Shown: positions 1 through 64,000 of the stretch, in pieces | Numbering within the stretch: position 1 is the first letter of the stretch | Layout: each line of letters begins with the position of its first letter | Source of the DNA: Planctomycetota bacterium | Lineage (GTDB): Bacteria; Planctomycetota; Phycisphaerae; Phycisphaerales; SM1A02 | DNA: 64,000 bases | Direction of reading: 5' to 3' | Assembly (NCBI GenBank): GCA_022574595.1 | Contig: JACZRS010000002.1 | Span: 124,001 to 188,000, forward strand | Notes under the pieces: model-generated | What the model was told of the DNA's origin: nothing | The model's database searches: none | What the model saw: only the letters and a program-made list of their open reading frames with translations | Made by a program: the position numbers and the translations under genes

Positions 1-100
1 GCTTTGGTGCTACATACTGAACAAGACGACGGGCGAAGTCTTTGAAACTAACCTTAGGAACTCGATCCCATGCATTGTGTACTAATTGTATTGTATTCAT
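1..100 (-). CDS. N-terminal fragment of an unidentified protein
   Basis: A minus-strand reading frame opens with ATG at 98-100 and stays open to the window edge, giving 33 residues that begin MNTIQLVHNAWDRVPK. An AAAGGA ribosome-binding site lies about 10 bases upstream (111-116). It would be the next gene after the acyltransferase in the polysaccharide operon, with a 37-base gap. The fragment is too short to assign a family. In this position a glycosyltransferase or modifying enzyme would be usual, but nothing visible proves that. Confidence 0.45.
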   Translation of the reverse strand, partial: MNTIQLVHNAWDRVPKVSFKDFARRLVQYVAPK

Positions 101-137
101 GTCTGAACGTTCCTTTGATGGATCCTACATACTGAAT

Positions 138-680
138 TTACGCTGCACGTTGATAGAACATTCCCTGTTCGTACAGCTCTCTTGTTCGTTCAGAATCGCG
201 ATATCCAACGATCCGGGGCTTCGGGCTAACAACAATTGCATTAGCGGGAATATGACCGCTTACAACAGCACCGATGCCAACCACTACACCGTCTTCTATC
301 ACCGTTCCGGGTGCTATAGTGACATTCATTCCAATCCACACATATTGGCCAATACGTACCGGCTTGTGGGTCACTGATTTGTCATATGGCAATCTGCATG
401 CACCCTTAAAACCATGATCGTATGAATAAATCGTCACGTTCCCACTGAGGATCGTGTGGTCACCGATACTAATTCCACCTCGACAATTGAGGCTCGAATC
501 ATGGCCGATATGAACGTTCTTGCCTAGAGAGAGATTCTGGCCGTGAACCAAAAGAATCTTGCCATTGAGGTACAAGCCTTCTCCGCCTTGAATGCACCTT
601 AGGATCGTTTGACGATGCGATTCAAGCGTTGCGCGATCAATGCGACTTCTAATGGCCCTGATCAATCGACCTATCATCAC
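138..680 (-). CDS. Hexapeptide-repeat (left-handed beta-helix) O-acyltransferase
   Basis: The 180-residue product resembles the WcaF/Maa/galactoside acetyltransferase group of LbH transferases, which move an acetyl or similar group onto a sugar hydroxyl. After a basic helix (residues 1-40) the hexad pattern runs from about residue 45 to 155 (ISIGDHTILSGNVTI, VRIGQYVWIGMNVTIAPGT). The SYDHGF motif holds the likely catalytic His. The length is normal for the family. It follows the flippase by 15 bases in the same operon, so O-acetylation of the exported polysaccharide or its repeat unit is the likely job. The acceptor sugar cannot be read from sequence. Confidence 0.85.
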   Translation of the reverse strand: MMIGRLIRAIRSRIDRATLESHRQTILRCIQGGEGLYLNGKILLVHGQNLSLGKNVHIGHDSSLNCRGGISIGDHTILSGNVTIYSYDHGFKGACRLPYDKSVTHKPVRIGQYVWIGMNVTIAPGTVIEDGVVVGIGAVVSGHIPANAIVVSPKPRIVGYRDSERTRELYEQGMFYQRAA

Positions 681-695
681 TAGCTCCTGACCTGG

Positions 696-2210
696 TCAAT
701 CATCTCGAACTGCCACCATCCCATGATTTGTGCGCCACTGTCCCAAACGTAATCTCCGAAGTGCGTCGAGCAGCAATTGTCGGATTTCTTTGTCAGTAGC
801 AACGAGAGTAATGCCGGCCGCAACCGCTGTGGGTATCGTTATCCACAACAGTGCTACGAACGACCCTTCAGAGGTGGGGATTGCGCTACTGGAAATGATC
901 TTACCCATCAAGAACACAACACAAGCCGCAGCTACGCCTGGGCGAATCGCCGCACCAAGCTGGCGCATCGAAATCTTGCACATTCTGTTGAATACGACAA
1001 ATGTTGAAGTACCGAAAATAACCACGAATAGCCCAGTTCTTGCAATCGCAACAGCGGTAATCTGCTGCATGACGTCGGCAGTTACAAGCGACATGCTAAC
1101 AATCGCAATTAGACCTGCGGTCAGGATCGCCAACGTCCACACCAACGCAGCCACGGTCTTGGATCGACCATGAGCGAGCAACACCGGTCCGCAGAACAAA
1201 GTAACAGATTTCGCCATCCCCATGAACACGACAATCTGAATTACACTCGCTGCTGGCGCCCACTTTGCGTCTATGAGCACCATCAACTGATCACTCGAAA
1301 CAGCTAGAATTGTCATTCCTGGGATAGTGATGGCTGTACTGAGACGTATGCATGAAAGCAGCGATGCACGCAACTTTGGTGGATCGTCTTGCAAACTCGA
1401 AAAATGCGGTAGCGACACAACTTGAATCGATCGTGTTCCAAAATCCAGAATCATGTCCATGATTCGATCGGCAAGCCGATACAAGCCGACCGCGATCGGA
1501 CCAAAAAACACTCCCATCAAGATAACATCCGACTGACGAGCGGTGTACACACCTAACTGTGAAGCTAACATCCCTCCGCTGAAACCAAACAGTTCTCGCG
1601 CCCGGCGATAAGAAAATCGAAAGCGGGGCCTCCATGAGCTGACCTTCCACATGATCAGAGTCGCTAGTGCTGAACTGACAAGTTGCTGTGCCACCAACGA
1701 CCATACACCATATCCCGACAGCGCCATAGCAACACCAATCACACCACCAATGATCGAAGCCGCGCCCGACAGCAATGCTAGATTGCGAAAATCCATCTTA
1801 CGCTGAAGAAGCGCGTATTGAACAACAGTGAGCCCTTTGATGGGAATTGAAAGCGAAAGAACACTGATGACTGACGCCAGTCGTGGTAGATCGTTGACCG
1901 TCGCCCACCATGGGCTAATCGCAACGCTAATGATCGCAAGCAAAACGCTCGCAACGAGAATCAACCAGAAGATCGAATCGAGATGCTCATCCTTAAGATC
2001 TTTGCGTTGTATGATGGCGGCGCCCATGCCCTGAGCGACGAACATCTCGACAAAGATGATGTACGCCCCCGCCATTGCGATTAAACCGAACTCGCTCGGA
2101 CCTAGCACCGCCGCTAGTACGAACATGAGCAGAATGGCGATTCCGTACTGACCCGTAGTCATAACGAAGGCCCACTTCACAGCATGTCGAAATGTTGGAC
2201 GTTCTTGCAT
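696..2210 (-). CDS. Wzx/PST-type polysaccharide flippase
   Basis: A 504-residue integral membrane protein with about twelve to fourteen hydrophobic segments and short charged loops, matching the MATE/MVF superfamily of lipid-linked oligosaccharide flippases (RfbX/Wzx/PST). The N-terminal pattern (FRHAVKWAFVMTTGQYG, then GPSEFGLIAMAGAYIIF) and the central GFSGGMLASQLGVYTARQSD segment are typical. It would flip undecaprenyl-linked repeat units across the inner membrane. No Wzy polymerase or WaaL ligase is visible in the retained part of the operon. It lies between asnB (46-base gap) and the acyltransferase. The start follows a weak ribosome-binding site but agrees with the family N-terminus. 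Confidence 0.88.
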   Translation of the reverse strand: MQERPTFRHAVKWAFVMTTGQYGIAILLMFVLAAVLGPSEFGLIAMAGAYIIFVEMFVAQGMGAAIIQRKDLKDEHLDSIFWLILVASVLLAIISVAISPWWATVNDLPRLASVISVLSLSIPIKGLTVVQYALLQRKMDFRNLALLSGAASIIGGVIGVAMALSGYGVWSLVAQQLVSSALATLIMWKVSSWRPRFRFSYRRARELFGFSGGMLASQLGVYTARQSDVILMGVFFGPIAVGLYRLADRIMDMILDFGTRSIQVVSLPHFSSLQDDPPKLRASLLSCIRLSTAITIPGMTILAVSSDQLMVLIDAKWAPAASVIQIVVFMGMAKSVTLFCGPVLLAHGRSKTVAALVWTLAILTAGLIAIVSMSLVTADVMQQITAVAIARTGLFVVIFGTSTFVVFNRMCKISMRQLGAAIRPGVAAACVVFLMGKIISSSAIPTSEGSFVALLWITIPTAVAAGITLVATDKEIRQLLLDALRRLRLGQWRTNHGMVAVRDD

Positions 2211-2256
2211 ATATCACAAAACCATCAAGTGACAAATTCAGATTTCGCAATTGCGC

Positions 2257-4197
2257 TCACGTCAGCGCAGGTTGGGGGCGGTTGACAGTCGGCTCAATCT
2301 TTGCAATGTGCGGAGTTGAAGTCGATTGAAGGCGGACGTTGCAGCGAAGATAACGGCCGACCTCTTCGATTGAACGCCGCATCATGAACAGTTGCGCCCA
2401 CACTTCTGCGAATAGCAGATGGCTGATCCATCCGGGCGTTGAGTGACCCAGGAGGTGATCGATTGCTCGCCTCGAAAGGCCGTACCAATCTGCCATGAAT
2501 CCGTCGTAGAAAAACTCCCCACTCACCTCCAGGCGCGATGCTATTGAGACTGGAAATCCCTTTTTGGGGCGACGAGCCAAATGCTTGGGAAGATATCGCT
2601 CTGCAAGTTTCCGCACACACCATTTGTCTGTGACGAATGGGTGGCGTCGATCTTGCACCGCCCATGTTCGACGGAGCTTAACACGCCCGGGTAAGTTCAC
2701 CGCCAAGCGAGCAAGATCATGCCCAAGAAATGGGAATCGCGATTCGATCCCCCACGCCATGGCCAAACGATCATTACGATGAAGTAACGTAGTTAAATGC
2801 GGTTGTGTGAGGCACAAAGAAGTAATTTGTTCTTTGCGATCGCGAGTTCCAACCACGTGTCCCACCGCTGCCTCACTATCAAGATTCACAAGCTCCTCAT
2901 CGAATCTGAACAGTAACCGCCGCAGCAGTTCGGCACGGTTTTCAGTTCGCCGAGGCACAAGAAGCTGTGCAGCCCGCGGAAAGCACCAGTGCGCGAAGTC
3001 TTGAAAACCTTTTAGTGTCCGGCGATACGCGCTGATGTAATGCATGAGCGCCGTACCTGGATACCCCATGAAATACTCGTCGCTACCCTCTCCGGTCAAT
3101 ATAACCTTGATCCCATCATGTGATGCTCGTTGACTGACTGCATAAAAGGGCACGGAATTCGGATGATAGATTACCGGCGCATCATTATGGAACGTAACGG
3201 CTGGCAGATGATCAAGGAAGCGTTCATCCGAAACCGCAACTACGCGCAAATCTGCATTGAGATGCGCTGCAAGACTCTCAGCGTGAACGCGCTCGCTATC
3301 TCCGGCCACATCCGCGTGATATAGCAACATATCAGGATTACGCCTCCGCGCCATCGCTGCGATCAAGCTTGAATCGACACCACCGCTTGCCAAACACGCT
3401 AATGGAGCGTCGCTGATCAAGCGCATGTCGATGCTTTTCTGCAAAGCCTCTTCAACTCGATCGACGAGCACTTCATCGGACTCGCTAGAAAGCTGTTCAT
3501 GCAATTCACGATCAACAAAGTCTGTCAACCGAATAAAGCGATGCCGTTGAGGAATATTTGATTCGTGAAACACAACAACTTCGCCAGGTTGGACACGAAG
3601 GATACCTCGGTAAAGCGTGTGCTGTCCCCAAGTGCATCCTTGGCCTAGCATCGCTGCGTTTAATGTGCAAGCATCAGGCTGAGTATCGCCTTTCAAAAGC
3701 ACCTTCACTTCTGACGCAAACCGCACCTCGTGCTCTGAATCGGTCGTGTAATACAGCGGCTTGATGCCATGGCGATCGCGAGCAAGTGTCAGTCGCTTAG
3801 TTTTACGATCCCACAACGCGAATGCGAAGAATCCCTCAAGTGTTTGCAAAGCATCCTCTACACCGAATGCTGCGAAATACTCCAACAGAACTTCTGTGTC
3901 ACCGCTGGATGTGATTTTGATGCCGCGCTCGATGAGTTGCTCACGCAAGCCCTTGAAGTTGTAAATTTCACCGTTGTAAGCGATGGTGTATCGCCCGCAT
4001 CGAGATGTCATAGGCTGCGATGCATGTCGCGAGAGGTCAAGGATTGCCAGCCTTGCATGGCCCAGTCCTATTTCGTCATCTACGTACAATCCCCAATCAT
4101 CGGGACCTCGATGGCGAATACCCTTGCGCATCGTCACCAATTCCCGTGGATCGATCGGATCAGCTGTGAATCGCCTAATGCCTACTAAGCCACACAT
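2257..4197 (-). CDS. asnB: Asparagine synthetase (glutamine-hydrolysing)
   Basis: The 646-residue product has an N-terminal class-II glutamine amidotransferase domain (about 1-200) beginning MCGLVGI. Cys2 must be exposed after Met removal, so the ATG at 4195-4197 was chosen over a longer frame reaching 4266. YNGEIYNF and SGDTEVLLEYF belong to the glutamine pocket. The C-terminal synthetase domain carries the PP-loop LASGGVDSS and GEGSDEYFMGYPG. It converts aspartate, glutamine and ATP to asparagine, or amidates a sugar acid in polysaccharide pathways. It overlaps the preceding asparagine-synthetase-like gene by 13 bases. The operon context (pyruvyl transferase, flippase) favours a role in surface glycan modification, which is an inference. 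Confidence 0.9.
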   Translation of the reverse strand: MCGLVGIRRFTADPIDPRELVTMRKGIRHRGPDDWGLYVDDEIGLGHARLAILDLSRHASQPMTSRCGRYTIAYNGEIYNFKGLREQLIERGIKITSSGDTEVLLEYFAAFGVEDALQTLEGFFAFALWDRKTKRLTLARDRHGIKPLYYTTDSEHEVRFASEVKVLLKGDTQPDACTLNAAMLGQGCTWGQHTLYRGILRVQPGEVVVFHESNIPQRHRFIRLTDFVDRELHEQLSSESDEVLVDRVEEALQKSIDMRLISDAPLACLASGGVDSSLIAAMARRRNPDMLLYHADVAGDSERVHAESLAAHLNADLRVVAVSDERFLDHLPAVTFHNDAPVIYHPNSVPFYAVSQRASHDGIKVILTGEGSDEYFMGYPGTALMHYISAYRRTLKGFQDFAHWCFPRAAQLLVPRRTENRAELLRRLLFRFDEELVNLDSEAAVGHVVGTRDRKEQITSLCLTQPHLTTLLHRNDRLAMAWGIESRFPFLGHDLARLAVNLPGRVKLRRTWAVQDRRHPFVTDKWCVRKLAERYLPKHLARRPKKGFPVSIASRLEVSGEFFYDGFMADWYGLSRRAIDHLLGHSTPGWISHLLFAEVWAQLFMMRRSIEEVGRYLRCNVRLQSTSTPHIAKIEPTVNRPQPALT

Positions 4198-5918
4198 TGA
4201 GTCGATACCTCCCTGGCATTGCTCGATAGTTCCTGTGAAAGGGATTGAAGTTCCTCTGCTGCCCATGCAGCACTCAGCAACACCCCCAGTTCATGAGAAT
4301 AGCGCGAAGGCGAAGCGAACATTTGCGTAATGCGATCTTCTTGTGCGCAAATTTCATCACGCACAGCAAACTCTAAAATAGATTGCTGAATTGCTTTATC
4401 CTCAAATAATACTTTTGATACAGATGATGCACCTTGATCAGGTGCAGAGCGATGCTTGGCCAATCGTTTCTTTACTTTCCCAGCTGTTGTAGTAACTTTT
4501 CTAACCCCTTGCTTTAACCTGCTAAGAGGCGTTGTCATATAACTACGATTATGTGAATAACATATTGTGCCGATTTCCGGCACGAGATCGTAAATAATCT
4601 GCATTTGATATTTGCGGCCGGCCCGCTGCTCACTACTTAGAGATTTAGTCCACTTTAGGTGTGAAGATCGAAGCAATGGTTGCAAGGGCAAATACCAACA
4701 TGCCGAAGCTGATAACACAGGCCCACCTGCGTTTGGTACTCGCTGCGTAAGATAAAACTCATCGCTGCGTACTCTAAGAGTTCCTTCTAATTGTGATAGT
4801 CCTCGCAATGCCCAATCAACAACATCAGATGTTAATAGCTCGCTGCGCAATTGCCCGAAGACCTGCATTAAATCTACGCCTGATTTGAATAAGCGAGATT
4901 GCACCCATAGTTGATCTTGCTTTTTGACTTTGCCCAGGTGATCTATTGGGCTGTAGTAATAACCCGATGCACATTCACCACCACCACCACCGATTTGCCC
5001 ACAGCGCTTTGATGACAAACTATTAAAAGCAGAGGGAAACCACGCGTATGAACTGGCATTTACTGCAAATCCACTTCGTCTTACAAAATCAAATCCATCT
5101 AAGGCAATTTGCTGCTTATCAAACTTAACCGGGAGCACGAAATGATTTATGCCCTGAGCTTTGCAAATTGATCTTGCGATCTGAACATCCTCATCATCAT
5201 CACAACCCAGCGTAAATACTAACCTAGGCTTAACACCAGCATTCAATCCCAAAGCTAATACCAATCGACTATCAACGCCTCCGGAAAGCTCTAAAGCAAA
5301 ATCACCTTCAAAAGCCTTGGTTATGATTGGCTTTACATCCTCAGTCCAGCTCAGCGGATCATCGGGCGGTTGGCAATCAGCTATTGGTTCATCACAAAGA
5401 TTACATCCATCACGCTTTGAATAACTCAGTTTTCTTTGCGGACGCAAACGAAATACATCTTCAAAAACCGTGTGGTTCTCTAAGGTATAGCCAACTAGAA
5501 TTTGTTCCGCTAATGATAGAGCAGAGGGACGAGAACCTAGAAGCGCAGCCACCATTTCGGGTCGCGTTGAAACAACAGTCCGTTTGCGTTTGTCTATCCC
5601 GAAATAGATCGGCCTTACGCCATAGACATCCGATTCCAGATTCCAGGAAGGATTTTCACATTTACTCTTTATCTTAAGTTGCAAACCCAAAGGCTCAGGC
5701 CAATGTCCTTCTGTTAGAACCAGCTCTTCTTGCTCGTTGTAGTTTTCGCAATCCAATTCTCCAACATAAGCGATCACAATAATTTGACCCGGGCCACACG
5801 ATCGACTTAAGAACTTCGGATTGTCAAGTGTTCGTCCCAGGCAGCGCGCAAGTGCATCAGAACTCGATACAGGCATTGCATCCCATGGAGCAATAAGAAT
5901 TTCTGCGCGCCTGATCAT
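4185..5918 (-). CDS. Asparagine-synthetase-like protein lacking the glutaminase nucleophile
   Basis: A 577-residue protein with an AsnB-like layout. Residues 1 to about 180 form a degenerate N-terminal domain that starts MIRRAEILIAPWD instead of MCG, so no N-terminal Cys is available for glutamine hydrolysis. The C-terminal half has the ATP-binding PP-loop ELSGGVDSRL, but the usual GEGSDE loop is replaced by a glycine run (GQIGGGGGE). The start ATG shares the ATGA overlap with the pyruvyl transferase stop, giving translational coupling. Proteins of this kind occur in polysaccharide and lasso-peptide loci and may adenylate a carboxylate and use ammonia or another amine. The substrate is unknown. 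The gene is visibly more AT-rich than asnB downstream. Confidence 0.8.
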   Translation of the reverse strand: MIRRAEILIAPWDAMPVSSSDALARCLGRTLDNPKFLSRSCGPGQIIVIAYVGELDCENYNEQEELVLTEGHWPEPLGLQLKIKSKCENPSWNLESDVYGVRPIYFGIDKRKRTVVSTRPEMVAALLGSRPSALSLAEQILVGYTLENHTVFEDVFRLRPQRKLSYSKRDGCNLCDEPIADCQPPDDPLSWTEDVKPIITKAFEGDFALELSGGVDSRLVLALGLNAGVKPRLVFTLGCDDDEDVQIARSICKAQGINHFVLPVKFDKQQIALDGFDFVRRSGFAVNASSYAWFPSAFNSLSSKRCGQIGGGGGECASGYYYSPIDHLGKVKKQDQLWVQSRLFKSGVDLMQVFGQLRSELLTSDVVDWALRGLSQLEGTLRVRSDEFYLTQRVPNAGGPVLSASACWYLPLQPLLRSSHLKWTKSLSSEQRAGRKYQMQIIYDLVPEIGTICYSHNRSYMTTPLSRLKQGVRKVTTTAGKVKKRLAKHRSAPDQGASSVSKVLFEDKAIQQSILEFAVRDEICAQEDRITQMFASPSRYSHELGVLLSAAWAAEELQSLSQELSSNAREVSTQCVA

Positions 5919-7237
5919 GCCGCGGCTTTCAATTGCGTTTTATTTAAAAACTCTACAACATCGTCAAACATACGATGCACACTATCAATTACCTCGGGCA
6001 GGTTTCTTTGCAATTTCGCTTGATCTATTGACCTATTCAAAAAGCGCTCAACTACACCTTCAACAATTGTCTCGATCGCCTGCTGCCGGGGATCAAACAC
6101 TGCATGTGACATACCTACAGTTTCAAATACCGGTGTCGTCTTATTGCTATATGCAATAGCGCAAGTTGCCACACCAGTAGATAACGCTGCTATACAAGCG
6201 TGCATTCGCGTTCCTAAAAAGAAATCACATTGACTAATAGCACCCTTGGCTGCCCAAGCTGTTTGAGGATTTGCTAAGACAGTACTACGAGAACGTAAAT
6301 TCGCAGGCAGCATTTCACGCAATTCAATACAAGCTTGCAGATCCGATTCCGGATGAGTTTTCTCAACAACAACATGTGGCACAAATATAAGCTGCGCCTG
6401 GGAATCGGCTTTTAATAACGCGGTTACCAGATCAAGCATGAGTACGCGGTAATCACAGCGCAAGCCGTATTGATGACTTATTGAATTTGACTCCGCGTGA
6501 AATAGTAAACCACTAACATTTACACCAATTAGAGTGTTCGCTGGCTGCGGACCCTTTGGTTTTTCTGTAGGTAAGATAAAAGCCATATCCGCAGAGTAGT
6601 TGGGTGATACCCCAACCCCCAACTTCTCGATAAGCTTGGCGCTTTCGTTGTCTCGCACCCATACTTTTGCTGCATTTAGCAGCATGGCTCGCACTTCACC
6701 CATGCAAGTACCATCAAATGGGCCATAGGTCTGTGGCATAAGCACCAAAGGCACGCTAAATCTGTTGCAGAAGCGCTTTGGATACGTTGCATACTTAAAG
6801 CGGTACGGGCCATACATGCTTGTAAAGCTGTCACCACCCGTAACATCAAGAATCAAATCTGCATCATATAGAGCCCTACTTACTGGGCCGGATCTTCCCT
6901 TAAATCCAAGCCTCTGCAATGCGTTTTCGACATAAAGATTCCCTGATTTAAAGGGATCCCTGGATAGCGAGCATCCAATCTCTTCATAATCAATAACCTG
7001 CAAGCTACCATCTTCGCCAGGCAGCTTCAGGCTAATCTCCCGATGACCGGGCATCCCTGAAAAAACTATTAACCGAGCATCCGGCAGCCTGCGTCTTAGC
7101 TCAACCAGCATCGTTACTCCAAGAGCTTGTACGCCTAGATTACCCGTATCAAGCGCAGCACCAAAGATACAAATAGTCGCAGGAGGCTTTGTCAGCAATA
7201 CTTCAGAAGATGAATTTGTGCGTGGCAATTGAAACAT
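5915..7237 (-). CDS. Polysaccharide pyruvyl transferase family protein
   Basis: The 440-residue protein matches the CsaB/WcaK-like family (PS_pyruv_trans), which adds a pyruvate ketal to sugars from phosphoenolpyruvate. Diagnostic stretches are the N-terminal FGAALDTGNLGVQALG, the ILDVTGGDSFTSMYG segment and the C-terminal GTRMHACIAALSTGV with its conserved Arg/His. The length is usual for the family and no signal peptide is present, so it is cytosolic. It is the first enzyme gene after the NusG-like regulator, separated from it by a 176-base leader, and overlaps the next gene by ATGA. It probably gives the polysaccharide acidic pyruvyl groups. The acceptor is unknown. Confidence 0.88.
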   Translation of the reverse strand: MFQLPRTNSSSEVLLTKPPATICIFGAALDTGNLGVQALGVTMLVELRRRLPDARLIVFSGMPGHREISLKLPGEDGSLQVIDYEEIGCSLSRDPFKSGNLYVENALQRLGFKGRSGPVSRALYDADLILDVTGGDSFTSMYGPYRFKYATYPKRFCNRFSVPLVLMPQTYGPFDGTCMGEVRAMLLNAAKVWVRDNESAKLIEKLGVGVSPNYSADMAFILPTEKPKGPQPANTLIGVNVSGLLFHAESNSISHQYGLRCDYRVLMLDLVTALLKADSQAQLIFVPHVVVEKTHPESDLQACIELREMLPANLRSRSTVLANPQTAWAAKGAISQCDFFLGTRMHACIAALSTGVATCAIAYSNKTTPVFETVGMSHAVFDPRQQAIETIVEGVVERFLNRSIDQAKLQRNLPEVIDSVHRMFDDVVEFLNKTQLKAAA

Positions 7238-7413
7238 AATACTTGCCTGGCAAGTTGCAGTTTGTACAATTCATTGATGCGGTTATAGATTTGAGGCTTT
7301 ACCTGAAGCTGCCTAAATGTGCCTGGGCTTCGCCCCCGTCGAGCGCAATTATTTCTAATGCCGACTCAGTCAACTCTTATTATCACGGTGGGAAACCCCC
7401 GGGTCGGGATCCG
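7238..7413 (-). promoter_or_regulatory. Leader between antiterminator gene and polysaccharide enzymes
   Basis: This 176-base untranslated stretch separates the NusG-like gene from the first enzyme gene. Read on the minus strand it holds a G/C run just after the regulator stop (GACCCGGGGGTTTCCCACC), a GGGGCGAAGCCC mini-hairpin and a short GGCAGCTTCAGGTAAAGCC segment. Specialised NusG paralogues such as RfaH and LoaP act at leader elements of this kind in other bacteria. No canonical ops sequence or riboswitch consensus could be recognised, so the regulatory role is inferred from position only. Confidence 0.25.
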
Positions 7414-8016
7414 TTAATCCACCTTTTCCAGGAGATCTGCATCGATCTCCAAACTTGTGGCGCGACCCAGAGCTGCTACTTGCAACACAAGCCGATCCGG
7501 ACGCACATGATCTTCAACAAGACCTTCAAGACCAATAAACGGCCCGCCCGTAACACGAGCACGCTTTCCAATTTCGATATATTTATAAGGACTCAACTGG
7601 GCCTTATTTTCTAATGCACACTTAATCTGATGAAGCTCAGAAACAAAGCGCAACTGATCATTTACACGTATAACATTTGCAACGCGTTTAGTAGCAATTG
7701 CAAAATACGTATCCTCCACAGTTCCACACATAAATAAATACGAGGGGAACAAAGGTTCCGCAACTATGAATTTGCGCCTACCTCGGTAAGTGCCCCGATT
7801 TGTTAATGGTAGGTAGTACTCGATCCCAGCGGCTACCAAAGCCTTGCTTATGGCTTTCTCCTGCCTGGATCGTGTATGAAGAACGTGCCAAACTGCTTTT
7901 GCCTGCGCAGATAATGCTGGCTTTACTTCGCTGTCTGAAATTTCAATAGTCAGGCATTGGTCAATAAACGCTGATTGGCGCAAATCTTGCCGCTGTTTTA
8001 CGTTTACGACCGGCAT
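7414..8016 (-). CDS. NusG/RfaH-like transcription antiterminator
   Basis: The 200-residue product has a NusG N-terminal (NGN) domain, about residues 40-135 (WHVLHTRSRQEKAISKAL, then AEPLFPSYLFM), and a C-terminal KOW domain (RARVTGGPFIGLEGLVED). The first 30-40 residues form an extension without clear features. The start ATG at 8014-8016 has a strong GGAGGA site six bases upstream. A longer frame to 8106 lacks this. As the first gene of a polysaccharide operon it resembles the UpxY/RfaH/LoaP class. These bind RNA polymerase at a leader element and suppress termination through long glycan operons. The housekeeping NusG normally sits by secE/rplK, which are absent here, supporting a specialised paralogue. 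Confidence 0.85.
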   Translation of the reverse strand: MPVVNVKQRQDLRQSAFIDQCLTIEISDSEVKPALSAQAKAVWHVLHTRSRQEKAISKALVAAGIEYYLPLTNRGTYRGRRKFIVAEPLFPSYLFMCGTVEDTYFAIATKRVANVIRVNDQLRFVSELHQIKCALENKAQLSPYKYIEIGKRARVTGGPFIGLEGLVEDHVRPDRLVLQVAALGRATSLEIDADLLEKVD

Positions 8017-8473
8017 GCAAGATCCTCCGCCTGTACTGGGCATTAATACCCAATAGATAAATACCGCGTTACTCAACGCACTTAGCGCCTTGCAAAACAT
8101 TGTCAAGACGTGAGGGTAATATCGGGTAGAGATGGGTCGCGGATTATCCGGCTTGGGGTAATTCGATCAGAACTGCAGGTTAGGCGATCATTGGCTCTTA
8201 ATGCCCCGCTTTCATTGGTCGTATCAAAGACCATTTACATTTACTTGAACGAGCTAATACATAAATGGATGTAACGTCTGATAACCACACACTAAGTACT
8301 ATCAGAGAACCTTAAAGTGCAGTTCTGATCGCAACGTTAACATCACTCCGTAGTTCCGATAAACCAGCACATAACGATCAAGGACGCTAAACCCTGGCTT
8401 GGTCGATGGCGTAAATGATAGGCCTTTCGCTGGGCCAATGAATTAAAATCTAACGTCGCCTAAGGACTGAGCT
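8017..8473. promoter_or_regulatory. Divergent intergenic region between polysaccharide operon and ankyrin gene
   Basis: About 457 bases without a credible gene separate the minus-strand regulator from the plus-strand ankyrin gene, so both promoters should lie here. The notable content is a long-spaced perfect inverted repeat (8164-8177 with 8318-8331), a CCATTTA/TAAATGG pair inside it, and a TGGTC/GACCA mini-hairpin near 8216-8233. No confident -35/-10 pair could be fixed by eye. Confidence 0.4.
8164..8331. repeat. 14-base perfect inverted repeat with 140-base spacer
   Basis: CGATCAGAACTGCA at 8164-8177 is exactly the reverse complement of TGCAGTTCTGATCG at 8318-8331. Neither arm extends by one base. 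A shorter CCATTTA/TAAATGG pair lies inside, near 8230 and 8261. The arms could be two operator half-sites of a looped repressor complex, or the closing stem of a transcribed structure. The repeat itself is directly visible. Its role is not. Confidence 0.6.
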
Positions 8474-10951
8474 GTGTATCAAAAAAAGACCTACCGGTTA
8501 TTAATCTGCATCATCACAATATGCCTGGCAAACAGCGTAACCTTTGCTGAGAAAATCCACGAATCTGCGAGGATTGGCGATGTTAATGCGATATACCAAG
8601 AACTATTGCGCGGAATAGATGTGGATCACCGCGATTCAGCTGGCGCTACTGCACTACATATAGCTGCGCAACATGGTCAAACCACCGCACTTGAGTACCT
8701 ATTGCTGGCAAAGGCAGATGTAAATGCCACGACTCACCGTGGTTACACTGCCTTGATGGCTGCGGCTGGAAATGAGTACATTGCTTGTCTAAATGTGCTC
8801 ATAAAAGCTGGTGCGGACCTTGAAATTAGATGTGAAACGGGAGGAACTGCACTATCTGTTGCTGCTTGGGCAGGCAAAACCCAGGCACTTCTAGGCTTGC
8901 TTGAAGCAGGATCTTCTGTCACCGTTGCTGACAGCCGGGGATATACGCCGCTCATGCTCTCAGCTATGAGCAATGTTGCGTGCGTACAAGCATTGATTAA
9001 CCATGGAGTTGATATCCGTGAGCAAACCGCAAATGGTGATACTGCACTTACTATCGCAGCCTGGGCGGGAAACGTTGCAGCAATCAAAGTATTAGCTGCA
9101 ACAGGCTTTGACCTAAATGAAATAAATGCTGATGGTGAAACATACCTGACTCAAGCTGCGCGAAATGGCGCAACTTCTACCGCACGCGCTCTCATCGAAG
9201 CTGGTGCGGATATCAATCTTCCCAACAAAACCGGTGCAACTGCTTTGATCCTTGCAGCAGCTACTAGCAGTACTGACACGGTTAAGTTGCTCATAAGGCT
9301 CAATGCAGATCTTACTATAGTTTCCAGATTACAAGAATCCGCGCTGATAAATGCAGCAAAGAATGGGCAAATCGACAGCCTCAATAACCTACTCATTGCT
9401 GGAGCTGACGCTAAAGCTACAACTGAAACTGGAGATACTGCTCTCATGGCAGCAGCACAAGGCGGACACATGCCTTGTTTGTCTGCTTTAATGCAAGCGG
9501 GAGCAAGTATCAACGCAACTAATCATCTTGGACATTCCGCATTGACTCGCGCTGCTGACAATAGTCATGTCCAATGCACAGAAGAGTTGCTTCGACACGG
9601 GGCAGACATCGAAGCCTGGGATAGCAATGGCGAATCGCTTCTTACGCGCGCAGCCCAGGAAGGAAATATTCCTAGGATTAACACGCTTTATAAAGCAGGA
9701 TCAAGTATAAATGGACCAAGTATCCGTGCTGAAACTCCTATTATGCGCGCAGCTGGGCATGGAGGGATTGAAGCTACTAAACTGCTTATTCATATGGGGG
9801 CTGATATAACCGCTACTTCATCCAATGGAAATACGCCGCTGATGTTTGCAGCACGTGAAGGACAGATCGAACCTATGATATACTTGGTGCAGGCTGGCGC
9901 TGATATTCAAGCGCGTAACCACCAGCATGACACAGCTTTAATGGAAGCAGCGTTGGGAGGACACTCAAACTGCGTAAGTGCGCTCATTGATGCTGGCGCT
10001 GATGTCCATGTTCGAAACCTCCGTGGTTATCCCGCATTAATGGCAGCTGCATTAAGCGGGGACTCGCAATGCGTTTCGCTACTTATTCAAGCGGGCGCTG
10101 ATCCTGATGAGTGGGATGATGAAGGTGAATTCTTATTAACTAGAGCTGCAAGAAGCGGCGCAATTATTGCGATTCGAACATTCGTTGAATCTGGCACTGA
10201 TGTCAATGCACAGAATTCAAATGGTGAAACTCCACTTATGCTTGCAGCTGCGTTCGGAGGAACAGAGGCTACAAAAATCTTACTAAGACTAGGTGCAAGG
10301 ATTGACGCAAAGACCGAAGCTGGATTAAACGCTTTGATGTATGCAGCCCAACGAGATCAGCTTGAGGCAATACGCTTCTTGCTGAAAGCTGGTGCTAACA
10401 TAAATGAATTCGATACAACTGGAAGAACACCTTTGCTGATAGCTGCTGAAAACGGCAAAACAGAAGCAGTAAGAACCTTATTAGAAAACGGAGCAAATCC
10501 CAACTCGCGAAATCATCAAGGCCATTCTTCCTTGATGTTGGCGGCTGCACGAGGTGAAATGTCAATTCTGCGATTGCTGCTGGAATCAGGAGCCGCGATT
10601 GATGATGTAAGTGACCGTGGTGGTACTGCCCTAATTGCAGCAGCGCTCAATAGCCAAAAACGTTGCGTTGACATACTACTTACGTCTGGCGCAAACGTAG
10701 AATCAAAGAGTAGTCGTGGCTTTACTGCACTAATGGCAGCGGCTTGGAGAGGCACACCTGACTGCGTCAACTTGCTCCTGGCAGCGCGCGCAAGTGTTAA
10801 TGTAGAAAACGAAAACGGACAGACTGCGATTCAACTGGCGCGAAGGCGAAAAGGAACGGACCAGGATCGGCATGCAATTGTCGAAATGCTCACATCTGCG
10901 GGACTCGCTCAGAAGGTAGGGTTCGAATGGTCCAGAGCAGGTGTAAACTAA
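8474..10951 (+). CDS. Secreted ankyrin-repeat protein
   Basis: The 825-residue protein has an N-terminal signal peptide (hydrophobic LLICIITICLANSVTFA, likely cut near residue 25). Roughly 23 consecutive 33-residue ankyrin repeats follow, up to about residue 810. The repeats keep the G-x-TALMxAAxxG and LLxAGADxNA patterns. There is no catalytic domain and no membrane anchor. Translation starts with GTG at 8474 after an AAGGA site. Ankyrin stacks bind proteins, and an exported one suggests a periplasmic or surface scaffold or interaction with a partner cell. It opens the plus-strand group of unknown genes next to the polysaccharide operon. A rho-independent terminator follows, so it is probably transcribed alone. 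Confidence 0.85.
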   Translation: MYQKKTYRLLICIITICLANSVTFAEKIHESARIGDVNAIYQELLRGIDVDHRDSAGATALHIAAQHGQTTALEYLLLAKADVNATTHRGYTALMAAAGNEYIACLNVLIKAGADLEIRCETGGTALSVAAWAGKTQALLGLLEAGSSVTVADSRGYTPLMLSAMSNVACVQALINHGVDIREQTANGDTALTIAAWAGNVAAIKVLAATGFDLNEINADGETYLTQAARNGATSTARALIEAGADINLPNKTGATALILAAATSSTDTVKLLIRLNADLTIVSRLQESALINAAKNGQIDSLNNLLIAGADAKATTETGDTALMAAAQGGHMPCLSALMQAGASINATNHLGHSALTRAADNSHVQCTEELLRHGADIEAWDSNGESLLTRAAQEGNIPRINTLYKAGSSINGPSIRAETPIMRAAGHGGIEATKLLIHMGADITATSSNGNTPLMFAAREGQIEPMIYLVQAGADIQARNHQHDTALMEAALGGHSNCVSALIDAGADVHVRNLRGYPALMAAALSGDSQCVSLLIQAGADPDEWDDEGEFLLTRAARSGAIIAIRTFVESGTDVNAQNSNGETPLMLAAAFGGTEATKILLRLGARIDAKTEAGLNALMYAAQRDQLEAIRFLLKAGANINEFDTTGRTPLLIAAENGKTEAVRTLLENGANPNSRNHQGHSSLMLAAARGEMSILRLLLESGAAIDDVSDRGGTALIAAALNSQKRCVDILLTSGANVESKSSRGFTALMAAAWRGTPDCVNLLLAARASVNVENENGQTAIQLARRRKGTDQDRHAIVEMLTSAGLAQKVGFEWSRAGVN

Positions 10952-10994
10952 GAACAGCTTTCAGTCCTTATAACTAATAGTAAATCACCCCCTT

Positions 10995-11029
10995 GGTCGC
11001 AGCCTAATTCGCTGCGGCCTTTTTTATTT
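10995..11029 (+). terminator. Rho-independent terminator after ankyrin gene
   Basis: GGTCGCAGC pairs with GCTGCGGCC (one G-T pair) around a seven-base loop, followed directly by a T-rich run (TTTTTTATTT). It lies 43 bases after the ankyrin stop codon. Confidence 0.85.
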
Positions 11030-11104
11030 GCTATAGACAATGCTTCATAGACTTTTACTAACAGCTTTGATACATGGATAAAACTAACCGATTTAGAAGA
11101 ACTC

Positions 11105-11794
11105 ATGTATCAATTACTTGGAGAAATAACAACACAAGGCTGGAAACCTGGCGGGGTACATTTGAATGCCATCCAGGTCCTTACGGTTTCAGCTTACCTA
11201 CTTGTAGCTTTGATATGTGCATGGGCGCTGCGTGTAGCGCGCATTGGATCACAATTGGCCGCTGAATATGGAGCCAAAGATCAGCGTGCAAAAAGACGTA
11301 GCGCTACATACCGGGCAAGTTTCTCCTTCTGGGCCATATTAACATTACTGTTTGTGTTTCTGGGCATGAACAAACAACTTGATTTAGATGGATGGTTCAC
11401 AGAAACAGGCAGACAATTCGCAATAAACCAGGGCTGGTACGATTTGCGATGGCAGATCCAAGAACCAATGGTGGTTGGTATTGCGCTTATAGGAGTAAGT
11501 CTGCTAGCGCTGTTACTTGCAATTACCCGAAGCCTTCTGCCTCGCCACACTCTTGCATTTGTTGGCACGCTACTCTTGGTCATTTTCCTCATCTTAAAGA
11601 CTCTGTCATTTCACCACTTGGACAATTTCCTGGATCGAGAACTAGCAAGTGTACGACTTGGAACAATCATCGAGTGGATAGGCATGGGTTGCGTTGCATT
11701 GTGCGCTGCTAAAAATTGCTGGTGGTATAAATCTGGATTCATTAAGCCGCCAATAAACTTCGCGGAAGAATCTGCTCCTTATAGGACCGGCTGA
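11105..11794 (+). CDS. Five-segment integral membrane protein, function unknown
   Basis: A 229-residue protein with about five hydrophobic segments: near residues 25-48 (TVSAYLLVALICAWAL), 75-92 (FWAILTLLFVFLGM), 125-148 (VVGIALIGVSLLALLL), 155-175 (FVGTLLLVIFLIL) and 195-210. The loop before the third segment is Trp-rich (DLDGWFTETGRQFAINQGWY). I do not recognise the family. The ATG at 11105 has only a weak AGAAG site. An alternative overlapping frame at 11074 gives a Cys-rich 63-residue product without membrane pattern and was not preferred. Lying between a terminator and another membrane protein, it may act with the 12025-13887 product, but that is only positional. Confidence 0.65.
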   Translation: MYQLLGEITTQGWKPGGVHLNAIQVLTVSAYLLVALICAWALRVARIGSQLAAEYGAKDQRAKRRSATYRASFSFWAILTLLFVFLGMNKQLDLDGWFTETGRQFAINQGWYDLRWQIQEPMVVGIALIGVSLLALLLAITRSLLPRHTLAFVGTLLLVIFLILKTLSFHHLDNFLDRELASVRLGTIIEWIGMGCVALCAAKNCWWYKSGFIKPPINFAEESAPYRTG

Positions 11795-11852
11795 GCACCC
11801 ACACCAGCCAACTGCTATGTGGCAATAACCTGTAATATCAATCTGGACCAAT

Positions 11853-11881
11853 TGGGCTAAAGCCCACTTACTCCTTTCTTT
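11853..11881 (+). terminator. Possible weak terminator
   Basis: TGGGC and GCCCA form a five-pair stem with a TAAA loop, followed by a pyrimidine-rich stretch (CTTACTCCTTTCTTT) rather than a pure T run. It lies 58 bases after the membrane protein stop. Confidence 0.3.
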
Positions 11882-12024
11882 ATCACATCAAAGAGAACGC
11901 CTCACACCTGTCCGATGATTCTTATGTATCAATCCAGTCGCTAAACGATCTTGTAAGAAATGCGTTTGTGCGCCATTAGCTAACGCAAGCAGATTCCATA
12001 TTGCGGCAGGAGGGGGAGGCATTA

Positions 12025-13887
12025 ATGGCCAAACGACCAACACTCGTTCTATTTGGTTACGCGCTATACCTCGTAATATGTGGATTATCACCATTACTTG
12101 TTCTTGGAATCGATTCTGATTCGCATTTTCATGGCATCCGATTGGCGGCAGTTATAGGTCTATGCGGACTCTTCACTAGTCGCCTTAAGCGTAGTCCCAC
12201 TCTTGCAATCTTGGCGATTGATTCTGCTGCACTATTGATAATTTGCACAAGCATTAACTATGCTCGATTAGTAAATAAGTGGTATGGGGCAAGTGGAGCC
12301 GATTGGCATACGCCATATCTAGTTGGAGCTATGGCAATTGGTGGTTTCCTTGCAGTTTGGCTACTAATACGTGCAAGGCCTAAACAACCTGCCAATTGTG
12401 GTGAATGGTGGCGACCTACACCTCTTATTACCCTGCCCACACTACTCATTCTTCCATTTACCCGAAGAAGGCATGGCCTTGGATTTTCACGCAGAATCGG
12501 CCTGGCACTGGGAGCGCTACTTCTAGCAGTAGGTTTTGGCGTCTCCATGAGCAGTCGGTTGCCACAAGTATCTATTGCACAACTAGTTAAGCTCGGAAAA
12601 TTTGCTCAGAAAAATGAAGAGCTGATCCGCATCGCAATGGCGGAGCCTGATCTTGTTGCACAGCTTCTCAAAGATCCAAGCAACGCTCGCGACATACTCA
12701 ATGACCCACGCGCAAAGGAACTCCTGGAAGAATTAAGCGCAGAAGGTGGAATGCTGCACGGTGTAGACACACAAGCTATGGTAGAGAGCATCGCAAGCGG
12801 TGATTTTGAGAACATTAATGAAATACTTAAAGATAGTGGCATATCAGGAGCAGAAGAACTTCTAGCAATGGCAACTGAAGAAGACTCCCCACTTAGTGAG
12901 TTGCTAGGTGAAGAAGGGGCTGCGGCTGCGAAAGAGCTTTCCGCAAAGCTAGCTTATGGTAATGCGACTTTAGAAGAAGCATTGAGCGAGGATAATGGTG
13001 AAGCGGCTCGTAATCTTATATCAAGAGTGACTGGCTCAAATAGTGATGATTCTGAAAGTCCGGATATGGATGAATTGATGAGAAAGCTATCAGCATCGAT
13101 TGATCCGGAAATGCTCAAACGATTGCAAGGAGCTGGGGGTATAGACATAAGTGATTCAAGAGTGCAGGCTGCACTTAAGAAAATGAATATTGATCCAGCG
13201 GATGCCGCCAAACTTGCATCCTTAGCATCATCTTCTAACGGTGCTTCTGCAAAGCAGTTTAGTGAATCAATCTTAAACTCGCCTAATTCAGAGAGGACTA
13301 ACTCAAGAGTTAGTGCCAATAAACTAGGTACTCGCGTTGCAGCTACTCGGATTAACAGCAAAGTTGCAGCTGAACTGGATAATTCTGAATTATCAATCAA
13401 TCAACCTCGCCTTATCTTTACGCCTGTTGCGGGTAAACCCAAGTCCAAGCCTTTTGAACCCATCAATGTACAAGATATTTTCAAACCTCAACAGGATTTC
13501 ATTACAAAACGACTTATTGAAAATAAGCAATCTTCAGCAAGTGAAACACTTGCAAGTAAAGATAATGTTGATGTATCGCAGGAAACTGAAATTCAGGTAA
13601 GTGTTGATGCGATTGAAACTCTCGATGCAATCCCTTCTGCAAGTAAACGTTTGATCGATATAGATAAAAACCTTAAACCTACAATAGTTGCAATTACAGA
13701 TATTCCTGATAAATCGCAGCAGGCTGTAATTCAAAAAGATAGTTCCAAGCAAGCAGCAAGCGCAGCAGCGATTGATAAGATTGCCCAGCAACTGACAATT
13801 CCCCTGGACGATCCAAAATCCCTCACAGGATTCTTGTGCATGATCGTTGGTTTGATTGCAGTCTCTGCATCGCTTTCCAGGCGATAA
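12025..13887 (+). CDS. Membrane protein with long acidic helical region and C-terminal anchor, unknown
   Basis: The 620-residue product begins at ATG 12025, behind a very strong purine run (AGGAGGGGGAGG). A TTG eight codons earlier would sit upstream of that site. Five hydrophobic segments lie within residues 1-180, ending near GLALGALLLAVGFGVSM. Residues 190-420 are charged and helix-prone with Glu/Asp/Ala/Ser/Leu-rich motifs (LLKDPSNARDILNDPRAKE). Residues 420-590 are low-complexity and linker-like. A last hydrophobic helix (LTGFLCMIVGLIAVSAS) ends in LSRR. This end resembles the helix plus arginines of exosortase sorting tails but has no PEP motif. No family is recognised. Codon use looks like its neighbours. 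Confidence 0.75.
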   Translation: MAKRPTLVLFGYALYLVICGLSPLLVLGIDSDSHFHGIRLAAVIGLCGLFTSRLKRSPTLAILAIDSAALLIICTSINYARLVNKWYGASGADWHTPYLVGAMAIGGFLAVWLLIRARPKQPANCGEWWRPTPLITLPTLLILPFTRRRHGLGFSRRIGLALGALLLAVGFGVSMSSRLPQVSIAQLVKLGKFAQKNEELIRIAMAEPDLVAQLLKDPSNARDILNDPRAKELLEELSAEGGMLHGVDTQAMVESIASGDFENINEILKDSGISGAEELLAMATEEDSPLSELLGEEGAAAAKELSAKLAYGNATLEEALSEDNGEAARNLISRVTGSNSDDSESPDMDELMRKLSASIDPEMLKRLQGAGGIDISDSRVQAALKKMNIDPADAAKLASLASSSNGASAKQFSESILNSPNSERTNSRVSANKLGTRVAATRINSKVAAELDNSELSINQPRLIFTPVAGKPKSKPFEPINVQDIFKPQQDFITKRLIENKQSSASETLASKDNVDVSQETEIQVSVDAIETLDAIPSASKRLIDIDKNLKPTIVAITDIPDKSQQAVIQKDSSKQAASAAAIDKIAQQLTIPLDDPKSLTGFLCMIVGLIAVSASLSRR

Positions 13888-14107
13888 ACAAACTAGGCTT
13901 TTAAGCAGGCAGTGGTTTGTCTGCTTTAACGTATGGTAAGTCTTGCAGTATTCTGAGTTTCATGCTTTACCACCTGTGCGGGTTATATCGTTTCTGTGGA
14001 TCACTGAAACAGTAGAACATTCGGGTCTATCCACGTTCAATTGCATTACGGTCGATATCTTAGTAGAACATGCACACGCATCATTAGTTCTGGGGGAAGT
14101 AGAAAAC

Positions 14108-14830
14108 ATGTTCGAGCTTCAAGCCACAAAGGCTGCACCGCAAATTAGTACGTTGTTGATGGCTAGAGGTACAGCTCTGCCTCCGGTGCTTTGGAGTGAA
14201 GGTTCCAATTCCACTGCTAAGAAAACACTCGACACTGTGGATGACCCGCAGCTTTTTGCCCCTGATAAGCTTGCTAATGATCTCATGGGTGGTGCTATCA
14301 GGTCGCTTCTTTATCTTTGGAACGGCTGGCCTAACGAGTGCAGCATGTACGCCCAGGCGGCTCCAGCAAAGGAATCGCTCTATCTCATGGCTATCGCAGA
14401 ACGTCAGCGAGGCAATGCAGGTCAAGCCAAGAGTTTTTTCCAACAGTTGGAAGATCACGATATCTATGCAAGGCTCTTCGAGTGCGCTACTGAAATCGTT
14501 GGTTCCAAAGCCGATGCATCGCTCGGACGATTCGGTGAGATCCTGAAATTCAACGGAGTATGGGAGCCCTTTGCATTTACCGATATGTTTGAACAAGTCA
14601 GAACTGACGATACGAAAATTGCTGTTGGTGAATTCGTCCGCAAGATGCAGCATTATGAGTTCAACTTGCTTTTCGCTCATTGTTACAAATCAGCCACTGG
14701 TGAAGACCTTCTCATGAGAGCCACCGCTGACCATGATCCTGCAAAGAAGATTGCAAAAGAAGATATGGCTGCCAAGCGTGATCGTCTGATCCGCGAGAAA
14801 GCAGCTCGCTCTCTCCGCCGTAGTGCGTGA
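14108..14830 (+). CDS. Conserved-looking soluble protein of unknown function
   Basis: The 240-residue product starts at ATG 14108 (MFELQATKAAPQ), about ten bases after a GGGGGA site. The frame stays open back to 13943, but that part looks non-coding. The protein is mostly helical. A segment near residues 55-110 (NDLMGGAIRSLLYLWNGWP, then LYLMAIAERQRGNAGQA) is TPR-like, matching small repeat-protein packing of residues around FFQQLEDHD. The C-terminus is strongly basic (KRDRLIREKAARSLRR). No signal peptide or membrane segment is present. I recognise no named family. It ends the plus-strand island of unknown genes and is followed by 373 gene-free bases carrying heptamer repeats. Confidence 0.7.
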   Translation: MFELQATKAAPQISTLLMARGTALPPVLWSEGSNSTAKKTLDTVDDPQLFAPDKLANDLMGGAIRSLLYLWNGWPNECSMYAQAAPAKESLYLMAIAERQRGNAGQAKSFFQQLEDHDIYARLFECATEIVGSKADASLGRFGEILKFNGVWEPFAFTDMFEQVRTDDTKIAVGEFVRKMQHYEFNLLFAHCYKSATGEDLLMRATADHDPAKKIAKEDMAAKRDRLIREKAARSLRRSA

Positions 14831-15203
14831 TTAATTAACCATGCGTGTAAAGCAGTCCCGATGGAATCGTGATTGATCGCTTCGTGGGCGTGGGAAATGG
14901 CTCACATGTCTTTTAACATTAGCCTAGGCTTTGCCTGGGATCGGGCGTGTGAAACCTTATACACAAAAACCAGCGCAAGTCCGCGTTCGTTCTTGGCTGA
15001 GCCGCAGCTAATGCAAGAGGGGCTAGCCGAATTGCGGCAAGTGAAGATGGCATTACGTATTAGGTGCTAGGAGTTAAGGCACTGAGAGTTGGACGATGGA
15101 AGCTGGGCGCTAGGCGTTAGGCGCTAGGCACTCGACGCTAGGCCCTACGGCTAAACACTTGTTAAATAATTCCTAATGCCTAGTGCCTAGTGCCTTCTTA
15201 GAT
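14831..15203. other. Gene-free region with repeats
   Basis: These 373 bases lie between the end of the plus-strand 14108 gene and the end of the minus-strand cysE. The first 230 bases show no credible coding frame. A 65-codon plus-strand frame at 14873 has no ribosome-binding site or family features. The rest is the heptamer repeat cluster at 15063-15194. Confidence 0.5.
15063..15194. repeat. Degenerate 7-base tandem repeats (GGCGCTA/GGCACTA) forming an inverted pair
   Basis: From 15106 the sequence runs in units of seven: GGCGCTA, GGCGTTA, GGCGCTA, GGCACTC, GACGCTA, GGCCCTA. Two looser units lie at 15063-15076. At 15172-15194 the same family appears reversed (CCTAATG, CCTAGTG, CCTAGTG, CC). 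The arms 15106-15121 and 15172-15187 match in 14 of 16 positions as an inverted repeat, the two differences being G-T pairs in RNA. A direct relative lies at 21611-21640. They resemble the short tandem heptamer repeats known from filamentous cyanobacteria, by pattern only. Confidence 0.7.
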
Positions 15204-16181
15204 TCAGATGTCGAAATTGGTGGGTGGCATTTGGGGGTTGCTGCGCAAAGTCAGGCTTGCCTTGGGTCCATAAACCATATGACCAGGCGGGACTGATTCT
15301 GTTAGAAATACCCCTCCGGAGACAACACAACCCGCCCCAATAACGGTATCTCCCCCAAGAATAGTTGCACCTGCGTAGACGGTGACATGGTCTTCTAATG
15401 TTGGGTGTCGTTTTGTGCCGCGCATCAATCTGCCGTGCTGATCTTGTTTGAAGCTTTTTGCACCTAGAGTTACGCCGTGATAGATCTTGCAGTGGTCTCC
15501 GATTACCGTAGTTTCACCGATGACGACGCCTGTGCCATGGTCGATAAAGAAGCTTTGTCCTATGCGTGCTCCGGGGTGTATATCAATTCCCGTTTGTGAG
15601 TGAATATACTCATTTAACATTCGTGGCAGCAAAGGAACATCTATCCGGTATAGCTCGTGTACCATACGGTGCATCATTAATGCGCGTATGCCTGGGAAAC
15701 AAGCAATAATTTCATCTGTGTTCTTGGCTGAAGGATCTCCATCGTAAGCAGCCTGAACATCAAGACTAAGCATGTGACGGATCTTTGGGATCTTTTCAAA
15801 GAAGCTTTGGACTATTGTTCTTGCTCTATCAGCGCAATTCTCATCAGCTGAACTTGTTGTGCTACCTTTTTCATCTAGTGATTCTTCATAGCAATACGCA
15901 TTAGTGATATGTAGTTGCAACTCTTTCGCTACTTCTTTGACTACTGAATCGACATGTTTGTGCAGAGATTGTTCGCTTAATTCTCGTTCGCCTACGAAAC
16001 CCGGGAACAACACGGTACCAAGTTTTTCCATGCAGCTAGCAACATCGCTTCTGTGCGGAACGGGGTAAGCTGAAAGATGTCTGGTTCTATCACTTTCTAG
16101 GATTGAAGTGACGATCTTTGCCACACATTCCTCGAGTTTGTGATCATCGTAGAGCTTGGAGTTTGGATTTGGGCTGCCCAT
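15204..16181 (-). CDS. cysE: Serine O-acetyltransferase
   Basis: The 325-residue product has a helical N-terminal region (1 to about 195) and a C-terminal left-handed beta-helix with the serine acetyltransferase signature (FIDHGTGVVIGETTVIGDH, then YHGVTLGAKS). It makes O-acetylserine from L-serine and acetyl-CoA, the activated precursor for cysteine. It is somewhat longer at the N-terminus than the 273-residue E. coli enzyme. The start ATG lies two bases after the cysK stop, so the two are co-transcribed and probably translationally coupled. The usual C-terminal Ile that inserts into CysK is present as the very last residue (NFDI), consistent with a cysteine synthase complex. Confidence 0.93.
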   Translation of the reverse strand: MGSPNPNSKLYDDHKLEECVAKIVTSILESDRTRHLSAYPVPHRSDVASCMEKLGTVLFPGFVGERELSEQSLHKHVDSVVKEVAKELQLHITNAYCYEESLDEKGSTTSSADENCADRARTIVQSFFEKIPKIRHMLSLDVQAAYDGDPSAKNTDEIIACFPGIRALMMHRMVHELYRIDVPLLPRMLNEYIHSQTGIDIHPGARIGQSFFIDHGTGVVIGETTVIGDHCKIYHGVTLGAKSFKQDQHGRLMRGTKRHPTLEDHVTVYAGATILGGDTVIGAGCVVSGGVFLTESVPPGHMVYGPKASLTLRSNPQMPPTNFDI

Positions 16182-16183
16182 AC

Positions 16184-17125
16184 TTATCCAACTGAATCTT
16201 CAAATAGTGGCGTGGAAAGGTATCGTTCACCAAAGCTTGCAGCAATTGTCACGATTCGCTTGCCTTTATTTTCAGGCTTAGCCGCGACCCGTGCAGCTGC
16301 GCAGACATTTGCTCCGGAGCTAATTCCCGCATAAATGCCTTCTTCTTCCGCTAACCGGCGCGCCCATGCGAACGCATCTTCATTACTTACCTGTTCGACT
16401 CCATTAAGCAATGATTGATCTAAGTTGTTTGGAATGAAGCCAGCACCAATACCCTGGATTTTGTGTGGCGCGGGTGAGCCGCCGGAAATAACCGGCGAAG
16501 CAGTTGGTTCGACTGCTATTGCTTTAAAATCTGGGTTAAGCGGTCGTATGTGCCGAGTTACGCCGGTAATTGTTCCGCCTGTACCTACGCCTGCTACGAT
16601 CATATCGATATTGTTACCTGAATCCTCCCAAATTTCTGGGCCTGTGGTTTTTTGATGTATATCCGGATTTGCAGGGTTGTCGAATTGTTGGGGCATCCAA
16701 GCTTTGTTATCAGCGTCTACGAGTTCCTGAGCTTTAGCTATAGCGCCAGGCATCCCTTCTGCTGCGGGTGTAAGAATTAGACCAGCCCCTAAGGATCTTA
16801 GCAGAACTCGACGTTCCATACTCATAGAGTCAGGCATGGTTAGTGTGAGTTTGTAACCTCTACACGCACAAACAAATGCCAGCGAGATCCCCGTATTGCC
16901 GGAGGTTGGCTCGATAATGTGTGTATCGGATTTTACTAAACCATCGCGTTCACCTGCGCTTATCATTGCTTCTGCAATGCGGTCTTTAACGCTGGCCATG
17001 GGATTAAAGAACTCGGCCTTGATGAATACCGTAGCGTGATCGTCCGGGACGAGCTTTCGAAGGCGGATCATTGGCGTATTGAAACAGGTATCAACTATTG
17101 AATCGTAAACTTTGCCATGCGGCAT
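16184..17125 (-). CDS. cysK: Cysteine synthase A (O-acetylserine sulfhydrylase)
   Basis: The 313-residue PLP enzyme joins O-acetylserine and sulfide to give cysteine. The PLP lysine lies in NPMASVKDRI (Lys47). The substrate loop TSGNTGIS, the phosphate-binding GVGTGGTITG and the C-terminal SSGAN motif are all in place, and the length is normal for CysK. A strong AAGGAG site precedes the ATG. It is the first gene of the cysK-cysE pair, with a possible TACAAT -10 element near 17218-17224 on the minus strand. No SAM or T-box riboswitch could be recognised upstream. Confidence 0.95.
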   Translation of the reverse strand: MPHGKVYDSIVDTCFNTPMIRLRKLVPDDHATVFIKAEFFNPMASVKDRIAEAMISAGERDGLVKSDTHIIEPTSGNTGISLAFVCACRGYKLTLTMPDSMSMERRVLLRSLGAGLILTPAAEGMPGAIAKAQELVDADNKAWMPQQFDNPANPDIHQKTTGPEIWEDSGNNIDMIVAGVGTGGTITGVTRHIRPLNPDFKAIAVEPTASPVISGGSPAPHKIQGIGAGFIPNNLDQSLLNGVEQVSNEDAFAWARRLAEEEGIYAGISSGANVCAAARVAAKPENKGKRIVTIAASFGERYLSTPLFEDSVG

Positions 17126-17393
17126 GGGAGGCTCCTTCTTCTTTTAAAAGCTGGCTGGGAAATCTACGTTAAAGCCTAGGTTTTTCTAACCGCTTTTTGG
17201 CACACTATTCGTAGGAGTATTGTACAGAAAATAACTCAGATATGACTAATTAATTGTGTGTTTAGAGGGCCAAACCTGTGTTGTTGTGTATTCTCGACCG
17301 ATTGATACCTTGCTCAGCCATTTCTTTAGCCTAGGCTTGAGGTGATCCCAAAGTGCATGAAGTTCAGCATTAATCAGACCGGTCCTGCAATTT

Positions 17394-20300
17394 ATGAGCT
17401 TATCCTTCTCAAATGCAATGATTTCTACTAATAGACGAGGCTCAACCTCGTTGTCCTTAGGCGCGTTAATCCTGACGCTCTTTGCAGGGTGTTCTGACCG
17501 GGAGGCAACAACATCGCCTGCACCAACATTATCAACCACTCTGTCCACACAAGGATCGATCGAATCAATTCCACTTACAAAATCAATTCAACATCACGCG
17601 CGTAGCTTTGTCAGCCTGTCGCCAGAACAAACAGGAATAGATTTCCTAAACCGATTCGATTGGGGTAATAAACGTAAAAACCTTTACCAACACGGCTATG
17701 CCGGCGGCGGAGTGTGTATTGGCGATTATGATGGAGATGGTAAACCCGATATTTATTTAGTGAGTCAAGTTGGGCGCGATCGACTATATCGACAAGTGGG
17801 GAATCTGAAGTTTGAGGATGTTACCGACGCTGCTGGAATTGATAGTGCGATTAATTGGGGGACCGGAGCAATCTTTGCAGATATCAACAACGATGGGCAG
17901 CTTGATCTTTATGTCTGCAATTATGATGCGCCTAATAAGTTATACATAAACCAAGGTGATGGAACGTTTATAGAGTCGGCTACAAGTTACGGACTAGATT
18001 TTCATGGTGCCAGCATTATGGCCGGTTTTGCGGATTATGACTTAGATGGCGATCTTGATCTATATTTGCTGACCAATCGTTTATATCCAGGGCCAACTGA
18101 GGATATTCCTAAAACGCAGCAGGTTAATGGCAAAGTTCAGCTTGCGCCCGGCCTTGAGGAAATGTTCTTTATACAGCAGCGAAACATCAACGGCGAATTA
18201 CAGAAATTCATCGTCAAAGCAGGACAACGCGATTATCTTTATCGCAATGATGGTAATGGTTCGTTTATTGATGTGTCAAAGCAAGCTGGCATTTCGGGAA
18301 ACCATCCCGGTTTATCCGCAACTTGGTGGGATTATGATAACGATGGTTGGCCTGACCTTTATGTATGTAACGATTTTTGGGATGCGGATCGGTTGTATCA
18401 CAATAATAAAGATGGAACTTTTACCGATATGTTAGCTGAGGCTCTGCCTCACACACCTTGGTTTTCAATGGGTGCTGATTTTGCGGACATTAATAATGAT
18501 GGGCTGTTTGATTTTCTCGCAGCCGACATGTCCGCAACGACTCATTTCATGTCCAAGCTGATGATGGGTGATATGAACGAGTCACGCTGGTTTCTTGAAA
18601 GTGCTCAGCCTCGCCAATACATGCGAAATGCATTATATCTAAATACCGGCACAGACCGCTTTATGGAGATCGGTTTCTTATCGAACTTGGCCAGCACCGA
18701 TTGGACGTGGTCGGTTAAGTTCGGCGATCTTGATAATGATGGCTTAAATGATGTGTTTTTTACAAACGGCACAGCCAACCATAGCTTTGACCCCGATTTA
18801 ACCCGTAAGTTACGATCAGCAGCAAGGCAGCGTAATACCGATCCGGTAACAGCTTGGGAAACACAATGGGAAATTTTTAGAACGGTAGAGCCACGCCGCG
18901 AAGAGAATCTTGTATTTAAGAATGAGGGCGATCTTCATTTTGAAAACAAGAGCAAACAATGGGGGCTTGATAAGCAAAGCATTAGCTTTGGAGCTGCGTA
19001 TAGCGACCTTGATCGTGATGGTGATCTTGACTTAGTTGTAAGCAATATCGATGATCCGGTGAGTATTTATCGCAATGATGTAGCAACTAGTAGTAGCGTA
19101 TTGATTCGGCTTGTGGGATCAAGGAGCAACCGATTCGGCATTGGTGCCACAATTACGATTAAGACAGGTGAACAAACGCAGGTCAGGCAACTCTCTCCCA
19201 CGCGTGGTTATATGTCCGCCAATGAACCGATCATTCATTTCGGATTGGGTGACAATGTGAGGATTGATTCGCTTACAATCAGTTGGCCGAGTGGCGAATG
19301 GCAACAATTTGAGCAGCTTGATGTTGATCGCTTTTATAAGATTACCGAGCCAGGCAAATTAAAATATCCAACTATTCGCATAAAACAGCACACACAATTT
19401 AGCGAAATCTCATCTGAAAGCGGCTTAATGTTTAGTAGCAAAGGTGAACAGCCGTTTGACGATTACAAGGTTCAGCCGTTGTTACCTGCAAAGTTATCAC
19501 AGCTAGGGCCGGGCTTGGCCTGGGGTGATGCGGATGGTGATGGTGATGATGATCTATTTGTTGGCGGATCTGCCGGCTTTAGTGGCGCACTATTTATCAA
19601 CAACGGTAATGGGAAGTTTAAAAAACAAGCGACCGGCCCATGGATTAACCACAAAGCCTGCGAAGATATGGGTCAATTGTGGATCGATGTCGATGGCGAT
19701 GGTGACATGGATCTATATGTCGCAAGCGGAAGCTATGAATTTGAAATTGGCGATCCGAGGTTGAGGGATCGGCTGTACCTAAACCAAGGCGGTGGCAAGT
19801 TTGTAAAGTCTCAGCCCGGTGCACTACCTGATGTCTCAGATTGCACAAGTGTAGTAGTAGCAGGGGATTACGATCACGATGGTGATCTGGATCTCTTTGT
19901 TGGAGCGAGGGTTATACCTGGTCAATATCCGCTAGCTCCAACAAGTCGATTATTGCGAAATGATAAGGGCATATTCGTTGATGTTACTGACATCGTAGCG
20001 CCGGGTCTCGATAAGGTGGGGCTTGTTACATCTGCGTTATGGTCTGATGCTGATAACGATGGCTTACTTGATCTTTTTGTAACGCTCGAATGGGGGCCGA
20101 TCTCTTTTTGGAGAAATACTGGCAAGGGTTTGGAAAATCAAACGCAATCCTCTGGCCTTGCGGATCGAACCGGTTGGTATAACAGCATCACCGGCAGTGA
20201 TCTTGATAACGATGGTGATATTGATTACATCGTGATGAACGCAGGGCTGAATAATAAATACCACGCCTCGCAAGATAAGCCTGCGCTTCTTTATTACGGC

Positions 20301-21185
20301 GATTTTCAAGGTAGTGGCAGAAAGACCCTTGTTGAAGCCAAGCCTGGCGAAAATGATTTATTGCCCATTCGTGGTTTGAGTTGTAGTTCCGAAGCTATGC
20401 CGTTTGTTAAACAGAAATTGCCTACATATAGAGCGTTTGCATCCGCATCACTTAGTGAGATTTATGCTGATCATAATTTAGGTGAAGCATTAGTCTTTAA
20501 AGCAACGGAATTACAAAGCGGAATTCTAATAAACCAAGGCGTAACAAACGGCCATGTTCGCTTTGCTTTTAAGCCACTACCTCACATTGCCCAAGCATCA
20601 CCCGGTTATGGCGTCGTTGCCAGTGATTTTGATGGAAATGGTAACTTAGATATTTACTTCGTGCAGAATTTCTTTGAGCGCGAACCAGAAACCGGCAGAT
20701 GGGATGGCGGCCTTAGTTTATTGCTTCTGGGAAATGGCCAATGTGAGTTTGAACCTATAAATATGGCATATTCTGGCCTAGTTGTACCGGGCGATGCCAC
20801 CGGAGCGACAATTTGCGATATAAATAATGATGGCCGACCTGACCTTGCAGTAACGCGCAATAACGATACAATGCTGATCTTTGAAAATGATCCGCTTATT
20901 GACGATGAACATGATTTTCTTGCTGTGAGGCTTGTTGGGGCAAAAGGAAATCCAACAGCAATAGGCTCGCGCGTTACTCTAATCGATAGCAATGGCAAAC
21001 AACAAACACAAGAGATCTACGCAGGCTCCGGCTATCTATCACAATCATCATCACAATTATTCTTCGGCACAGGCAAAATGCAAGAACCACTTGAGCTACA
21101 CATCCGCTGGCCTGATGGCAAAGAGACGATTCATAAAGTAGACATCGCTACGAAGAGAATAGTGTTGAATCATTACGGTAAATAA
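17394..21185 (+). CDS. FG-GAP/VCBS and ASPIC/UnbV (CRTAC1-like) lipoprotein
   Basis: A 1263-residue exported protein. The signal peptide ends in the lipobox LFAGC, so it should be lipid-anchored. The start may be ATG 17394 or 17418; neither has a clear ribosome-binding site. It has many FG-GAP/VCBS beta-propeller repeats with calcium-type DxDxDGxxD loops (DYDGDGKPDIY, DINNDGQLDLY, DADGDGDDDLF). Two ASPIC/UnbV domains follow each propeller block, near residues 565-650 (GYMSANEPIIHFGLG) and 1175-1258 (GYLSQSSSQLFFGTG). The protein therefore looks like two CRTAC1 units in tandem. Such proteins are abundant in Planctomycetota and are thought to serve in surface binding or adhesion. Its substrate is unknown. 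It stands alone, convergent with tmRNA. Confidence 0.85.
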   Translation: MSLSFSNAMISTNRRGSTSLSLGALILTLFAGCSDREATTSPAPTLSTTLSTQGSIESIPLTKSIQHHARSFVSLSPEQTGIDFLNRFDWGNKRKNLYQHGYAGGGVCIGDYDGDGKPDIYLVSQVGRDRLYRQVGNLKFEDVTDAAGIDSAINWGTGAIFADINNDGQLDLYVCNYDAPNKLYINQGDGTFIESATSYGLDFHGASIMAGFADYDLDGDLDLYLLTNRLYPGPTEDIPKTQQVNGKVQLAPGLEEMFFIQQRNINGELQKFIVKAGQRDYLYRNDGNGSFIDVSKQAGISGNHPGLSATWWDYDNDGWPDLYVCNDFWDADRLYHNNKDGTFTDMLAEALPHTPWFSMGADFADINNDGLFDFLAADMSATTHFMSKLMMGDMNESRWFLESAQPRQYMRNALYLNTGTDRFMEIGFLSNLASTDWTWSVKFGDLDNDGLNDVFFTNGTANHSFDPDLTRKLRSAARQRNTDPVTAWETQWEIFRTVEPRREENLVFKNEGDLHFENKSKQWGLDKQSISFGAAYSDLDRDGDLDLVVSNIDDPVSIYRNDVATSSSVLIRLVGSRSNRFGIGATITIKTGEQTQVRQLSPTRGYMSANEPIIHFGLGDNVRIDSLTISWPSGEWQQFEQLDVDRFYKITEPGKLKYPTIRIKQHTQFSEISSESGLMFSSKGEQPFDDYKVQPLLPAKLSQLGPGLAWGDADGDGDDDLFVGGSAGFSGALFINNGNGKFKKQATGPWINHKACEDMGQLWIDVDGDGDMDLYVASGSYEFEIGDPRLRDRLYLNQGGGKFVKSQPGALPDVSDCTSVVVAGDYDHDGDLDLFVGARVIPGQYPLAPTSRLLRNDKGIFVDVTDIVAPGLDKVGLVTSALWSDADNDGLLDLFVTLEWGPISFWRNTGKGLENQTQSSGLADRTGWYNSITGSDLDNDGDIDYIVMNAGLNNKYHASQDKPALLYYGDFQGSGRKTLVEAKPGENDLLPIRGLSCSSEAMPFVKQKLPTYRAFASASLSEIYADHNLGEALVFKATELQSGILINQGVTNGHVRFAFKPLPHIAQASPGYGVVASDFDGNGNLDIYFVQNFFEREPETGRWDGGLSLLLLGNGQCEFEPINMAYSGLVVPGDATGATICDINNDGRPDLAVTRNNDTMLIFENDPLIDDEHDFLAVRLVGAKGNPTAIGSRVTLIDSNGKQQTQEIYAGSGYLSQSSSQLFFGTGKMQEPLELHIRWPDGKETIHKVDIATKRIVLNHYGK

Positions 21186-21243
21186 ACTATTGAAATGGCA
21201 GATTATTGTCTGAACAGTGTGTGGATATAATTATCTCGATAAA

Positions 21244-21591
21244 TGGAGCCGGGGGGAATCGAACCCCCGTGCCGAAACAGTCAGCAAGCCGCGTCTACAC
21301 GTGTAGTCGTTATTTAATCTTGGTCAATTAAGCGATTAACGACAACCTCCTAAAAAACCATGGCATACAAGTTTCTCGTTCCGCCGAAGTATGCCAGCCC
21401 ATTGGAACCAGCCTGATAAGCGTCGATCGTAAACCCTATCAGACATCAAGCCTACGATCGTCACCGCGATTAAGCGGCGAGTGCTAACTGAGTGTCAGCA
21501 ATTATTAATTTGCATCCTTTTTACGTGGCAAGGATGCTCCACGACGCGCAGCGACAAGCTTTCCCTGTCCGGTCGAATCCAGTTCGGCCCC
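21244..21591 (-). ncRNA. ssrA: tmRNA (transfer-messenger RNA)
   Basis: The minus-strand 5' end GGGGCCGAACTGGATTCGAC and the 3' end GGTTCGATTCCCCCCGGCTCCA form a full seven-pair acceptor stem (one G-U) and a T-arm. The length is 348. The likely tag-coding frame is 21470-21499, reading ADTQLALAA then TAA, with GCT as resume codon. The AT-rich stretch just upstream has no other frame reaching that stop cleanly. The bases after the discriminator A are TTT, so the CCA tail is not encoded and must be added enzymatically. The RNA rescues stalled ribosomes with SmpB. Confidence 0.93.
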
Positions 21592-21610
21592 AGATGTCAA
21601 AGAAGATTAA

Positions 21611-21640
21611 GGCACTAGGCATTGGGCACTAGGCACTTGG
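21611..21640. repeat. Heptamer repeat cluster upstream of tmRNA
   Basis: Four consecutive seven-base units (GGCACTA, GGCATTG, GGCACTA, GGCACTT) plus GG begin 20 bases upstream of the tmRNA 5' end. They belong to the same family as the cluster at 15063-15194. They sit where the tmRNA promoter must be, so promoter elements may overlap them. Confidence 0.65.
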
Positions 21641-21707
21641 GTCAGAGAACTTACCTTGTAATAGTATGCGATATCTAGGGGCGGGTCTATCTGGGAGCGA
21701 GCGCTTA

Positions 21708-21735
21708 GGCGCCGCCCGCTGAAGCGGGCTGCGCC
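21708..21735. repeat. GC-rich palindrome (REP-like hairpin)
   Basis: GGCGC and GCGCC enclose CCCGC-TGAA-GCGGG, giving an outer five-pair and an inner five-pair stem with a small internal loop. It is much more GC-rich than its surroundings. It ends 14 bases before the next gene's start and has no T run, so it is not a standard terminator. It may be a REP-type element or affect translation of the ABM-domain gene. Confidence 0.5.
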
Positions 21736-21749
21736 GCGTATGATGTATA

Positions 21750-22085
21750 ATGAGCAATTTCGCACAAACACCTAAGCCACCCTATTACGCGGTTTTATTT
21801 GCTTCCAAAAGGAATGCGGATGATGAAGAGGGATATTGCGAGATGTCGGATCGTATGTTTGATCTTGCTGCTGATCAGCCGGGCTACATAGGTGTGGAAA
21901 CTGTATACGGCGAAGATGGATTCGGCATGACGGTTTCATACTGGGAAAGCCTCGATGCAATACGCAATTGGCGAAATAACACGGAACATAAAATCGCACA
22001 AGAGCTTGGCAAAACCAAGTGGTACGAAAAATATCAAATACGCATTTGCCTGGTCGAGAAGGAATACGGACTTCAGCGTGGTTAG
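21750..22085 (+). CDS. ABM-domain (antibiotic biosynthesis monooxygenase-like) protein
   Basis: A 111-residue protein of the dimeric alpha-beta barrel superfamily. YYAVLFASKR (strand 1), a helix with MFDLAADQPGYIGVET, then MTVSYWESLDAIRNWRNN match the YgiN/heme-monooxygenase-like ABM fold. Members include quinol monooxygenases and heme-degrading enzymes, but many are uncharacterised, so the reaction is not assigned. The ATG at 21750 has no clear ribosome-binding site and a GC-rich hairpin ends just upstream. The VOC-family gene follows after 33 bases and is probably co-transcribed. Confidence 0.8.
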   Translation: MSNFAQTPKPPYYAVLFASKRNADDEEGYCEMSDRMFDLAADQPGYIGVETVYGEDGFGMTVSYWESLDAIRNWRNNTEHKIAQELGKTKWYEKYQIRICLVEKEYGLQRG

Positions 22086-22118
22086 AACTAGGCGCTCTTT
22101 GTCTATGGAATTACGATT

Positions 22119-22487
22119 TTGACAATCATAGGCCTACATCATGCACAGATTACGATACCTAAAGGTAGTGAGGTAGAGGGTCGCGCATTTTATTGTGATG
22201 TCCTAAAGCTAGTTGAAATACCTAAGCCTGAGAGTTTGCAAGATCGTGGCGGTTTTTGGCTGCGCGCGGGAGATCACCAAGTGCATGTGGGAACCGAAGA
22301 GGTTGATGTTCGCAGTTCCACCAAAGCGCATCTTGCTTATGAAGTAACTGATCTTTCGTATTGGAGGGACGTTCTTCAAGAGCAAGGCTATGAGATTCTT
22401 ACAAGCGTACCCATCTCTGGCTTTGATCGCTTTGAATTCCGTGATCCATTCGGAAATCGTGTTGAATTAATACAACGGCTCGCTTAG
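22119..22487 (+). CDS. VOC-family (glyoxalase/dioxygenase-fold) protein
   Basis: The 122-residue product has the two beta-alpha-beta-beta-beta units of the vicinal oxygen chelate superfamily. The N-terminal metal-ligand position appears in IIGLHHAQITIPKG and the C-terminal one in FRDPFGNRVELIQ, the standard final strand of this family. Translation begins at TTG 22119, the only in-frame start that keeps the first strand. It could be a glyoxalase, dioxygenase or a binding protein; no substrate is evident. Its TAG stop overlaps the convergent adenylate-kinase-like stop by four bases. Confidence 0.82.
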   Translation: MTIIGLHHAQITIPKGSEVEGRAFYCDVLKLVEIPKPESLQDRGGFWLRAGDHQVHVGTEEVDVRSSTKAHLAYEVTDLSYWRDVLQEQGYEILTSVPISGFDRFEFRDPFGNRVELIQRLA

Positions 22488-23101
22488 CCCAACGGGTTTT
22501 CGAACATGTCGCGGCACATGGGGACTATGGCTTGTAAGACTTGCAGCAAGACTTCTGCAGGTGTGCCAATCGCGATGACTTCAGATACTAGATTTTTGTC
22601 ATAGCAATCCAATACCGGTGAGGTCTCTGCATCGTAAACTTCAAAGCGCTTGCGAATCACCTTTTCATCAGCATCATCTGCTCTGCCTTCTTTTTCAGCA
22701 CGCTTTTTCATTCGCTCTACTAGCTCATCGATGTCAGCTGCTTTTAGGTGAATGATGCGCAGAACATTGATGTACTGGTTTACGATCTTGGCCTGGTTTA
22801 CATTTCGTGGTATGCCATCGAGAAGCAGGATATCTACATCGGGCCTGAATTCGCCTAGTTCTATTATTCGATCCATATAGCCTTGCCAGGCTTTGATGGT
22901 GAACTCATCGGGGACCAGCAAACCTTTGGTGGAGTACTGGGTGAATTTTTGGCCTAGCTCGGAATCTTTATCGAGAGAGCGAAAGACATCGCCGGTGGCG
23001 AGGTGGTAAAAGCCTGGGATATTGCCAATGAGCTTTCCTTGGGTTCCCTTACCTACACCTGGTGCTCCAAATAGAAGTATGCTTTGGTATAGACATGTCA
23101 T
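22484..23101 (-). CDS. Adenylate-kinase-like nucleoside monophosphate kinase
   Basis: From ATG 23099-23101 (CGGAG site about ten bases upstream) the protein has 205 residues. A longer frame reaches 23221 but adds a featureless Gln/Ser-rich leader. The P-loop GAPGVGKGTQ, the ATGDVFR monophosphate-binding motif, LLLDGIPRNVNQA and the RADDADEKVIRKR segment define the adenylate kinase family. The LID region is the short form, without the Cys-type zinc LID of many bacterial Adk enzymes. It would interconvert NMP and ATP with NDP and ADP. Because GIPR replaces the usual GFPR and the gene is not near ribosomal genes, it may be a second Adk paralogue or use another NMP. It is divergent to recJ. Confidence 0.8.
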   Translation of the reverse strand: MTCLYQSILLFGAPGVGKGTQGKLIGNIPGFYHLATGDVFRSLDKDSELGQKFTQYSTKGLLVPDEFTIKAWQGYMDRIIELGEFRPDVDILLLDGIPRNVNQAKIVNQYINVLRIIHLKAADIDELVERMKKRAEKEGRADDADEKVIRKRFEVYDAETSPVLDCYDKNLVSEVIAIGTPAEVLLQVLQAIVPMCRDMFENPLG

Positions 23102-23236
23102 TGATGCTTGACTCCGCAAACCTTGCTGTGGCTGAACAGTATGGCTTGAAAGTTGTTCGGCGCAAAGTCCGGTTGGAGGCTTAGTAGAATTTTGTGCGTT
23201 GGCGTGATTGCTCATAACCAAGTATCGTCCTCATCC

Positions 23237-25000
23237 GTGCAAGGATTGACCAAACGATGGTTGTTTAGGCCTGGGCTGGAAACCCCGCCCAAGCTGCGCC
23301 AAAGTAGCATAATTCCGCTGATTGATCGCGTCTTTCGCGCCCGTGGACTGGATGGCGCTGAGATGGTCAGGCAATTTTGCCAGCCTAAGCTTACCGATTT
23401 ACACGATCCACAATTGCTTCCCAATATAGATTTAGCAGCGTCAAAGCTCGTTGAGACGATTCGATCAGGCAAAAACTTGGTGATCTTTGGCGATTATGAT
23501 GTGGATGGAATTGCAGGCACAGCAATCCTTTATCACGTTATCAAAGCCGTGGCTCCCGAGGCTAATCTAATAACTTATGTCCCGCATCGGCTGGAAGAAG
23601 GTTATGGGCTAAGTAGCCATGCACTTAGGCAGCTAAGAAATGATGGCGCGGATCTGGTTATTTCTGTTGATTGTGGGATAACAGCAGTCGAGCCAGCATT
23701 GGTCGCAAAGGAAATCGGCTTAGAGCTGATTATTACAGATCATCACTGTCCGCCTGAGGATGAAAACGACCTGCCAGACGCGTTAGCGATCGTGCATCCA
23801 TCTATAAAAGGCAGCGATTATCCATTTAGTGATCTTTGCGGCGCGGGTGTTGCGTTCAAACTAGCTTGGCATTTTGCTACCACTTGGTGCAATTCCAAGC
23901 GCGTGGGTGAATCGTTACAAAAAACTCTTTTGGATATGCTCCCCTTAGCAGCCTTGGGAACTATCGCGGATGTTGTTCCATTAGTTGGAGAGAATCGCAC
24001 CATAACCATGTTTGGCTTACGCTGGATAAAGCAGACGCCCATCGCGGGTCTGAAAGCCTTGATCGAAGTATCGGGACTTATGGATGATAATATCGATTCG
24101 GAAAAGGTTGGGTTTATTCTCGCGCCCCGGCTTAATGCCTGCGGAAGAATGGGGCACGCTGCGGATGCATTAAGGTTACTTACAACCTCACAGGGCGAGG
24201 AAGCAGTAACAATTGCCCAGCAGCTTACGCAACTAAATCGTAAGCGCCAAAAGACGCAACGAGATATTGTTGATCATGCAATACGCTTAGTTGAAGATTC
24301 GGGAATGGCGAATGATGATTGTCGTATGATCGTCCTGGCGCATGAATCGTGGCATCGTGGGGTTATTGGAATAGTTTGTTCCAGATTGGTGGAGAAATTC
24401 GGCCGACCAACCATTCTGCTTCAAAATGAAAACGGCATATGTAAAGGTTCAGCGCGAAGTATAGATGGATACTCAATCCACCAGGCGCTGCTTAGCTGCA
24501 ACGAATATCTACTAACCTATGGCGGGCATGATGCGGCTGCGGGCCTTACACTTGAATCCGCAAAACTAAACGCGTTTACCCAAGCGATCTCGCAGCACGC
24601 CAAGGCAAACATAACTGATGAGCAGCTAATTCCTGCGATTAATATAGATTGTGATGCGCAGCTTGCGGAGATTGATCTAGCGACAACTAAGCAGATAGCT
24701 GCGCTTTCACCGTTTGGTCGGGCTAATCCTAAACCAGCGATTCGTGTGCAGAAAACAACCATAGCGGAAGCTCCCAAACAAATCGGAAGCAACGGCAAGC
24801 ATCTTTCGCTACGTTTAAGACAGGATGATTCTAATTCAAGGAGCACGCTTCGCGCAGTATGGTGGAACGCAGGAAATCTCGCAAGCGATCTAGCAGCAGG
24901 CATGCACATTGATGTGGTAATCGAGCCAAAGATAAACGTATGGAACGGACGAACAAGCGTGGAAGGGGAGCTAAAGGACGTTCGGTTGTGTGATGTTTGA
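23237..25000 (+). CDS. recJ: Single-stranded-DNA-specific exonuclease RecJ
   Basis: The 587-residue enzyme degrades ssDNA 5' to 3' in recombination and mismatch repair. The DHH phosphoesterase domain carries FGDYDVDGIAGTA, the VDCGIT segment and ITDHHCPP, all metal-binding. The DHHA1 part includes HRGVIGIVCSRLVEKFG and YGGHDAAAGL, and a C-terminal OB-like domain follows. Family N-termini begin close to KRWLFRPG, so GTG 23237 (or TTG 23246) is preferred over ATG 23153. No start has a convincing ribosome-binding site. It is divergent from the adenylate-kinase-like gene and its stop lies only five bases from the convergent GAF gene. Confidence 0.9.
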   Translation: MQGLTKRWLFRPGLETPPKLRQSSIIPLIDRVFRARGLDGAEMVRQFCQPKLTDLHDPQLLPNIDLAASKLVETIRSGKNLVIFGDYDVDGIAGTAILYHVIKAVAPEANLITYVPHRLEEGYGLSSHALRQLRNDGADLVISVDCGITAVEPALVAKEIGLELIITDHHCPPEDENDLPDALAIVHPSIKGSDYPFSDLCGAGVAFKLAWHFATTWCNSKRVGESLQKTLLDMLPLAALGTIADVVPLVGENRTITMFGLRWIKQTPIAGLKALIEVSGLMDDNIDSEKVGFILAPRLNACGRMGHAADALRLLTTSQGEEAVTIAQQLTQLNRKRQKTQRDIVDHAIRLVEDSGMANDDCRMIVLAHESWHRGVIGIVCSRLVEKFGRPTILLQNENGICKGSARSIDGYSIHQALLSCNEYLLTYGGHDAAAGLTLESAKLNAFTQAISQHAKANITDEQLIPAINIDCDAQLAEIDLATTKQIAALSPFGRANPKPAIRVQKTTIAEAPKQIGSNGKHLSLRLRQDDSNSRSTLRAVWWNAGNLASDLAAGMHIDVVIEPKINVWNGRTSVEGELKDVRLCDV

Positions 25001-25005
25001 AATTA

Positions 25006-25473
25006 CTACTGCACTTGGTGATTCAAGCCGGCTGCATCGAGAACAGCAAGCAAGCCGCGCGCATCTGATTCATCGAAGGCCCCGACTTGCTGGGAATCTA
25101 CATCTAATACACCCCAGCAGGTTCCATCACTATTAAAACATGGGATTACGATTTCGGATTTATCGTCCGGATCGCAGGCTATGTAGTTTTCGCCAAGATC
25201 TGCTACATCATGGACTATGCGAGTTTGTTTAGTGGTTAGTGCCTGGCCGCACACACCATGCAGGCCGATGCGTGAGCAAGCAGGTTTATCGCGGCACGGG
25301 CCTAGAATTAATCGCTGATCGTCGGGTTGGCCTGGCTGATCGATATAAAATCCAACCCAGGAATAACCTTTATCACAAAACGCATCCCAAAGCGCATCGA
25401 CAACAATTTGCTGCGATGTAGATTCTTGCAATTGATTTACAACTGCTTGATAGTCTCTGATTGTTGACGACAT
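25006..25473 (-). CDS. GAF-domain free methionine-(R)-sulfoxide reductase-like protein
   Basis: A single GAF domain of 155 residues. The three cysteines used by the fRMsr family (YebR/Ykg9 type) can be matched: PACSRIG, GVCGQ and YIACDPDDKSEI, followed by FNSDGTCWGVLDVDS. The SEIVIP and VLDVDS strands are also typical. It should reduce free methionine-R-sulfoxide with thioredoxin. It follows the HD-GYP gene by 51 bases on the same strand and may be the last gene of that operon, which would link oxidative repair to the signalling genes by transcription only. Confidence 0.85.
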   Translation of the reverse strand: MSSTIRDYQAVVNQLQESTSQQIVVDALWDAFCDKGYSWVGFYIDQPGQPDDQRLILGPCRDKPACSRIGLHGVCGQALTTKQTRIVHDVADLGENYIACDPDDKSEIVIPCFNSDGTCWGVLDVDSQQVGAFDESDARGLLAVLDAAGLNHQVQ

Positions 25474-25524
25474 GGCAATATCATAGAACTCTTGCAGCCA
25501 ATAAATCCAAAGTGTTAATTGAAA

Positions 25525-27177
25525 TTATGCTGCTTTGTTGCTGCCATCTGAAATTGCGAGTTCTTCATCACGATGTTCAATCACTAAACGATCATATTCG
25601 TCGAAGTTGAGTTTCACGAATATGGGCGCGATATCCGGATCGAATTGGCTGCCCGCACAATCTTGAATCTCACGAAGAGCATCAGGTCGTGATCGCGCAT
25701 TGCGGTATGTGCGTGTTGAGCTCATGGCATCAAAGGCATCCGCCAGTGCCATTAATCTTGCTATTAATGGTATTTGTTGCCCCACCAGGCCGTGCGGATA
25801 ACCCTTGCCATCCCACCGTTCATGGTGATAGAGCACGCAAGGCAGAATATCCTTGAACTGTGGAATATCCTTAAGGATTTTATAACCGATCTCAGGGTGT
25901 TTACGGATCTGATCAAATTCTTTATCGCTCAATTTGCCGGGCTTACACAACACCGCTTCTGGAACGCCGATCTTGCCTACATCATGAACCAGCCCGGCTA
26001 TGTGCATGCGTTTAATTATTTTTGGTGGCATTCCAACTGCTGCTGCTATTTGTTGAGTTAGATGCGCAACTCTTTGAGAGTGACCTCTTGTATAGCGATC
26101 TTTAGCATCAATTGAAGCGGTAAGGGCTTCAAGTGTTCCTAAGAACATTGTGTTCAGATCATCGTAAAGAACAGCATTTTCCAGAAAAATAGCCATGTGC
26201 GTTGCCGTGGCGCCAAGCAGCTTCATATCAACAGACGAAAGCGCATCATCAGGCCCTAGTTTATCGCCCGCTACTAATAATCCGATTACTTTATTATCTC
26301 GGCAAATAGGGAAGGCAACGACTGTCTTGCCAAGAACCGCAAAACGCGTGTGCTCTTTTTTAGCGTCAGGCTCAATAACAAGAGGCGTATCGCAATGTGC
26401 CATTTTAAGTAATTGTCCAATTAGAGGGCAGATTACTTCCTCAGGGCTGGCGGTGTCGCCAATTAGTGTGAATGAGCCTGCGAGTTTTTTAAGTCGATCT
26501 TTATCCTGCTCAAAGATTGCTCCAATCCAGGCAAAGCGCAGAGTCGCTAATAACTCTTCACAAACGATGGTTACAAATTGAACCGGATGCTGCACTACAG
26601 TCATGGACTGTGTGATGGTATATAAAAGGCTGATTTCTTCGTAGGAGTCGATAAGTTGCTGGCCAACACACTCAACTGCATCGACACTAGTTGTCAGCTT
26701 AATTTGATCTTCAATAGTATGCTTGATCAAAGTCAAGGTGCGCTTAACATCGTTATCACCGACAGGAGGAAGCTTGATTACTTGATCGCGCGTTAGCTGA
26801 AAATCCATTTGTGCGGATTGACACAAAGCGTAGAGCTGTTCGCTTGCAACAAACTCCTGTGTAACAATTACAATTACAATGTAACCGATCCGATTACGCC
26901 TATCCATTCGCGGCAGGGCAGATAGCCAACAACCAGGGAATGCTGATATTGTTTGCGGTTGGGCTTGGGCTTGCCAGGTTTTTGCAGCGCCTCTTAGCGC
27001 ACTACAAAAAATCTCAGATGAGCAAAATAAGTTACTAAGCCACCATGAATCTTTGGTTTGCTGCGCTTGAATTTCACCTCTTGAATCAGCTTGTAGTAAT
27101 AACAAACCTGCATCACGCAGGCGTTTTGTTGCCTGGTTTAATGCACTCTGCTCAAGATGGGTTCGCAGTTGATTCAA
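25525..27177 (-). CDS. GAF and HD-GYP domain protein, probable c-di-GMP phosphodiesterase
   Basis: The 550-residue protein has an unassigned N-terminal region (1-180), a GAF-like sensor domain (about 185-335) and an HD-GYP domain (about 345-530). The HD pair lies in LVHDVGKIGVPE (His398, Asp399) and the second block is HHERWDGKGYP (451-461), the sequence equivalent of the HD-GYP signature. ALADAFDAMSS follows. Such proteins hydrolyse c-di-GMP to pGpG or GMP. No transmembrane segment is seen, so it is cytosolic. It begins one base after the response regulator stop, so the two are probably produced together and the regulator may control it. A PilZ gene and pilus genes nearby supply plausible targets. 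Confidence 0.92.
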   Translation of the reverse strand: MNQLRTHLEQSALNQATKRLRDAGLLLLQADSRGEIQAQQTKDSWWLSNLFCSSEIFCSALRGAAKTWQAQAQPQTISAFPGCWLSALPRMDRRNRIGYIVIVIVTQEFVASEQLYALCQSAQMDFQLTRDQVIKLPPVGDNDVKRTLTLIKHTIEDQIKLTTSVDAVECVGQQLIDSYEEISLLYTITQSMTVVQHPVQFVTIVCEELLATLRFAWIGAIFEQDKDRLKKLAGSFTLIGDTASPEEVICPLIGQLLKMAHCDTPLVIEPDAKKEHTRFAVLGKTVVAFPICRDNKVIGLLVAGDKLGPDDALSSVDMKLLGATATHMAIFLENAVLYDDLNTMFLGTLEALTASIDAKDRYTRGHSQRVAHLTQQIAAAVGMPPKIIKRMHIAGLVHDVGKIGVPEAVLCKPGKLSDKEFDQIRKHPEIGYKILKDIPQFKDILPCVLYHHERWDGKGYPHGLVGQQIPLIARLMALADAFDAMSSTRTYRNARSRPDALREIQDCAGSQFDPDIAPIFVKLNFDEYDRLVIEHRDEELAISDGSNKAA

Positions 27178-27178
27178 T

Positions 27179-27583
27179 TTAACTTTGCTTTTGTGCTTGC
27201 TGCTTAACTTTTGCAGGTTTACCTGTAAATTGCTCTACTAGTTGAAGTACCGCTCTTGGACTAAATGGTTTGCTTAGTATGCCTTTGACATTACCTATCT
27301 TTAGATCCTGATCATCAAGTGCGTGGCCGCGCGCTGTCAGAATCAGAACCGGGATCTTTGCGGTTGAACTTTGATCCGCCAAGGCGTGGCATAACTCCAA
27401 GCCCGTCATGTATGGCATCTGATAGTCTGTAATTATAAGATCTGGCAGCTCGGCGGATGCAAGTTCAAATCCCTCTTCACCATCGGGAGCAGTAATTACT
27501 TCGTACCCAGCTTTTTTTAGTTTAAGTGATAGCACATGCAAAATGTGCGCTTCATCATCAACAATAAGGATTCGACTAGCCAT
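27179..27583 (-). CDS. Single-domain response regulator (CheY-like receiver)
   Basis: The 134-residue product is one receiver domain: acidic pair VDDEAH (Asp9/Asp10), phospho-acceptor Asp53 in ITDYQMPYMTG, Thr83 in LTARG and Lys105 in LSKPFSPR. No output domain follows, only a Lys/Gln-rich tail (KPAKVKQQAQKQS). A histidine kinase is not present in the window. It lies one base before the HD-GYP gene and its start overlaps the stop of a 39-residue membrane peptide. It probably signals by protein contact, with the HD-GYP protein the nearest candidate partner. Confidence 0.92.
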   Translation of the reverse strand: MASRILIVDDEAHILHVLSLKLKKAGYEVITAPDGEEGFELASAELPDLIITDYQMPYMTGLELCHALADQSSTAKIPVLILTARGHALDDQDLKIGNVKGILSKPFSPRAVLQLVEQFTGKPAKVKQQAQKQS

Positions 27584-27695
27584 TATCCCTTCTCCTTCTA
27601 CTCATACCGCCAAAACAGACAACCGCCGCGACTGCTACAGTAGCAATCACGGACAGCTTAAGTACCAAAGTAGTCTTGCGATCTTCCCCCTTCAC
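27576..27695 (-). CDS. Small membrane peptide overlapping the response regulator start
   Basis: A 39-codon frame begins with GTG at 27693-27695 after an AGGATGATCT region usable as ribosome-binding site. It ends in TAG at 27576-27578, eight bases inside the response regulator gene. The product has a charged start (MKGEDRK), one hydrophobic helix (VIATVAVAAVVCFGG) and a basic end (MSRRRRDNG), so it would insert with the N-terminus out or as a small signal-anchor. The overlap suggests translational coupling. There is no known family. Its shape recalls the last part of a sorting tail but lacks any recognition motif. Confidence 0.5.
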   Translation of the reverse strand: MKGEDRKTTLVLKLSVIATVAVAAVVCFGGMSRRRRDNG

Positions 27696-27715
27696 AGATC
27701 ATCCTAATCTTACAG

Positions 27716-28942
27716 CTATGGTCGTCCTGGTAGTTTCGACAAATTGGGCGCATAACTCAAGCCTTGGAAAAGCTCCTTAGCAGCTTGGTTGTCTGGATCA
27801 GCTCTCAGGGCATTTGCATAGGCTCCAAGAGCTCCTTTGACATCACCATTTTCCTCAAGCGTTCTACCCAGCACCATGTGTGGTAATGCAACATCGTTAG
27901 AGAGCGCTGCTGATTGCCTTAGCAATGATGTAGCTTGATCAAGGTTACCCTTTTCTCGTTCATAGATTCCTTTGAGCATGTAACCTTCGTAACGATGTGG
28001 CGCTAATGCAACGATGCGCACGCTACAAAGTGCTGTACGCCTAAAATCTCCGATTTCCCAGGCCAGTGACCCTAATTCGATCCATAATTCCGTATTCGAT
28101 GGGTCAGAGCGAGTCAATTCCAAGTATAGGTTTCTTGCTTCTGTTGTACGACCTAAAGCTACTAAGCATCGAGCTTCGAGTTGCTTGGTTTCCAGCGTAA
28201 ACCCCTTTTTCAATCGTTGAAGTTGTTTAACGGAGTCATAGCATTTGCCGTATAGACCTGCTACATATTGTGCGTGTGCAAGTTCTTCAAGTAGCATCTC
28301 ATCATCTGGATTAAGCAAACGAGCTTCAGTAAAGATCTGAGCAGCATCGGCAGCATTACCCAGTAGCAGTGCGATTTGGCCCAGCAGTTGCTTCATCGAA
28401 GCGTTGTGCTCGAAGTAATCCATCTTCGATTCGATAAATAACTGCGCCTCATCGAATTTGCTTAATGCAATTAACGATTCCGCAGCGGCAAGCACAAACT
28501 GAACCGTGCTGTTATCAAGCTCATGTGCTTTTATGTAGTACTCGTATGCTGACTGCTCGTTAGACCATCTTTGGTAGACAATGCCTAAGTAGTAATGTGA
28601 ATCAGCTGAATTAGGATTTAGTTCAATGGCTTTGACGAAAGCTTTATTGGCCTGCTCGAGTCGATGCGTTTCCATGAAAATGCGTCCCATAAGGATGTAA
28701 AACTCAGGAACATCGGGCGTGAGCTTTAGCGCTCCGTCAATTTGCCGCATGGCTTTATCGAATTGGCCCGTGCGGAAAGCCTGCATAGCCTGGTCGTACG
28801 CCAATTGTGAGTTGAATATAGCGATTCGGGCGCGGGCATCTGCCCTAATTTCCTTGCCGTGCTTTGTACCAGGGCCGTAACAGGCAACGAGATTGGCTGT
28901 GAAAATGATTACTATTAGAAGAAATACTGGGTGGCGTGACAT
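27716..28942 (-). CDS. TPR lipoprotein of the pilus/secretion operon
   Basis: The 408-residue protein has a signal peptide with lipobox NLVAC (Cys21), so it should be lipid-anchored. From about residue 50 to 400 it consists of roughly ten TPR units (AMQAFRTGQFDKAMRQIDGA, NPNSADSHYYLGIVYQRW). It lies between the secretin gene and the response regulator on the same strand. The position matches PilF/PilW-type pilotins, which help secretin assembly in type IV pilus systems, although those are shorter. The pilotin role is an inference. Confidence 0.8.
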   Translation of the reverse strand: MSRHPVFLLIVIIFTANLVACYGPGTKHGKEIRADARARIAIFNSQLAYDQAMQAFRTGQFDKAMRQIDGALKLTPDVPEFYILMGRIFMETHRLEQANKAFVKAIELNPNSADSHYYLGIVYQRWSNEQSAYEYYIKAHELDNSTVQFVLAAAESLIALSKFDEAQLFIESKMDYFEHNASMKQLLGQIALLLGNAADAAQIFTEARLLNPDDEMLLEELAHAQYVAGLYGKCYDSVKQLQRLKKGFTLETKQLEARCLVALGRTTEARNLYLELTRSDPSNTELWIELGSLAWEIGDFRRTALCSVRIVALAPHRYEGYMLKGIYEREKGNLDQATSLLRQSAALSNDVALPHMVLGRTLEENGDVKGALGAYANALRADPDNQAAKELFQGLSYAPNLSKLPGRP

Positions 28943-29032
28943 TCGTCGCGGCTCCTTTGGCTCAATTAATGACCTGCCCCCTGATGATTAAAATCTTCCC
29001 TTTCAGCCCATATTGAAGGTTTGATGATAAAG

Positions 29033-31804
29033 CTACTTATTCTCGGGATTGACAGGCACATCTACTATGTGCGGAAGGTATTCAAACGTAACAAACGGAA
29101 AAGGATCTTCCCAAGCACGGACGTCCGCTGCGTTGGGATCCCAACCCATCCACCAGAAAGAATGATAATGCTGAAACTCAGGAAGGTAACGCTCCATTAC
29201 TTCGTGTTGCGGATCAACAGGATTGGAAAGGAAGACGCCGATTTCAGTTGGCGAATTTGCTGCTGGGTGAAGAGATTCCGGCTGCATATCTATGGAGATT
29301 GCTGGAGGAAGACTGGGGTTGGTAATGTCAAACTCTGGACTGGGAAAATGTGTAGCAGGATCGAAGCCTTCGATTGAATCGATGATCGGCTGAGGCACAT
29401 AGTTCTTTGACGCATCTCGCACGAATTCTGAAGGCTCCACAACTAAATCGGGAGCTGGCACCCATTCATTAATCTCTTCAAAAGAAGAATCACGGACGAA
29501 CTTTGAGGGTTCTTCTTTAACTGCTGGTGCAGGAATCCAACCGATCGATTCTTGAGGAGTTTCTTCGAGCTTGATATCGAGGTTTTCTAACTCGAATGGT
29601 TCCGGGGCAGTCGGCTCGAGAGGCGACGAATTGGATTGGGGTTCTGAGATTGAATTAAATTCATCTCTAGTTGGTGCCGGTTCAAACCAGCTATTGCTGG
29701 TGTCAATATCAACAGGAGCATTTGATCCCATAGGATCTGAATCAATTTGCTGTGAGTCTACATCAGCTGGGAAATCATATTCCTCCAGCTTGATAGGCTC
29801 GTTTGCTGTGACGACCGACTCAACGTCAAAAGGGGAGTTGGCTTCCGGGGCAGCAGCTTCAACTGCTACATTTGCTTTAGGTGTAGATTGATCAACTGAT
29901 TCCATATCAGTTGGTTGGGAAAACGCCGGTGCAAACTCATTTTCCCACTGGCCGCTATTGGACGGTGCTTGTGAAACAGAATCGTCGTTTAAGTCTTGCG
30001 GCCAAGAATTAGTATTAACCGGCTCATGATGCATGGTCAATGGACGCTGAATATGAAGCATGCTCGCTTCAGGGCTTCGCTCAACTCGTGGCATACGATT
30101 TAAGAATACGCGTTCTAATATGCTACGCTCATGCCCCTTATCCTTGGAACCAACCAGATCCAGTCGGAACCTAACTGCTTCCATTTGATTTGCGTTCAAT
30201 CTCAGCGAGTTATTGATGTGCCACAACGCAAGATCCGCATCACCACGATTAAGTGCATCTTGAGCGGACGAGTTCTGGTAAGCGGTCAACTTGTCATTGC
30301 TAAACGGCAAGAGTTTCTCTCGCGCGCCAATACGAAGAGCATCGCCGTAGGCAAGCAGATCTTCGCCTAGCTGCCAAAGGATATCGTCTTTCACGATGGA
30401 CGGAGTAATAAGGAAGATGATCTCATCACGATCGATTGAGTCTTCCTGACCACGGAAGGCAGCTCCCAGAATGGGTATATCACCAAAGAACGGAATCTGT
30501 CTGCGACTTGTTGATATTGATTCTCTGAATAAACCACCAAGAACCAGCGTGTGACCGTCACGAATTCTGACGTTGGTTGTTATCTCATTGGTTAACTCAT
30601 CGGGGATGGTAACCAACAGGCCGTTGGAATCGGTAACACTACGAAGGCTCGCCTCTGAAACGCTGGGAGATAGTTCCAAGCGGATCATCCCATTCTTTGA
30701 GATGAAGGGTCGGAAGACTAACTGAATACCTGTATCGAGGAACTCAACGGTTTGAGTTGTTGTTGTTTGTGTAGAAGTTGTTGAAAGATAACCAACACGA
30801 GCACCGACAAGCACCTCTGCACGCTGCCTGTTCAAGCACATGACCTTAGGTCGTGCCAAGACAGTTGTGTCGCTGACTTCATCAAGTACTTTAACAAATA
30901 TGCTTATGTGGTCAGTTATTACACCTATCTTGAGTCCAGCCGAACCTGCTGTATTACCCACAATAGAATCAACAACGGCAACTTCATTACCGCTGGGCTG
31001 AAAACCTGTGTCAGCATTATCACCATTAAGCAGATTTCCAACTGCACTCAATGGATTCGTCAGGTCCAGAAAATCTAAATTACTAAGTAAGGTGAAGTCC
31101 ACACCAAATGCGTTGGCCTCAGTTAAAGCAGTTTGAAGAATCGTAGCTTCAACCAATACCTGCTGCGGAGCAACATCAAGCTCATTTAATAGCGAAGAAA
31201 TTGCTTCGAGATTTTCAGGATAGTCGTTGACTACTAAAGTTGCTGCGAATGCGAAGGTATCTTCGCCACCATTGCCGATATCGGGCCTGAAACCAGCATC
31301 AACATCACCAAGTGAAGAAGCTACGCCTGCTTCACTTAAAAGTGGAGTTATGAGCGCAACAGTATCAGCAGCAGAAAGGTTATCGAGACGGAAAATCTTG
31401 GCTTCTCTTTGGCGTTGAGCTTCTATAATCTCGTTGTACTGCGCTTGAGTATAGATGTAGATGAAGTTACCTACTTCGTGATAACGGTATCCGTTGGCAC
31501 GCAGAATGGCATCCAGCGCTTCGTAGAACGTTACATCAAAGAGGTTGGCGGTAACTGTCGCATTAATGTCGTTGCCTGCGATGATGTTCTTCTCGCTTTG
31601 AATTGAAAGCATCTGAAGAACTTGAACAAGGTCAGTGTCTTGGACTGAAAGATCAACTGTCTCATAATCCGTAACATTAACTTTGGCATCCTTACTCGCC
31701 TGGGCTAGCGCACTTGCCGGTGCAGCCGCAACAACGCAGACCGCACAAACGGACGCGATGCGCTTAAAAAAACCTTGCCGAGAACTTGGTTTGTTCGTGT
31801 ACAT
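29033..31804 (-). CDS. PilQ/GspD-type secretin with long acidic C-terminal extension
   Basis: The 923-residue protein starts at ATG 31802-31804 (AGGAG site about ten bases upstream). A frame reaching 31966 lacks this. It has a signal peptide (residues 1-35, ending ASALAQ), an STN/N0 domain (about 45-120), an N1-type domain (135-220) and the secretin beta-domain (about 300-472) with VLVGARVGYL, TLVLGGLFRES and IPFFGDIPILGAAF. After one TPR-like pair (511-550), residues 575-860 are Pro/Glu/Ser-rich and disordered, with a repeated W(I/V)PAP...EPS(K/E)FVRD block (756-772 and 781-797). The tail (868-915) is aromatic-rich. It forms the outer-membrane pore of the pilus or secretion machine. Confidence 0.92.
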   Translation of the reverse strand: MYTNKPSSRQGFFKRIASVCAVCVVAAAPASALAQASKDAKVNVTDYETVDLSVQDTDLVQVLQMLSIQSEKNIIAGNDINATVTANLFDVTFYEALDAILRANGYRYHEVGNFIYIYTQAQYNEIIEAQRQREAKIFRLDNLSAADTVALITPLLSEAGVASSLGDVDAGFRPDIGNGGEDTFAFAATLVVNDYPENLEAISSLLNELDVAPQQVLVEATILQTALTEANAFGVDFTLLSNLDFLDLTNPLSAVGNLLNGDNADTGFQPSGNEVAVVDSIVGNTAGSAGLKIGVITDHISIFVKVLDEVSDTTVLARPKVMCLNRQRAEVLVGARVGYLSTTSTQTTTTQTVEFLDTGIQLVFRPFISKNGMIRLELSPSVSEASLRSVTDSNGLLVTIPDELTNEITTNVRIRDGHTLVLGGLFRESISTSRRQIPFFGDIPILGAAFRGQEDSIDRDEIIFLITPSIVKDDILWQLGEDLLAYGDALRIGAREKLLPFSNDKLTAYQNSSAQDALNRGDADLALWHINNSLRLNANQMEAVRFRLDLVGSKDKGHERSILERVFLNRMPRVERSPEASMLHIQRPLTMHHEPVNTNSWPQDLNDDSVSQAPSNSGQWENEFAPAFSQPTDMESVDQSTPKANVAVEAAAPEANSPFDVESVVTANEPIKLEEYDFPADVDSQQIDSDPMGSNAPVDIDTSNSWFEPAPTRDEFNSISEPQSNSSPLEPTAPEPFELENLDIKLEETPQESIGWIPAPAVKEEPSKFVRDSSFEEINEWVPAPDLVVEPSEFVRDASKNYVPQPIIDSIEGFDPATHFPSPEFDITNPSLPPAISIDMQPESLHPAANSPTEIGVFLSNPVDPQHEVMERYLPEFQHYHSFWWMGWDPNAADVRAWEDPFPFVTFEYLPHIVDVPVNPENK

Positions 31805-31965
31805 ATCCGGTGAACTCCTACCTGCCCCGTTACGCCTCCACAACGCTATAAATCGCATACTCCGCGAACTCCTGGAGACTCTCTGATCAATTTCAATCGT
31901 CAGCCTCACACTTGAAGGCCTCAGACTGATGCCTCTTATCACTAAACCCAAAGTGAGCAAACTCA

Positions 31966-32352
31966 TTACTCATTAGGCTTCCGCTCTTGTGAGAAATCGG
32001 CCTCTTGATCCTGTAACTTGGCTCGATCTTGCTTCAACACGTCAACCAAGGTGGGTTTGGGGAAGTACCTATCACTTACAAGGAATGGATCACGTATCGG
32101 AGATAGAGGCACATCTCCCTGCATGTGATTCAAGCGTGGATTATCGGCACTGCCGGGCGCAAGGGCCGGTAACATCTTTTGCGCTTCCGTATTAAACTTC
32201 TTATCATCCGCTACCGCAGTGCGAGGCATATTGGACGTTACGATAAGCCGGGCCCATAACAACAGCCCTAACACGCAAACAACACTACACGCACTAACTA
32301 GCTTGCGATGGGCAATAATACTAATCAATATGCGGCGTAAAAACACGGGCAA
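31966..32352 (-). CDS. Bitopic protein in the PilP position
   Basis: From TTG 32350-32352 the product has 128 residues. An AGGAGG site lies eight to nine bases upstream inside the end of the PilO-like gene. A longer frame to 32451 would overlap that gene by almost 100 bases. One membrane helix (LVSACSVVCVLGLLLWARLIV, shown here by its core) lies near residues 18-38. A Pro-rich extracytoplasmic tail includes SPIRDPFLVSDRYFP. RDPF-like motifs also occur in PilP and GspC, which link the inner-membrane PilN/PilO complex to the secretin. Position directly before the secretin supports the same role, but PilP is a lipoprotein and this is not. Confidence 0.65.
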   Translation of the reverse strand: MPVFLRRILISIIAHRKLVSACSVVCVLGLLLWARLIVTSNMPRTAVADDKKFNTEAQKMLPALAPGSADNPRLNHMQGDVPLSPIRDPFLVSDRYFPKPTLVDVLKQDRAKLQDQEADFSQERKPNE

Positions 32353-32353
32353 A

Positions 32354-32932
32354 TCAGGAATCCTCCTCACCCGATTCGGGCCTATAGAGAAGCTCCAGTA
32401 CGATGCTCGCTCGTATACGATGGGCGTGGCCATCCAATTCAGACGCAGCAAATCGAGTCATAGTGACGCTGGCAACACGCAGAGGCCTACTTTGTGACTC
32501 AGCATCAAGAATCAGCGCAAATACTGCGCTAAAACTCGAAACCATATCGATCGTTATTGGGACATAGCTTAGGCCAAGATCAGAATCAATTACCGCATCC
32601 CTGGATTGGCCCAGGGTGAACAGTTGATCCCAAACCGTTTCTTGGTCAACTGAAAGCGTAAGCTCATTCATCAAGCCAGGGATGTCAGGCACGGCCGGTA
32701 GGTCGTCAATCTGGGCCTGCCGTGATCTGACTATATTTCTGAGCCCAACATTCTGCTGAGCGAACTCATCAGCAAGGTCCGTATAACTAATTGCTTGTCG
32801 TTGAAGTTGAGCAGCTTCTTTGGTAAATGCCTCTGCGCTGCAATAAGCAGGTAGCACAAATACCAACCACCCAGCAATTGTTGTTACGACTAGACAGAAA
32901 AAGCCAAGGATCACACGGCTGCTACTTAACAT
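32354..32932 (-). CDS. PilO-like pilus assembly protein
   Basis: The 192-residue product starts at ATG 32930-32932, seven bases after AAAGGAG. An ATG six bases earlier is too close to that site. One N-terminal membrane helix (VILGFFCLVVTTIAGWLVFV) is followed by a coiled-coil stretch (FTKEAAQLQRQAISYTDLAD) and a compact C-terminal domain, the standard PilO/GspM arrangement. It overlaps the PilN-like gene by 11 bases. It should pair with the PilN-like protein in the periplasmic part of the inner-membrane platform. Sequence identity to PilO is weak and the call rests on layout and gene order. Confidence 0.78.
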   Translation of the reverse strand: MLSSSRVILGFFCLVVTTIAGWLVFVLPAYCSAEAFTKEAAQLQRQAISYTDLADEFAQQNVGLRNIVRSRQAQIDDLPAVPDIPGLMNELTLSVDQETVWDQLFTLGQSRDAVIDSDLGLSYVPITIDMVSSFSAVFALILDAESQSRPLRVASVTMTRFAASELDGHAHRIRASIVLELLYRPESGEEDS

Positions 32933-33554
32933 TGACATGCTCCTTTGACTTATGGCTAATTCTGCTGGCAAAGTCGCGTGCAGCATCTAAATTAATGTGA
33001 AAACTGATTTGAAAATCACGAGCTGGTCTGCTCCGCACAATACGAGATGAGGTGTAATCCAAATTGATGTTATTGTAAAAGGTTGAGTCTTCCAGGTTCA
33101 CTGCAAATTGCGACACATCTGCATCTGTAGCGGCAAAGCCACGCAATTTTGCTTGTAATGTTCTTGAACCATGCTCCGCTTGGTTGGTAGACAGAATCAG
33201 ATCATCAAGTGTAACACTCTCTGGCATATTGTTGATTAAAGACGCAAGAATGAGAGTTGATTGCATATGAAACGCTTCATTACTTTGGCTAAGCAATAAA
33301 TTGTTTAGCGTAGATAGTTCTGCACTCTGCTGGCCAGCTCGATTTCTAATTGCAAGTGCATCGTTAGCCTGATTACGCGCTAATTCTAGATCATTCTTTG
33401 CTCTGACAATACTCAGTTGTGCGTGTGCAATTGAAATGACAAACATCGCAATAACCACTGCACAAGCGATTATGTAGCGCTTGCAAATGGTTGCTGCGTG
33501 ATTGCTGGCAACTAAATGCTCCGGTAACAGATTGATTGGGTGCTGCTGCTTCAT
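32922..33554 (-). CDS. PilN-like pilus assembly protein
   Basis: The 210-residue product begins MKQQHPINLLPEHLV at ATG 33552-33554. The INLLP motif is the PilM-binding peptide of PilN proteins. The ATG overlaps the PilM stop (ATGA), so the two are coupled. A membrane helix (residues 26-47) is followed by a coiled coil (NDLELARNQANDALAIRN) and a ferredoxin-like periplasmic domain. It should join cytosolic PilM to the periplasmic alignment complex. Confidence 0.85.
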   Translation of the reverse strand: MKQQHPINLLPEHLVASNHAATICKRYIIACAVVIAMFVISIAHAQLSIVRAKNDLELARNQANDALAIRNRAGQQSAELSTLNNLLLSQSNEAFHMQSTLILASLINNMPESVTLDDLILSTNQAEHGSRTLQAKLRGFAATDADVSQFAVNLEDSTFYNNINLDYTSSRIVRSRPARDFQISFHINLDAARDFASRISHKSKEHVNVK

Positions 33555-34711
33555 GCTGCCTTTCCCCACCAACGGGCAAATACATTCGGCATGTTAAATC
33601 GCTTTGCTATAAGCCCACGAAGGCTCAGGCCGATTGCGCTGGCCCATGCGGTTGCAGGAGAGGCTTGGTGCTTTGATAGTGTTCTAATTTGCTTGGCTAA
33701 ACTTTGAAGACCGAGAGCTGGCTCATCAAACATAACCGGCAAATTACTGCCTTGGGCAAGAGCTTCACAAAGCCCTGGCTCATATGCTTCAGTTCCGGTT
33801 AAGATAATTCGTTGAATTGATTTTCCACGAAATGATGAGCCATAAGAACTAAGACAAAGCATGATTTGCTTTACAACATCACTTAATAGCGGGCGTATTG
33901 CTTCATATACCCCTCGGTCTGTCTCAGGATCTACGCTGGGATGGGGATCGTAGTTTTCAGCACTCGCATTTATCCGAGCTGCCCTCAAGTTGTGCGCAGC
34001 TGTAATATCAAGTTTTAGATAGTCCGCAACAGCGCGATCAAACTGCTGCCCGACTGACGTAATTCGCTTGCATAGAGCAATATGATTACCTCTAAGGGCC
34101 ATTACAGTTGTTGTCGAAGAGGCGAAATCGACAACCGCTCGAACATCTGGCCCATCATCTTCTCGTCTACTACCTCGACTCATCACCCTGGCGATCGCTG
34201 AAAAAGATGGTTCAACGGCAATGGGCTTAAGGCCTGCAGCTATTACTTGCTCAAGCCAATAATTGATTCGTGAATGTGGTGCTGCAACTACGAGAATTTC
34301 CTGGCGGCCATCACTTTCTTCTCTGATTGCGCCTGTACAAATATAATCAATCTTCATTTTATCCGGATCGAATCCAAAGCGTTTGACCGCTTCTATCATT
34401 ACCGCTTTAGCAATGGCTTCTTCCGCCAATGCCCCAGGCAGATATAAAGAGTTAAGCTGAATATCACTTGGGGGCAAACACACAACACATTTGCGTGATG
34501 TAAATCTGCCGTTGGCAAATGCGCTTTTAATGCGATCGCTTAAGTGGGCAGTATTGCTCTTGTAGTCATCACCACTGGACATATCAACTTCACCGACTCC
34601 AACGACGGTCAAGCTGCCTTGTGATTGGCATACTTGCAGCATTTTTATGCTGCCATTGGCGATATCAATCCCCACATGCCCGATTGACGGTGTGAAGCGT
34701 CCTGCTAACAC
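33551..34711 (-). CDS. pilM: Type IV pilus assembly protein PilM
   Basis: The 386-residue actin-fold protein starts FTPSIGHVGIDIANGSIKML, the ATP phosphate-binding strand of PilM. CVVCLPPSDIQL, the KRFGFDPDKMKIDY region and AVVDFASSTTTVMAL are further actin-like blocks, followed by IILTGTEAYEPGL and FDEPALGLQSL. It sits on the cytosolic face and binds the PilN peptide. The family is about 350 residues, so this is slightly long at the C-terminus. No PilB, PilT or PilC gene is in the window, so the motor must be encoded elsewhere. Confidence 0.92.
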   Translation of the reverse strand: MLAGRFTPSIGHVGIDIANGSIKMLQVCQSQGSLTVVGVGEVDMSSGDDYKSNTAHLSDRIKSAFANGRFTSRKCVVCLPPSDIQLNSLYLPGALAEEAIAKAVMIEAVKRFGFDPDKMKIDYICTGAIREESDGRQEILVVAAPHSRINYWLEQVIAAGLKPIAVEPSFSAIARVMSRGSRREDDGPDVRAVVDFASSTTTVMALRGNHIALCKRITSVGQQFDRAVADYLKLDITAAHNLRAARINASAENYDPHPSVDPETDRGVYEAIRPLLSDVVKQIMLCLSSYGSSFRGKSIQRIILTGTEAYEPGLCEALAQGSNLPVMFDEPALGLQSLAKQIRTLSKHQASPATAWASAIGLSLRGLIAKRFNMPNVFARWWGKAA

Positions 34712-34767
34712 CCCTACGCTCCCTTTACTAAAAACAGTCTAATTTCTCAACGTGTTTATAGCTTTTA

Positions 34768-35352
34768 TTAGAGTTTGGTTACTGTAAGCTTGCCGGTGAA
34801 TGGTGAGACATCAATCTGGTAGATCACATCCTGAACTTGCAATTGAATTTGTCCACCTGTTCCCGGAAGATTGCCCGTCATAATTGTCCCGCCAAGTGTA
34901 TCGTAAGTTATATATTGATTGGCACCATCAAAGTTCGAAATAATAATCGATACCCCATCAAAGCGATTCTCAGTTCTAAAATCTACAATGTATCGACCGG
35001 GTTCACCAACCACGCCTAGCGGATCGGAAATGAAGTCCGCGGTAGCGAGATCAAATGGAAGGTCAAAGTCAGCTTCAGTCATTCGCACGATGCAGTACCC
35101 ATAACCGTTGCCGCCTGCATCCTGCAAAAATTGAACACGACGATATTCCTGATTGGCAAGCGAGTCGGATTGCGCAAAGCTGAGATCCGCAATTAAAAGT
35201 CGTACCGCTGCCTGGGCAGTAAGATTATCTTGATGCACAAGGTGAGGAATCAGCAGAGCGCCTGCTATACCTAACAATGCTACGACAATCAGCATTTCTA
35301 TTAAGGTGTACGCACGCTTCAAACCGATTCGTGAGCGATGATAAATACTCAT
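34768..35352 (-). CDS. GspH/FimT-like minor pseudopilin
   Basis: The 194-residue product has a type III signal (RIGLKRAYTLIEMLIVVALLG), with Glu5 in the YTLIE motif and a prepilin-peptidase-type junction (A in place of the usual G before the mature start). The hydrophobic helix is about 25 residues. The remainder is beta-rich (YRRVQFLQDAGGNGYGY, GQIQLQVQDVIYQIDV), as in GspH/FimT. It follows the 35356 gene by three bases. It probably forms part of the tip or priming complex of the pilus or pseudopilus. Confidence 0.85.
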   Translation of the reverse strand: MSIYHRSRIGLKRAYTLIEMLIVVALLGIAGALLIPHLVHQDNLTAQAAVRLLIADLSFAQSDSLANQEYRRVQFLQDAGGNGYGYCIVRMTEADFDLPFDLATADFISDPLGVVGEPGRYIVDFRTENRFDGVSIIISNFDGANQYITYDTLGGTIMTGNLPGTGGQIQLQVQDVIYQIDVSPFTGKLTVTKL

Positions 35353-35355
35353 GGA

Positions 35356-36009
35356 TTACTCCCTAGCCTCACTATGAAACATAGCAGCATCTACTAATAC
35401 AGAAGCCTTATCAGAACCATCGGACGAATCCTCAGCCCATGTGAGCGTGATCCGAAGCCTCTGCGCCCCATTGTAAGGGCTGCCAGTCCTCTCAACCCGC
35501 ATGTCCGATATCCCTGTTGCCAGGACTGTAGGAACACTCCTGGGATTGGCGCGCCACTGATTACAAAAATTAACGCTTTTAAGATCAGCGCGCTTTAGTA
35601 CAACTGGGATAGATGAATTTTCATCTAGGCCCATGCGATATAAGACAATCGTGCCAAGTATTTGGCTATGGCTGATTACAGCAACCTCATCAATGCTGGG
35701 TTTGCCAGGCACTTGGTGATCTTCCAGCCAGATCACCATCTCTAAATACGGCGAATTGTCTCGATCGTGAATTGCCAGGACTTCTACGCTTCGTCCAATT
35801 AATTCTGCCAAACCGTGAATGAATTGATTGTTGGTTTCGTGCTTTGCTGCAATGAGGCCGCTATCAACGCTTTGAGCGTTGCTGAATCTTGGTGTGACAA
35901 CAACCGCAGCAACCGTTAGAGTGGCAGCTACTGCTGTTAGTGTGAGCATGCCTGCAAGAGTTATCCCCAGATGATGCTGCGATTCGTTACTGCGGCATAG
36001 ATAAGACAT
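35356..36009 (-). CDS. Pseudopilin-like protein without Glu5
   Basis: The 217-residue product has a short basic start, then QHHLGITLAGMLTLTAVAAT. The LG-ITLAG junction resembles a prepilin-peptidase site, but position five is Gly and not Glu. GspK-type tip pseudopilins also lack Glu5. The rest is a mixed alpha-beta domain (ELIGRSVEVLAIHDRDN, RLRITLTWAEDSS) with no family name that I can give. It lies between the pilin with its terminator and the GspH-like gene, which supports membership of the minor pseudopilin set. Confidence 0.6.
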   Translation of the reverse strand: MSYLCRSNESQHHLGITLAGMLTLTAVAATLTVAAVVVTPRFSNAQSVDSGLIAAKHETNNQFIHGLAELIGRSVEVLAIHDRDNSPYLEMVIWLEDHQVPGKPSIDEVAVISHSQILGTIVLYRMGLDENSSIPVVLKRADLKSVNFCNQWRANPRSVPTVLATGISDMRVERTGSPYNGAQRLRITLTWAEDSSDGSDKASVLVDAAMFHSEARE

Positions 36010-36025
36010 TTTAGTACATGTTTTA

Positions 36026-36062
36026 ATAAGAAAATAAACGCCGGCATGTTTCCATGCCGGCG
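36026..36062 (-). terminator. Strong rho-independent terminator after the pilin gene
   Basis: On the minus strand a perfect ten-pair stem CGCCGGCATG / CATGCCGGCG with a four-base loop is followed by TTTATTTTCTTATT. It starts 38 bases after the pilin stop and precedes the pseudopilin genes, so most transcripts should end after the pilin. Confidence 0.9.
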
Positions 36063-36100
36063 CTTGAAAATTAACTTTTAACTAAAGCATTCATCGAGCT

Positions 36101-36574
36101 TCAGTCAGCATTGCCATCGGCGTCGAGGTCAACAAGCGCAAGGCCGGTGACATCGACTGCATAGATGCTGATTCCCCAACCGTTGGGGTTTGCCCACACC
36201 CAACCTACGGTATCAGCAGCGGCACCAGCAACTGTGCTTGAACCACCTTGCAACGGATTGTTAGGAGGTGACTGAAGGTAGTCGCCATCGTAGTCAAGAT
36301 CAAAGGCAAGATCGCCTGTAGTTAACTGACCCCAAGGCGCCAAAGCGTCAGTGAGTGGTTCAAAGACACGATTGGGCCATTGAACGTTGTGCAATTCGAT
36401 CTGACTTCGGATCGTTTGAAGCTGAGTCACAACGCTGGCTTCCATTGCTTCTTGTGAAGCATCGGTGAACTGCGGGATGACGATTGCGGCTAAGATGCCG
36501 AGGATGACTACGACGATCAGAATTTCGATCAAAGTGAATGCCCGGTTAACCCGGTTTTTAATGTTCGTACGCAT
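36101..36574 (-). CDS. Type IV pilin / GspG-like major pseudopilin
   Basis: From ATG 36572-36574 (AGGAG site about ten bases upstream) the product has 157 residues. A frame reaching 36682 is not supported. The type III signal is RAFTLIEILIVVVILGILAA with Glu5 present. The Ala before Phe is less common than Gly. The mature domain has the GspG-type helix (VVTQLQTIRSQIELHNVQWP) and a C-terminal Asp-rich loop (DLDADGNAD) like the calcium site of GspG. Being alone before a strong terminator fits a highly expressed main subunit. Confidence 0.9.
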   Translation of the reverse strand: MRTNIKNRVNRAFTLIEILIVVVILGILAAIVIPQFTDASQEAMEASVVTQLQTIRSQIELHNVQWPNRVFEPLTDALAPWGQLTTGDLAFDLDYDGDYLQSPPNNPLQGGSSTVAGAAADTVGWVWANPNGWGISIYAVDVTGLALVDLDADGNAD

Positions 36575-36970
36575 GTGAAAAGAACTCCTAAGTGACAACA
36601 GAAAAATTAAACCTCCAGGAGAGCCATCAGGGATACAGCAAATTGAGACGCTTATCCCCCCTTTGACCCTGTCCGGGATCATGCCAAAACATGACCCGGC
36701 CCTGAGAATTGTCGCCCCAGCCGCTAGGCCAAGCCAACTATTGCACTACCAAAGTACACGATTCATATCGACTGCCTGCAAATCGCTGTGGAGACCTCAG
36801 CACAAGATAGACCAGCCTGCGGCCGCGCAAGCGAAATAGCTTGACTATGTGATTACCTGGTTACTCTAAATTGACAGGCTGAAGATCCGCTAATTCATTT
36901 CGTAGGCGTATCGGACTATACGACAAATAATCGGGGCCATTACTAAGGTCCGATTCTTGAAGCATAAATT
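36575..36970. promoter_or_regulatory. Pilin upstream region with a hairpin
   Basis: About 396 gene-free bases precede the pilin and should carry its promoter and leader. At 36673-36699 CCGGG(A)TCATG pairs with CATGACCCGG around a six-base loop, with one bulged A and no T run. Nearer the start, GGGATA and TATCCC can pair on the minus strand. No sigma-54 -24/-12 site or riboswitch consensus could be confirmed by eye. Confidence 0.4.
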
Positions 36971-37018
36971 CCGGGGGTCCGGGGGTCCGGGGGTCCGGGG
37001 GTCCGGGGGTCCGGGGGC
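36971..37018. repeat. Six-copy CCGGGGGT octamer array (G-quadruplex type)
   Basis: CCGGGGGT is repeated five times exactly, and a sixth copy ends in C instead of T, giving six G5 runs with three-base TCC loops on the plus strand. The last base of the array is also part of the PilZ gene stop codon (minus strand TAG at 37018-37020). The plus strand is the template for transcription leaving the PilZ gene. Confidence 0.95.
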
Positions 37019-37416
37019 TAGGCAGCCATCAATGCTTCGAAGCGGATAGCAAGGTTATAGCCATTACCATTGGGTAAGCATCGAACTACTACGCCGCGTT
37101 TGGCTAGATAGCCTGGCGCTTGAAAACCTAGTGAGACGATTGTGCCTGGTTCAATCGGTTTATCGCAAGTTGCACCTAGTCCATCATTTGAGCAATCAAC
37201 CATTTCAAGCGTTTGCATTTCACCAAAGCGATCACCGGCTAAGCGGAATGCTGTGGCAATGCCCGATGCCGGCCAACGATCATGAACTCTTCGCTCAAAC
37301 CGTAGCGGCGCAGGCGCATCGACGTGATACTCGTCGCCCTCATTCTGGACTAGTTCTTTTATGGGCCACTGTGCGGGTGCTTGATCCTGGCTGGTCACTT
37401 GACTGCTCCTGGGCAT
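37018..37416 (-). CDS. PilZ-domain c-di-GMP-binding protein
   Basis: The 132-residue product has a 40-residue Gln/Pro-rich start and one PilZ domain. The c-di-GMP contacts are present: the arginine pair in ERRVHDR (about residues 41-47) and the DCSNDGLG motif (about 75-82), which matches D/NxSxxG. Later strands (VSLGFQAPG, GYNLAIRFEAL) complete the barrel. It lies upstream of the pilin on the same strand, separated by the octamer array and about 400 bases. It could couple c-di-GMP to pilus output or to exopolysaccharide; the direct target is not shown. Confidence 0.85.
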   Translation of the reverse strand: MPRSSQVTSQDQAPAQWPIKELVQNEGDEYHVDAPAPLRFERRVHDRWPASGIATAFRLAGDRFGEMQTLEMVDCSNDGLGATCDKPIEPGTIVSLGFQAPGYLAKRGVVVRCLPNGNGYNLAIRFEALMAA

Positions 37417-37581
37417 GTATAGCGCAATTCACTGACCTGGTTTTCGGACAGATAGGAACAGGCCTTCACCTCACCCAGCTCGAAATAGCAGCTATTGTTA
37501 AGGTGGCTGGGCGATTGTGTCCGGCTATGGTCTACACTGTCGTCCGCAATAACTCGAAAGAATTGGATCAAGAGAGTCTCA

Positions 37582-38811
37582 ATGCTTCGTATCAAGCCAT
37601 TTGCCGCGGTTCGCCCCCTGCCTAACATCGCAGCCCAAGTCTCGTCTGTGCCTTATGATGTGGTTAGCACGGATGAGGCTCGCGAACTAGCAAAGGGCAA
37701 TCCGCGCAGTTTTCTACATGTCCTTAAGCCAGAAATCGACCTGCCAACCGGGACCGATCCCTATTCAGATCAGGTTTATGCCAAGGCCAAGCAAGCCTTA
37801 GGAAAACTCATTTCCAATGGCGATATTGTTAAAGAGGACGAGCCCAAGCTTTATTTGTATCGCCAGGTACTTGAAGATCACGCTCAGATCGGACTAGTGT
37901 GCTGCTGCCATATAGATGATTACAACAACGATGTGATAAAGAAGCACGAAACTACCCGTGCAGACAAAGAAGACGATCGGACGCGACATATTGATGCACT
38001 AAACGCTCACCCTGGCCCCGTATTTATGACTTACCGCGATCAGGCTGCAATTGATAAGCTAGTTAAAATAGACATAAACCAACGCCCACTTTTTCACTTT
38101 GTAGCGCCGGATGGTGTAACTCACACAGTTTGGACGGTACGCGATAGTAAACCTTATTGCAGCTTGTTTGCTCAGCTTGATTGTGCCTACATAGCTGATG
38201 GGCATCACCGAACGGCAGCTGCGGTTAGAGTTGGTGCGCAGCGTAGAGATGCTAATCCCAATCACACTGGGAATGAAGAATATAACTGGTTCTTATCAGT
38301 TTTATTCCCAGCAAGCCAACTTTCCATTTTGCCTTACAACCGAATCGTAACTGATCTTGGCAATTGCAGTGCTGAGCAAGTGTTGGATCAGCTTGGTAGT
38401 TTAGGATCTATTAGTGAAACCGATGAGGCCACACCAGATCGGCCTGGCGTATTTTGCTTTTACGTTGCTGGCACATGGAATCGCTTAGAGTTAGATGAAG
38501 CGACAATTGATCGAAGCGATCCTATTAACTCGCTTGATGTAGCACTATTACAAGATCGGGTCCTTGCCCCTGTTTTTGGAATCGATGATCCACGAGCTGA
38601 TAAGCGGCTGGACTTTGTCGGCGGACTTGATGGCACAGACAAGCTCAAAGAACGAGTAGATTCCGGCAAAGCACAAATTGCATTTTCGCTATATCCAACC
38701 ACGATCAAGCAGCTACTTTCCGTTGCCGATGCAGGTTTAGTGATGCCCCCAAAATCAACCTGGTTCGAACCAAAACTCCGAAGCGGCCTGCTGATTCATA
38801 TGCTTGACTGA
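37582..38811 (+). CDS. DUF1015 family protein
   Basis: From ATG 37582 (AAGAGAG nearby) the product has 409 residues. The N-terminal IKPFAAVRPLPN and SVPYDVV motifs and the central YIADGHHRTAAAVR are hallmarks of DUF1015. The family has no firmly established activity. It is frequently encoded beside serA and serC in other bacteria, and here serA follows after 93 bases on the same strand. A role tied to serine metabolism is suggested by context alone. It is divergent from the PilZ gene. Confidence 0.88.
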   Translation: MLRIKPFAAVRPLPNIAAQVSSVPYDVVSTDEARELAKGNPRSFLHVLKPEIDLPTGTDPYSDQVYAKAKQALGKLISNGDIVKEDEPKLYLYRQVLEDHAQIGLVCCCHIDDYNNDVIKKHETTRADKEDDRTRHIDALNAHPGPVFMTYRDQAAIDKLVKIDINQRPLFHFVAPDGVTHTVWTVRDSKPYCSLFAQLDCAYIADGHHRTAAAVRVGAQRRDANPNHTGNEEYNWFLSVLFPASQLSILPYNRIVTDLGNCSAEQVLDQLGSLGSISETDEATPDRPGVFCFYVAGTWNRLELDEATIDRSDPINSLDVALLQDRVLAPVFGIDDPRADKRLDFVGGLDGTDKLKERVDSGKAQIAFSLYPTTIKQLLSVADAGLVMPPKSTWFEPKLRSGLLIHMLD

Positions 38812-38904
38812 GCCTGGATCGTCAAATACCGCAAAAAGCCCCCGAAGTTGTTGTCTTTATGGGCCTGGGAAGCCAGCCGGCGACTAGAGCGATACACTAA
38901 GAGC

Positions 38905-40179
38905 ATGACCAGTACATCATCAGCCATAGATGAAGCTAGTTCAATTGCGAAAGCGGATGCTCCGGCCAAGCTTAGCGTATTGATCGCAGACAAATTCAAA
39001 GAGTCGGGGCTTGATAGCCTCAAGGATCTGGGTTGCAGCATTATCTTTGAGCCTCAGCTAACTGCTGACAATCTGGAGGCTGCTGTAAAACAACACGATC
39101 CGGATGTGATTATTGTCCGGTCTACCAAGGTAACTGCTTCGGCTCTAAAAGCAGCAGCTAGCCTTAGCTTGATAATCCGAGCTGGTGCGGGTTATGACAC
39201 AATTGATACCAAGACCGCATCATCTCGCGGCGTGTTTGTAGCAAATTGCCCGGGCAAGAATTCCGTAGCAGTAGCGGAACTTACATGGGCACTGATTCTT
39301 TCATGTGACAGGCGCGTACCTGATCAGACAATTGAACTGCGCGCGGGTAAATGGAGCAAGAAGGAGTATTCCAAAGCTGCGGGGCTGTATGGCAAAACTC
39401 TTGGAATTGTGGGATTGGGGAAGATCGGCCAAGAGGTCGCAGTGCGCGGCAAAGCCTTTGGGATGATTGTCGTTGCCTGGTCTAGAAGCTTAACACAAGA
39501 AAAAGCGGATTCGCTGGGTGTTGGATTCTGTTCAAACCTTATCAACTTGGCGAAGATGTCGGATGTAGTATCAATTAACATTGCCTCAACGCCTGATACC
39601 GCTAAGTTGATTGATGAGAAATTCTGTGGAGCCTTAAAAGAAGGTGCGTACATTATAAATACCAGTCGTGGAAGTGTGGTTGACCAGGGCGCTTTAACGG
39701 CTGCGATTAAAGAAAAAGGTATTCGCCTGGGTCTTGATGTATACGCAAATGAGCCTGCGGCAACTGAAAATACGTTTGCGGATCCAATTGCAAATGAGCC
39801 GGGCGTTTATGGAACCCACCATATCGGAGCTTCTACAGATCAAGCTCAACAAGCGATTGCCGATGAAGTAGTTCGTATAGTTCAGTTGTATGTGGATTCC
39901 GGGGAAGTTCCCAATTGCGTGAACCGTGCGCTATCAACAACTGCAACAACTCTATTAACAATTAGGCACTTAAATAAACCAGGCGTTTTAGCGCATGTGT
40001 TTTATACGCTGGGCCAGGCGAGTATTAACGTCGAAGAAATGGAAAACATTATCTATGATGGCGCTGAAGCAGCCTGCGCACGTATCCAGCTGGATGACTT
40101 GCCTGATGAATCTGAGATTAGTGCAATTAGAAGTAACGATAATGTGTTGAGCGTAACTGTGTCTAGCTTGACATCATGA
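38905..40179 (+). CDS. serA: D-3-phosphoglycerate dehydrogenase
   Basis: From ATG 38905 the product has 424 residues. Upstream codons to 38848 look non-coding. It oxidises 3-phosphoglycerate with NAD to 3-phosphohydroxypyruvate, the first step of serine synthesis. GLGKIGQEVAVRGKAFGM is the Rossmann loop. Catalytic Arg, Glu and His lie in NTSRGSVVDQ, VYANEP and GTHHIGAST. A C-terminal ACT domain (about residues 345-420, TIRHLNKPGVLAHVFYTLGQ) should bind serine for feedback control. It is followed by serC after 31 bases. Confidence 0.93.
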   Translation: MTSTSSAIDEASSIAKADAPAKLSVLIADKFKESGLDSLKDLGCSIIFEPQLTADNLEAAVKQHDPDVIIVRSTKVTASALKAAASLSLIIRAGAGYDTIDTKTASSRGVFVANCPGKNSVAVAELTWALILSCDRRVPDQTIELRAGKWSKKEYSKAAGLYGKTLGIVGLGKIGQEVAVRGKAFGMIVVAWSRSLTQEKADSLGVGFCSNLINLAKMSDVVSINIASTPDTAKLIDEKFCGALKEGAYIINTSRGSVVDQGALTAAIKEKGIRLGLDVYANEPAATENTFADPIANEPGVYGTHHIGASTDQAQQAIADEVVRIVQLYVDSGEVPNCVNRALSTTATTLLTIRHLNKPGVLAHVFYTLGQASINVEEMENIIYDGAEAACARIQLDDLPDESEISAIRSNDNVLSVTVSSLTS

Positions 40180-40210
40180 CTTTCATACCTACTAATATCG
40201 CCATTGCATA

Positions 40211-41371
40211 ATGGCGATAGCCCAATTGCATAACAATATTATGACTACTAAAAGCACTATTACTATACCTACTAAAACGGGGTTGGATTTGAAGCGAATT
40301 TTCAATTTTTCGGCGGGGCCTGCCACACTTCCAGAAGAAGTAATCAAACAAACTCAGCAAGACCTTTGGAACATTGCGGGTAGTGGGATCGGTATCTGCG
40401 AACATAGCCACCGCGGCAAGGTGTTTGATAAGGTTCTGGCTGAAGCGGAAGCGGATTGTCGCAATATCGCAAATATCAGCGATGATTACTCGGTGCTTTT
40501 CCTTCAAGGCGGAGCGTCCATGCAGTTCGCTATGATCCCTATGAATTTTCTAAGCTCAGGTCAAACTGTTGATTTTCTACATACAGGCGAGTGGACAAAA
40601 AAAGCTATCGCAGAAGCAAAGCTCTTTGGCAATGTTAACTTAGCGTTTGATGGCACGGACTCGAAATTTGATCACGTTCCATCTGCAAGTGAAATTAACC
40701 CAAGCGATAATCCCACATACACACATTACTGCTCGAACAACACTATCTATGGCACACAGTTTCCTGAGGTTCCCAGCACCAATTCGCCACTGATCTGTGA
40801 TGCTAGTTCTGATATTTACAGTCGGCCGATCAATGTTAGCAAGCATGCAATAATCTTTGCGGGCGCACAAAAGAATCTAGGCCCTTCAGGATGCACTTTA
40901 ATCATCATTCGAAATGATTTCATGCAAAGTTCTAGTGCAAAGGTGCCTTCGATTCTGGATTACAAGAAACATGCGGACAAAGGTTCGCGTCTTAATACGC
41001 CACCCACATTTGCAATCTACATGATTGGCCAAGTCTTTAAGTGGGTTCTCAATCAAGGCGGACTTACAGCAATAGCAAGTAATAACCAGGAAAAAGCTGC
41101 GATCATTTATGATACGATTGAAAGCTCGGGTGGGTTCTATGAAGCAGTTGCGCAACCGGAATCACGCTCGCTTATGAATATTACTTATCGTACGCCAAAC
41201 GATGAATTGGATAAGAAGTTTATCGCAGAAGCGCTCGACAACGATATGTCAGGGCTTAAAGGCCATCGTTCTGTGGGTGGATTGCGAGCTTCGATATACA
41301 ACGCATTTCCAATCAATGGCTGCGTAACACTTGCACAATTCATGAAAGACTTTGCTGCAAGTAACGGTTAG
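40211..41371 (+). CDS. serC: Phosphoserine aminotransferase
   Basis: The 386-residue PLP aminotransferase converts 3-phosphohydroxypyruvate and glutamate to phosphoserine. RIFNFSAGPATLPEEV is the family start, the PLP lysine is in FAGAQKNLGPSG, and GHRSVGGLRASIYNAFP is the C-terminal substrate block. The first 25-30 residues exceed the 360-residue norm. ATG 40241 gives 376 residues and is equally possible, as neither start has a clear ribosome-binding site. SerB, the last enzyme, is not in the window. The stop abuts the convergent fructosamine-kinase-like stop with no gap. Confidence 0.93.
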   Translation: MAIAQLHNNIMTTKSTITIPTKTGLDLKRIFNFSAGPATLPEEVIKQTQQDLWNIAGSGIGICEHSHRGKVFDKVLAEAEADCRNIANISDDYSVLFLQGGASMQFAMIPMNFLSSGQTVDFLHTGEWTKKAIAEAKLFGNVNLAFDGTDSKFDHVPSASEINPSDNPTYTHYCSNNTIYGTQFPEVPSTNSPLICDASSDIYSRPINVSKHAIIFAGAQKNLGPSGCTLIIIRNDFMQSSSAKVPSILDYKKHADKGSRLNTPPTFAIYMIGQVFKWVLNQGGLTAIASNNQEKAAIIYDTIESSGGFYEAVAQPESRSLMNITYRTPNDELDKKFIAEALDNDMSGLKGHRSVGGLRASIYNAFPINGCVTLAQFMKDFAASNG

Positions 41372-42262
41372 TCAACTCAGAACTTGATCCGCAAGATTCA
41401 TAGCTTGTCCCATGTAGCTACGCCCAAATAGATTTACGTGATTTAGCACATGGTAAAGTTGGTAGACCGCTAAACGCGCGTCGATATTCACGTGGTCGCT
41501 GACACTGTTCTCGTAGGCTTCAAAGCAGCAATTTGGGAATCCGCCAAAGAGTTTCATCATGGCAATATCCGCCCAACCATCTCCTATGTAACACGCAGGA
41601 TCAATCACAGCAATGCGCATCTTTCCGTTATCATCTATAGCGGGCAGTGCATTACCCGACCAAAGATCACCATGTAAAAGCGAGGGTTTGGGGTTGGTTG
41701 GCAAGAATTCGTCAAGTCGATCAATAACTGCTGTGACTTTTCGCTGTTGGTTTTGATTTATTAGATTTCGGTTTATCGTAAGGTTAAGCTGATGGCCGAG
41801 CCTTTGCTGTTTATTAAACTCAACCCAATCATCGTTCCAACCATTTGGCTGAGGCGTAAGTCCAATATGGTTATCAGTTTCAAAACCGAAGCGATTTTGT
41901 ACATCGTGGCTATGTAGTGCTGCAAGCTCTTTACCGAAGCTCGACCACGCAGCGTCATCTACCGAAGCAGTTGATATTGAGGTCATTATTATTGCTGCTG
42001 TATCTTCTATAGTGAATACACCTAAAGGCTTTGGCGTTAAAACTGTTTGGGTTTTATTTATTGCGTCTAGTCCTGCTGCTTCCTCAGTGAACAAATGCTC
42101 ATACTTAGCGTTATTCATTTTCACAACAAGCGAACTGTCATCGGATAGTGTTACTTTGCGCACACTATGAATACATCCGCCTGACAGATCGCATGTTTTG
42201 GTGATAGTGCTGTGAAAACCAGCTTTTGCCAGGATTCTTTGTAGTAATTGCTGATCGGTCAT
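41372..42262 (-). CDS. Fructosamine/ribulosamine 3-kinase family protein
   Basis: The 296-residue product has the protein-kinase-like fold of FN3K and its bacterial relatives: LVVKMNN (ATP lysine), DNHIGLTPQPNGWNDDWVEF, LLHGDLWSGNA (catalytic loop) and AVIDPACYIGDGWADIAM (metal Asp). Bacterial members mostly phosphorylate ribulosamines or erythrulosamines on glycated proteins, which starts their removal. The start overlaps the tyrosine phosphatase stop by ATGA. That pairing recurs in other bacteria and fits a deglycation pair, discussed under findings. Confidence 0.9.
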   Translation of the reverse strand: MTDQQLLQRILAKAGFHSTITKTCDLSGGCIHSVRKVTLSDDSSLVVKMNNAKYEHLFTEEAAGLDAINKTQTVLTPKPLGVFTIEDTAAIIMTSISTASVDDAAWSSFGKELAALHSHDVQNRFGFETDNHIGLTPQPNGWNDDWVEFNKQQRLGHQLNLTINRNLINQNQQRKVTAVIDRLDEFLPTNPKPSLLHGDLWSGNALPAIDDNGKMRIAVIDPACYIGDGWADIAMMKLFGGFPNCCFEAYENSVSDHVNIDARLAVYQLYHVLNHVNLFGRSYMGQAMNLADQVLS

Positions 42263-42738
42263 TTTGATTTTGTCAGCAGTTCATCAAGCAGGGCATCGCA
42301 AGCAGAATCTATAAGTCTATATATGGTTTCAAAACCGTCCTCTCCGCCGTAATACGGATCAGGTACTTCGCGTAACTGACAATTAGGGTCAGCATCAAGC
42401 AGCAAGCTGATGCGTTGTTCGGGTATTCCAATCTGAAGTAGGTTTTCACGGTTTGCCTCATCCATACATATTAAATGGGTGAAGCGTTCTAAATCTTTTT
42501 TAGTCACTTGACGTGATCGGCTGGGCAGATTTATGCCATATTTCCCCGCTATTTGCCGCGATCTCGGATCGGGCAATTCCCCAACATGCCAGCCCCCAGT
42601 TCCTGCGGACTCAACGACGAATTCATGAGCTACGCCTCTTTGATTTACTTTATGCAGGAATATGCCTTCAGCAAGTGGGCTGCGGCAAATATTACCCATA
42701 CAAATAAAGAGGATTGTAATTTTCTCTGTTTCTGTCAT
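42259..42738 (-). CDS. Low-molecular-weight protein tyrosine phosphatase
   Basis: The 159-residue product has the CX5R active site CMGNICRSP (Cys13, Arg19) and the general acid in DPYYGGEDGF. Its length matches the LMW-PTP family. Downstream of a Wzc-like gene it would normally be read as Wzb, the cognate phosphatase that resets the tyrosine kinase. Translational coupling to a fructosamine-kinase-family gene supports a second reading as a sugar-amine phosphatase, as known for human LMW-PTP-A. It begins 50 bases after the WecA-like gene ends. Confidence 0.92.
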   Translation of the reverse strand: MTETEKITILFICMGNICRSPLAEGIFLHKVNQRGVAHEFVVESAGTGGWHVGELPDPRSRQIAGKYGINLPSRSRQVTKKDLERFTHLICMDEANRENLLQIGIPEQRISLLLDADPNCQLREVPDPYYGGEDGFETIYRLIDSACDALLDELLTKSK

Positions 42739-42788
42739 GGCAAATGGGTACGTGCAATCTCTTGCGTTCGCGACAAAAGCGCTTAAAA

Positions 42789-44495
42789 CTAATTATTGGG
42801 TTTAGCATCATCTTGAGATGATATGCTTGACGATCTCGAAACAGAAGCAGCAATTTGCTGGCGGCGGGCAGCTTTTACTGCTATTAACCCTATGAATCCA
42901 AACAGCACCAATGCAATTGCATAAATCACTCGCACACGTAACTCGGTTCGCAATACTAACGCAGCTAATGTCACCCCTACTAATGCAAATGCCACACCGA
43001 TCCCGTACATTGCAAACACAGCTCTCTTTACGCCTCCAAGCGCACGTTTTAGTTGATGATGAATGTGTTGATCATCAGCTGAGGACAAAGAAATTCCAGC
43101 CAACCATCGCCTGATAATGGCAAGCATTGCGTCCATAATGGGTATTGAAAAGACAATTAGTCCAGCAAATACAAGGTGAGTTTGCCCTTGTTCGCCTAGC
43201 ATTAGGATCACAACAACACAGAGATATCCAAGTAGTAAACTTCCCGAATCGCCAAGAAAAATAGATGCTGGACTAAAATTGTGAGGCAGGAAACCAAGGA
43301 CCACTCCCAATAAAGCCATGCACAATACTATACGAGCCCCGGTTAGCGTACCTGCATTTAGGGGCGTAGATACAACCCCAGTATTAGGGTTATAGCTAAG
43401 CGAATACCCTACGGGCATGTCAGGTTTTTCCTGCAAGTAACCTTCTTCTATTAGAGTGTCTATATCACGAGGCAATTCATCATTATTATTACTTAAGTAT
43501 CGTTGAACACTTGCGCGAACTAATTGCTTATTCGATCTTGCCAATTCATTGCGCTTATCAGCTGCGCTTACATCTCCACTGTCCGGATCATAGGTAATTA
43601 CCCAACCCAATGGAGCAGTTGGCAGGTTTTTGTGCGGTTGATTTTCGGTTAGTGCGTCAAGGTTCGGAGGAGGTAAGCCGTTGAGTTGTTGGTATTGATA
43701 GACATTAGTCTGTATTTCTATTGCCACGACCTGTGCTTCCGCTTCTTGTGCATCGACAGCTAAGTTTGCAGTAGGCGCAAGCAGGAGGCAAATAGCAAGC
43801 AACCCAACCGCAACAATCGCAACTACACCTGATAGTAAACCATCAAGACCATCAATGAAATTCGATGCATTGCATCCGCCCAGAACGAACAATGCTATCA
43901 AAACCGTACCCGTCCAATAGAACACGTGGCTGTTTAAGAGGTGCAAGGATCCCAGGGTAATAATCACATCATCTGGGCTTCCCATAAACGGCCTTAAAAC
44001 ACCTTCAGCAACGCGCACTCCAATATCATTTATTGCCAGGGCTGCTGCTGCGACTAATTGGCCAGCAATTTTCAGTCGAGGATCCCACCCCCAAAGATCA
44101 TCTGCTAAACCCGTAAACATGATCGCCACCATGCCCAGAACAATCGCAATCGGCAGCGGTCGGTAGCTAGTAGCGATATCTTCAATTTGCAGATAGCTTG
44201 TGGCAATTGCAGCTATTAGTCCAATAAATACAGCTATTCCCCCGAGTGATGCTACAGGATATGGGTGGGCTTTGCGCCCTGAATCCGGTTTATCAACTGC
44301 GCCCGCTGCAATTGCAGCCCGACGCACCAGGGGCGTACACAATAGCGTGACTAAGAAGGCAACTATAAAAATCAGCGCATAGCTATTAAGAAGATCCATC
44401 GCTGATACTGCGATAGATTGAGGTTCGCCAGATGAAAATACAATATCATCTTGGGAAAACTCCGTTAAATCTTGCTGTGCTAGTATCGCCAACAT
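42789..44495 (-). CDS. WecA/TagO-like undecaprenyl-phosphate glycosyl-1-phosphate transferase with inserted domain
   Basis: From ATG 44493-44495, overlapping the epimerase stop as TAATG, the product has 568 residues. It starts a glycan on undecaprenyl phosphate from a UDP-sugar. WecA/MraY motifs are present: GLADDLWGWDPRLK, NASNFIDGLDGLLSG, SPASIFLGDSGSLLLG and DDQHIHHQL. After the helix following NFIDGLDG there is an insert of about 135 residues (about 249-386) absent from normal WecA. By family topology it faces outside the membrane. It holds two similar units, each with a (N/D)LPxxxxxLxExG-like helix and a GWVITYDPDSGDVSA or GYSLSYNPNTGVVST strand pair, recalling GspG-type ends. Confidence 0.88.
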   Translation of the reverse strand: MLAILAQQDLTEFSQDDIVFSSGEPQSIAVSAMDLLNSYALIFIVAFLVTLLCTPLVRRAAIAAGAVDKPDSGRKAHPYPVASLGGIAVFIGLIAAIATSYLQIEDIATSYRPLPIAIVLGMVAIMFTGLADDLWGWDPRLKIAGQLVAAAALAINDIGVRVAEGVLRPFMGSPDDVIITLGSLHLLNSHVFYWTGTVLIALFVLGGCNASNFIDGLDGLLSGVVAIVAVGLLAICLLLAPTANLAVDAQEAEAQVVAIEIQTNVYQYQQLNGLPPPNLDALTENQPHKNLPTAPLGWVITYDPDSGDVSAADKRNELARSNKQLVRASVQRYLSNNNDELPRDIDTLIEEGYLQEKPDMPVGYSLSYNPNTGVVSTPLNAGTLTGARIVLCMALLGVVLGFLPHNFSPASIFLGDSGSLLLGYLCVVVILMLGEQGQTHLVFAGLIVFSIPIMDAMLAIIRRWLAGISLSSADDQHIHHQLKRALGGVKRAVFAMYGIGVAFALVGVTLAALVLRTELRVRVIYAIALVLFGFIGLIAVKAARRQQIAASVSRSSSISSQDDAKPNN

Positions 44496-45496
44496 TAGGC
44501 TAAAGACTCCGCAGATGAACGCTTGCATTTTATCTGCTTCGCTAAGTCATTTATGGTTTGCGTCAGAGGAGTAGTAGCTCTAAATCCAGTTGCGTTTTGG
44601 AGATGACTCAGATCTGGTTGGCGATTTTTGAGGTCATCAAAATCCGGGCCAAAGGCAACATCATAAGGAATATAGGCTATCTCAGATTGACTTGAAAGAG
44701 TTTTGCATACCAATTTCGCTAGTTCGCCGATTTCAATTTGCTCATCATTACCGATATTGAATACTTCACCCAGGCATTTTGGATTATCTAATAGTGTTGG
44801 AAGCAACTTAACAACATCACGCACATCGCAAAAGCACCGAGTTTGCCTGCCGTCGCCATACACTTCTATTTTCTTGTCCCCCAATGCAGCAGATACAAAT
44901 CTAGGCAGAACCATCCCGTATTGTCCAACTTGACGTGGCCCAACTATATTAAAAAACCGTGCGATCACAACTGGAAGATCATGCTCACGATTATGCGCAA
45001 GTGCTAAATGTTCATCTATTGATTTTGAACATGCGTAGGCAAATCGGGTTTGACTCGGTGGCCCGTAGGTAACGTCATCTTTTTCATTAAACGGTGTCTT
45101 TGTCGATTTGCCATATACCTCTGAGGTAGAGGCAATTAAAATTGGCGTTGATGCAGAAGATGCGAACTCCAGGATTGCTGAAGTTTCCAGCACATTGGTG
45201 TGGATGGTGTGAATTGGATCTTCAACCACCAAACGAACACCCACCGCAGCCGCAAGGTGATAAATGCTGTGAAACTGAGCAGGATCGAGATTGTTAATGG
45301 CTTGGCCAACCTTAGCATTGATAATCGTGAGATTATCACGAGGCAGATCATCAAGGTTAGATAGACGCCCAGTAGATAAATTATCAATAACCGTAACGCA
45401 TTCACCGCGCGATAGGAGCTGCGCTACAAGGTGAGAACCTATGAACCCTGCACCGCCGGTCACCAATGTAACTCGCGTTTTTGATTTCCGACTCAT
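44495..45496 (-). CDS. NAD-dependent sugar-nucleotide epimerase/decarboxylase
   Basis: A 333-residue extended short-chain dehydrogenase. TGGAGFIGSHL binds NAD, IASTSEVYG supplies Ser/Thr, and YACSKSIDE is the YxxxK catalytic motif. The R-containing RQTRCFCDVRDVV block and lack of a membrane segment fit UDP-glucose 4-epimerase or UDP-glucuronate decarboxylase types. Which reaction it performs cannot be decided here. It feeds the sugar donor for the exopolysaccharide and is coupled to the WecA-like gene by TAATG. Confidence 0.88.
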   Translation of the reverse strand: MSRKSKTRVTLVTGGAGFIGSHLVAQLLSRGECVTVIDNLSTGRLSNLDDLPRDNLTIINAKVGQAINNLDPAQFHSIYHLAAAVGVRLVVEDPIHTIHTNVLETSAILEFASSASTPILIASTSEVYGKSTKTPFNEKDDVTYGPPSQTRFAYACSKSIDEHLALAHNREHDLPVVIARFFNIVGPRQVGQYGMVLPRFVSAALGDKKIEVYGDGRQTRCFCDVRDVVKLLPTLLDNPKCLGEVFNIGNDEQIEIGELAKLVCKTLSSQSEIAYIPYDVAFGPDFDDLKNRQPDLSHLQNATGFRATTPLTQTINDLAKQIKCKRSSAESLA

Positions 45497-45546
45497 ATTT
45501 GCAAATATCCGAGATCAACAGTTCATCGGCTCTTTGAAAGTAAATG

Positions 45547-47739
45547 TTAGGACGATGCTCCTGAACCGTAGCTGGCCATGACTGCATAGTTCTTCTTGAA
45601 GTATCCACCCGCCGTTCCGCGAGGTCGGTTTAGAACTACGCCTAGAAGTTCACACTGAGCATCGTTGAGTTGATGCACTAGTCTAGCAATTAAACCGCGC
45701 TGTTCACGATACGCTCTAACCACAAGAACCGCAGCATCAACCTTATTCGCTAGCACCATAGCATCGCCTGCAACAACTGCTGGCGGTGCATCGATGAATA
45801 TAACATCGTACTGATTACGCAATTCAGCCAGGATGGAATCGACTTGTCCATTACTTAGTCGTTCAAACACTCGGTTGGCAGCAGTTCCAGCTGGGATAAC
45901 ATCAATTCCATATTCAGTATTGATAATGGTGTCTTTAAGAGTGTTAGCTTTGATCAAGAGATCGCCAAGCCCAGGCCCATCGCCAGAAACTCCCATGGCT
46001 TGGGCTAATCGTGGGCGTCTGAAATTGGCGTCTACTACAACAACTTTAAGACCAGAAGCCATTGCTGTAGCTGCGAGATTGGTTATAACAGAAGTTGTAC
46101 CCGCTTCGGGCAAGCCTCCTAATATAAGTAATGTTTGATGTGCTGATCGATTCATTCCTTTTTGTATAAGCCCTGACGCTTGTCGGAATGACTCAGCAAG
46201 AACACTATTTGGGCATCGCCTCACAACTAGCTCTGCTTCCTCTGACTTGCAGGGATCTTCGACAAGATCGGGGATAACACCAAGCACTTTAGCTGAAGGC
46301 ACCATTTCAATATCAGCTGCACTCTTAACGCGCTGATCCGTCATTTCACGTAGGAAGATTAGACCAACCACAGTACCTAGCAAAAGGATTGCAGTAAAAG
46401 GAACAACAAGCTCGAACTTCGGGAAAGAACGTTCGCGTGGCTCTAGCGCAGCTAAAGCAAGTCGCACTCGTCGAGCATCGGTGCGTAGTTGTAACATTTG
46501 AACTTGGTTAATATTTTGCACAATCGCATCACGCTGCGCTTCTAATAGATCGCGTCTGTCTTCCATGGATCGGTATTTGGACATATCAGCTGCAAGTTCG
46601 CGCAACTGCGCCTCACCATTCTTGTATTCTTCAGTGAACTGCTCAAGCATGTTGTCCAAGTTTGTAATCTGGTTATTGTAAGTCTTCAACTCAGCCTGCA
46701 AGTTGGAGGTCATAGTCTCTTTGATTTTGGCTTCGTATTCAGCTTCCAATGCGCGCAGAGAGCTTTGAGCTTTGAGGATCATTGGATGGTCATAGTCTCT
46801 ATATTTTTCCTTCAATTCGCGCAAAGCTGTCTTGGTATCGATAATGCCTTGATCGTGAGCGCGAACCGCAAAATCAAATTCTGCCAGTTTGCGATCTTCC
46901 TCGGTAGGCATGATCGTACCTTCTAATTTTGCAGATGTTTGATCTCGTGAACTTACTAATAAAGAGTACATAGATTCGTCCTCAGCAATTTGTAATGCCA
47001 ATTCTGTCACTGTGATCGCAAGTTGATTGGCGCGAGGATCATCTATATTGGTAATACTTTTTTCTCGGATAAAAGTTTCGATCAGTTGTCCGAGATCGTC
47101 CAGGTTGCGTGATATTTCAGTAAGCTGCGATTTAAAGACATCCAAGCTTTGGTTAAATGTTATTTTGTCTAAATTGCTTCGCTTATTGATATATGCGTTA
47201 GTAACAGCTGTTAGAATAATTGGAACATCCGCAGCATATCTTGCTGACCATTTGATTCTAAACAGATAGCTACCCGGAATTAGAGCAGTACGTAAGTCTT
47301 CCTGAAGCTCATCCACCGCCTCATCGTACTCACCTAGGAAGTTCTCATTAAACCACTTTGTCTCCAAGACTGATGGATCTTTAACAGCATCATCAAGTAC
47401 CTCTCTGCTGACAATCAAGTACATTTCTGTTGTTGCAAGACGCACAACAGTGTCTTCATCATTAATGTCACGGGTAGTAGTATCACTACCTTCTTCTAGC
47501 CCCGCACGGATCTCAAATAAGGCTTCTGCCGTATATAGCGGTGAAAATTTATTAAGTAAGAAGAAGGCAACAACACCAAGGACTGTGCCAGCAACGGCTG
47601 TACCTATGATCAAAACCAGGTGTCGGCGAAGAACTCGAAAAGGATCCAGCGTATGTACAACCGTCGCACTTGGCGCTGTCCTTATTCGAGGATCAGGAGT
47701 CCGAGGTAGAGGAGCACGCGAGGGTGAGACCGTTGTCAT
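45547..47739 (-). CDS. Wzc-like polysaccharide co-polymerase with degenerate kinase P-loop
   Basis: The 730-residue product has the Wzz part (membrane helices about 41-63 and 445-463, coiled-coil periplasmic region 190-435) fused to a BY-kinase-like cytosolic domain (about 500-710). Walker A' VVVVDANFRRP (566-576) and Walker B VIFIDAPP are intact. The Walker A sequence is GGLPEAGTTS (541-550), with Thr in place of the invariant Lys. The tail has only three tyrosines (713, 718, 724). It probably sets chain length and works with Wza. Kinase activity is doubtful from sequence. Confidence 0.88.
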   Translation of the reverse strand: MTTVSPSRAPLPRTPDPRIRTAPSATVVHTLDPFRVLRRHLVLIIGTAVAGTVLGVVAFFLLNKFSPLYTAEALFEIRAGLEEGSDTTTRDINDEDTVVRLATTEMYLIVSREVLDDAVKDPSVLETKWFNENFLGEYDEAVDELQEDLRTALIPGSYLFRIKWSARYAADVPIILTAVTNAYINKRSNLDKITFNQSLDVFKSQLTEISRNLDDLGQLIETFIREKSITNIDDPRANQLAITVTELALQIAEDESMYSLLVSSRDQTSAKLEGTIMPTEEDRKLAEFDFAVRAHDQGIIDTKTALRELKEKYRDYDHPMILKAQSSLRALEAEYEAKIKETMTSNLQAELKTYNNQITNLDNMLEQFTEEYKNGEAQLRELAADMSKYRSMEDRRDLLEAQRDAIVQNINQVQMLQLRTDARRVRLALAALEPRERSFPKFELVVPFTAILLLGTVVGLIFLREMTDQRVKSAADIEMVPSAKVLGVIPDLVEDPCKSEEAELVVRRCPNSVLAESFRQASGLIQKGMNRSAHQTLLILGGLPEAGTTSVITNLAATAMASGLKVVVVDANFRRPRLAQAMGVSGDGPGLGDLLIKANTLKDTIINTEYGIDVIPAGTAANRVFERLSNGQVDSILAELRNQYDVIFIDAPPAVVAGDAMVLANKVDAAVLVVRAYREQRGLIARLVHQLNDAQCELLGVVLNRPRGTAGGYFKKNYAVMASYGSGASS

Positions 47740-47800
47740 TGTTCTTTCCTTAACATCTGTATCTAGGATCGGCGGGAAGCAACCAACCGATCACATTACT

Positions 47801-50800
47801 TTATCGATTCCTTGCTTTAGCTATATCGGCTGCTAGACGAGAAATATCAGCTTTTGTCTGGGGATCAGGATCTAATTCTGCAGCTCGATTCAAACGAACC
47901 TGTGCATTGTCTAAGCGGCCTTGCTTAAAGAATACACTAGCCAAATGATAGACATTACCAGCAGATTCACGCAGTTTTACGCTTTCTCGCAGCTCGTCCT
48001 CAGCCAGTGAGTACTGATTGAGCAGATAATAAGTCCACCCCAGCGTGTCGAGGATATTCGGAGCACCAGGACTGATAGCTTTTGCCTTCTGAGCAAATGG
48101 GAGTGCCTCGGTTGGCTTATTGAGAAATTCCCCTTTTACATACGCAGTATTATTAAGCGCTGCTAATTGAATTGGGTTGTATTTGAGTGCATCGACAAAG
48201 GCACTATCAGCACCTTCATAATCTTGGCTTTGAATTTTGTAATTCCCGAGATTTATGAGCAAGATCGCTTTTAAGTAAACGTGGTCAGCAGGACATTTTG
48301 ATATTGCTAATTGCTGCAATTCTAATGCGCGGCTTAGTCCTTCATCTCCTAATCTTATCCATGCGCGAGCTGTCAAGTCCAAGCAATAGGCACTTGGAAC
48401 ATCGTTGGATACTTCATTTACAAATTTCTCAATCGCAATTGGCCCATCTTCTGCAAATACTACATTTAACGCTATGAACCACATATCAAGCGCATTGAGA
48501 TCTTCTTGTTGATCAGCAGAGCTTGATGTGAAATCGTTATATCCCAGACGCAGTTGCTCCAGCGCCTGATCACGCTGACCATTTCCGTAAAGCGCCCGGG
48601 CTAGCAAGCTGCGAATTTTGATATTACCTTCGAGGAATTTCCTGCCGTCGCTATTGAAAAATGCTACTATTTCTGCATATTGAGTCTTGGGAACTTGAAG
48701 CAATACCCTCGTTACTCTTATTAGCCTCTCAGAAGATGGCTTAAGTCGGAAAGCTTCGCTATATGCTAGTGCTGCTTCCTCGAAGTTACCCTGCTTTGAA
48801 TGTAATTCACCTTTTTTAGTATGCCAAGCTATGAGGATTGGATTTCTTTCTAAAGCCTCATTTACAACGCTTAGAGCAGAGCTGTATTCTCTTTGATTTT
48901 CATATAGTTTAACAAGATTAAATCTGGCTCTAACATCATCAGGCGTTTGTTTGAGCAGTCGCTTCAGTTCACCAATAGCTCCTTGAACATCACCCATTTC
49001 AAGCAGAATTTCGGTACGCACATAGCTTGTGGCGCTTGCGTGAGATCGAACTTCATCGGCTTCATTCAATTTGAGTCTGGCATCGCTTAGCAGAGCCCCT
49101 TTACCTGTACGGCGATATTCATTTAAGTAGCTTCGAGCCTGCTGAACGTATGGCCTGATATCTCCTGGATAAAGAATCAGCGCTTCATCCAAAATACTTC
49201 TTTGCTGTTCATATTTGCTATTAGCTGCTAATTCGCCTTGGGTTTTATAAATTTGATTTGCTTCGAGGCCTGCGATTGATGCAGCGAGCATCATTGTAAG
49301 TAAGTCATCTCCATCCTGCTGCATTATTTCATCAAGTAAATCAGAAGCTTTCTCCAGCATTAATTGATTTGCATAACACTCAACAAGTTTAAGTGATGTT
49401 TCTCTATCAGGTTTGGCTTTTATTAATTCAACGTACAAGTCAGTAGCTTGCTTATATGCGTGTTTTGAGTAGTAGAAATTCGCCAATGTCGTATCAGCTT
49501 CACGTTTTTCATCTGATTGATATTCTTTACCTTCTTCAAGTATTGAAACAGCACCTTCTAATTGATCGGTTGCAATTCGATACTCGCCGATGGCTATGTA
49601 CATTTCAACTGTTCTTTGCGATTGGTCATGCACTTGCAGGAAATCTGTCAGAATTTTTTCGCCTTGGGTTATCTTGCCTTGAACTCTTAACAGCGATGCC
49701 CGCAGTAATGCGATTTCAAGGATGTCGCCTCGTTGAGCTTGAATTGCATCGACGATCTTGTTGGACTCTAGGAGCCATTGCGTAGATTCATCTTGAATCA
49801 TTTGGGTTCGCTGTTGGGGAGATAATCTAAACCAGCGTCCCGAACTGTACTTGGGCAATCCATTTTCATCAAGAACATGCTCGTATGTCGGTTCGGTTCT
49901 AACAAGTAGAACAGCAAGTTGCATTGCGTTAGGCCAATTATGTGGTTTACGCTTGAACATTTGGCGCCGTTCTCGGATCGCAAGCGGAAGATTTCCGATT
50001 GATGCTTCTAATCGAAGCCAGCGATTTTTTATCGATTGATTGCGATTCATTAAACTTTGGCTAGAACGAAGCACTCTTAGCGCACTAGTATTTTTACCAA
50101 TTCTTTCAAGAAGACTCACATACCATTGGACAACGATTAGATCATTAGGATCACGTTCATATGCTTCAGAATAGGTACGTTGCGCTTGCCGGTAATTTCC
50201 TAGTGATTCATAGGCACGGCCAAGCAATCGCCAAGCGTGCGATTCGTAGGGTTTGAGCTCAGTTGCTGATGTTAGTGTTTGAACTGCCTGTTCAAATAGC
50301 TCACGCGACAATTCATAACGCCCTCTAAAAAGTAAACCCTGTGCTTGATCTGCGTTAGTGGTTTTTGCACGCTCTATTATTTTTTCAGCAGACTCCCAAT
50401 CTTCTTTCACGAGTGATTGGGTTAAAAGATATTCAAGAATGACTCGATGGTCGGGATCAAGTTCATTTGCGTGTGTTAACGCAAGCTGCCCTTCACTACG
50501 CGTTCTGTCCGCTTGTTCTTGCAGATAAACAGCTTCTTCATCATTACCATCTTCTTTGGATTTCTCAGCCAGTTCACTAAGCCGATCTGCACGACGCAGA
50601 AGTTCAACAGCAAGTCTCACCGTTTGTTGAGGCTCGGTTGGATAAGAAATCTTAAGCGCAAGTTTAAATCGCTCGAGTGGATCATCTACACCGATTGTAG
50701 ATTTTAGAATACGAAGACTTTGGTTATCAGGTTGAATCTTTATAGCCCGATCCAAATATTCTCGTGCTAACTCAAGCTTTTCAGCTCTTAATTCGATAAC

Positions 50801-52579
50801 AGCAAGTACATAGAGCAATCGAACATCGTCGCCATTTTCATCAAGGGCGTTAAGTAATGTGATGCGCGCGCTGTCATATTCACCGGCATCGATTGCTTGT
50901 CTTGCTTCTTCTACAGCAATAAGAATGTCGTCAGTATCTATCCCTATACTGTGTAGACGCGCATCATCAATGCTCTTTGCAAGCTGCAGAACTAGCTCAT
51001 CATCCGGATATCGACTTAGCGCTTGGTTAATTGTTTCAGAAGCATCACTAATACGCATAAGCTTCAACTGAAGCCCGGCTTTTTTCCTAAGTAGATAAAG
51101 ATTGCCTGGTCGCAAATCCATGGCAGTATTCAAACGATCAATTGCTGCGCCTTCTTGTCCTATCAGTTCCAGAACTTGTGCTGAATACAAGAGAACTTCA
51201 TAATCATTGAATGACAAGAAACCCAGGCACTTCTCAAATTTTTCAGCAGCAGCATGGTAATTGCCTTGTGCATATGCAATTTTCCCATCAGCTCTTAGAA
51301 GTAATGGCAGTGTATCTGGATCAGGAACGAGCTCGGCAAGTCGTAAACGCGCTTGCTTCATTGTTAGCAATCTAGAAATTTTCTCTTGCTCGTCGCCCTT
51401 TTCCCAACGCTTAAATTCGCAATCTACAACTAAGCTTGCACTACGAATCTGTAGCATTAGTAAATGACGCGAAAGCAAGCCCACAGCCACTGGCTGGGCA
51501 TCAATTATTTGGTTGGATAATTCATTTGATTCATCATACTTATCAGCAAGAAATAATAAATCCGCAAGCATGAAGCGATGCAGATAAGTGAAGGGCTTAT
51601 CCTTTATGTACTGTTGAAGTATTTCTATACCGCGATCAACGCCTTTCACGCGATCCATATTCCTAATCGCGTTAGATATATCTAATAAGTGAAGTGGATC
51701 AGATGAATCAGTTGCCCAATCGATCATTTCATCAATTGCTTGAGTGATCTTTTCATCTGTAGCATTATTGTCACCGTCGGCCTTAAGCTGTATTAACCTG
51801 GCTGCATATAGCTTTGCAACTTCCGGACCCGGGGAAATTTCCGGGCGCTCGGCTACGGCATCTTGGGCTAGCTTTATGCAGTCATCAGCTTCTTTTATCA
51901 GTCCTTCCGCAATTACAGTGTTGCCTTCATCTCGTTCTCGGTAAGCCTCCGATAGAAGAATTTGCACTCTTCCCGCCCAGCCTTTGTCACTATCAGGCAC
52001 TGCTTTTAAGAATGTAGTCAGATACTCACCAGATGCTTGCAATTCCTCACGTGTGGGCAAAGGACTCTTTCGAGTAATTGATAAGCCCAAGTACAAATCT
52101 GCATAAACATGCTTGGGATCGCTTTGGGGAACACTCACTTTCATTGCGCTCGCAGCATCATATAAATCACCCCAGTATCTCGGGCTCTCCATCAGTCTTG
52201 CGCGTGAGTAAAGCTCTTTTAAGTACTCCAGGTGTCTATCAGAAGAGGTCGGCTCATATCTGATCTTGTGATTGAAAACGCCTAAGTACTTGGCGTAGTA
52301 CTCTAGTGCTTGGCTTGGCGTAGCTGGATGAATTTTTAACAGCGCTTCTTCGTACTTAGCCAGATACGAGAGATTGGATCTATCTTTATTAAGAGCTCGG
52401 CCGTATTCATTTAAGGCATCTATATATTCCCCTTGCGCCATCAATTCATCACCAGCTGTAATATGCCGCTGCGTATTTGCTCTATATGCCAGAAAACCCA
52501 GGCCACCCAAAATAACCACTACGATCATACTGATGACCGCAAATTTGAATGCAAATTGTGTGTTAAATCTAGCTGCCAT
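47801..52579 (-). CDS. Giant TPR protein of the exosortase/exopolysaccharide operon
   Basis: The 1592-residue protein has one N-terminal membrane helix (about residues 12-31, VISMIVVVILGGLGFLAY) and then TPR units almost end to end (ITAGDELMAQGEYIDALNEY, NLVKLYENQREYSSALSVV). Some central stretches are less regular. It would be anchored by the N-terminus with the repeats outside the cytosol. PEP-CTERM loci often encode a TPR protein (PrsT) beside the exosortase and export genes. This one is larger and I call it only a positional analogue. The gene lies between epsI and the wzc-like gene. Confidence 0.85.
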   Translation of the reverse strand: MAARFNTQFAFKFAVISMIVVVILGGLGFLAYRANTQRHITAGDELMAQGEYIDALNEYGRALNKDRSNLSYLAKYEEALLKIHPATPSQALEYYAKYLGVFNHKIRYEPTSSDRHLEYLKELYSRARLMESPRYWGDLYDAASAMKVSVPQSDPKHVYADLYLGLSITRKSPLPTREELQASGEYLTTFLKAVPDSDKGWAGRVQILLSEAYRERDEGNTVIAEGLIKEADDCIKLAQDAVAERPEISPGPEVAKLYAARLIQLKADGDNNATDEKITQAIDEMIDWATDSSDPLHLLDISNAIRNMDRVKGVDRGIEILQQYIKDKPFTYLHRFMLADLLFLADKYDESNELSNQIIDAQPVAVGLLSRHLLMLQIRSASLVVDCEFKRWEKGDEQEKISRLLTMKQARLRLAELVPDPDTLPLLLRADGKIAYAQGNYHAAAEKFEKCLGFLSFNDYEVLLYSAQVLELIGQEGAAIDRLNTAMDLRPGNLYLLRKKAGLQLKLMRISDASETINQALSRYPDDELVLQLAKSIDDARLHSIGIDTDDILIAVEEARQAIDAGEYDSARITLLNALDENGDDVRLLYVLAVIELRAEKLELAREYLDRAIKIQPDNQSLRILKSTIGVDDPLERFKLALKISYPTEPQQTVRLAVELLRRADRLSELAEKSKEDGNDEEAVYLQEQADRTRSEGQLALTHANELDPDHRVILEYLLTQSLVKEDWESAEKIIERAKTTNADQAQGLLFRGRYELSRELFEQAVQTLTSATELKPYESHAWRLLGRAYESLGNYRQAQRTYSEAYERDPNDLIVVQWYVSLLERIGKNTSALRVLRSSQSLMNRNQSIKNRWLRLEASIGNLPLAIRERRQMFKRKPHNWPNAMQLAVLLVRTEPTYEHVLDENGLPKYSSGRWFRLSPQQRTQMIQDESTQWLLESNKIVDAIQAQRGDILEIALLRASLLRVQGKITQGEKILTDFLQVHDQSQRTVEMYIAIGEYRIATDQLEGAVSILEEGKEYQSDEKREADTTLANFYYSKHAYKQATDLYVELIKAKPDRETSLKLVECYANQLMLEKASDLLDEIMQQDGDDLLTMMLAASIAGLEANQIYKTQGELAANSKYEQQRSILDEALILYPGDIRPYVQQARSYLNEYRRTGKGALLSDARLKLNEADEVRSHASATSYVRTEILLEMGDVQGAIGELKRLLKQTPDDVRARFNLVKLYENQREYSSALSVVNEALERNPILIAWHTKKGELHSKQGNFEEAALAYSEAFRLKPSSERLIRVTRVLLQVPKTQYAEIVAFFNSDGRKFLEGNIKIRSLLARALYGNGQRDQALEQLRLGYNDFTSSSADQQEDLNALDMWFIALNVVFAEDGPIAIEKFVNEVSNDVPSAYCLDLTARAWIRLGDEGLSRALELQQLAISKCPADHVYLKAILLINLGNYKIQSQDYEGADSAFVDALKYNPIQLAALNNTAYVKGEFLNKPTEALPFAQKAKAISPGAPNILDTLGWTYYLLNQYSLAEDELRESVKLRESAGNVYHLASVFFKQGRLDNAQVRLNRAAELDPDPQTKADISRLAADIAKARNR

Positions 52580-52603
52580 GCGTAGTCTCGTAATACCGGA
52601 TTA

Positions 52604-53470
52604 TTAAACAGATGCCTCCGATGATTGTTTTTTAGCTTTCAATTCCACTTCCGCCCAATCCGGTAAACATCTCATTAATTCAGGCAATAGCTCAGGTAAG
52701 AACTCTGAAACTAGCTCTACAAAATCTTCCGATTCGAAGCTTGTTCGCCCGATCGTTAAGAATTGGATCTTAACGTAATAGGCGTATGGAACGGTTAAAT
52801 CAAAAGCGTACAGCCGTACCCCATCAGGTGATGCGGACAATTGCCCATTAGCGATAAAAAAGTAACCCGCGTATATCCTAGCTCCAGGCATATCATTGCT
52901 GGAAAACTCTGTCGTTCGTAGCTCAAAGTCCCCCAGGGGCATTCTCAGGCGAATCGGCTTATCGGTAATCCGGTCCCGAAACAGCATAATAGGATACGGC
53001 TCTCCACTCTTAATGTTCGTATGCTGGCGGTCAAGCGACCAATTTGAAACATCTAGAGAGAGTGGGAGATTCTTTGCCTGAGTCCTTATATTCATACCTC
53101 CAGCCACTAGGCAACGGTCAGGGACGTGTGGTACCGCATCTATAAGCCCGGTGTAGTAGGTTATGTGAAGTGAAAGCATATTTGAACCTCTAGCCTGAGA
53201 GGTTTTTATGTACTTGCGATTGATGTAATACTTTGTTCCAAGCTCTTCAATGATCTCAGCAGTTAGTATCTCATTCTCGCTAGAAACCCAATCTCCCAGA
53301 CGCATAGGGATCTTGCTCAACTGCTCCCTGAGTGGAACGGGTTTTTTCTCAAGGTATGCGTTAAGAACGTTCACACCGATTTGAAAGCCAATGCGGCACC
53401 CAATCAATATGAGGCTCAACACGATGAAAGCAAATTTTGCCTGCCTATCAAACAACATTCTATTTCTCAC
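52604..53470 (-). CDS. Exosortase-associated EpsI family protein
   Basis: The 288-residue product has an N-terminal membrane helix (about residues 12-35) and an EpsI (DUF3485) domain. ITYYTGLIDAVPHVPDRC (Cys120) with VAGGM following is the characteristic block. Other exosortase systems have the equivalent Cys in an RTC-type context. Later strands include GDFELRTTEFS and RIYAGYFFIANGQL. The function of EpsI is not settled; it accompanies exosortases and may act on the exported substrate or glycan. The gene starts 32 bases after the exosortase stop. Confidence 0.88.
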   Translation of the reverse strand: MRNRMLFDRQAKFAFIVLSLILIGCRIGFQIGVNVLNAYLEKKPVPLREQLSKIPMRLGDWVSSENEILTAEIIEELGTKYYINRKYIKTSQARGSNMLSLHITYYTGLIDAVPHVPDRCLVAGGMNIRTQAKNLPLSLDVSNWSLDRQHTNIKSGEPYPIMLFRDRITDKPIRLRMPLGDFELRTTEFSSNDMPGARIYAGYFFIANGQLSASPDGVRLYAFDLTVPYAYYVKIQFLTIGRTSFESEDFVELVSEFLPELLPELMRCLPDWAEVELKAKKQSSEASV

Positions 53471-53502
53471 TGATTCATCATGTGAATCGCCAAGTCAAAT
53501 CC

Positions 53503-54462
53503 TTAAGCTGCAGGCTCTTCCTCAACCACAAGTTTCTTTAAGAGCCACATAATCCCTATGTATAATAAGAAAGCTGGAACAAGCCAAAGCAATCCAATAA
53601 ACGTGTGAAATTCTCCAACCGCAAGATTGCTATCATAAATGCTGAGCACTGCGAGTGTAGCGACTCGCAATATGTTTACGAATATAGCTGTTGGCACACC
53701 AAGTAATACTAATACCACTTGTTGCCAGGCATGCTTTAAGCCTGTGTATGCCATGGCAACCCCTAACGCCATAAAAGCCATGAGCATGCGCATACCAGAA
53801 CACGCCTCTACGATATTAATGGGTATCATCTCGCCATCATTCCATATTTTCAGGAGATTGCCGCTTCTATCATTATCAATAGCTATGAGATTTAAGAAAT
53901 AGTGGCTTCCGATTGCGGTGATATCTTGCATCGGAAAGGTTACATATTGAATTAGCCTATCAGAGATCATTTGGCCGAACACGCAAAGGTACAGCAGTGG
54001 GAACCAAAGAATCATCATGGCCCTAAAGCCACAGAACAAGAGTACTATGCCAAACAAAGCTGAGGCTAATCCAGCTGCCTGAAGGTTGTGATGTCGAATC
54101 GCTTGTGGACCTAACCAACAAAACATGTACCACCCTGAACCAAGTATGATCGGCACGAGTCCTATCCATGTGGTCTTAAACGGCGCTGATAATATTCGTT
54201 CACGCTTTAGGTATACGAAATAGCCAGCAATAAAAGGTATGACAAGCGTATGCCCCCAGTCCGCTTGATGCTTAAAAGCGTGGCGTAACTGGGATGACAA
54301 GAAATGCCAATAGAGCAAAACAAGCAATCCGAGAATGATTGCTGTGCCGATTGCAATACTGCGCAATTGGGCAGAGTCAATTTTAATGGTTTGAGCAGCA
54401 AGCACAGGCACAGCAACTGACGATTCGTCACTTAAGGTCGCGTGCTGGCTCTTGTCGTTCAC
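53503..54462 (-). CDS. Exosortase (archaeosortase/exosortase family transpeptidase)
   Basis: A 319-residue, about eight-helix membrane protein from GTG 54460-54462, with GGAGGG five bases upstream. A longer frame to 54699 looks non-coding and leaves a 250-base gap behind this start. The catalytic triad is complete: Cys221 in VEACSGMRM, Arg266 in NILRVATL and His286 in FHTFIGL. It should cut C-terminal sorting tails and may join the proteins to a surface glycan. No clear PEP-CTERM protein is found in this window. Confidence 0.92.
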   Translation of the reverse strand: MNDKSQHATLSDESSVAVPVLAAQTIKIDSAQLRSIAIGTAIILGLLVLLYWHFLSSQLRHAFKHQADWGHTLVIPFIAGYFVYLKRERILSAPFKTTWIGLVPIILGSGWYMFCWLGPQAIRHHNLQAAGLASALFGIVLLFCGFRAMMILWFPLLYLCVFGQMISDRLIQYVTFPMQDITAIGSHYFLNLIAIDNDRSGNLLKIWNDGEMIPINIVEACSGMRMLMAFMALGVAMAYTGLKHAWQQVVLVLLGVPTAIFVNILRVATLAVLSIYDSNLAVGEFHTFIGLLWLVPAFLLYIGIMWLLKKLVVEEEPAA

Positions 54463-54712
54463 AGACCCTCCGCCGTTCAACTGATACTGCTGCTCTTGGG
54501 GGATCATCAACGTAGTCCAAAAGGGACTGAGGCAGCCCCTACGCTGGAGCTTTTTGTTTAGTCTCGCCTCCTTGATGCATGTCAGCATTTTATTGGCTCT
54601 TTCGAGCCCCAAGGTGATACTCATACGGGTGCTGGGTCGGGTATGGTTCGGATGAATCGTCCAGCAATTGTGCCTAACACGGGAAGGCAAGAATTTCATG
54701 GCTTAGGCTGCT

Positions 54713-56218
54713 TTAGAAGCCAGTATCTCTACTAAATGGCGGTGCACCAAAGACATCGTTACCGAAGTTCCGGTCCAAAAGGAAGCCAAACCCGTACGAC
54801 ATGCGGAAACCATTACGAAAAACTGCCAAAGGAGTCGCTAGCCAATTAGTACCTATGATGATTTGATCATCTGGTTTAAGGATGAAATCTGGTTCAGTTC
54901 GATTACGAATCGCTGCCAGGTTCACCCGAATCGTAGCTTCAATTCCAGGAGCTACAATCCGTGTCAGATCGACTCTTTCAGGTACAGCTAATGGGCGTAG
55001 GCCACCCGCCGAGGCAATTAGTCTGCTGAGCGTAAGTTGACCAATGGTAGGCAGACTATATGCGCCTGCTCGCACTACTTCACCGTCAATGTAGACGAAA
55101 CCTTGTCGTGGTTCTTTCACATATATTCTATCGCCAGGGCGAATTACGATATTGTAAGAGCTATCGCCTTGCTTTAGTTTCTGATATGGGATTTCAATAA
55201 TTCGCTCCAGCACAAGCTCGTTAGCTGCATTGTCCTGCACTTGGGATACTGTGCCTTTAGCAGTCGATCGTACTCGAATCCATTCTTGGCGCTGACGATC
55301 ATAAATGAATGAGTCTACATCGCTAGCATTATTCCAAGATATTGACTTGCGTTTAGAGCTCAGATCTTCAATGTCGATAACAGGACGATCTGAAATACGT
55401 GCGGGCTCTAGTTGATCAATATCTACAATCGGCTGAGCATCTTGCGACAAAAATCCAGGATTTACACCGCCACCACCGCCACTTGGCAATTGTTCAATTA
55501 ACGAATCAACATCAACCGGTGCCTGCTGAGTTGGAGGAACAGTTGTAGCTTCGCCTTGGCGAGCTGGTTCGAACAACACATCAGATGATAGCGCTAGCTC
55601 GCGAATGATATAGATTTTCTGAGTTGGCGCAGGAACGCCTCCCGCTTGAGCAATGGCATCGAGAAGATGAAAATCTGCACGTCTTAATGCATAAATCCCA
55701 CTTGCACCTATTTCGCCATAGAGCGTATAATAGAAAGCACCACCATCTTCAACCACAACGTTTACGACCGGATTTTGCACAACGGTTTCGTGGATGATTC
55801 TGTATAGCTCATCCTGGAACTCTTGAGCGGTAAGGCCAGCCGCGGGGATATCGCCAATCACCGGCAGGCGGAATGTGCCGTTGGCTTCGATACGTCTTTG
55901 CGCGATTGTAAGTTCATTGGGAGCAACGAGATCCAATACTTCCACAGTGATGTAATCGCCAGATGCAAGTCTGTATTCAAGATCGCTTGGAAGAAGATCT
56001 TCAGCTGTTACGGAGGTAGCGACCGCCCAGGGGTCTGGTTGTTGCTCGATCACATCGATTCGTTCAAGGATGGGAATCGTAGTAGGCGTGGGCTCAAATC
56101 GGCCTGTCTTTGATGGATCAAAGAAATTGTCAACCTCACAGCCAGATAAGAAAGCAGCGGCTGCGAGTATGCCTATTACGAACAGTGATTTGGCGTTTAT
56201 TGAAAGTTTTTGAGTCAT
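54713..56218 (-). CDS. Wza-like polysaccharide export lipoprotein
   Basis: From ATG 56216-56218, six bases after GAGG, the product has 501 residues. The signal peptide ends in the lipobox FLSGC (Cys27). The poly-export domain (about residues 85-180, RLASGDYITVEVLD) is followed by an SLBB domain (YTLYGEIGASGIYAL), a long Pro/Gln-rich spacer, and a second SLBB (FVYIDGEVVRAGAYSLP). It forms the outer-membrane export channel for the exopolysaccharide. It is the first gene of the operon. Its C-terminus lacks a clear Wza-type amphipathic helix. Confidence 0.92.
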   Translation of the reverse strand: MTQKLSINAKSLFVIGILAAAAFLSGCEVDNFFDPSKTGRFEPTPTTIPILERIDVIEQQPDPWAVATSVTAEDLLPSDLEYRLASGDYITVEVLDLVAPNELTIAQRRIEANGTFRLPVIGDIPAAGLTAQEFQDELYRIIHETVVQNPVVNVVVEDGGAFYYTLYGEIGASGIYALRRADFHLLDAIAQAGGVPAPTQKIYIIRELALSSDVLFEPARQGEATTVPPTQQAPVDVDSLIEQLPSGGGGGVNPGFLSQDAQPIVDIDQLEPARISDRPVIDIEDLSSKRKSISWNNASDVDSFIYDRQRQEWIRVRSTAKGTVSQVQDNAANELVLERIIEIPYQKLKQGDSSYNIVIRPGDRIYVKEPRQGFVYIDGEVVRAGAYSLPTIGQLTLSRLIASAGGLRPLAVPERVDLTRIVAPGIEATIRVNLAAIRNRTEPDFILKPDDQIIIGTNWLATPLAVFRNGFRMSYGFGFLLDRNFGNDVFGAPPFSRDTGF

Positions 56219-56651
56219 GGAATGCCTCACCGTCGTCCCTTGAGTGTCATTAGTACGATCCCCAGCCCTACAAGTCGCAACTAACAAATCGATTGGTCTA
56301 TCCTGAATGTTAAGTCGCAACAATTCACCGTACCTCATTAAGTCCGTTGTGTCCAAGCATTTACGATCATCTACTAAACATATAATCATCATACTTCACC
56401 GGATCGTTCCAGTTCGTATGGATTTCGGGTTCTTCTCTATCGGTTGACGCGGGCTACGGCTGTGGTGAAAAAACCACTAGATTCTCGGACCATAAATAGT
56501 TAATGAAACCTACTTGCTGTAATGAGCATTCGATAACCATTCTGCTCCATAAACTCCGTCTGGCTACCCACCTTAAACCGCCCGATTACCTAGTTAGGAC
56601 CACTTTTTGGGGCAAAATGCTATGGCACCCTTGGCTGAGTAGACTTCTGCA
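56219..56651. promoter_or_regulatory. Divergent region between the exopolysaccharide operon and lipA
   Basis: About 433 bases without a credible gene. It must hold the promoter of the long minus-strand operon and that of lipA. One small hairpin, GTGGT-GAAAAA-ACCAC, lies near 56461-56476. No promoter hexamers or operators could be fixed by eye. Confidence 0.4.
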
Positions 56652-57701
56652 ATGGCGATCACTGAACCAAATCATCAAAAAACAGCTAAGAATGCTGCGA
56701 TGCAAACTTCAGCTTTGGCGAGAACGCTCGCCAGGCATCCTCGACCATTAGGTGGCGATACTACAAGAAGGCTCGAAAAGCCACTTCATAGCCTCTCAGG
56801 GATGGTTTTGAACAATAACCAGGAACATTTGCAACAGCTCGCTATTGGTAGAAAACCTAGCTGGATTCGGGCACAAATCCCGGGCGGAGCTGGCTACGAC
56901 AGACTCAAATCAGTAGTAGATAAGAACAATCTCCACACAATCTGCCAAGAGGGATCTTGCCCCAATATTGGCGAGTGCTGGTCAAGAGGTACAGCTACGA
57001 TAATGATCCTGGGAGATACCTGTACTCGCTCTTGTGGGTTCTGCAATGTGAAAACGGGTAGGCCATTGCCACCAGATCCTGATGAGCCATATAAGGTTGC
57101 TAAAGCCTTATCACTAATGAATTTAACGCATGTTGTAATAACATGCGTGGATCGAGATGATCTGCCAGATGGTGGTGCTGAGATATGGGCGCAGACGATC
57201 CGGGCTACTAAGGAGAGATGTCCCCAGACCTCGGTCGAAGCCCTGATTGGGGATTTTCGTGGTGATACTGAGTCGCTACAAACCGTGATTGATGCCCGCC
57301 CAAAAATTCTTGCACACAACATAGAAACCGTAAAAAGAATGCACCCAACTGTTAGGCCACAGGCGAGTTATCGGCGGTCTCTGCAAGTTTTGCGCCTTAT
57401 TAAGGAAGCCGGACTTGTTTCAAAGACCAGTATTATGGTCGGCATTGGTGAGCATGATGATGAAGTATTGCAGGTGATGAAGGATATCAGAGAAGTCGCG
57501 GACACTGACATTCTAACAATCGGCCAATATCTTCAACCGACCCGCAATCATTTGCCTGTCGAACGCTGGGTCGCACCTGAGCAGTTTGATATCTATAAGC
57601 AGCAAGGCTTGGAATTGGGGTTCAAGGTAGTCGAGTCAGGCCCGCTGGTAAGAAGTTCATACCATGCTGAGGAACAAGCACGTCAACTGAACTCTTTCTA
57701 A
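56652..57701 (+). CDS. lipA: Lipoyl synthase
   Basis: The 349-residue radical SAM enzyme inserts two sulfurs into protein-bound octanoyl groups. Both iron-sulfur cluster sets are present: Cys98, Cys103 and Cys109 in CQEGSCPNIGEC, and Cys124, Cys128 and Cys131 in CTRSCGFC. RSSYHAEE near the C-terminus holds the conserved Ser that binds the auxiliary cluster. The first 50 residues are poorly conserved, so ATG 56700 or 56802 are possible alternative starts. LipB is not in the window. The Asp/Glu racemase gene follows after 36 bases. Confidence 0.95.
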   Translation: MAITEPNHQKTAKNAAMQTSALARTLARHPRPLGGDTTRRLEKPLHSLSGMVLNNNQEHLQQLAIGRKPSWIRAQIPGGAGYDRLKSVVDKNNLHTICQEGSCPNIGECWSRGTATIMILGDTCTRSCGFCNVKTGRPLPPDPDEPYKVAKALSLMNLTHVVITCVDRDDLPDGGAEIWAQTIRATKERCPQTSVEALIGDFRGDTESLQTVIDARPKILAHNIETVKRMHPTVRPQASYRRSLQVLRLIKEAGLVSKTSIMVGIGEHDDEVLQVMKDIREVADTDILTIGQYLQPTRNHLPVERWVAPEQFDIYKQQGLELGFKVVESGPLVRSSYHAEEQARQLNSF

Positions 57702-57737
57702 ACTATTGCATCACTTAACTGCGGAGGCTCCCCTAAC

Positions 57738-58457
57738 GTGAAAACCATCGGCCTACTGGGCGGGATGAGTTGGCAATCGACTATCACCTACTACCGAGCG
57801 ATCAACCAAATCGTCAGGCAAAAACTCGGAGGGCAACACTCCGCAAAGGTCATCATCAACAGCGTTGACTTTGATGAGATTGTTAAGCTTCAAAATGATG
57901 AACGATGGGACGCACTGGCTGAGATTCTTATTGATGCAACTAAATCGCTAGAGCACGCAGGCGCAGATTTACTAGTTATCTGCGCCAACACAATGCACAA
58001 GGTTGAGCCTCAGATAAGTAAGGCTTGCAGCATTGAAATTGTTCATATTGCGGACGCTACCGCAGATACGGTTATTAAGGCGGGGATAAAAAACATTGGA
58101 TTGATTGGCACCAAGTACACTATGGAGCAGGAGTTTTACAAAGGAAGACTTGAGAAAAACCACAGCCTATCTGTGATTATTCCTAATGAGACTGACAGAA
58201 AGATAGTGCATAAAGTGATATATGATGAACTTTGTTATGGACAAGTAATAGAATCCTCACGTGAGGAGTTTAAGAGAATCATAACTAGCCTCAAGAAGGA
58301 GGGGGCAGAGGGAATCATTTTAGGTTGTACGGAATTTGGTTTGCTTATCCATCAGGATAATGTTGACTTGCCAATCTTTGATACTACATTGATTCATGCT
58401 ACCAGCGCGGTTGAAACAGCTCTTGAATCAAAGACTAAAAGCGGCATGTTAACCTGA
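57738..58457 (+). CDS. Aspartate/glutamate racemase family protein
   Basis: A 239-residue PLP-independent racemase. The two catalytic cysteines are in ICANTMHK (Cys82) and LGCTEFGLL (Cys197). GLLGGMSWQSTITYYR is the standard start of aspartate racemases (YgeA/RacX type). GTG 57738 is used, ten bases after a clear GGAGG site. Substrate (Asp, Glu or another amino acid) cannot be stated. It overlaps the convergent acidic-protein gene by nine bases. Confidence 0.88.
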   Translation: MKTIGLLGGMSWQSTITYYRAINQIVRQKLGGQHSAKVIINSVDFDEIVKLQNDERWDALAEILIDATKSLEHAGADLLVICANTMHKVEPQISKACSIEIVHIADATADTVIKAGIKNIGLIGTKYTMEQEFYKGRLEKNHSLSVIIPNETDRKIVHKVIYDELCYGQVIESSREEFKRIITSLKKEGAEGIILGCTEFGLLIHQDNVDLPIFDTTLIHATSAVETALESKTKSGMLT

Positions 58458-61400
58458 CAGAAGTGCGATCATCCAAACGATTGGAACCCAAAATAGCGTT
58501 GACAGTGCTATCCAATCAACGATCGGCCTCATTTTATCCGGCACATATCGAAGTGGGTAGTTAGCTCGTCTAAGGACGGGAACTGCAAATGGTTCAATGC
58601 GCTTTATAGTTCTCTGCAGTATTACGAGCTTTCCTAAGCGTCCGCCTGGCTTTGAATTGTTCTCATCATCGTCTTCCTCACTGTCATCCCTCTCATCCCG
58701 CTTTGTAGCTTTGTTCTTCTTACTATCTTCTTTCTTTTCTTCATCAGAGTCACCATCATCTGATGTTTTTTTCTCTGAGTCATCGCTAGATGCATCTTCT
58801 GCGAATTGCTCTTGATCTTCTTCTGTTTCAGAAGCCTCAGCTTCACCTGATGATTCTGTATCAGCAGTACTGGCAAAGCTCTCTTCGCCCTCAGTATCGG
58901 AAGCGCCTTCGGCATCGGCGTCTACACTCTCCTGTACATCTGGCTCCGATTCTGTGGCTGAACCATCTGCTTGTGCTTCATCGGACTCTTGCGAAGCATC
59001 CGATTCCATCAACTCCGCAACTTGCTCAGAAAGATCTTCATCCAGGTCTGATATACTTCCATCAGTTGGTGATTCTTCAACAGTGCTTTGGCTTTCCTCA
59101 TCATCCTCAATAGAAGTAGAATCGCCATCAACTAAACTTTCTTCTGGTTCGATCGTTTCTTTCGCAGCCTCAACTGATGGTTGCTTATCTTCAGCTTCAC
59201 TATCAGAATCTTCTTGAGAATCGCTTGCAACCAATTCTTCGATCTGTGAGGCCAAGCTGTCTATTTCTTCTTCAGTCGCTGCGGATTTCTTTTCAGAATC
59301 CGCCTCAACATCGGCTTCTGCTACCTCTTGCTGCTCCGCAGTCAAAGCCTCATCCTCAACTATGGCTGGTTCCGATTCGAGATCGGCAATTTGAGGTTCT
59401 TCTTCTGATTTAACAGCTTCTTCAACCTCTGATTCCTCTGTTGCCGCATCATCGCTAGGATTTAAAATGTCATCTAATTGTGCGGATATTTCGTCAAGAT
59501 CAGAATCGCCTCCTTGTGATTGATCGACAAGTTCATCTGTCGATTGCTCAACTGAGTCAATTAGAGATTGAATTTCATCGCTTGGTGATTGGGGTTCTTG
59601 AGTTGATTCGTTTTCCACACTTGCCACAGATTTATCTGCATTCACAGGTATCAATTGATCATCATCAGCTTGAGTTTCTTGAGCAACCACAACCTGGCTT
59701 GGTTTTGCCGCACTTACTTCGGTTTCTCTAGTAGTTTTTGCTTGTATTATTTCATTTAGTTCACTGGTCAGCTTCTTAAGATCGTCATTTGAGCTTGATG
59801 ATGGCGTGTTTGTGAGATTTGCAAAATCAGTTGCAGCAGATGCTTTTGTTATGATCCGTTTGGGCTGCTGCTCAGATGCAGATTCGTCAAGTGTTTCAAT
59901 TATATTGCTGATGTGTTCAGATAATTGCTGGGCATTAAATGTTTCATGTTCAGTTGATTCCGGGGATGCTAATTCGGGTTCAGATATCCCTGCACCTGGA
60001 TTGGGATCGGCAGGAGCGGTTACAGCTGACTCTGGCAATGAATCTTCATCATCTTTTTTCTCATTGGCTTCGAAATCTGTCTCATCGCTATCAGCTTCAT
60101 CTTCAAATGATTCAACTTCCTCCGCTTGGTTAGAATCACTTTGTGCGGACAATTGGGGATCTTGAAGAGAATCTAATTCTTTTACTACTTCGATTTCAAC
60201 ATCATCGCTCTGTTGCTGATCCTCCGCTTGGGCAGGACTTGATGTTTCGCCTAGTTCTAAGACTTGATCAACCAGCGACAGCTCACGCCCCTCAATCCCC
60301 ATAGGTGTAGCTTCAGGCGGCAATTCACCAGGCTCAGAAGTTTCAATACTTGAAGACTCACTTCTAATAGGCTCCTCTTCTACCTGCGATTGATCGTCCT
60401 CTAAGCTATCAGTTTCCGCTTTGAGATCATTATCTGTTTCGGCAATTACCTCGTGATCTTGAGTTTGATTAGTTTGCGATGAGGCCTCTATTACTTCATC
60501 AACAACACTTTCAGCAACAGCTTTTACATCATCTTTTTCAGCAGTAAATGGCTGCTCACTCTCAGACTCAGGTGATTCTGCAAAGGACTCTTCTGCTGAT
60601 GCATCAGGTGTTTGTTCAGCTTCATCTGTTAAGTTGGAATCTAAAGCTGGCTCAAATGATTGATCCTGCGATTCATCTTCAAAGTTCGTCTGTGTTGCTT
60701 CAGCATCTATGGGGGGAGATTCAGTTGGCAATTCCAGGGTCGGAGACATTTCCGGGGATGGCGCTTGCAGTTGATCTGCTTCTGGATCAGGTTCATGGTC
60801 TGGCTCAGCTGTTGGCTGATCACTGAAATCATCTGCTGACTCACTACTTATGTCAGCAACCAGTTCGGCCTCGGGTTCGGAATCGGGTTCTGGCTCCGGA
60901 ACCGCTTCCGATTCGGGTTCAGACCCTGCTTTTTGTGCAGCATCATAGATTGAATCAACTTCACTTGCAGAATAAGAAATTGCATCAGCTGCAAGTTCTG
61001 ACTCTGACTCTGGTTCTGGATCGTCTAGATGCGCAGCTTCGCTGGAAGCCTCAAATGAAGCATCGCTTTGGGAATCTTCAGTTGTTGCGTGGCGCTCTTG
61101 CAAATTTTCTTGCAGGGCATCCTGCGGAGATTCATTACTATCAGAGCCAGAATCTACATCTGCATTAGTATCAGTATCAAATGTTTCCTGGTCAGCTAAG
61201 TCGTTAGCTGGGGTTTGCTGTGATTCCGCTTGTGAATCCTCTTGCGAAGCGCTATCTACCTCATCTGCTTCCTTTGTAAGATCTTTGATTTTTTCGCTGA
61301 AAGAACGATCCGCACTAGCATTCGCCAGCTTGGCCATGGCTGCGGAAAGCTTATCGATTTTGGATAATGATCGATCAACATGCGATAAGTCGCCTACAGA

Positions 61401-61538
61401 TGCAGAATCCGGCTGAGCATTTTGGCCTGAGTCGGCAGAATTTGCGCGTTTATCCCCTTCACTAGCACCACCATCGCTACCTGGCTTTAGCGCATCATCA
61501 TCTGAATCAAAGGGCTGTTCGTGGTCATTATCTAGCAT
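58449..61538 (-). CDS. Very acidic Ser/Glu/Asp-rich tail-anchored protein, unknown
   Basis: The 1029-residue protein is low-complexity over residues 1 to about 950, dominated by Glu, Asp, Ser, Ala and Gln (for example DSEPEAELVADISSESADDF), with almost no hydrophobic clusters. Residues 955-1005 are basic (GRLGKLVILQRTIKRIEPF, RRANYPLRYVPDKMRP). One membrane helix (WIALSTLFWVPIVWMIALL) ends the chain. It thus looks like a long, negatively charged, disordered region anchored at the C-terminus. There is no signal peptide, so the acidic region is probably cytosolic. I recognise no family. Open frames on the opposite strand are by-products of the base bias. Confidence 0.75.
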   Translation of the reverse strand: MLDNDHEQPFDSDDDALKPGSDGGASEGDKRANSADSGQNAQPDSASVGDLSHVDRSLSKIDKLSAAMAKLANASADRSFSEKIKDLTKEADEVDSASQEDSQAESQQTPANDLADQETFDTDTNADVDSGSDSNESPQDALQENLQERHATTEDSQSDASFEASSEAAHLDDPEPESESELAADAISYSASEVDSIYDAAQKAGSEPESEAVPEPEPDSEPEAELVADISSESADDFSDQPTAEPDHEPDPEADQLQAPSPEMSPTLELPTESPPIDAEATQTNFEDESQDQSFEPALDSNLTDEAEQTPDASAEESFAESPESESEQPFTAEKDDVKAVAESVVDEVIEASSQTNQTQDHEVIAETDNDLKAETDSLEDDQSQVEEEPIRSESSSIETSEPGELPPEATPMGIEGRELSLVDQVLELGETSSPAQAEDQQQSDDVEIEVVKELDSLQDPQLSAQSDSNQAEEVESFEDEADSDETDFEANEKKDDEDSLPESAVTAPADPNPGAGISEPELASPESTEHETFNAQQLSEHISNIIETLDESASEQQPKRIITKASAATDFANLTNTPSSSSNDDLKKLTSELNEIIQAKTTRETEVSAAKPSQVVVAQETQADDDQLIPVNADKSVASVENESTQEPQSPSDEIQSLIDSVEQSTDELVDQSQGGDSDLDEISAQLDDILNPSDDAATEESEVEEAVKSEEEPQIADLESEPAIVEDEALTAEQQEVAEADVEADSEKKSAATEEEIDSLASQIEELVASDSQEDSDSEAEDKQPSVEAAKETIEPEESLVDGDSTSIEDDEESQSTVEESPTDGSISDLDEDLSEQVAELMESDASQESDEAQADGSATESEPDVQESVDADAEGASDTEGEESFASTADTESSGEAEASETEEDQEQFAEDASSDDSEKKTSDDGDSDEEKKEDSKKNKATKRDERDDSEEDDDENNSKPGGRLGKLVILQRTIKRIEPFAVPVLRRANYPLRYVPDKMRPIVDWIALSTLFWVPIVWMIALLSG

Positions 61539-61622
61539 ACTTCAATCGCTACTGCTATTTACTGCTGGCGATCTCATCGACCAGTCGCGCTGGCTTTGGT
61601 ACTCAAAACACCTTGGTTTGCC

Positions 61623-62753
61623 TTACCGGACCACAAGATTGTCGCGATGCACGACCTCTTCGTACTCGCATGAACCAAGAACTTCAGCAATCTCATCAGT
61701 CCGGCATCCGACAACAAGGCGTAATTCCTCCGAGGGATAGTTCACTAAACCACGGGCAATTTCCGCGCCACTTTCATCAAGAATCCGAACCACAGCCCCT
61801 CGATCAAATTTGCCATTCACATCTTTCATCCCAACTGCAAGCAAACTTCGCTGCTTGCTCGAGATCGCATCAACCGCACCCTTATCAATGCAAATATCAC
61901 CGCGAGGATGATCAAAGAACGCGATCCAGCGTTTTCTGCCTGTCAATTTTTCTGGCTTTGGCTCAAATGTGGTGCCTAATGAATCGCCGGCGAAAATCCT
62001 AATTAGAACATCATCAGTCTTGCCATTGGCGATTACAGCCCACTCGCCAGCTTGGGTCACAATCGCAGCGGCATGCAACTTGGATTTCATCCCACCTGTA
62101 GATAAGTCACAATCACTTTTACCCGCTAATGCAAGTGTTTTTTCAGTTATCTGCTCTACCTTTTCAATCAACTCGTGGGGCTGGCCGTTTGAATTAATCT
62201 TTAGCAGCCCATCGGTATTAGTCAGTAAAATAAGCACATCCGCGCGTACAAGACAAGCGACCAATGCGGAAAGAATGTCATTATCTCCAAAGCGCAGTTC
62301 ATCGACAACAACAGTGTCATTTTCATTTACGATGGGAACCACGCCGCTGTCAAGGAGGCGGCTGAAGGTGTTGCGCGCGTTTAGATGTCGTTCGCGGTCA
62401 GAAAGATCCGTATGCGTGAGCAGTACCTGAGCTACTGGTTGGTTATATTCTTGAAACAGCCTGCGATAACGCTCGATCAATCGCGCCTGACCAGTCGCGG
62501 CGGCGGCTTGAAGTGATGGGAGATCACTTGGCCTGCTATCAAGACCAAGATCACTAAGCCCAGCTGCAACTGCTCCGGAGCTAACGCAAATAACATCCTT
62601 ACCCGCTCTTCGCAGGTCGGCCATTTGCCTGACTAAATCCGTTAATCTGTGATCATCAATGTTGCCGCGCTTATCAACAAGGACACGGCTGCCGATCTTA
62701 ACAACCACGCGCTTAGCCTTTTCTGCCCAATTGTATTGCGTATTTGAACTCAT
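61623..62753 (-). CDS. proB: Glutamate 5-kinase
   Basis: The 376-residue product phosphorylates glutamate in the first step of proline synthesis. The amino acid kinase domain (about 1-260) has VVVKIGSRVL, SSGAVAAGL, NENDTVVVDE and LSTGGMKSKL. A C-terminal PUA domain (about 285-370) includes ICIDKGAVDAI and GLVNYPSEEL. Length and layout match the E. coli type. It is divergent from proA with a 77-base gap, so the two proline genes share a promoter region and are not a proBA operon. Confidence 0.95.
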   Translation of the reverse strand: MSSNTQYNWAEKAKRVVVKIGSRVLVDKRGNIDDHRLTDLVRQMADLRRAGKDVICVSSGAVAAGLSDLGLDSRPSDLPSLQAAAATGQARLIERYRRLFQEYNQPVAQVLLTHTDLSDRERHLNARNTFSRLLDSGVVPIVNENDTVVVDELRFGDNDILSALVACLVRADVLILLTNTDGLLKINSNGQPHELIEKVEQITEKTLALAGKSDCDLSTGGMKSKLHAAAIVTQAGEWAVIANGKTDDVLIRIFAGDSLGTTFEPKPEKLTGRKRWIAFFDHPRGDICIDKGAVDAISSKQRSLLAVGMKDVNGKFDRGAVVRILDESGAEIARGLVNYPSEELRLVVGCRTDEIAEVLGSCEYEEVVHRDNLVVR

Positions 62754-62830
62754 CGATTATCGTTTTTGAAAATTCCTAACAGCTTTAACGGTTAGATAAA
62801 GGACTCAGTCAAGCACTCATCGACCTTACG

Positions 62831-64000
62831 ATGAATATCAACAAGTACATTTTTCAAATGGGCCAACAAGCTCAGCAGGCTGCCCGCCAACTTGCAGCTT
62901 TAGATACCGCTACTAAAAATTGCGTTCTGTTAGCTATGGCGGATGGTATTACAAATAACCATAGCGATATAACATCTGCAAATACTCGTGATTTAGAAGC
63001 TGGACGCGCAGCAGGCCTTACTGATGCCATGCTGGATCGGCTGGCACTTGATGATGATCGCATTAAGGCCATGGCTGCGGGACTAAAACAAATAGCGGAA
63101 CTTCCCGATCCCATAGGCCAAGTGCTTAGTGTTAACAACAGGCCCAACGGCCTTACGATTCATAAAGTCCGAGTCGGGCTAGGCGTTATTGCAATGATTT
63201 ATGAATCTCGCCCCAACGTCACAGCCGATGCTGCGGGACTATGTTTTAAAGCGGGTAGTGCAGTAATTCTTCGCGGTGGTTCCGAAGCGCAGCATAGTAA
63301 TGCAGTGATTTTTAATGCCATGCAATCTGCGGGTATATCTGCTGGATTACCTGAGCATGCAATTCAGTTAATTGATACGACCGACCGAGCAGCAGTGCAT
63401 GAGCTACTTCAACTGGATAAATTTGTGGATCTTGTAATTCCCCGTGGTGGTGAGAGTTTGATCCGAGCTGTTGCTGAACATTCAAAGGTTCCCGTACTAA
63501 AACACTATAAAGGTGTTTGCCACGTTTATGTTGATCGTGAAGCTGATCTTGATATGGCGAGCAAAATTGTAATAAACGCAAAATGCCAACGCCCCGGCGT
63601 TTGTAACGCAGCGGAAACATTATTGGTTCATGAAGAAGTAGCCCAACAGTTCTTGCCGCATATAACTAAGGAATTGCTATCGCATAATGTAGAGCTTCGA
63701 GGCGATGAGCGTACACAACAAATTGTTGAAGAAGTCAAACCTGCAACTGAAGAAGATTGGACAACTGAATATCTCGATCTGATTCTTTCGATTCGTGTTG
63801 TTGAAAATCTAACCGCAGCAATAGAACATATAAATAACTACGGCTCACACCATAGCGATGTCATCGTTACCGCAGATGAAGATGCAGCTTCACAATTTAC
63901 CCGCGATGTGGATTCCGCAACGGTATATATCAACGCATCCTGCCGCTTTACCGATGGATTTGAATTCGGAATGGGCGCAGAGATCGGCATAAGCACCGAC
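62831..64000 (+). CDS. proA: Gamma-glutamyl phosphate reductase, 3' end outside the window
   Basis: A plus-strand frame opens at ATG 62831 and is still open at the last base, giving 390 residues. It reduces gamma-glutamyl phosphate to glutamate semialdehyde. YESRPNVTADAAGL, LRGGSEA, VPVLKHYKGVCHVYVD, the catalytic Cys in CQRPGVCNAAETLLVH and the C-terminal RFTDGFEFGMGAEIGIST are all ProA hallmarks. The family is about 415-420 residues, so some 30 residues are missing. ATG 62858 is an alternative start; neither has a good ribosome-binding site. Confidence 0.95.
   Translation, partial: MNINKYIFQMGQQAQQAARQLAALDTATKNCVLLAMADGITNNHSDITSANTRDLEAGRAAGLTDAMLDRLALDDDRIKAMAAGLKQIAELPDPIGQVLSVNNRPNGLTIHKVRVGLGVIAMIYESRPNVTADAAGLCFKAGSAVILRGGSEAQHSNAVIFNAMQSAGISAGLPEHAIQLIDTTDRAAVHELLQLDKFVDLVIPRGGESLIRAVAEHSKVPVLKHYKGVCHVYVDREADLDMASKIVINAKCQRPGVCNAAETLLVHEEVAQQFLPHITKELLSHNVELRGDERTQQIVEEVKPATEEDWTTEYLDLILSIRVVENLTAAIEHINNYGSHHSDVIVTADEDAASQFTRDVDSATVYINASCRFTDGFEFGMGAEIGISTD

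Follow-up and report, generated by a model that had tools for sequence, protein, structure and literature searches.

A WecA-like transferase of Planctomycetota carrying two pilin-head-like units in a predicted outer-face loop

In a 64,000-nucleotide stretch of DNA from a Planctomycetota bacterium (the window), a WecA-like transferase carries an insert of two tandem units that resemble the heads of type IV pilins and pseudopilins. The explanation that best accounts for our results as a whole, to which we give a probability of about 0.6, is a single gain of outer docking or regulatory heads by an initiating enzyme. Specifically, a WecA/MraY-type enzyme encoded in an exosortase-linked exopolysaccharide locus would have acquired a tandem pair of such heads in an outer loop, between the helix after its NFIDGLDG motif and the helix before its GDSGS motif, so that catalysis would proceed in the cytosol while both heads project from the outer face. 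There, the heads would serve as a protein–protein docking or regulatory module that couples the first polysaccharide step to components of that machinery in the periplasm, the candidate partners being a PrsT-like tetratricopeptide repeat (TPR) protein, a chain-length kinase, exosortase partners or nearby pilus parts. Within this reading, we regard it as very probable that the insert is functional and not neutral, and lean only modestly towards docking or regulation as its role; the architecture hints that sugar-chain initiation is coupled to further proteins beyond the membrane.

The gene lies on the minus strand (42789..44528; 579 amino acids with an ATG start, assigned from its open reading frame (ORF) and Pfam), and the plus-strand frame over it gives a translation full of stops. 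Its product belongs to the polyprenyl-phosphate sugar-1-phosphate transferase family (Pfam Glycos_transf_4, PF00953; 90.5 bits, E = 1.5e-25, cut-off 27) and scored 84.4 bits (E = 8e-24) against the NCBIfam model ECA_wecA (TIGR02380), which is below the curated cut-off of 326 bits, and we therefore label it WecA-like and not WecA proper. The enzyme probably starts a cell-surface sugar chain. Ten of its residues (D143, D144, N220, N223, D226, D229, D427, H488, H490 and H491) were invariant in 30 of 30 aligned rows, these being the best-scoring loci of a transferase search in 101 genomes of the family, and they define four sites, all read from the minus strand: Asp143-Asp144 (44097..44102), the NxxNxxDGLD motif at residues 220–229 (43842..43871), Asp427 of GDSGS (43248..43250) and the histidine motif HIHH at residues 488–491 (43056..43067). 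In MraY, residues of this kind are described as catalytic and as sited in cytoplasmic loops (PMC5039524). With the correspondence between the two enzymes assigned here by motif, we infer that the enzyme has kept a working active site on the cytosolic side, and the claim of the preliminary description of this DNA that all transferase motifs are kept is borne out.

The insert distinguishes this enzyme from nearly all of its relatives. Across the stretch at residues 249–398, the three proteins that carry it have 150, 149 and 149 amino acids, compared with 16–24 in the other 27 of the 30 aligned rows, and about 130 residues are thereby added to the loop. We delimit the insert, which is predicted to be extracytoplasmic, at residues 253–394 (43347..43772, minus strand) from loop length and from a confident AlphaFold2 (AF2) model of residues 254–397 (pLDDT 88.9). 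The preliminary description had placed the extra residues at 249–386; the extra loop is real and is missing from the large majority of the homologues found, and the numbering differs because that description ended the gene at 44495, omitting 11 residues. The insert sits between two hydrophobic helices, both assigned from hydropathy, that connect the NFIDGLDG loop with the GDSGS loop: one at residues 231–251 (43776..43838, minus strand; hydrophobic over 231–249), which stops just before Pro252 and heads towards the first unit, and one at residues 395–413 (43290..43346, minus strand). Because these two loops correspond to cytoplasmic loops of MraY, with one helix leading out and the other leading back, the insert should lie on the outer face of the membrane, as was first proposed for it, and the charge of the insert loop (9 K/R and 19 D/E) agrees with this placement. 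The G+C content of the insert region (0.43–0.45) is similar to that of the remainder of the gene.

Structural comparison and profile searches both point to pilin heads. The AF2 model of the insert (from three sequences) was confident (pLDDT 88.9, pTM 0.76), and although a Foldseek search with this model returned no match at E ≤ 0.001 (a pilin stood at rank 7, E = 1.4), re-ranking of the Foldseek list by a second structural aligner, VIA-align, placed type IV pilins or pseudopilins at all of ranks 1 to 10 (Z 7.4 to 3.6 over 67–74 residues of the predicted model). The best of these was PulG (Z 7.4, r.m.s.d. 2.5, 74 residues; below the tool's caution line of Z 8), followed by the major pseudopilin of Vibrio vulnificus (7.2), PilJ (6.7) and PilA4 (5.5). 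These four rows at Z ≥ 5.5 stood clear of the remainder, in which ranks 5, 7 and 9 all hold one and the same pilin in fused form and rank 10 (Z 3.6) is level with the first unrelated chain (Z 3.5); two of the top ten rows align to the second unit. A profile built from the units gave at least 10 bits to 10 of 44 pilin heads and a profile of the whole insert did so for 6 of 44, with 0 of 880 shuffled sequences reaching this level with either profile (the 44 heads lie in loci obtained by means other than the insert profile; 14 of the 58 scored were omitted because their loci had been retrieved with it). Among the genomes of the order, eight others were weakly matched by the insert profile (E = 3e-5 to 8e-4), in all eight cases at ORFs with a prepilin motif.

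Searches of sequence libraries by themselves did not identify the fold. The insert of the window had no match to the pseudopilin family T2SSG (PF08334, curated cut-off 21 bits), for which matches occurred only in the inserts of the other carrier genus, g37, and below the cut-off (12.1 and 14.9 bits; E = 0.028 and 0.2). A profile search of the Protein Data Bank with the insert gave seven matches up to E = 10, none of them pilins and all attributable to chance, and a Pfam search for the N_methyl prepilin signal found none in the insert or in the whole protein. With no prepilin signal, the insert is best described as pilin heads and not as a pilin. We hold its pilin-head identity to be highly probable, which supports the likeness to GspG-type pseudopilin ends noted in the preliminary description.

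The transferase is one host of a portable pilin-head-like module that exists in the phylum. Counting the window's own genome in each case, the unit profile matched 25 of 392 genomes of the phylum at E ≤ 0.001, and the insert profile matched 16 of 397 genomes of the class. A prepilin motif, as defined by our search pattern, was carried by only 6 of the 38 distinct ORFs behind the module matches (own-genome match included; the ORF table has 39 rows with one ORF duplicated, and three of the 41 loci L079–L119 gave no local match), and the match at L090 is probably spurious. None of the ten module proteins scanned with Pfam contained PF00953. In one of the hosts, L079 (genome G435), a stretch of 646 residues has about five tandem heads as counted by eye and no prepilin motif, the insert profile being mostly covered (E = 1.5e-9) and T2SSG scoring 37.9 bits; L094 and L097 have two heads each behind a membrane helix. 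These three share with the transferase the module, its tandem arrangement and the lack of a prepilin motif, in hosts that are TPR-like or unnamed. Further pilin-head-like units occur, singly or in pairs, at the end of membrane-anchored or TPR-like planctomycete proteins (L094, L097, L108, L112 and L116), and also at the C terminus of proteins that, going by the loci, measure about 550–600 amino acids and have one or more membrane helices (L081, L082, L085–L089 and L091; L081 had no Pfam match above cut-off). Just beyond the end of the window, on contig 10 of the same genome, a 199-amino-acid ORF that has a hydrophobic stretch at its N terminus and one head-like unit (L035:1282-1878; E = 7e-4) is that genome's best unit-profile match outside the insert.

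The neighbourhood of the gene resembles exosortase/PEP-CTERM exopolysaccharide loci as described in PMC1569441, with which it shares exosortase, PrsT-like TPR, kinase-like and export-like genes. Between 44495 and 56392 on the minus strand, NCBIfam comparisons indicate an epimerase/dehydratase-type enzyme, a tyrosine-autokinase-like protein, a PrsT-like TPR protein, an EpsI-like protein (our own label), an exosortase and an export-like protein; the exosortase (53503-54699) scored above the 8TM_EpsH cut-off and its neighbours mostly below equivalog cut-offs. On the other side lies a Wzb-like low-molecular-weight tyrosine phosphatase (42259..42738, minus strand; below cut-off). The preliminary description had proposed co-occurrence with exosortase operons as a test of its idea, and this does not discriminate: an exosortase homologue lies on the transferase contig, about 10 kb away, in eight of eight insert-free relatives tested (G008, G019, G020, G022, G028, G030, G031 and G091), as it does in the carrier G036; in G087, also a carrier, each of the two genes has a contig of its own. 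The contact with export, exosortase or pseudopilin proteins that the same description inferred is for us a candidate role. Parts of the gene order of this region also recur in the stretches compared from G008, G022, G030, G031 and G036. Since insert-free relatives share the exosortase neighbourhood, we regard this context as permissive and not explanatory: the typical genes of such loci do not explain the insert. Several other features of these regions were recorded, namely an exosortase homologue of G036 with one in-frame TGA in its aligned stretch (G036:C18:70124-71269); a fusion of a reverse transcriptase with a trypsin-like protease in the same genome (L049:10442-12247; PADLOC RT-Protease_XI, E = 1e-141), sitting between DUF1015 and serA (our own labels), which in the window are 36 bases apart; and, in the window, a 1029-amino-acid ORF adjoining the cluster (58449-61538), for which neither Pfam nor NCBIfam gave a match at E ≤ 0.001, and an 825-amino-acid ORF consisting mostly of ankyrin repeats (8474-10951).

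A pilus cluster also lies in the window, on the same strand as the transferase (29033..36682, minus strand; secretin, PilN, PilM and two N_methyl genes, with a PilO-like gene, so labelled by us, at 32354-32986; the best NCBIfam match of the secretin is PilQ, below cut-off). It begins about 6 kb from the transferase, beyond three opposite-strand genes, its parts being about 6–14 kb off, and such parts are found near the transferase in relatives too. One could read the insert as a pilus coupling: the host helix and unit 1 would mimic a pilin, allowing a type IV pilus or pseudopilus machine to contact the enzyme or pull on it, and the state of the pilus would control when polysaccharide synthesis begins, much as the holdfast adhesive of Caulobacter is reported to be controlled by pilus signals (PMC12607857). 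In the alignments to PulG, the V. vulnificus pseudopilin and PilJ, residue n of the model corresponds to pilin residue n+24; this register puts Pro252 at about pilin position 23, adjoining Pro22 of the cluster's pilins, and the host helix could, on this reading, stand in for the pilin stem. However, Pro252 is present in 9 of the 30 aligned rows, six of them non-carriers, so the register of the proline may be coincidence, and the helix joining the enzyme to unit 1 is of low confidence in the full-length AF2 model (three sequences; mean pLDDT 44.7, with an unbroken helix at residues 221–283). The protein also lacks a prepilin signal, G008 and G030 have pilus-cluster genes near the transferase and yet no insert, and the carriers' own cluster pilins are unmatched by the unit profile (0.2 and −4.6 bits in the window's genome, G000; 2.3 and −3.5 in G036; −2.0 and −4.2 in G087). 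Moreover, the many non-pilin planctomycete proteins with the same module lower the odds, since a pilus partner is not implied by the fold. We consider pilus coupling unlikely, and its more specific form improbable, namely a pilin-headed enzyme with the helix replacing the stem in the Pro22 register, bound or loaded by a pilus or pseudopilus machine that would directly gate the start of polysaccharide synthesis.

Neither the exosortase nor the pilus context was accordingly retained as an explanation for the insert, since non-carriers share that context. With scores near zero, the cluster pilins of the carriers are not obvious donors of the insert. A donor within the cluster was also considered, because G008 has a second small pseudopilin at a site where the carriers lack one, as if it had moved into the enzyme. 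In G008, an extra pseudopilin of 112 amino acids lies by the major one (L050:9792-10130), and its head scored 27 bits with the unit profile. The gene beside this second pseudopilin was found in 24 of the 101 genomes, with a comparable second pilin, besides G008, only in G040 and G018 (among ORFs within about 1.5 kb on each side of the loci, some clipped by contig ends), and this origin was rejected.

To return to docking or regulatory heads gained once, the distribution of the insert is narrow and its carriers group together. The transferase was matched in 97 of the 101 family genomes, and among the matches listed the only rows spanning the insert were those of G000, G036 and G087. The insert profile recovered the whole insert in 2 of 301 genomes of the order and 1 of 397 genomes of the class (these draws overlap, and the other known carriers are apparently missing from them), and a scan of 84,980 species yielded two loci, both in Planctomycetota metagenome-assembled genomes, with proteins identical to those of G087 and G036. 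Genus g37 is represented by three genomes, of which G065, 66% complete, was without a full copy, and viral contigs gave no confirmed relative of the insert. A homologue on contig 23 of G013 has an open frame of 792 amino acids; its two matching pieces leave the insert no space, and its extra length is therefore terminal or merely open frame. A tree built from the core alone, with the insert left out (30 rows, 367 columns), united the three carriers in one clade with support of 99/98, and a single change on it suffices to explain the insert. The insert was thus most likely gained once, in the ancestor of two sister genera.

The two units of the insert are related to one another, as the preliminary description had recognised, and end where it had put their ends. 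Unit 1 spans residues 261–322 (43563..43748, minus strand; from sequence comparison and structural alignment) and unit 2 residues 326–388 (43365..43553, minus strand; from sequence comparison, with structural-alignment ranks 5 and 10 covering it), and in every one of the three carriers the score between them was higher than with any of 2000 shuffles (z 9.1, 21.5 and 23.0). Between the genera, unit 1 scored 109 and 102 against unit 1, unit 2 scored 129 and 127 against unit 2, and unit 1 scored 59–95 against the other genus's unit 2. Within the g37 proteins, the two units are as alike (114 and 117) as the unit 1s are across genera, and pair scores alone therefore cannot date the duplication. A tree of the six units split unit 1 from unit 2 with support of 93/96, which falls short of the starred level, and the G000 branches were long; on this sequence evidence, the duplication of the unit likely predates the split of the two genera.

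Divergence of the insert bears on whether it matters to the cell at all. Identity between g37 and the window is 41–43% in the insert, compared with 82–83% in the core, and the surface of the insert may therefore be loosely constrained. This fast divergence, the presence of the insert in three genomes only and the absence of a recognised function for the module would all fit a folded module that landed in an outer loop tolerant of it and persists as harmless. Against this stand synonymous sites that are saturated between g37 and the window (pS 0.84–0.88) with the insert frame still open and both units in frame, and dN/dS values between the two g37 species, rough owing to few substitutions, of 0.31 (insert), 0.23 (core), 0.13 (unit 1) and 0.45 (unit 2). 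Judged by these comparisons, the insert is under purifying selection and evolving faster than the core, and a neutral or merely tolerated insert appears rather unlikely. We consider it very unlikely that the heads help to dimerise the transferase, or shield or hand over the lipid-linked sugar outside, as might be entertained given that MraY is reported to crystallise as a dimer (PMC4790310) and that the insert comes after a helix bearing a catalytic motif, since the active site faces the cytosol.

Relative to known systems, the enzyme combines familiar parts in an arrangement for which a literature search on WecA, MraY and pseudopilin together found no paper; among the entries listed by related searches, judged from titles and abstract openings, none dealt with it either. 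It shares its membrane core and catalytic residues with WecA/MraY transferases (PF00953) and differs from them by a folded insert in the place of a short loop. With PulG/GspG major pseudopilins and type IV pilins it shares the head fold (a long helix, a short helix and a small sheet), but here there is no prepilin signal, and two heads stand in tandem inside an enzyme. A parallel is offered by modular pilins, which are described as joining a pilin-type module and another functional protein in one chain (PMC8179133), as here. Modular pilins graft a foreign module onto a true pilin, whereas here heads are grafted into an enzyme; with its heads internal and no prepilin motif, the transferase lies outside the definition of a modular pilin as an N-terminal pilin module with an extra domain.

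Control of initiating transferases is a recognised question because their substrates are limited and shared, and a phosphoglycosyl transferase that initiates synthesis can act as a control point, regulated through a protein bound to it, as reported for EpsW and EpsZ (PMC12802240). A clade-specific outer module would offer a direct handle on the control of such an enzyme, and the use of pilin-type heads as a portable module on the outer face would be the reverse of modular pilins.
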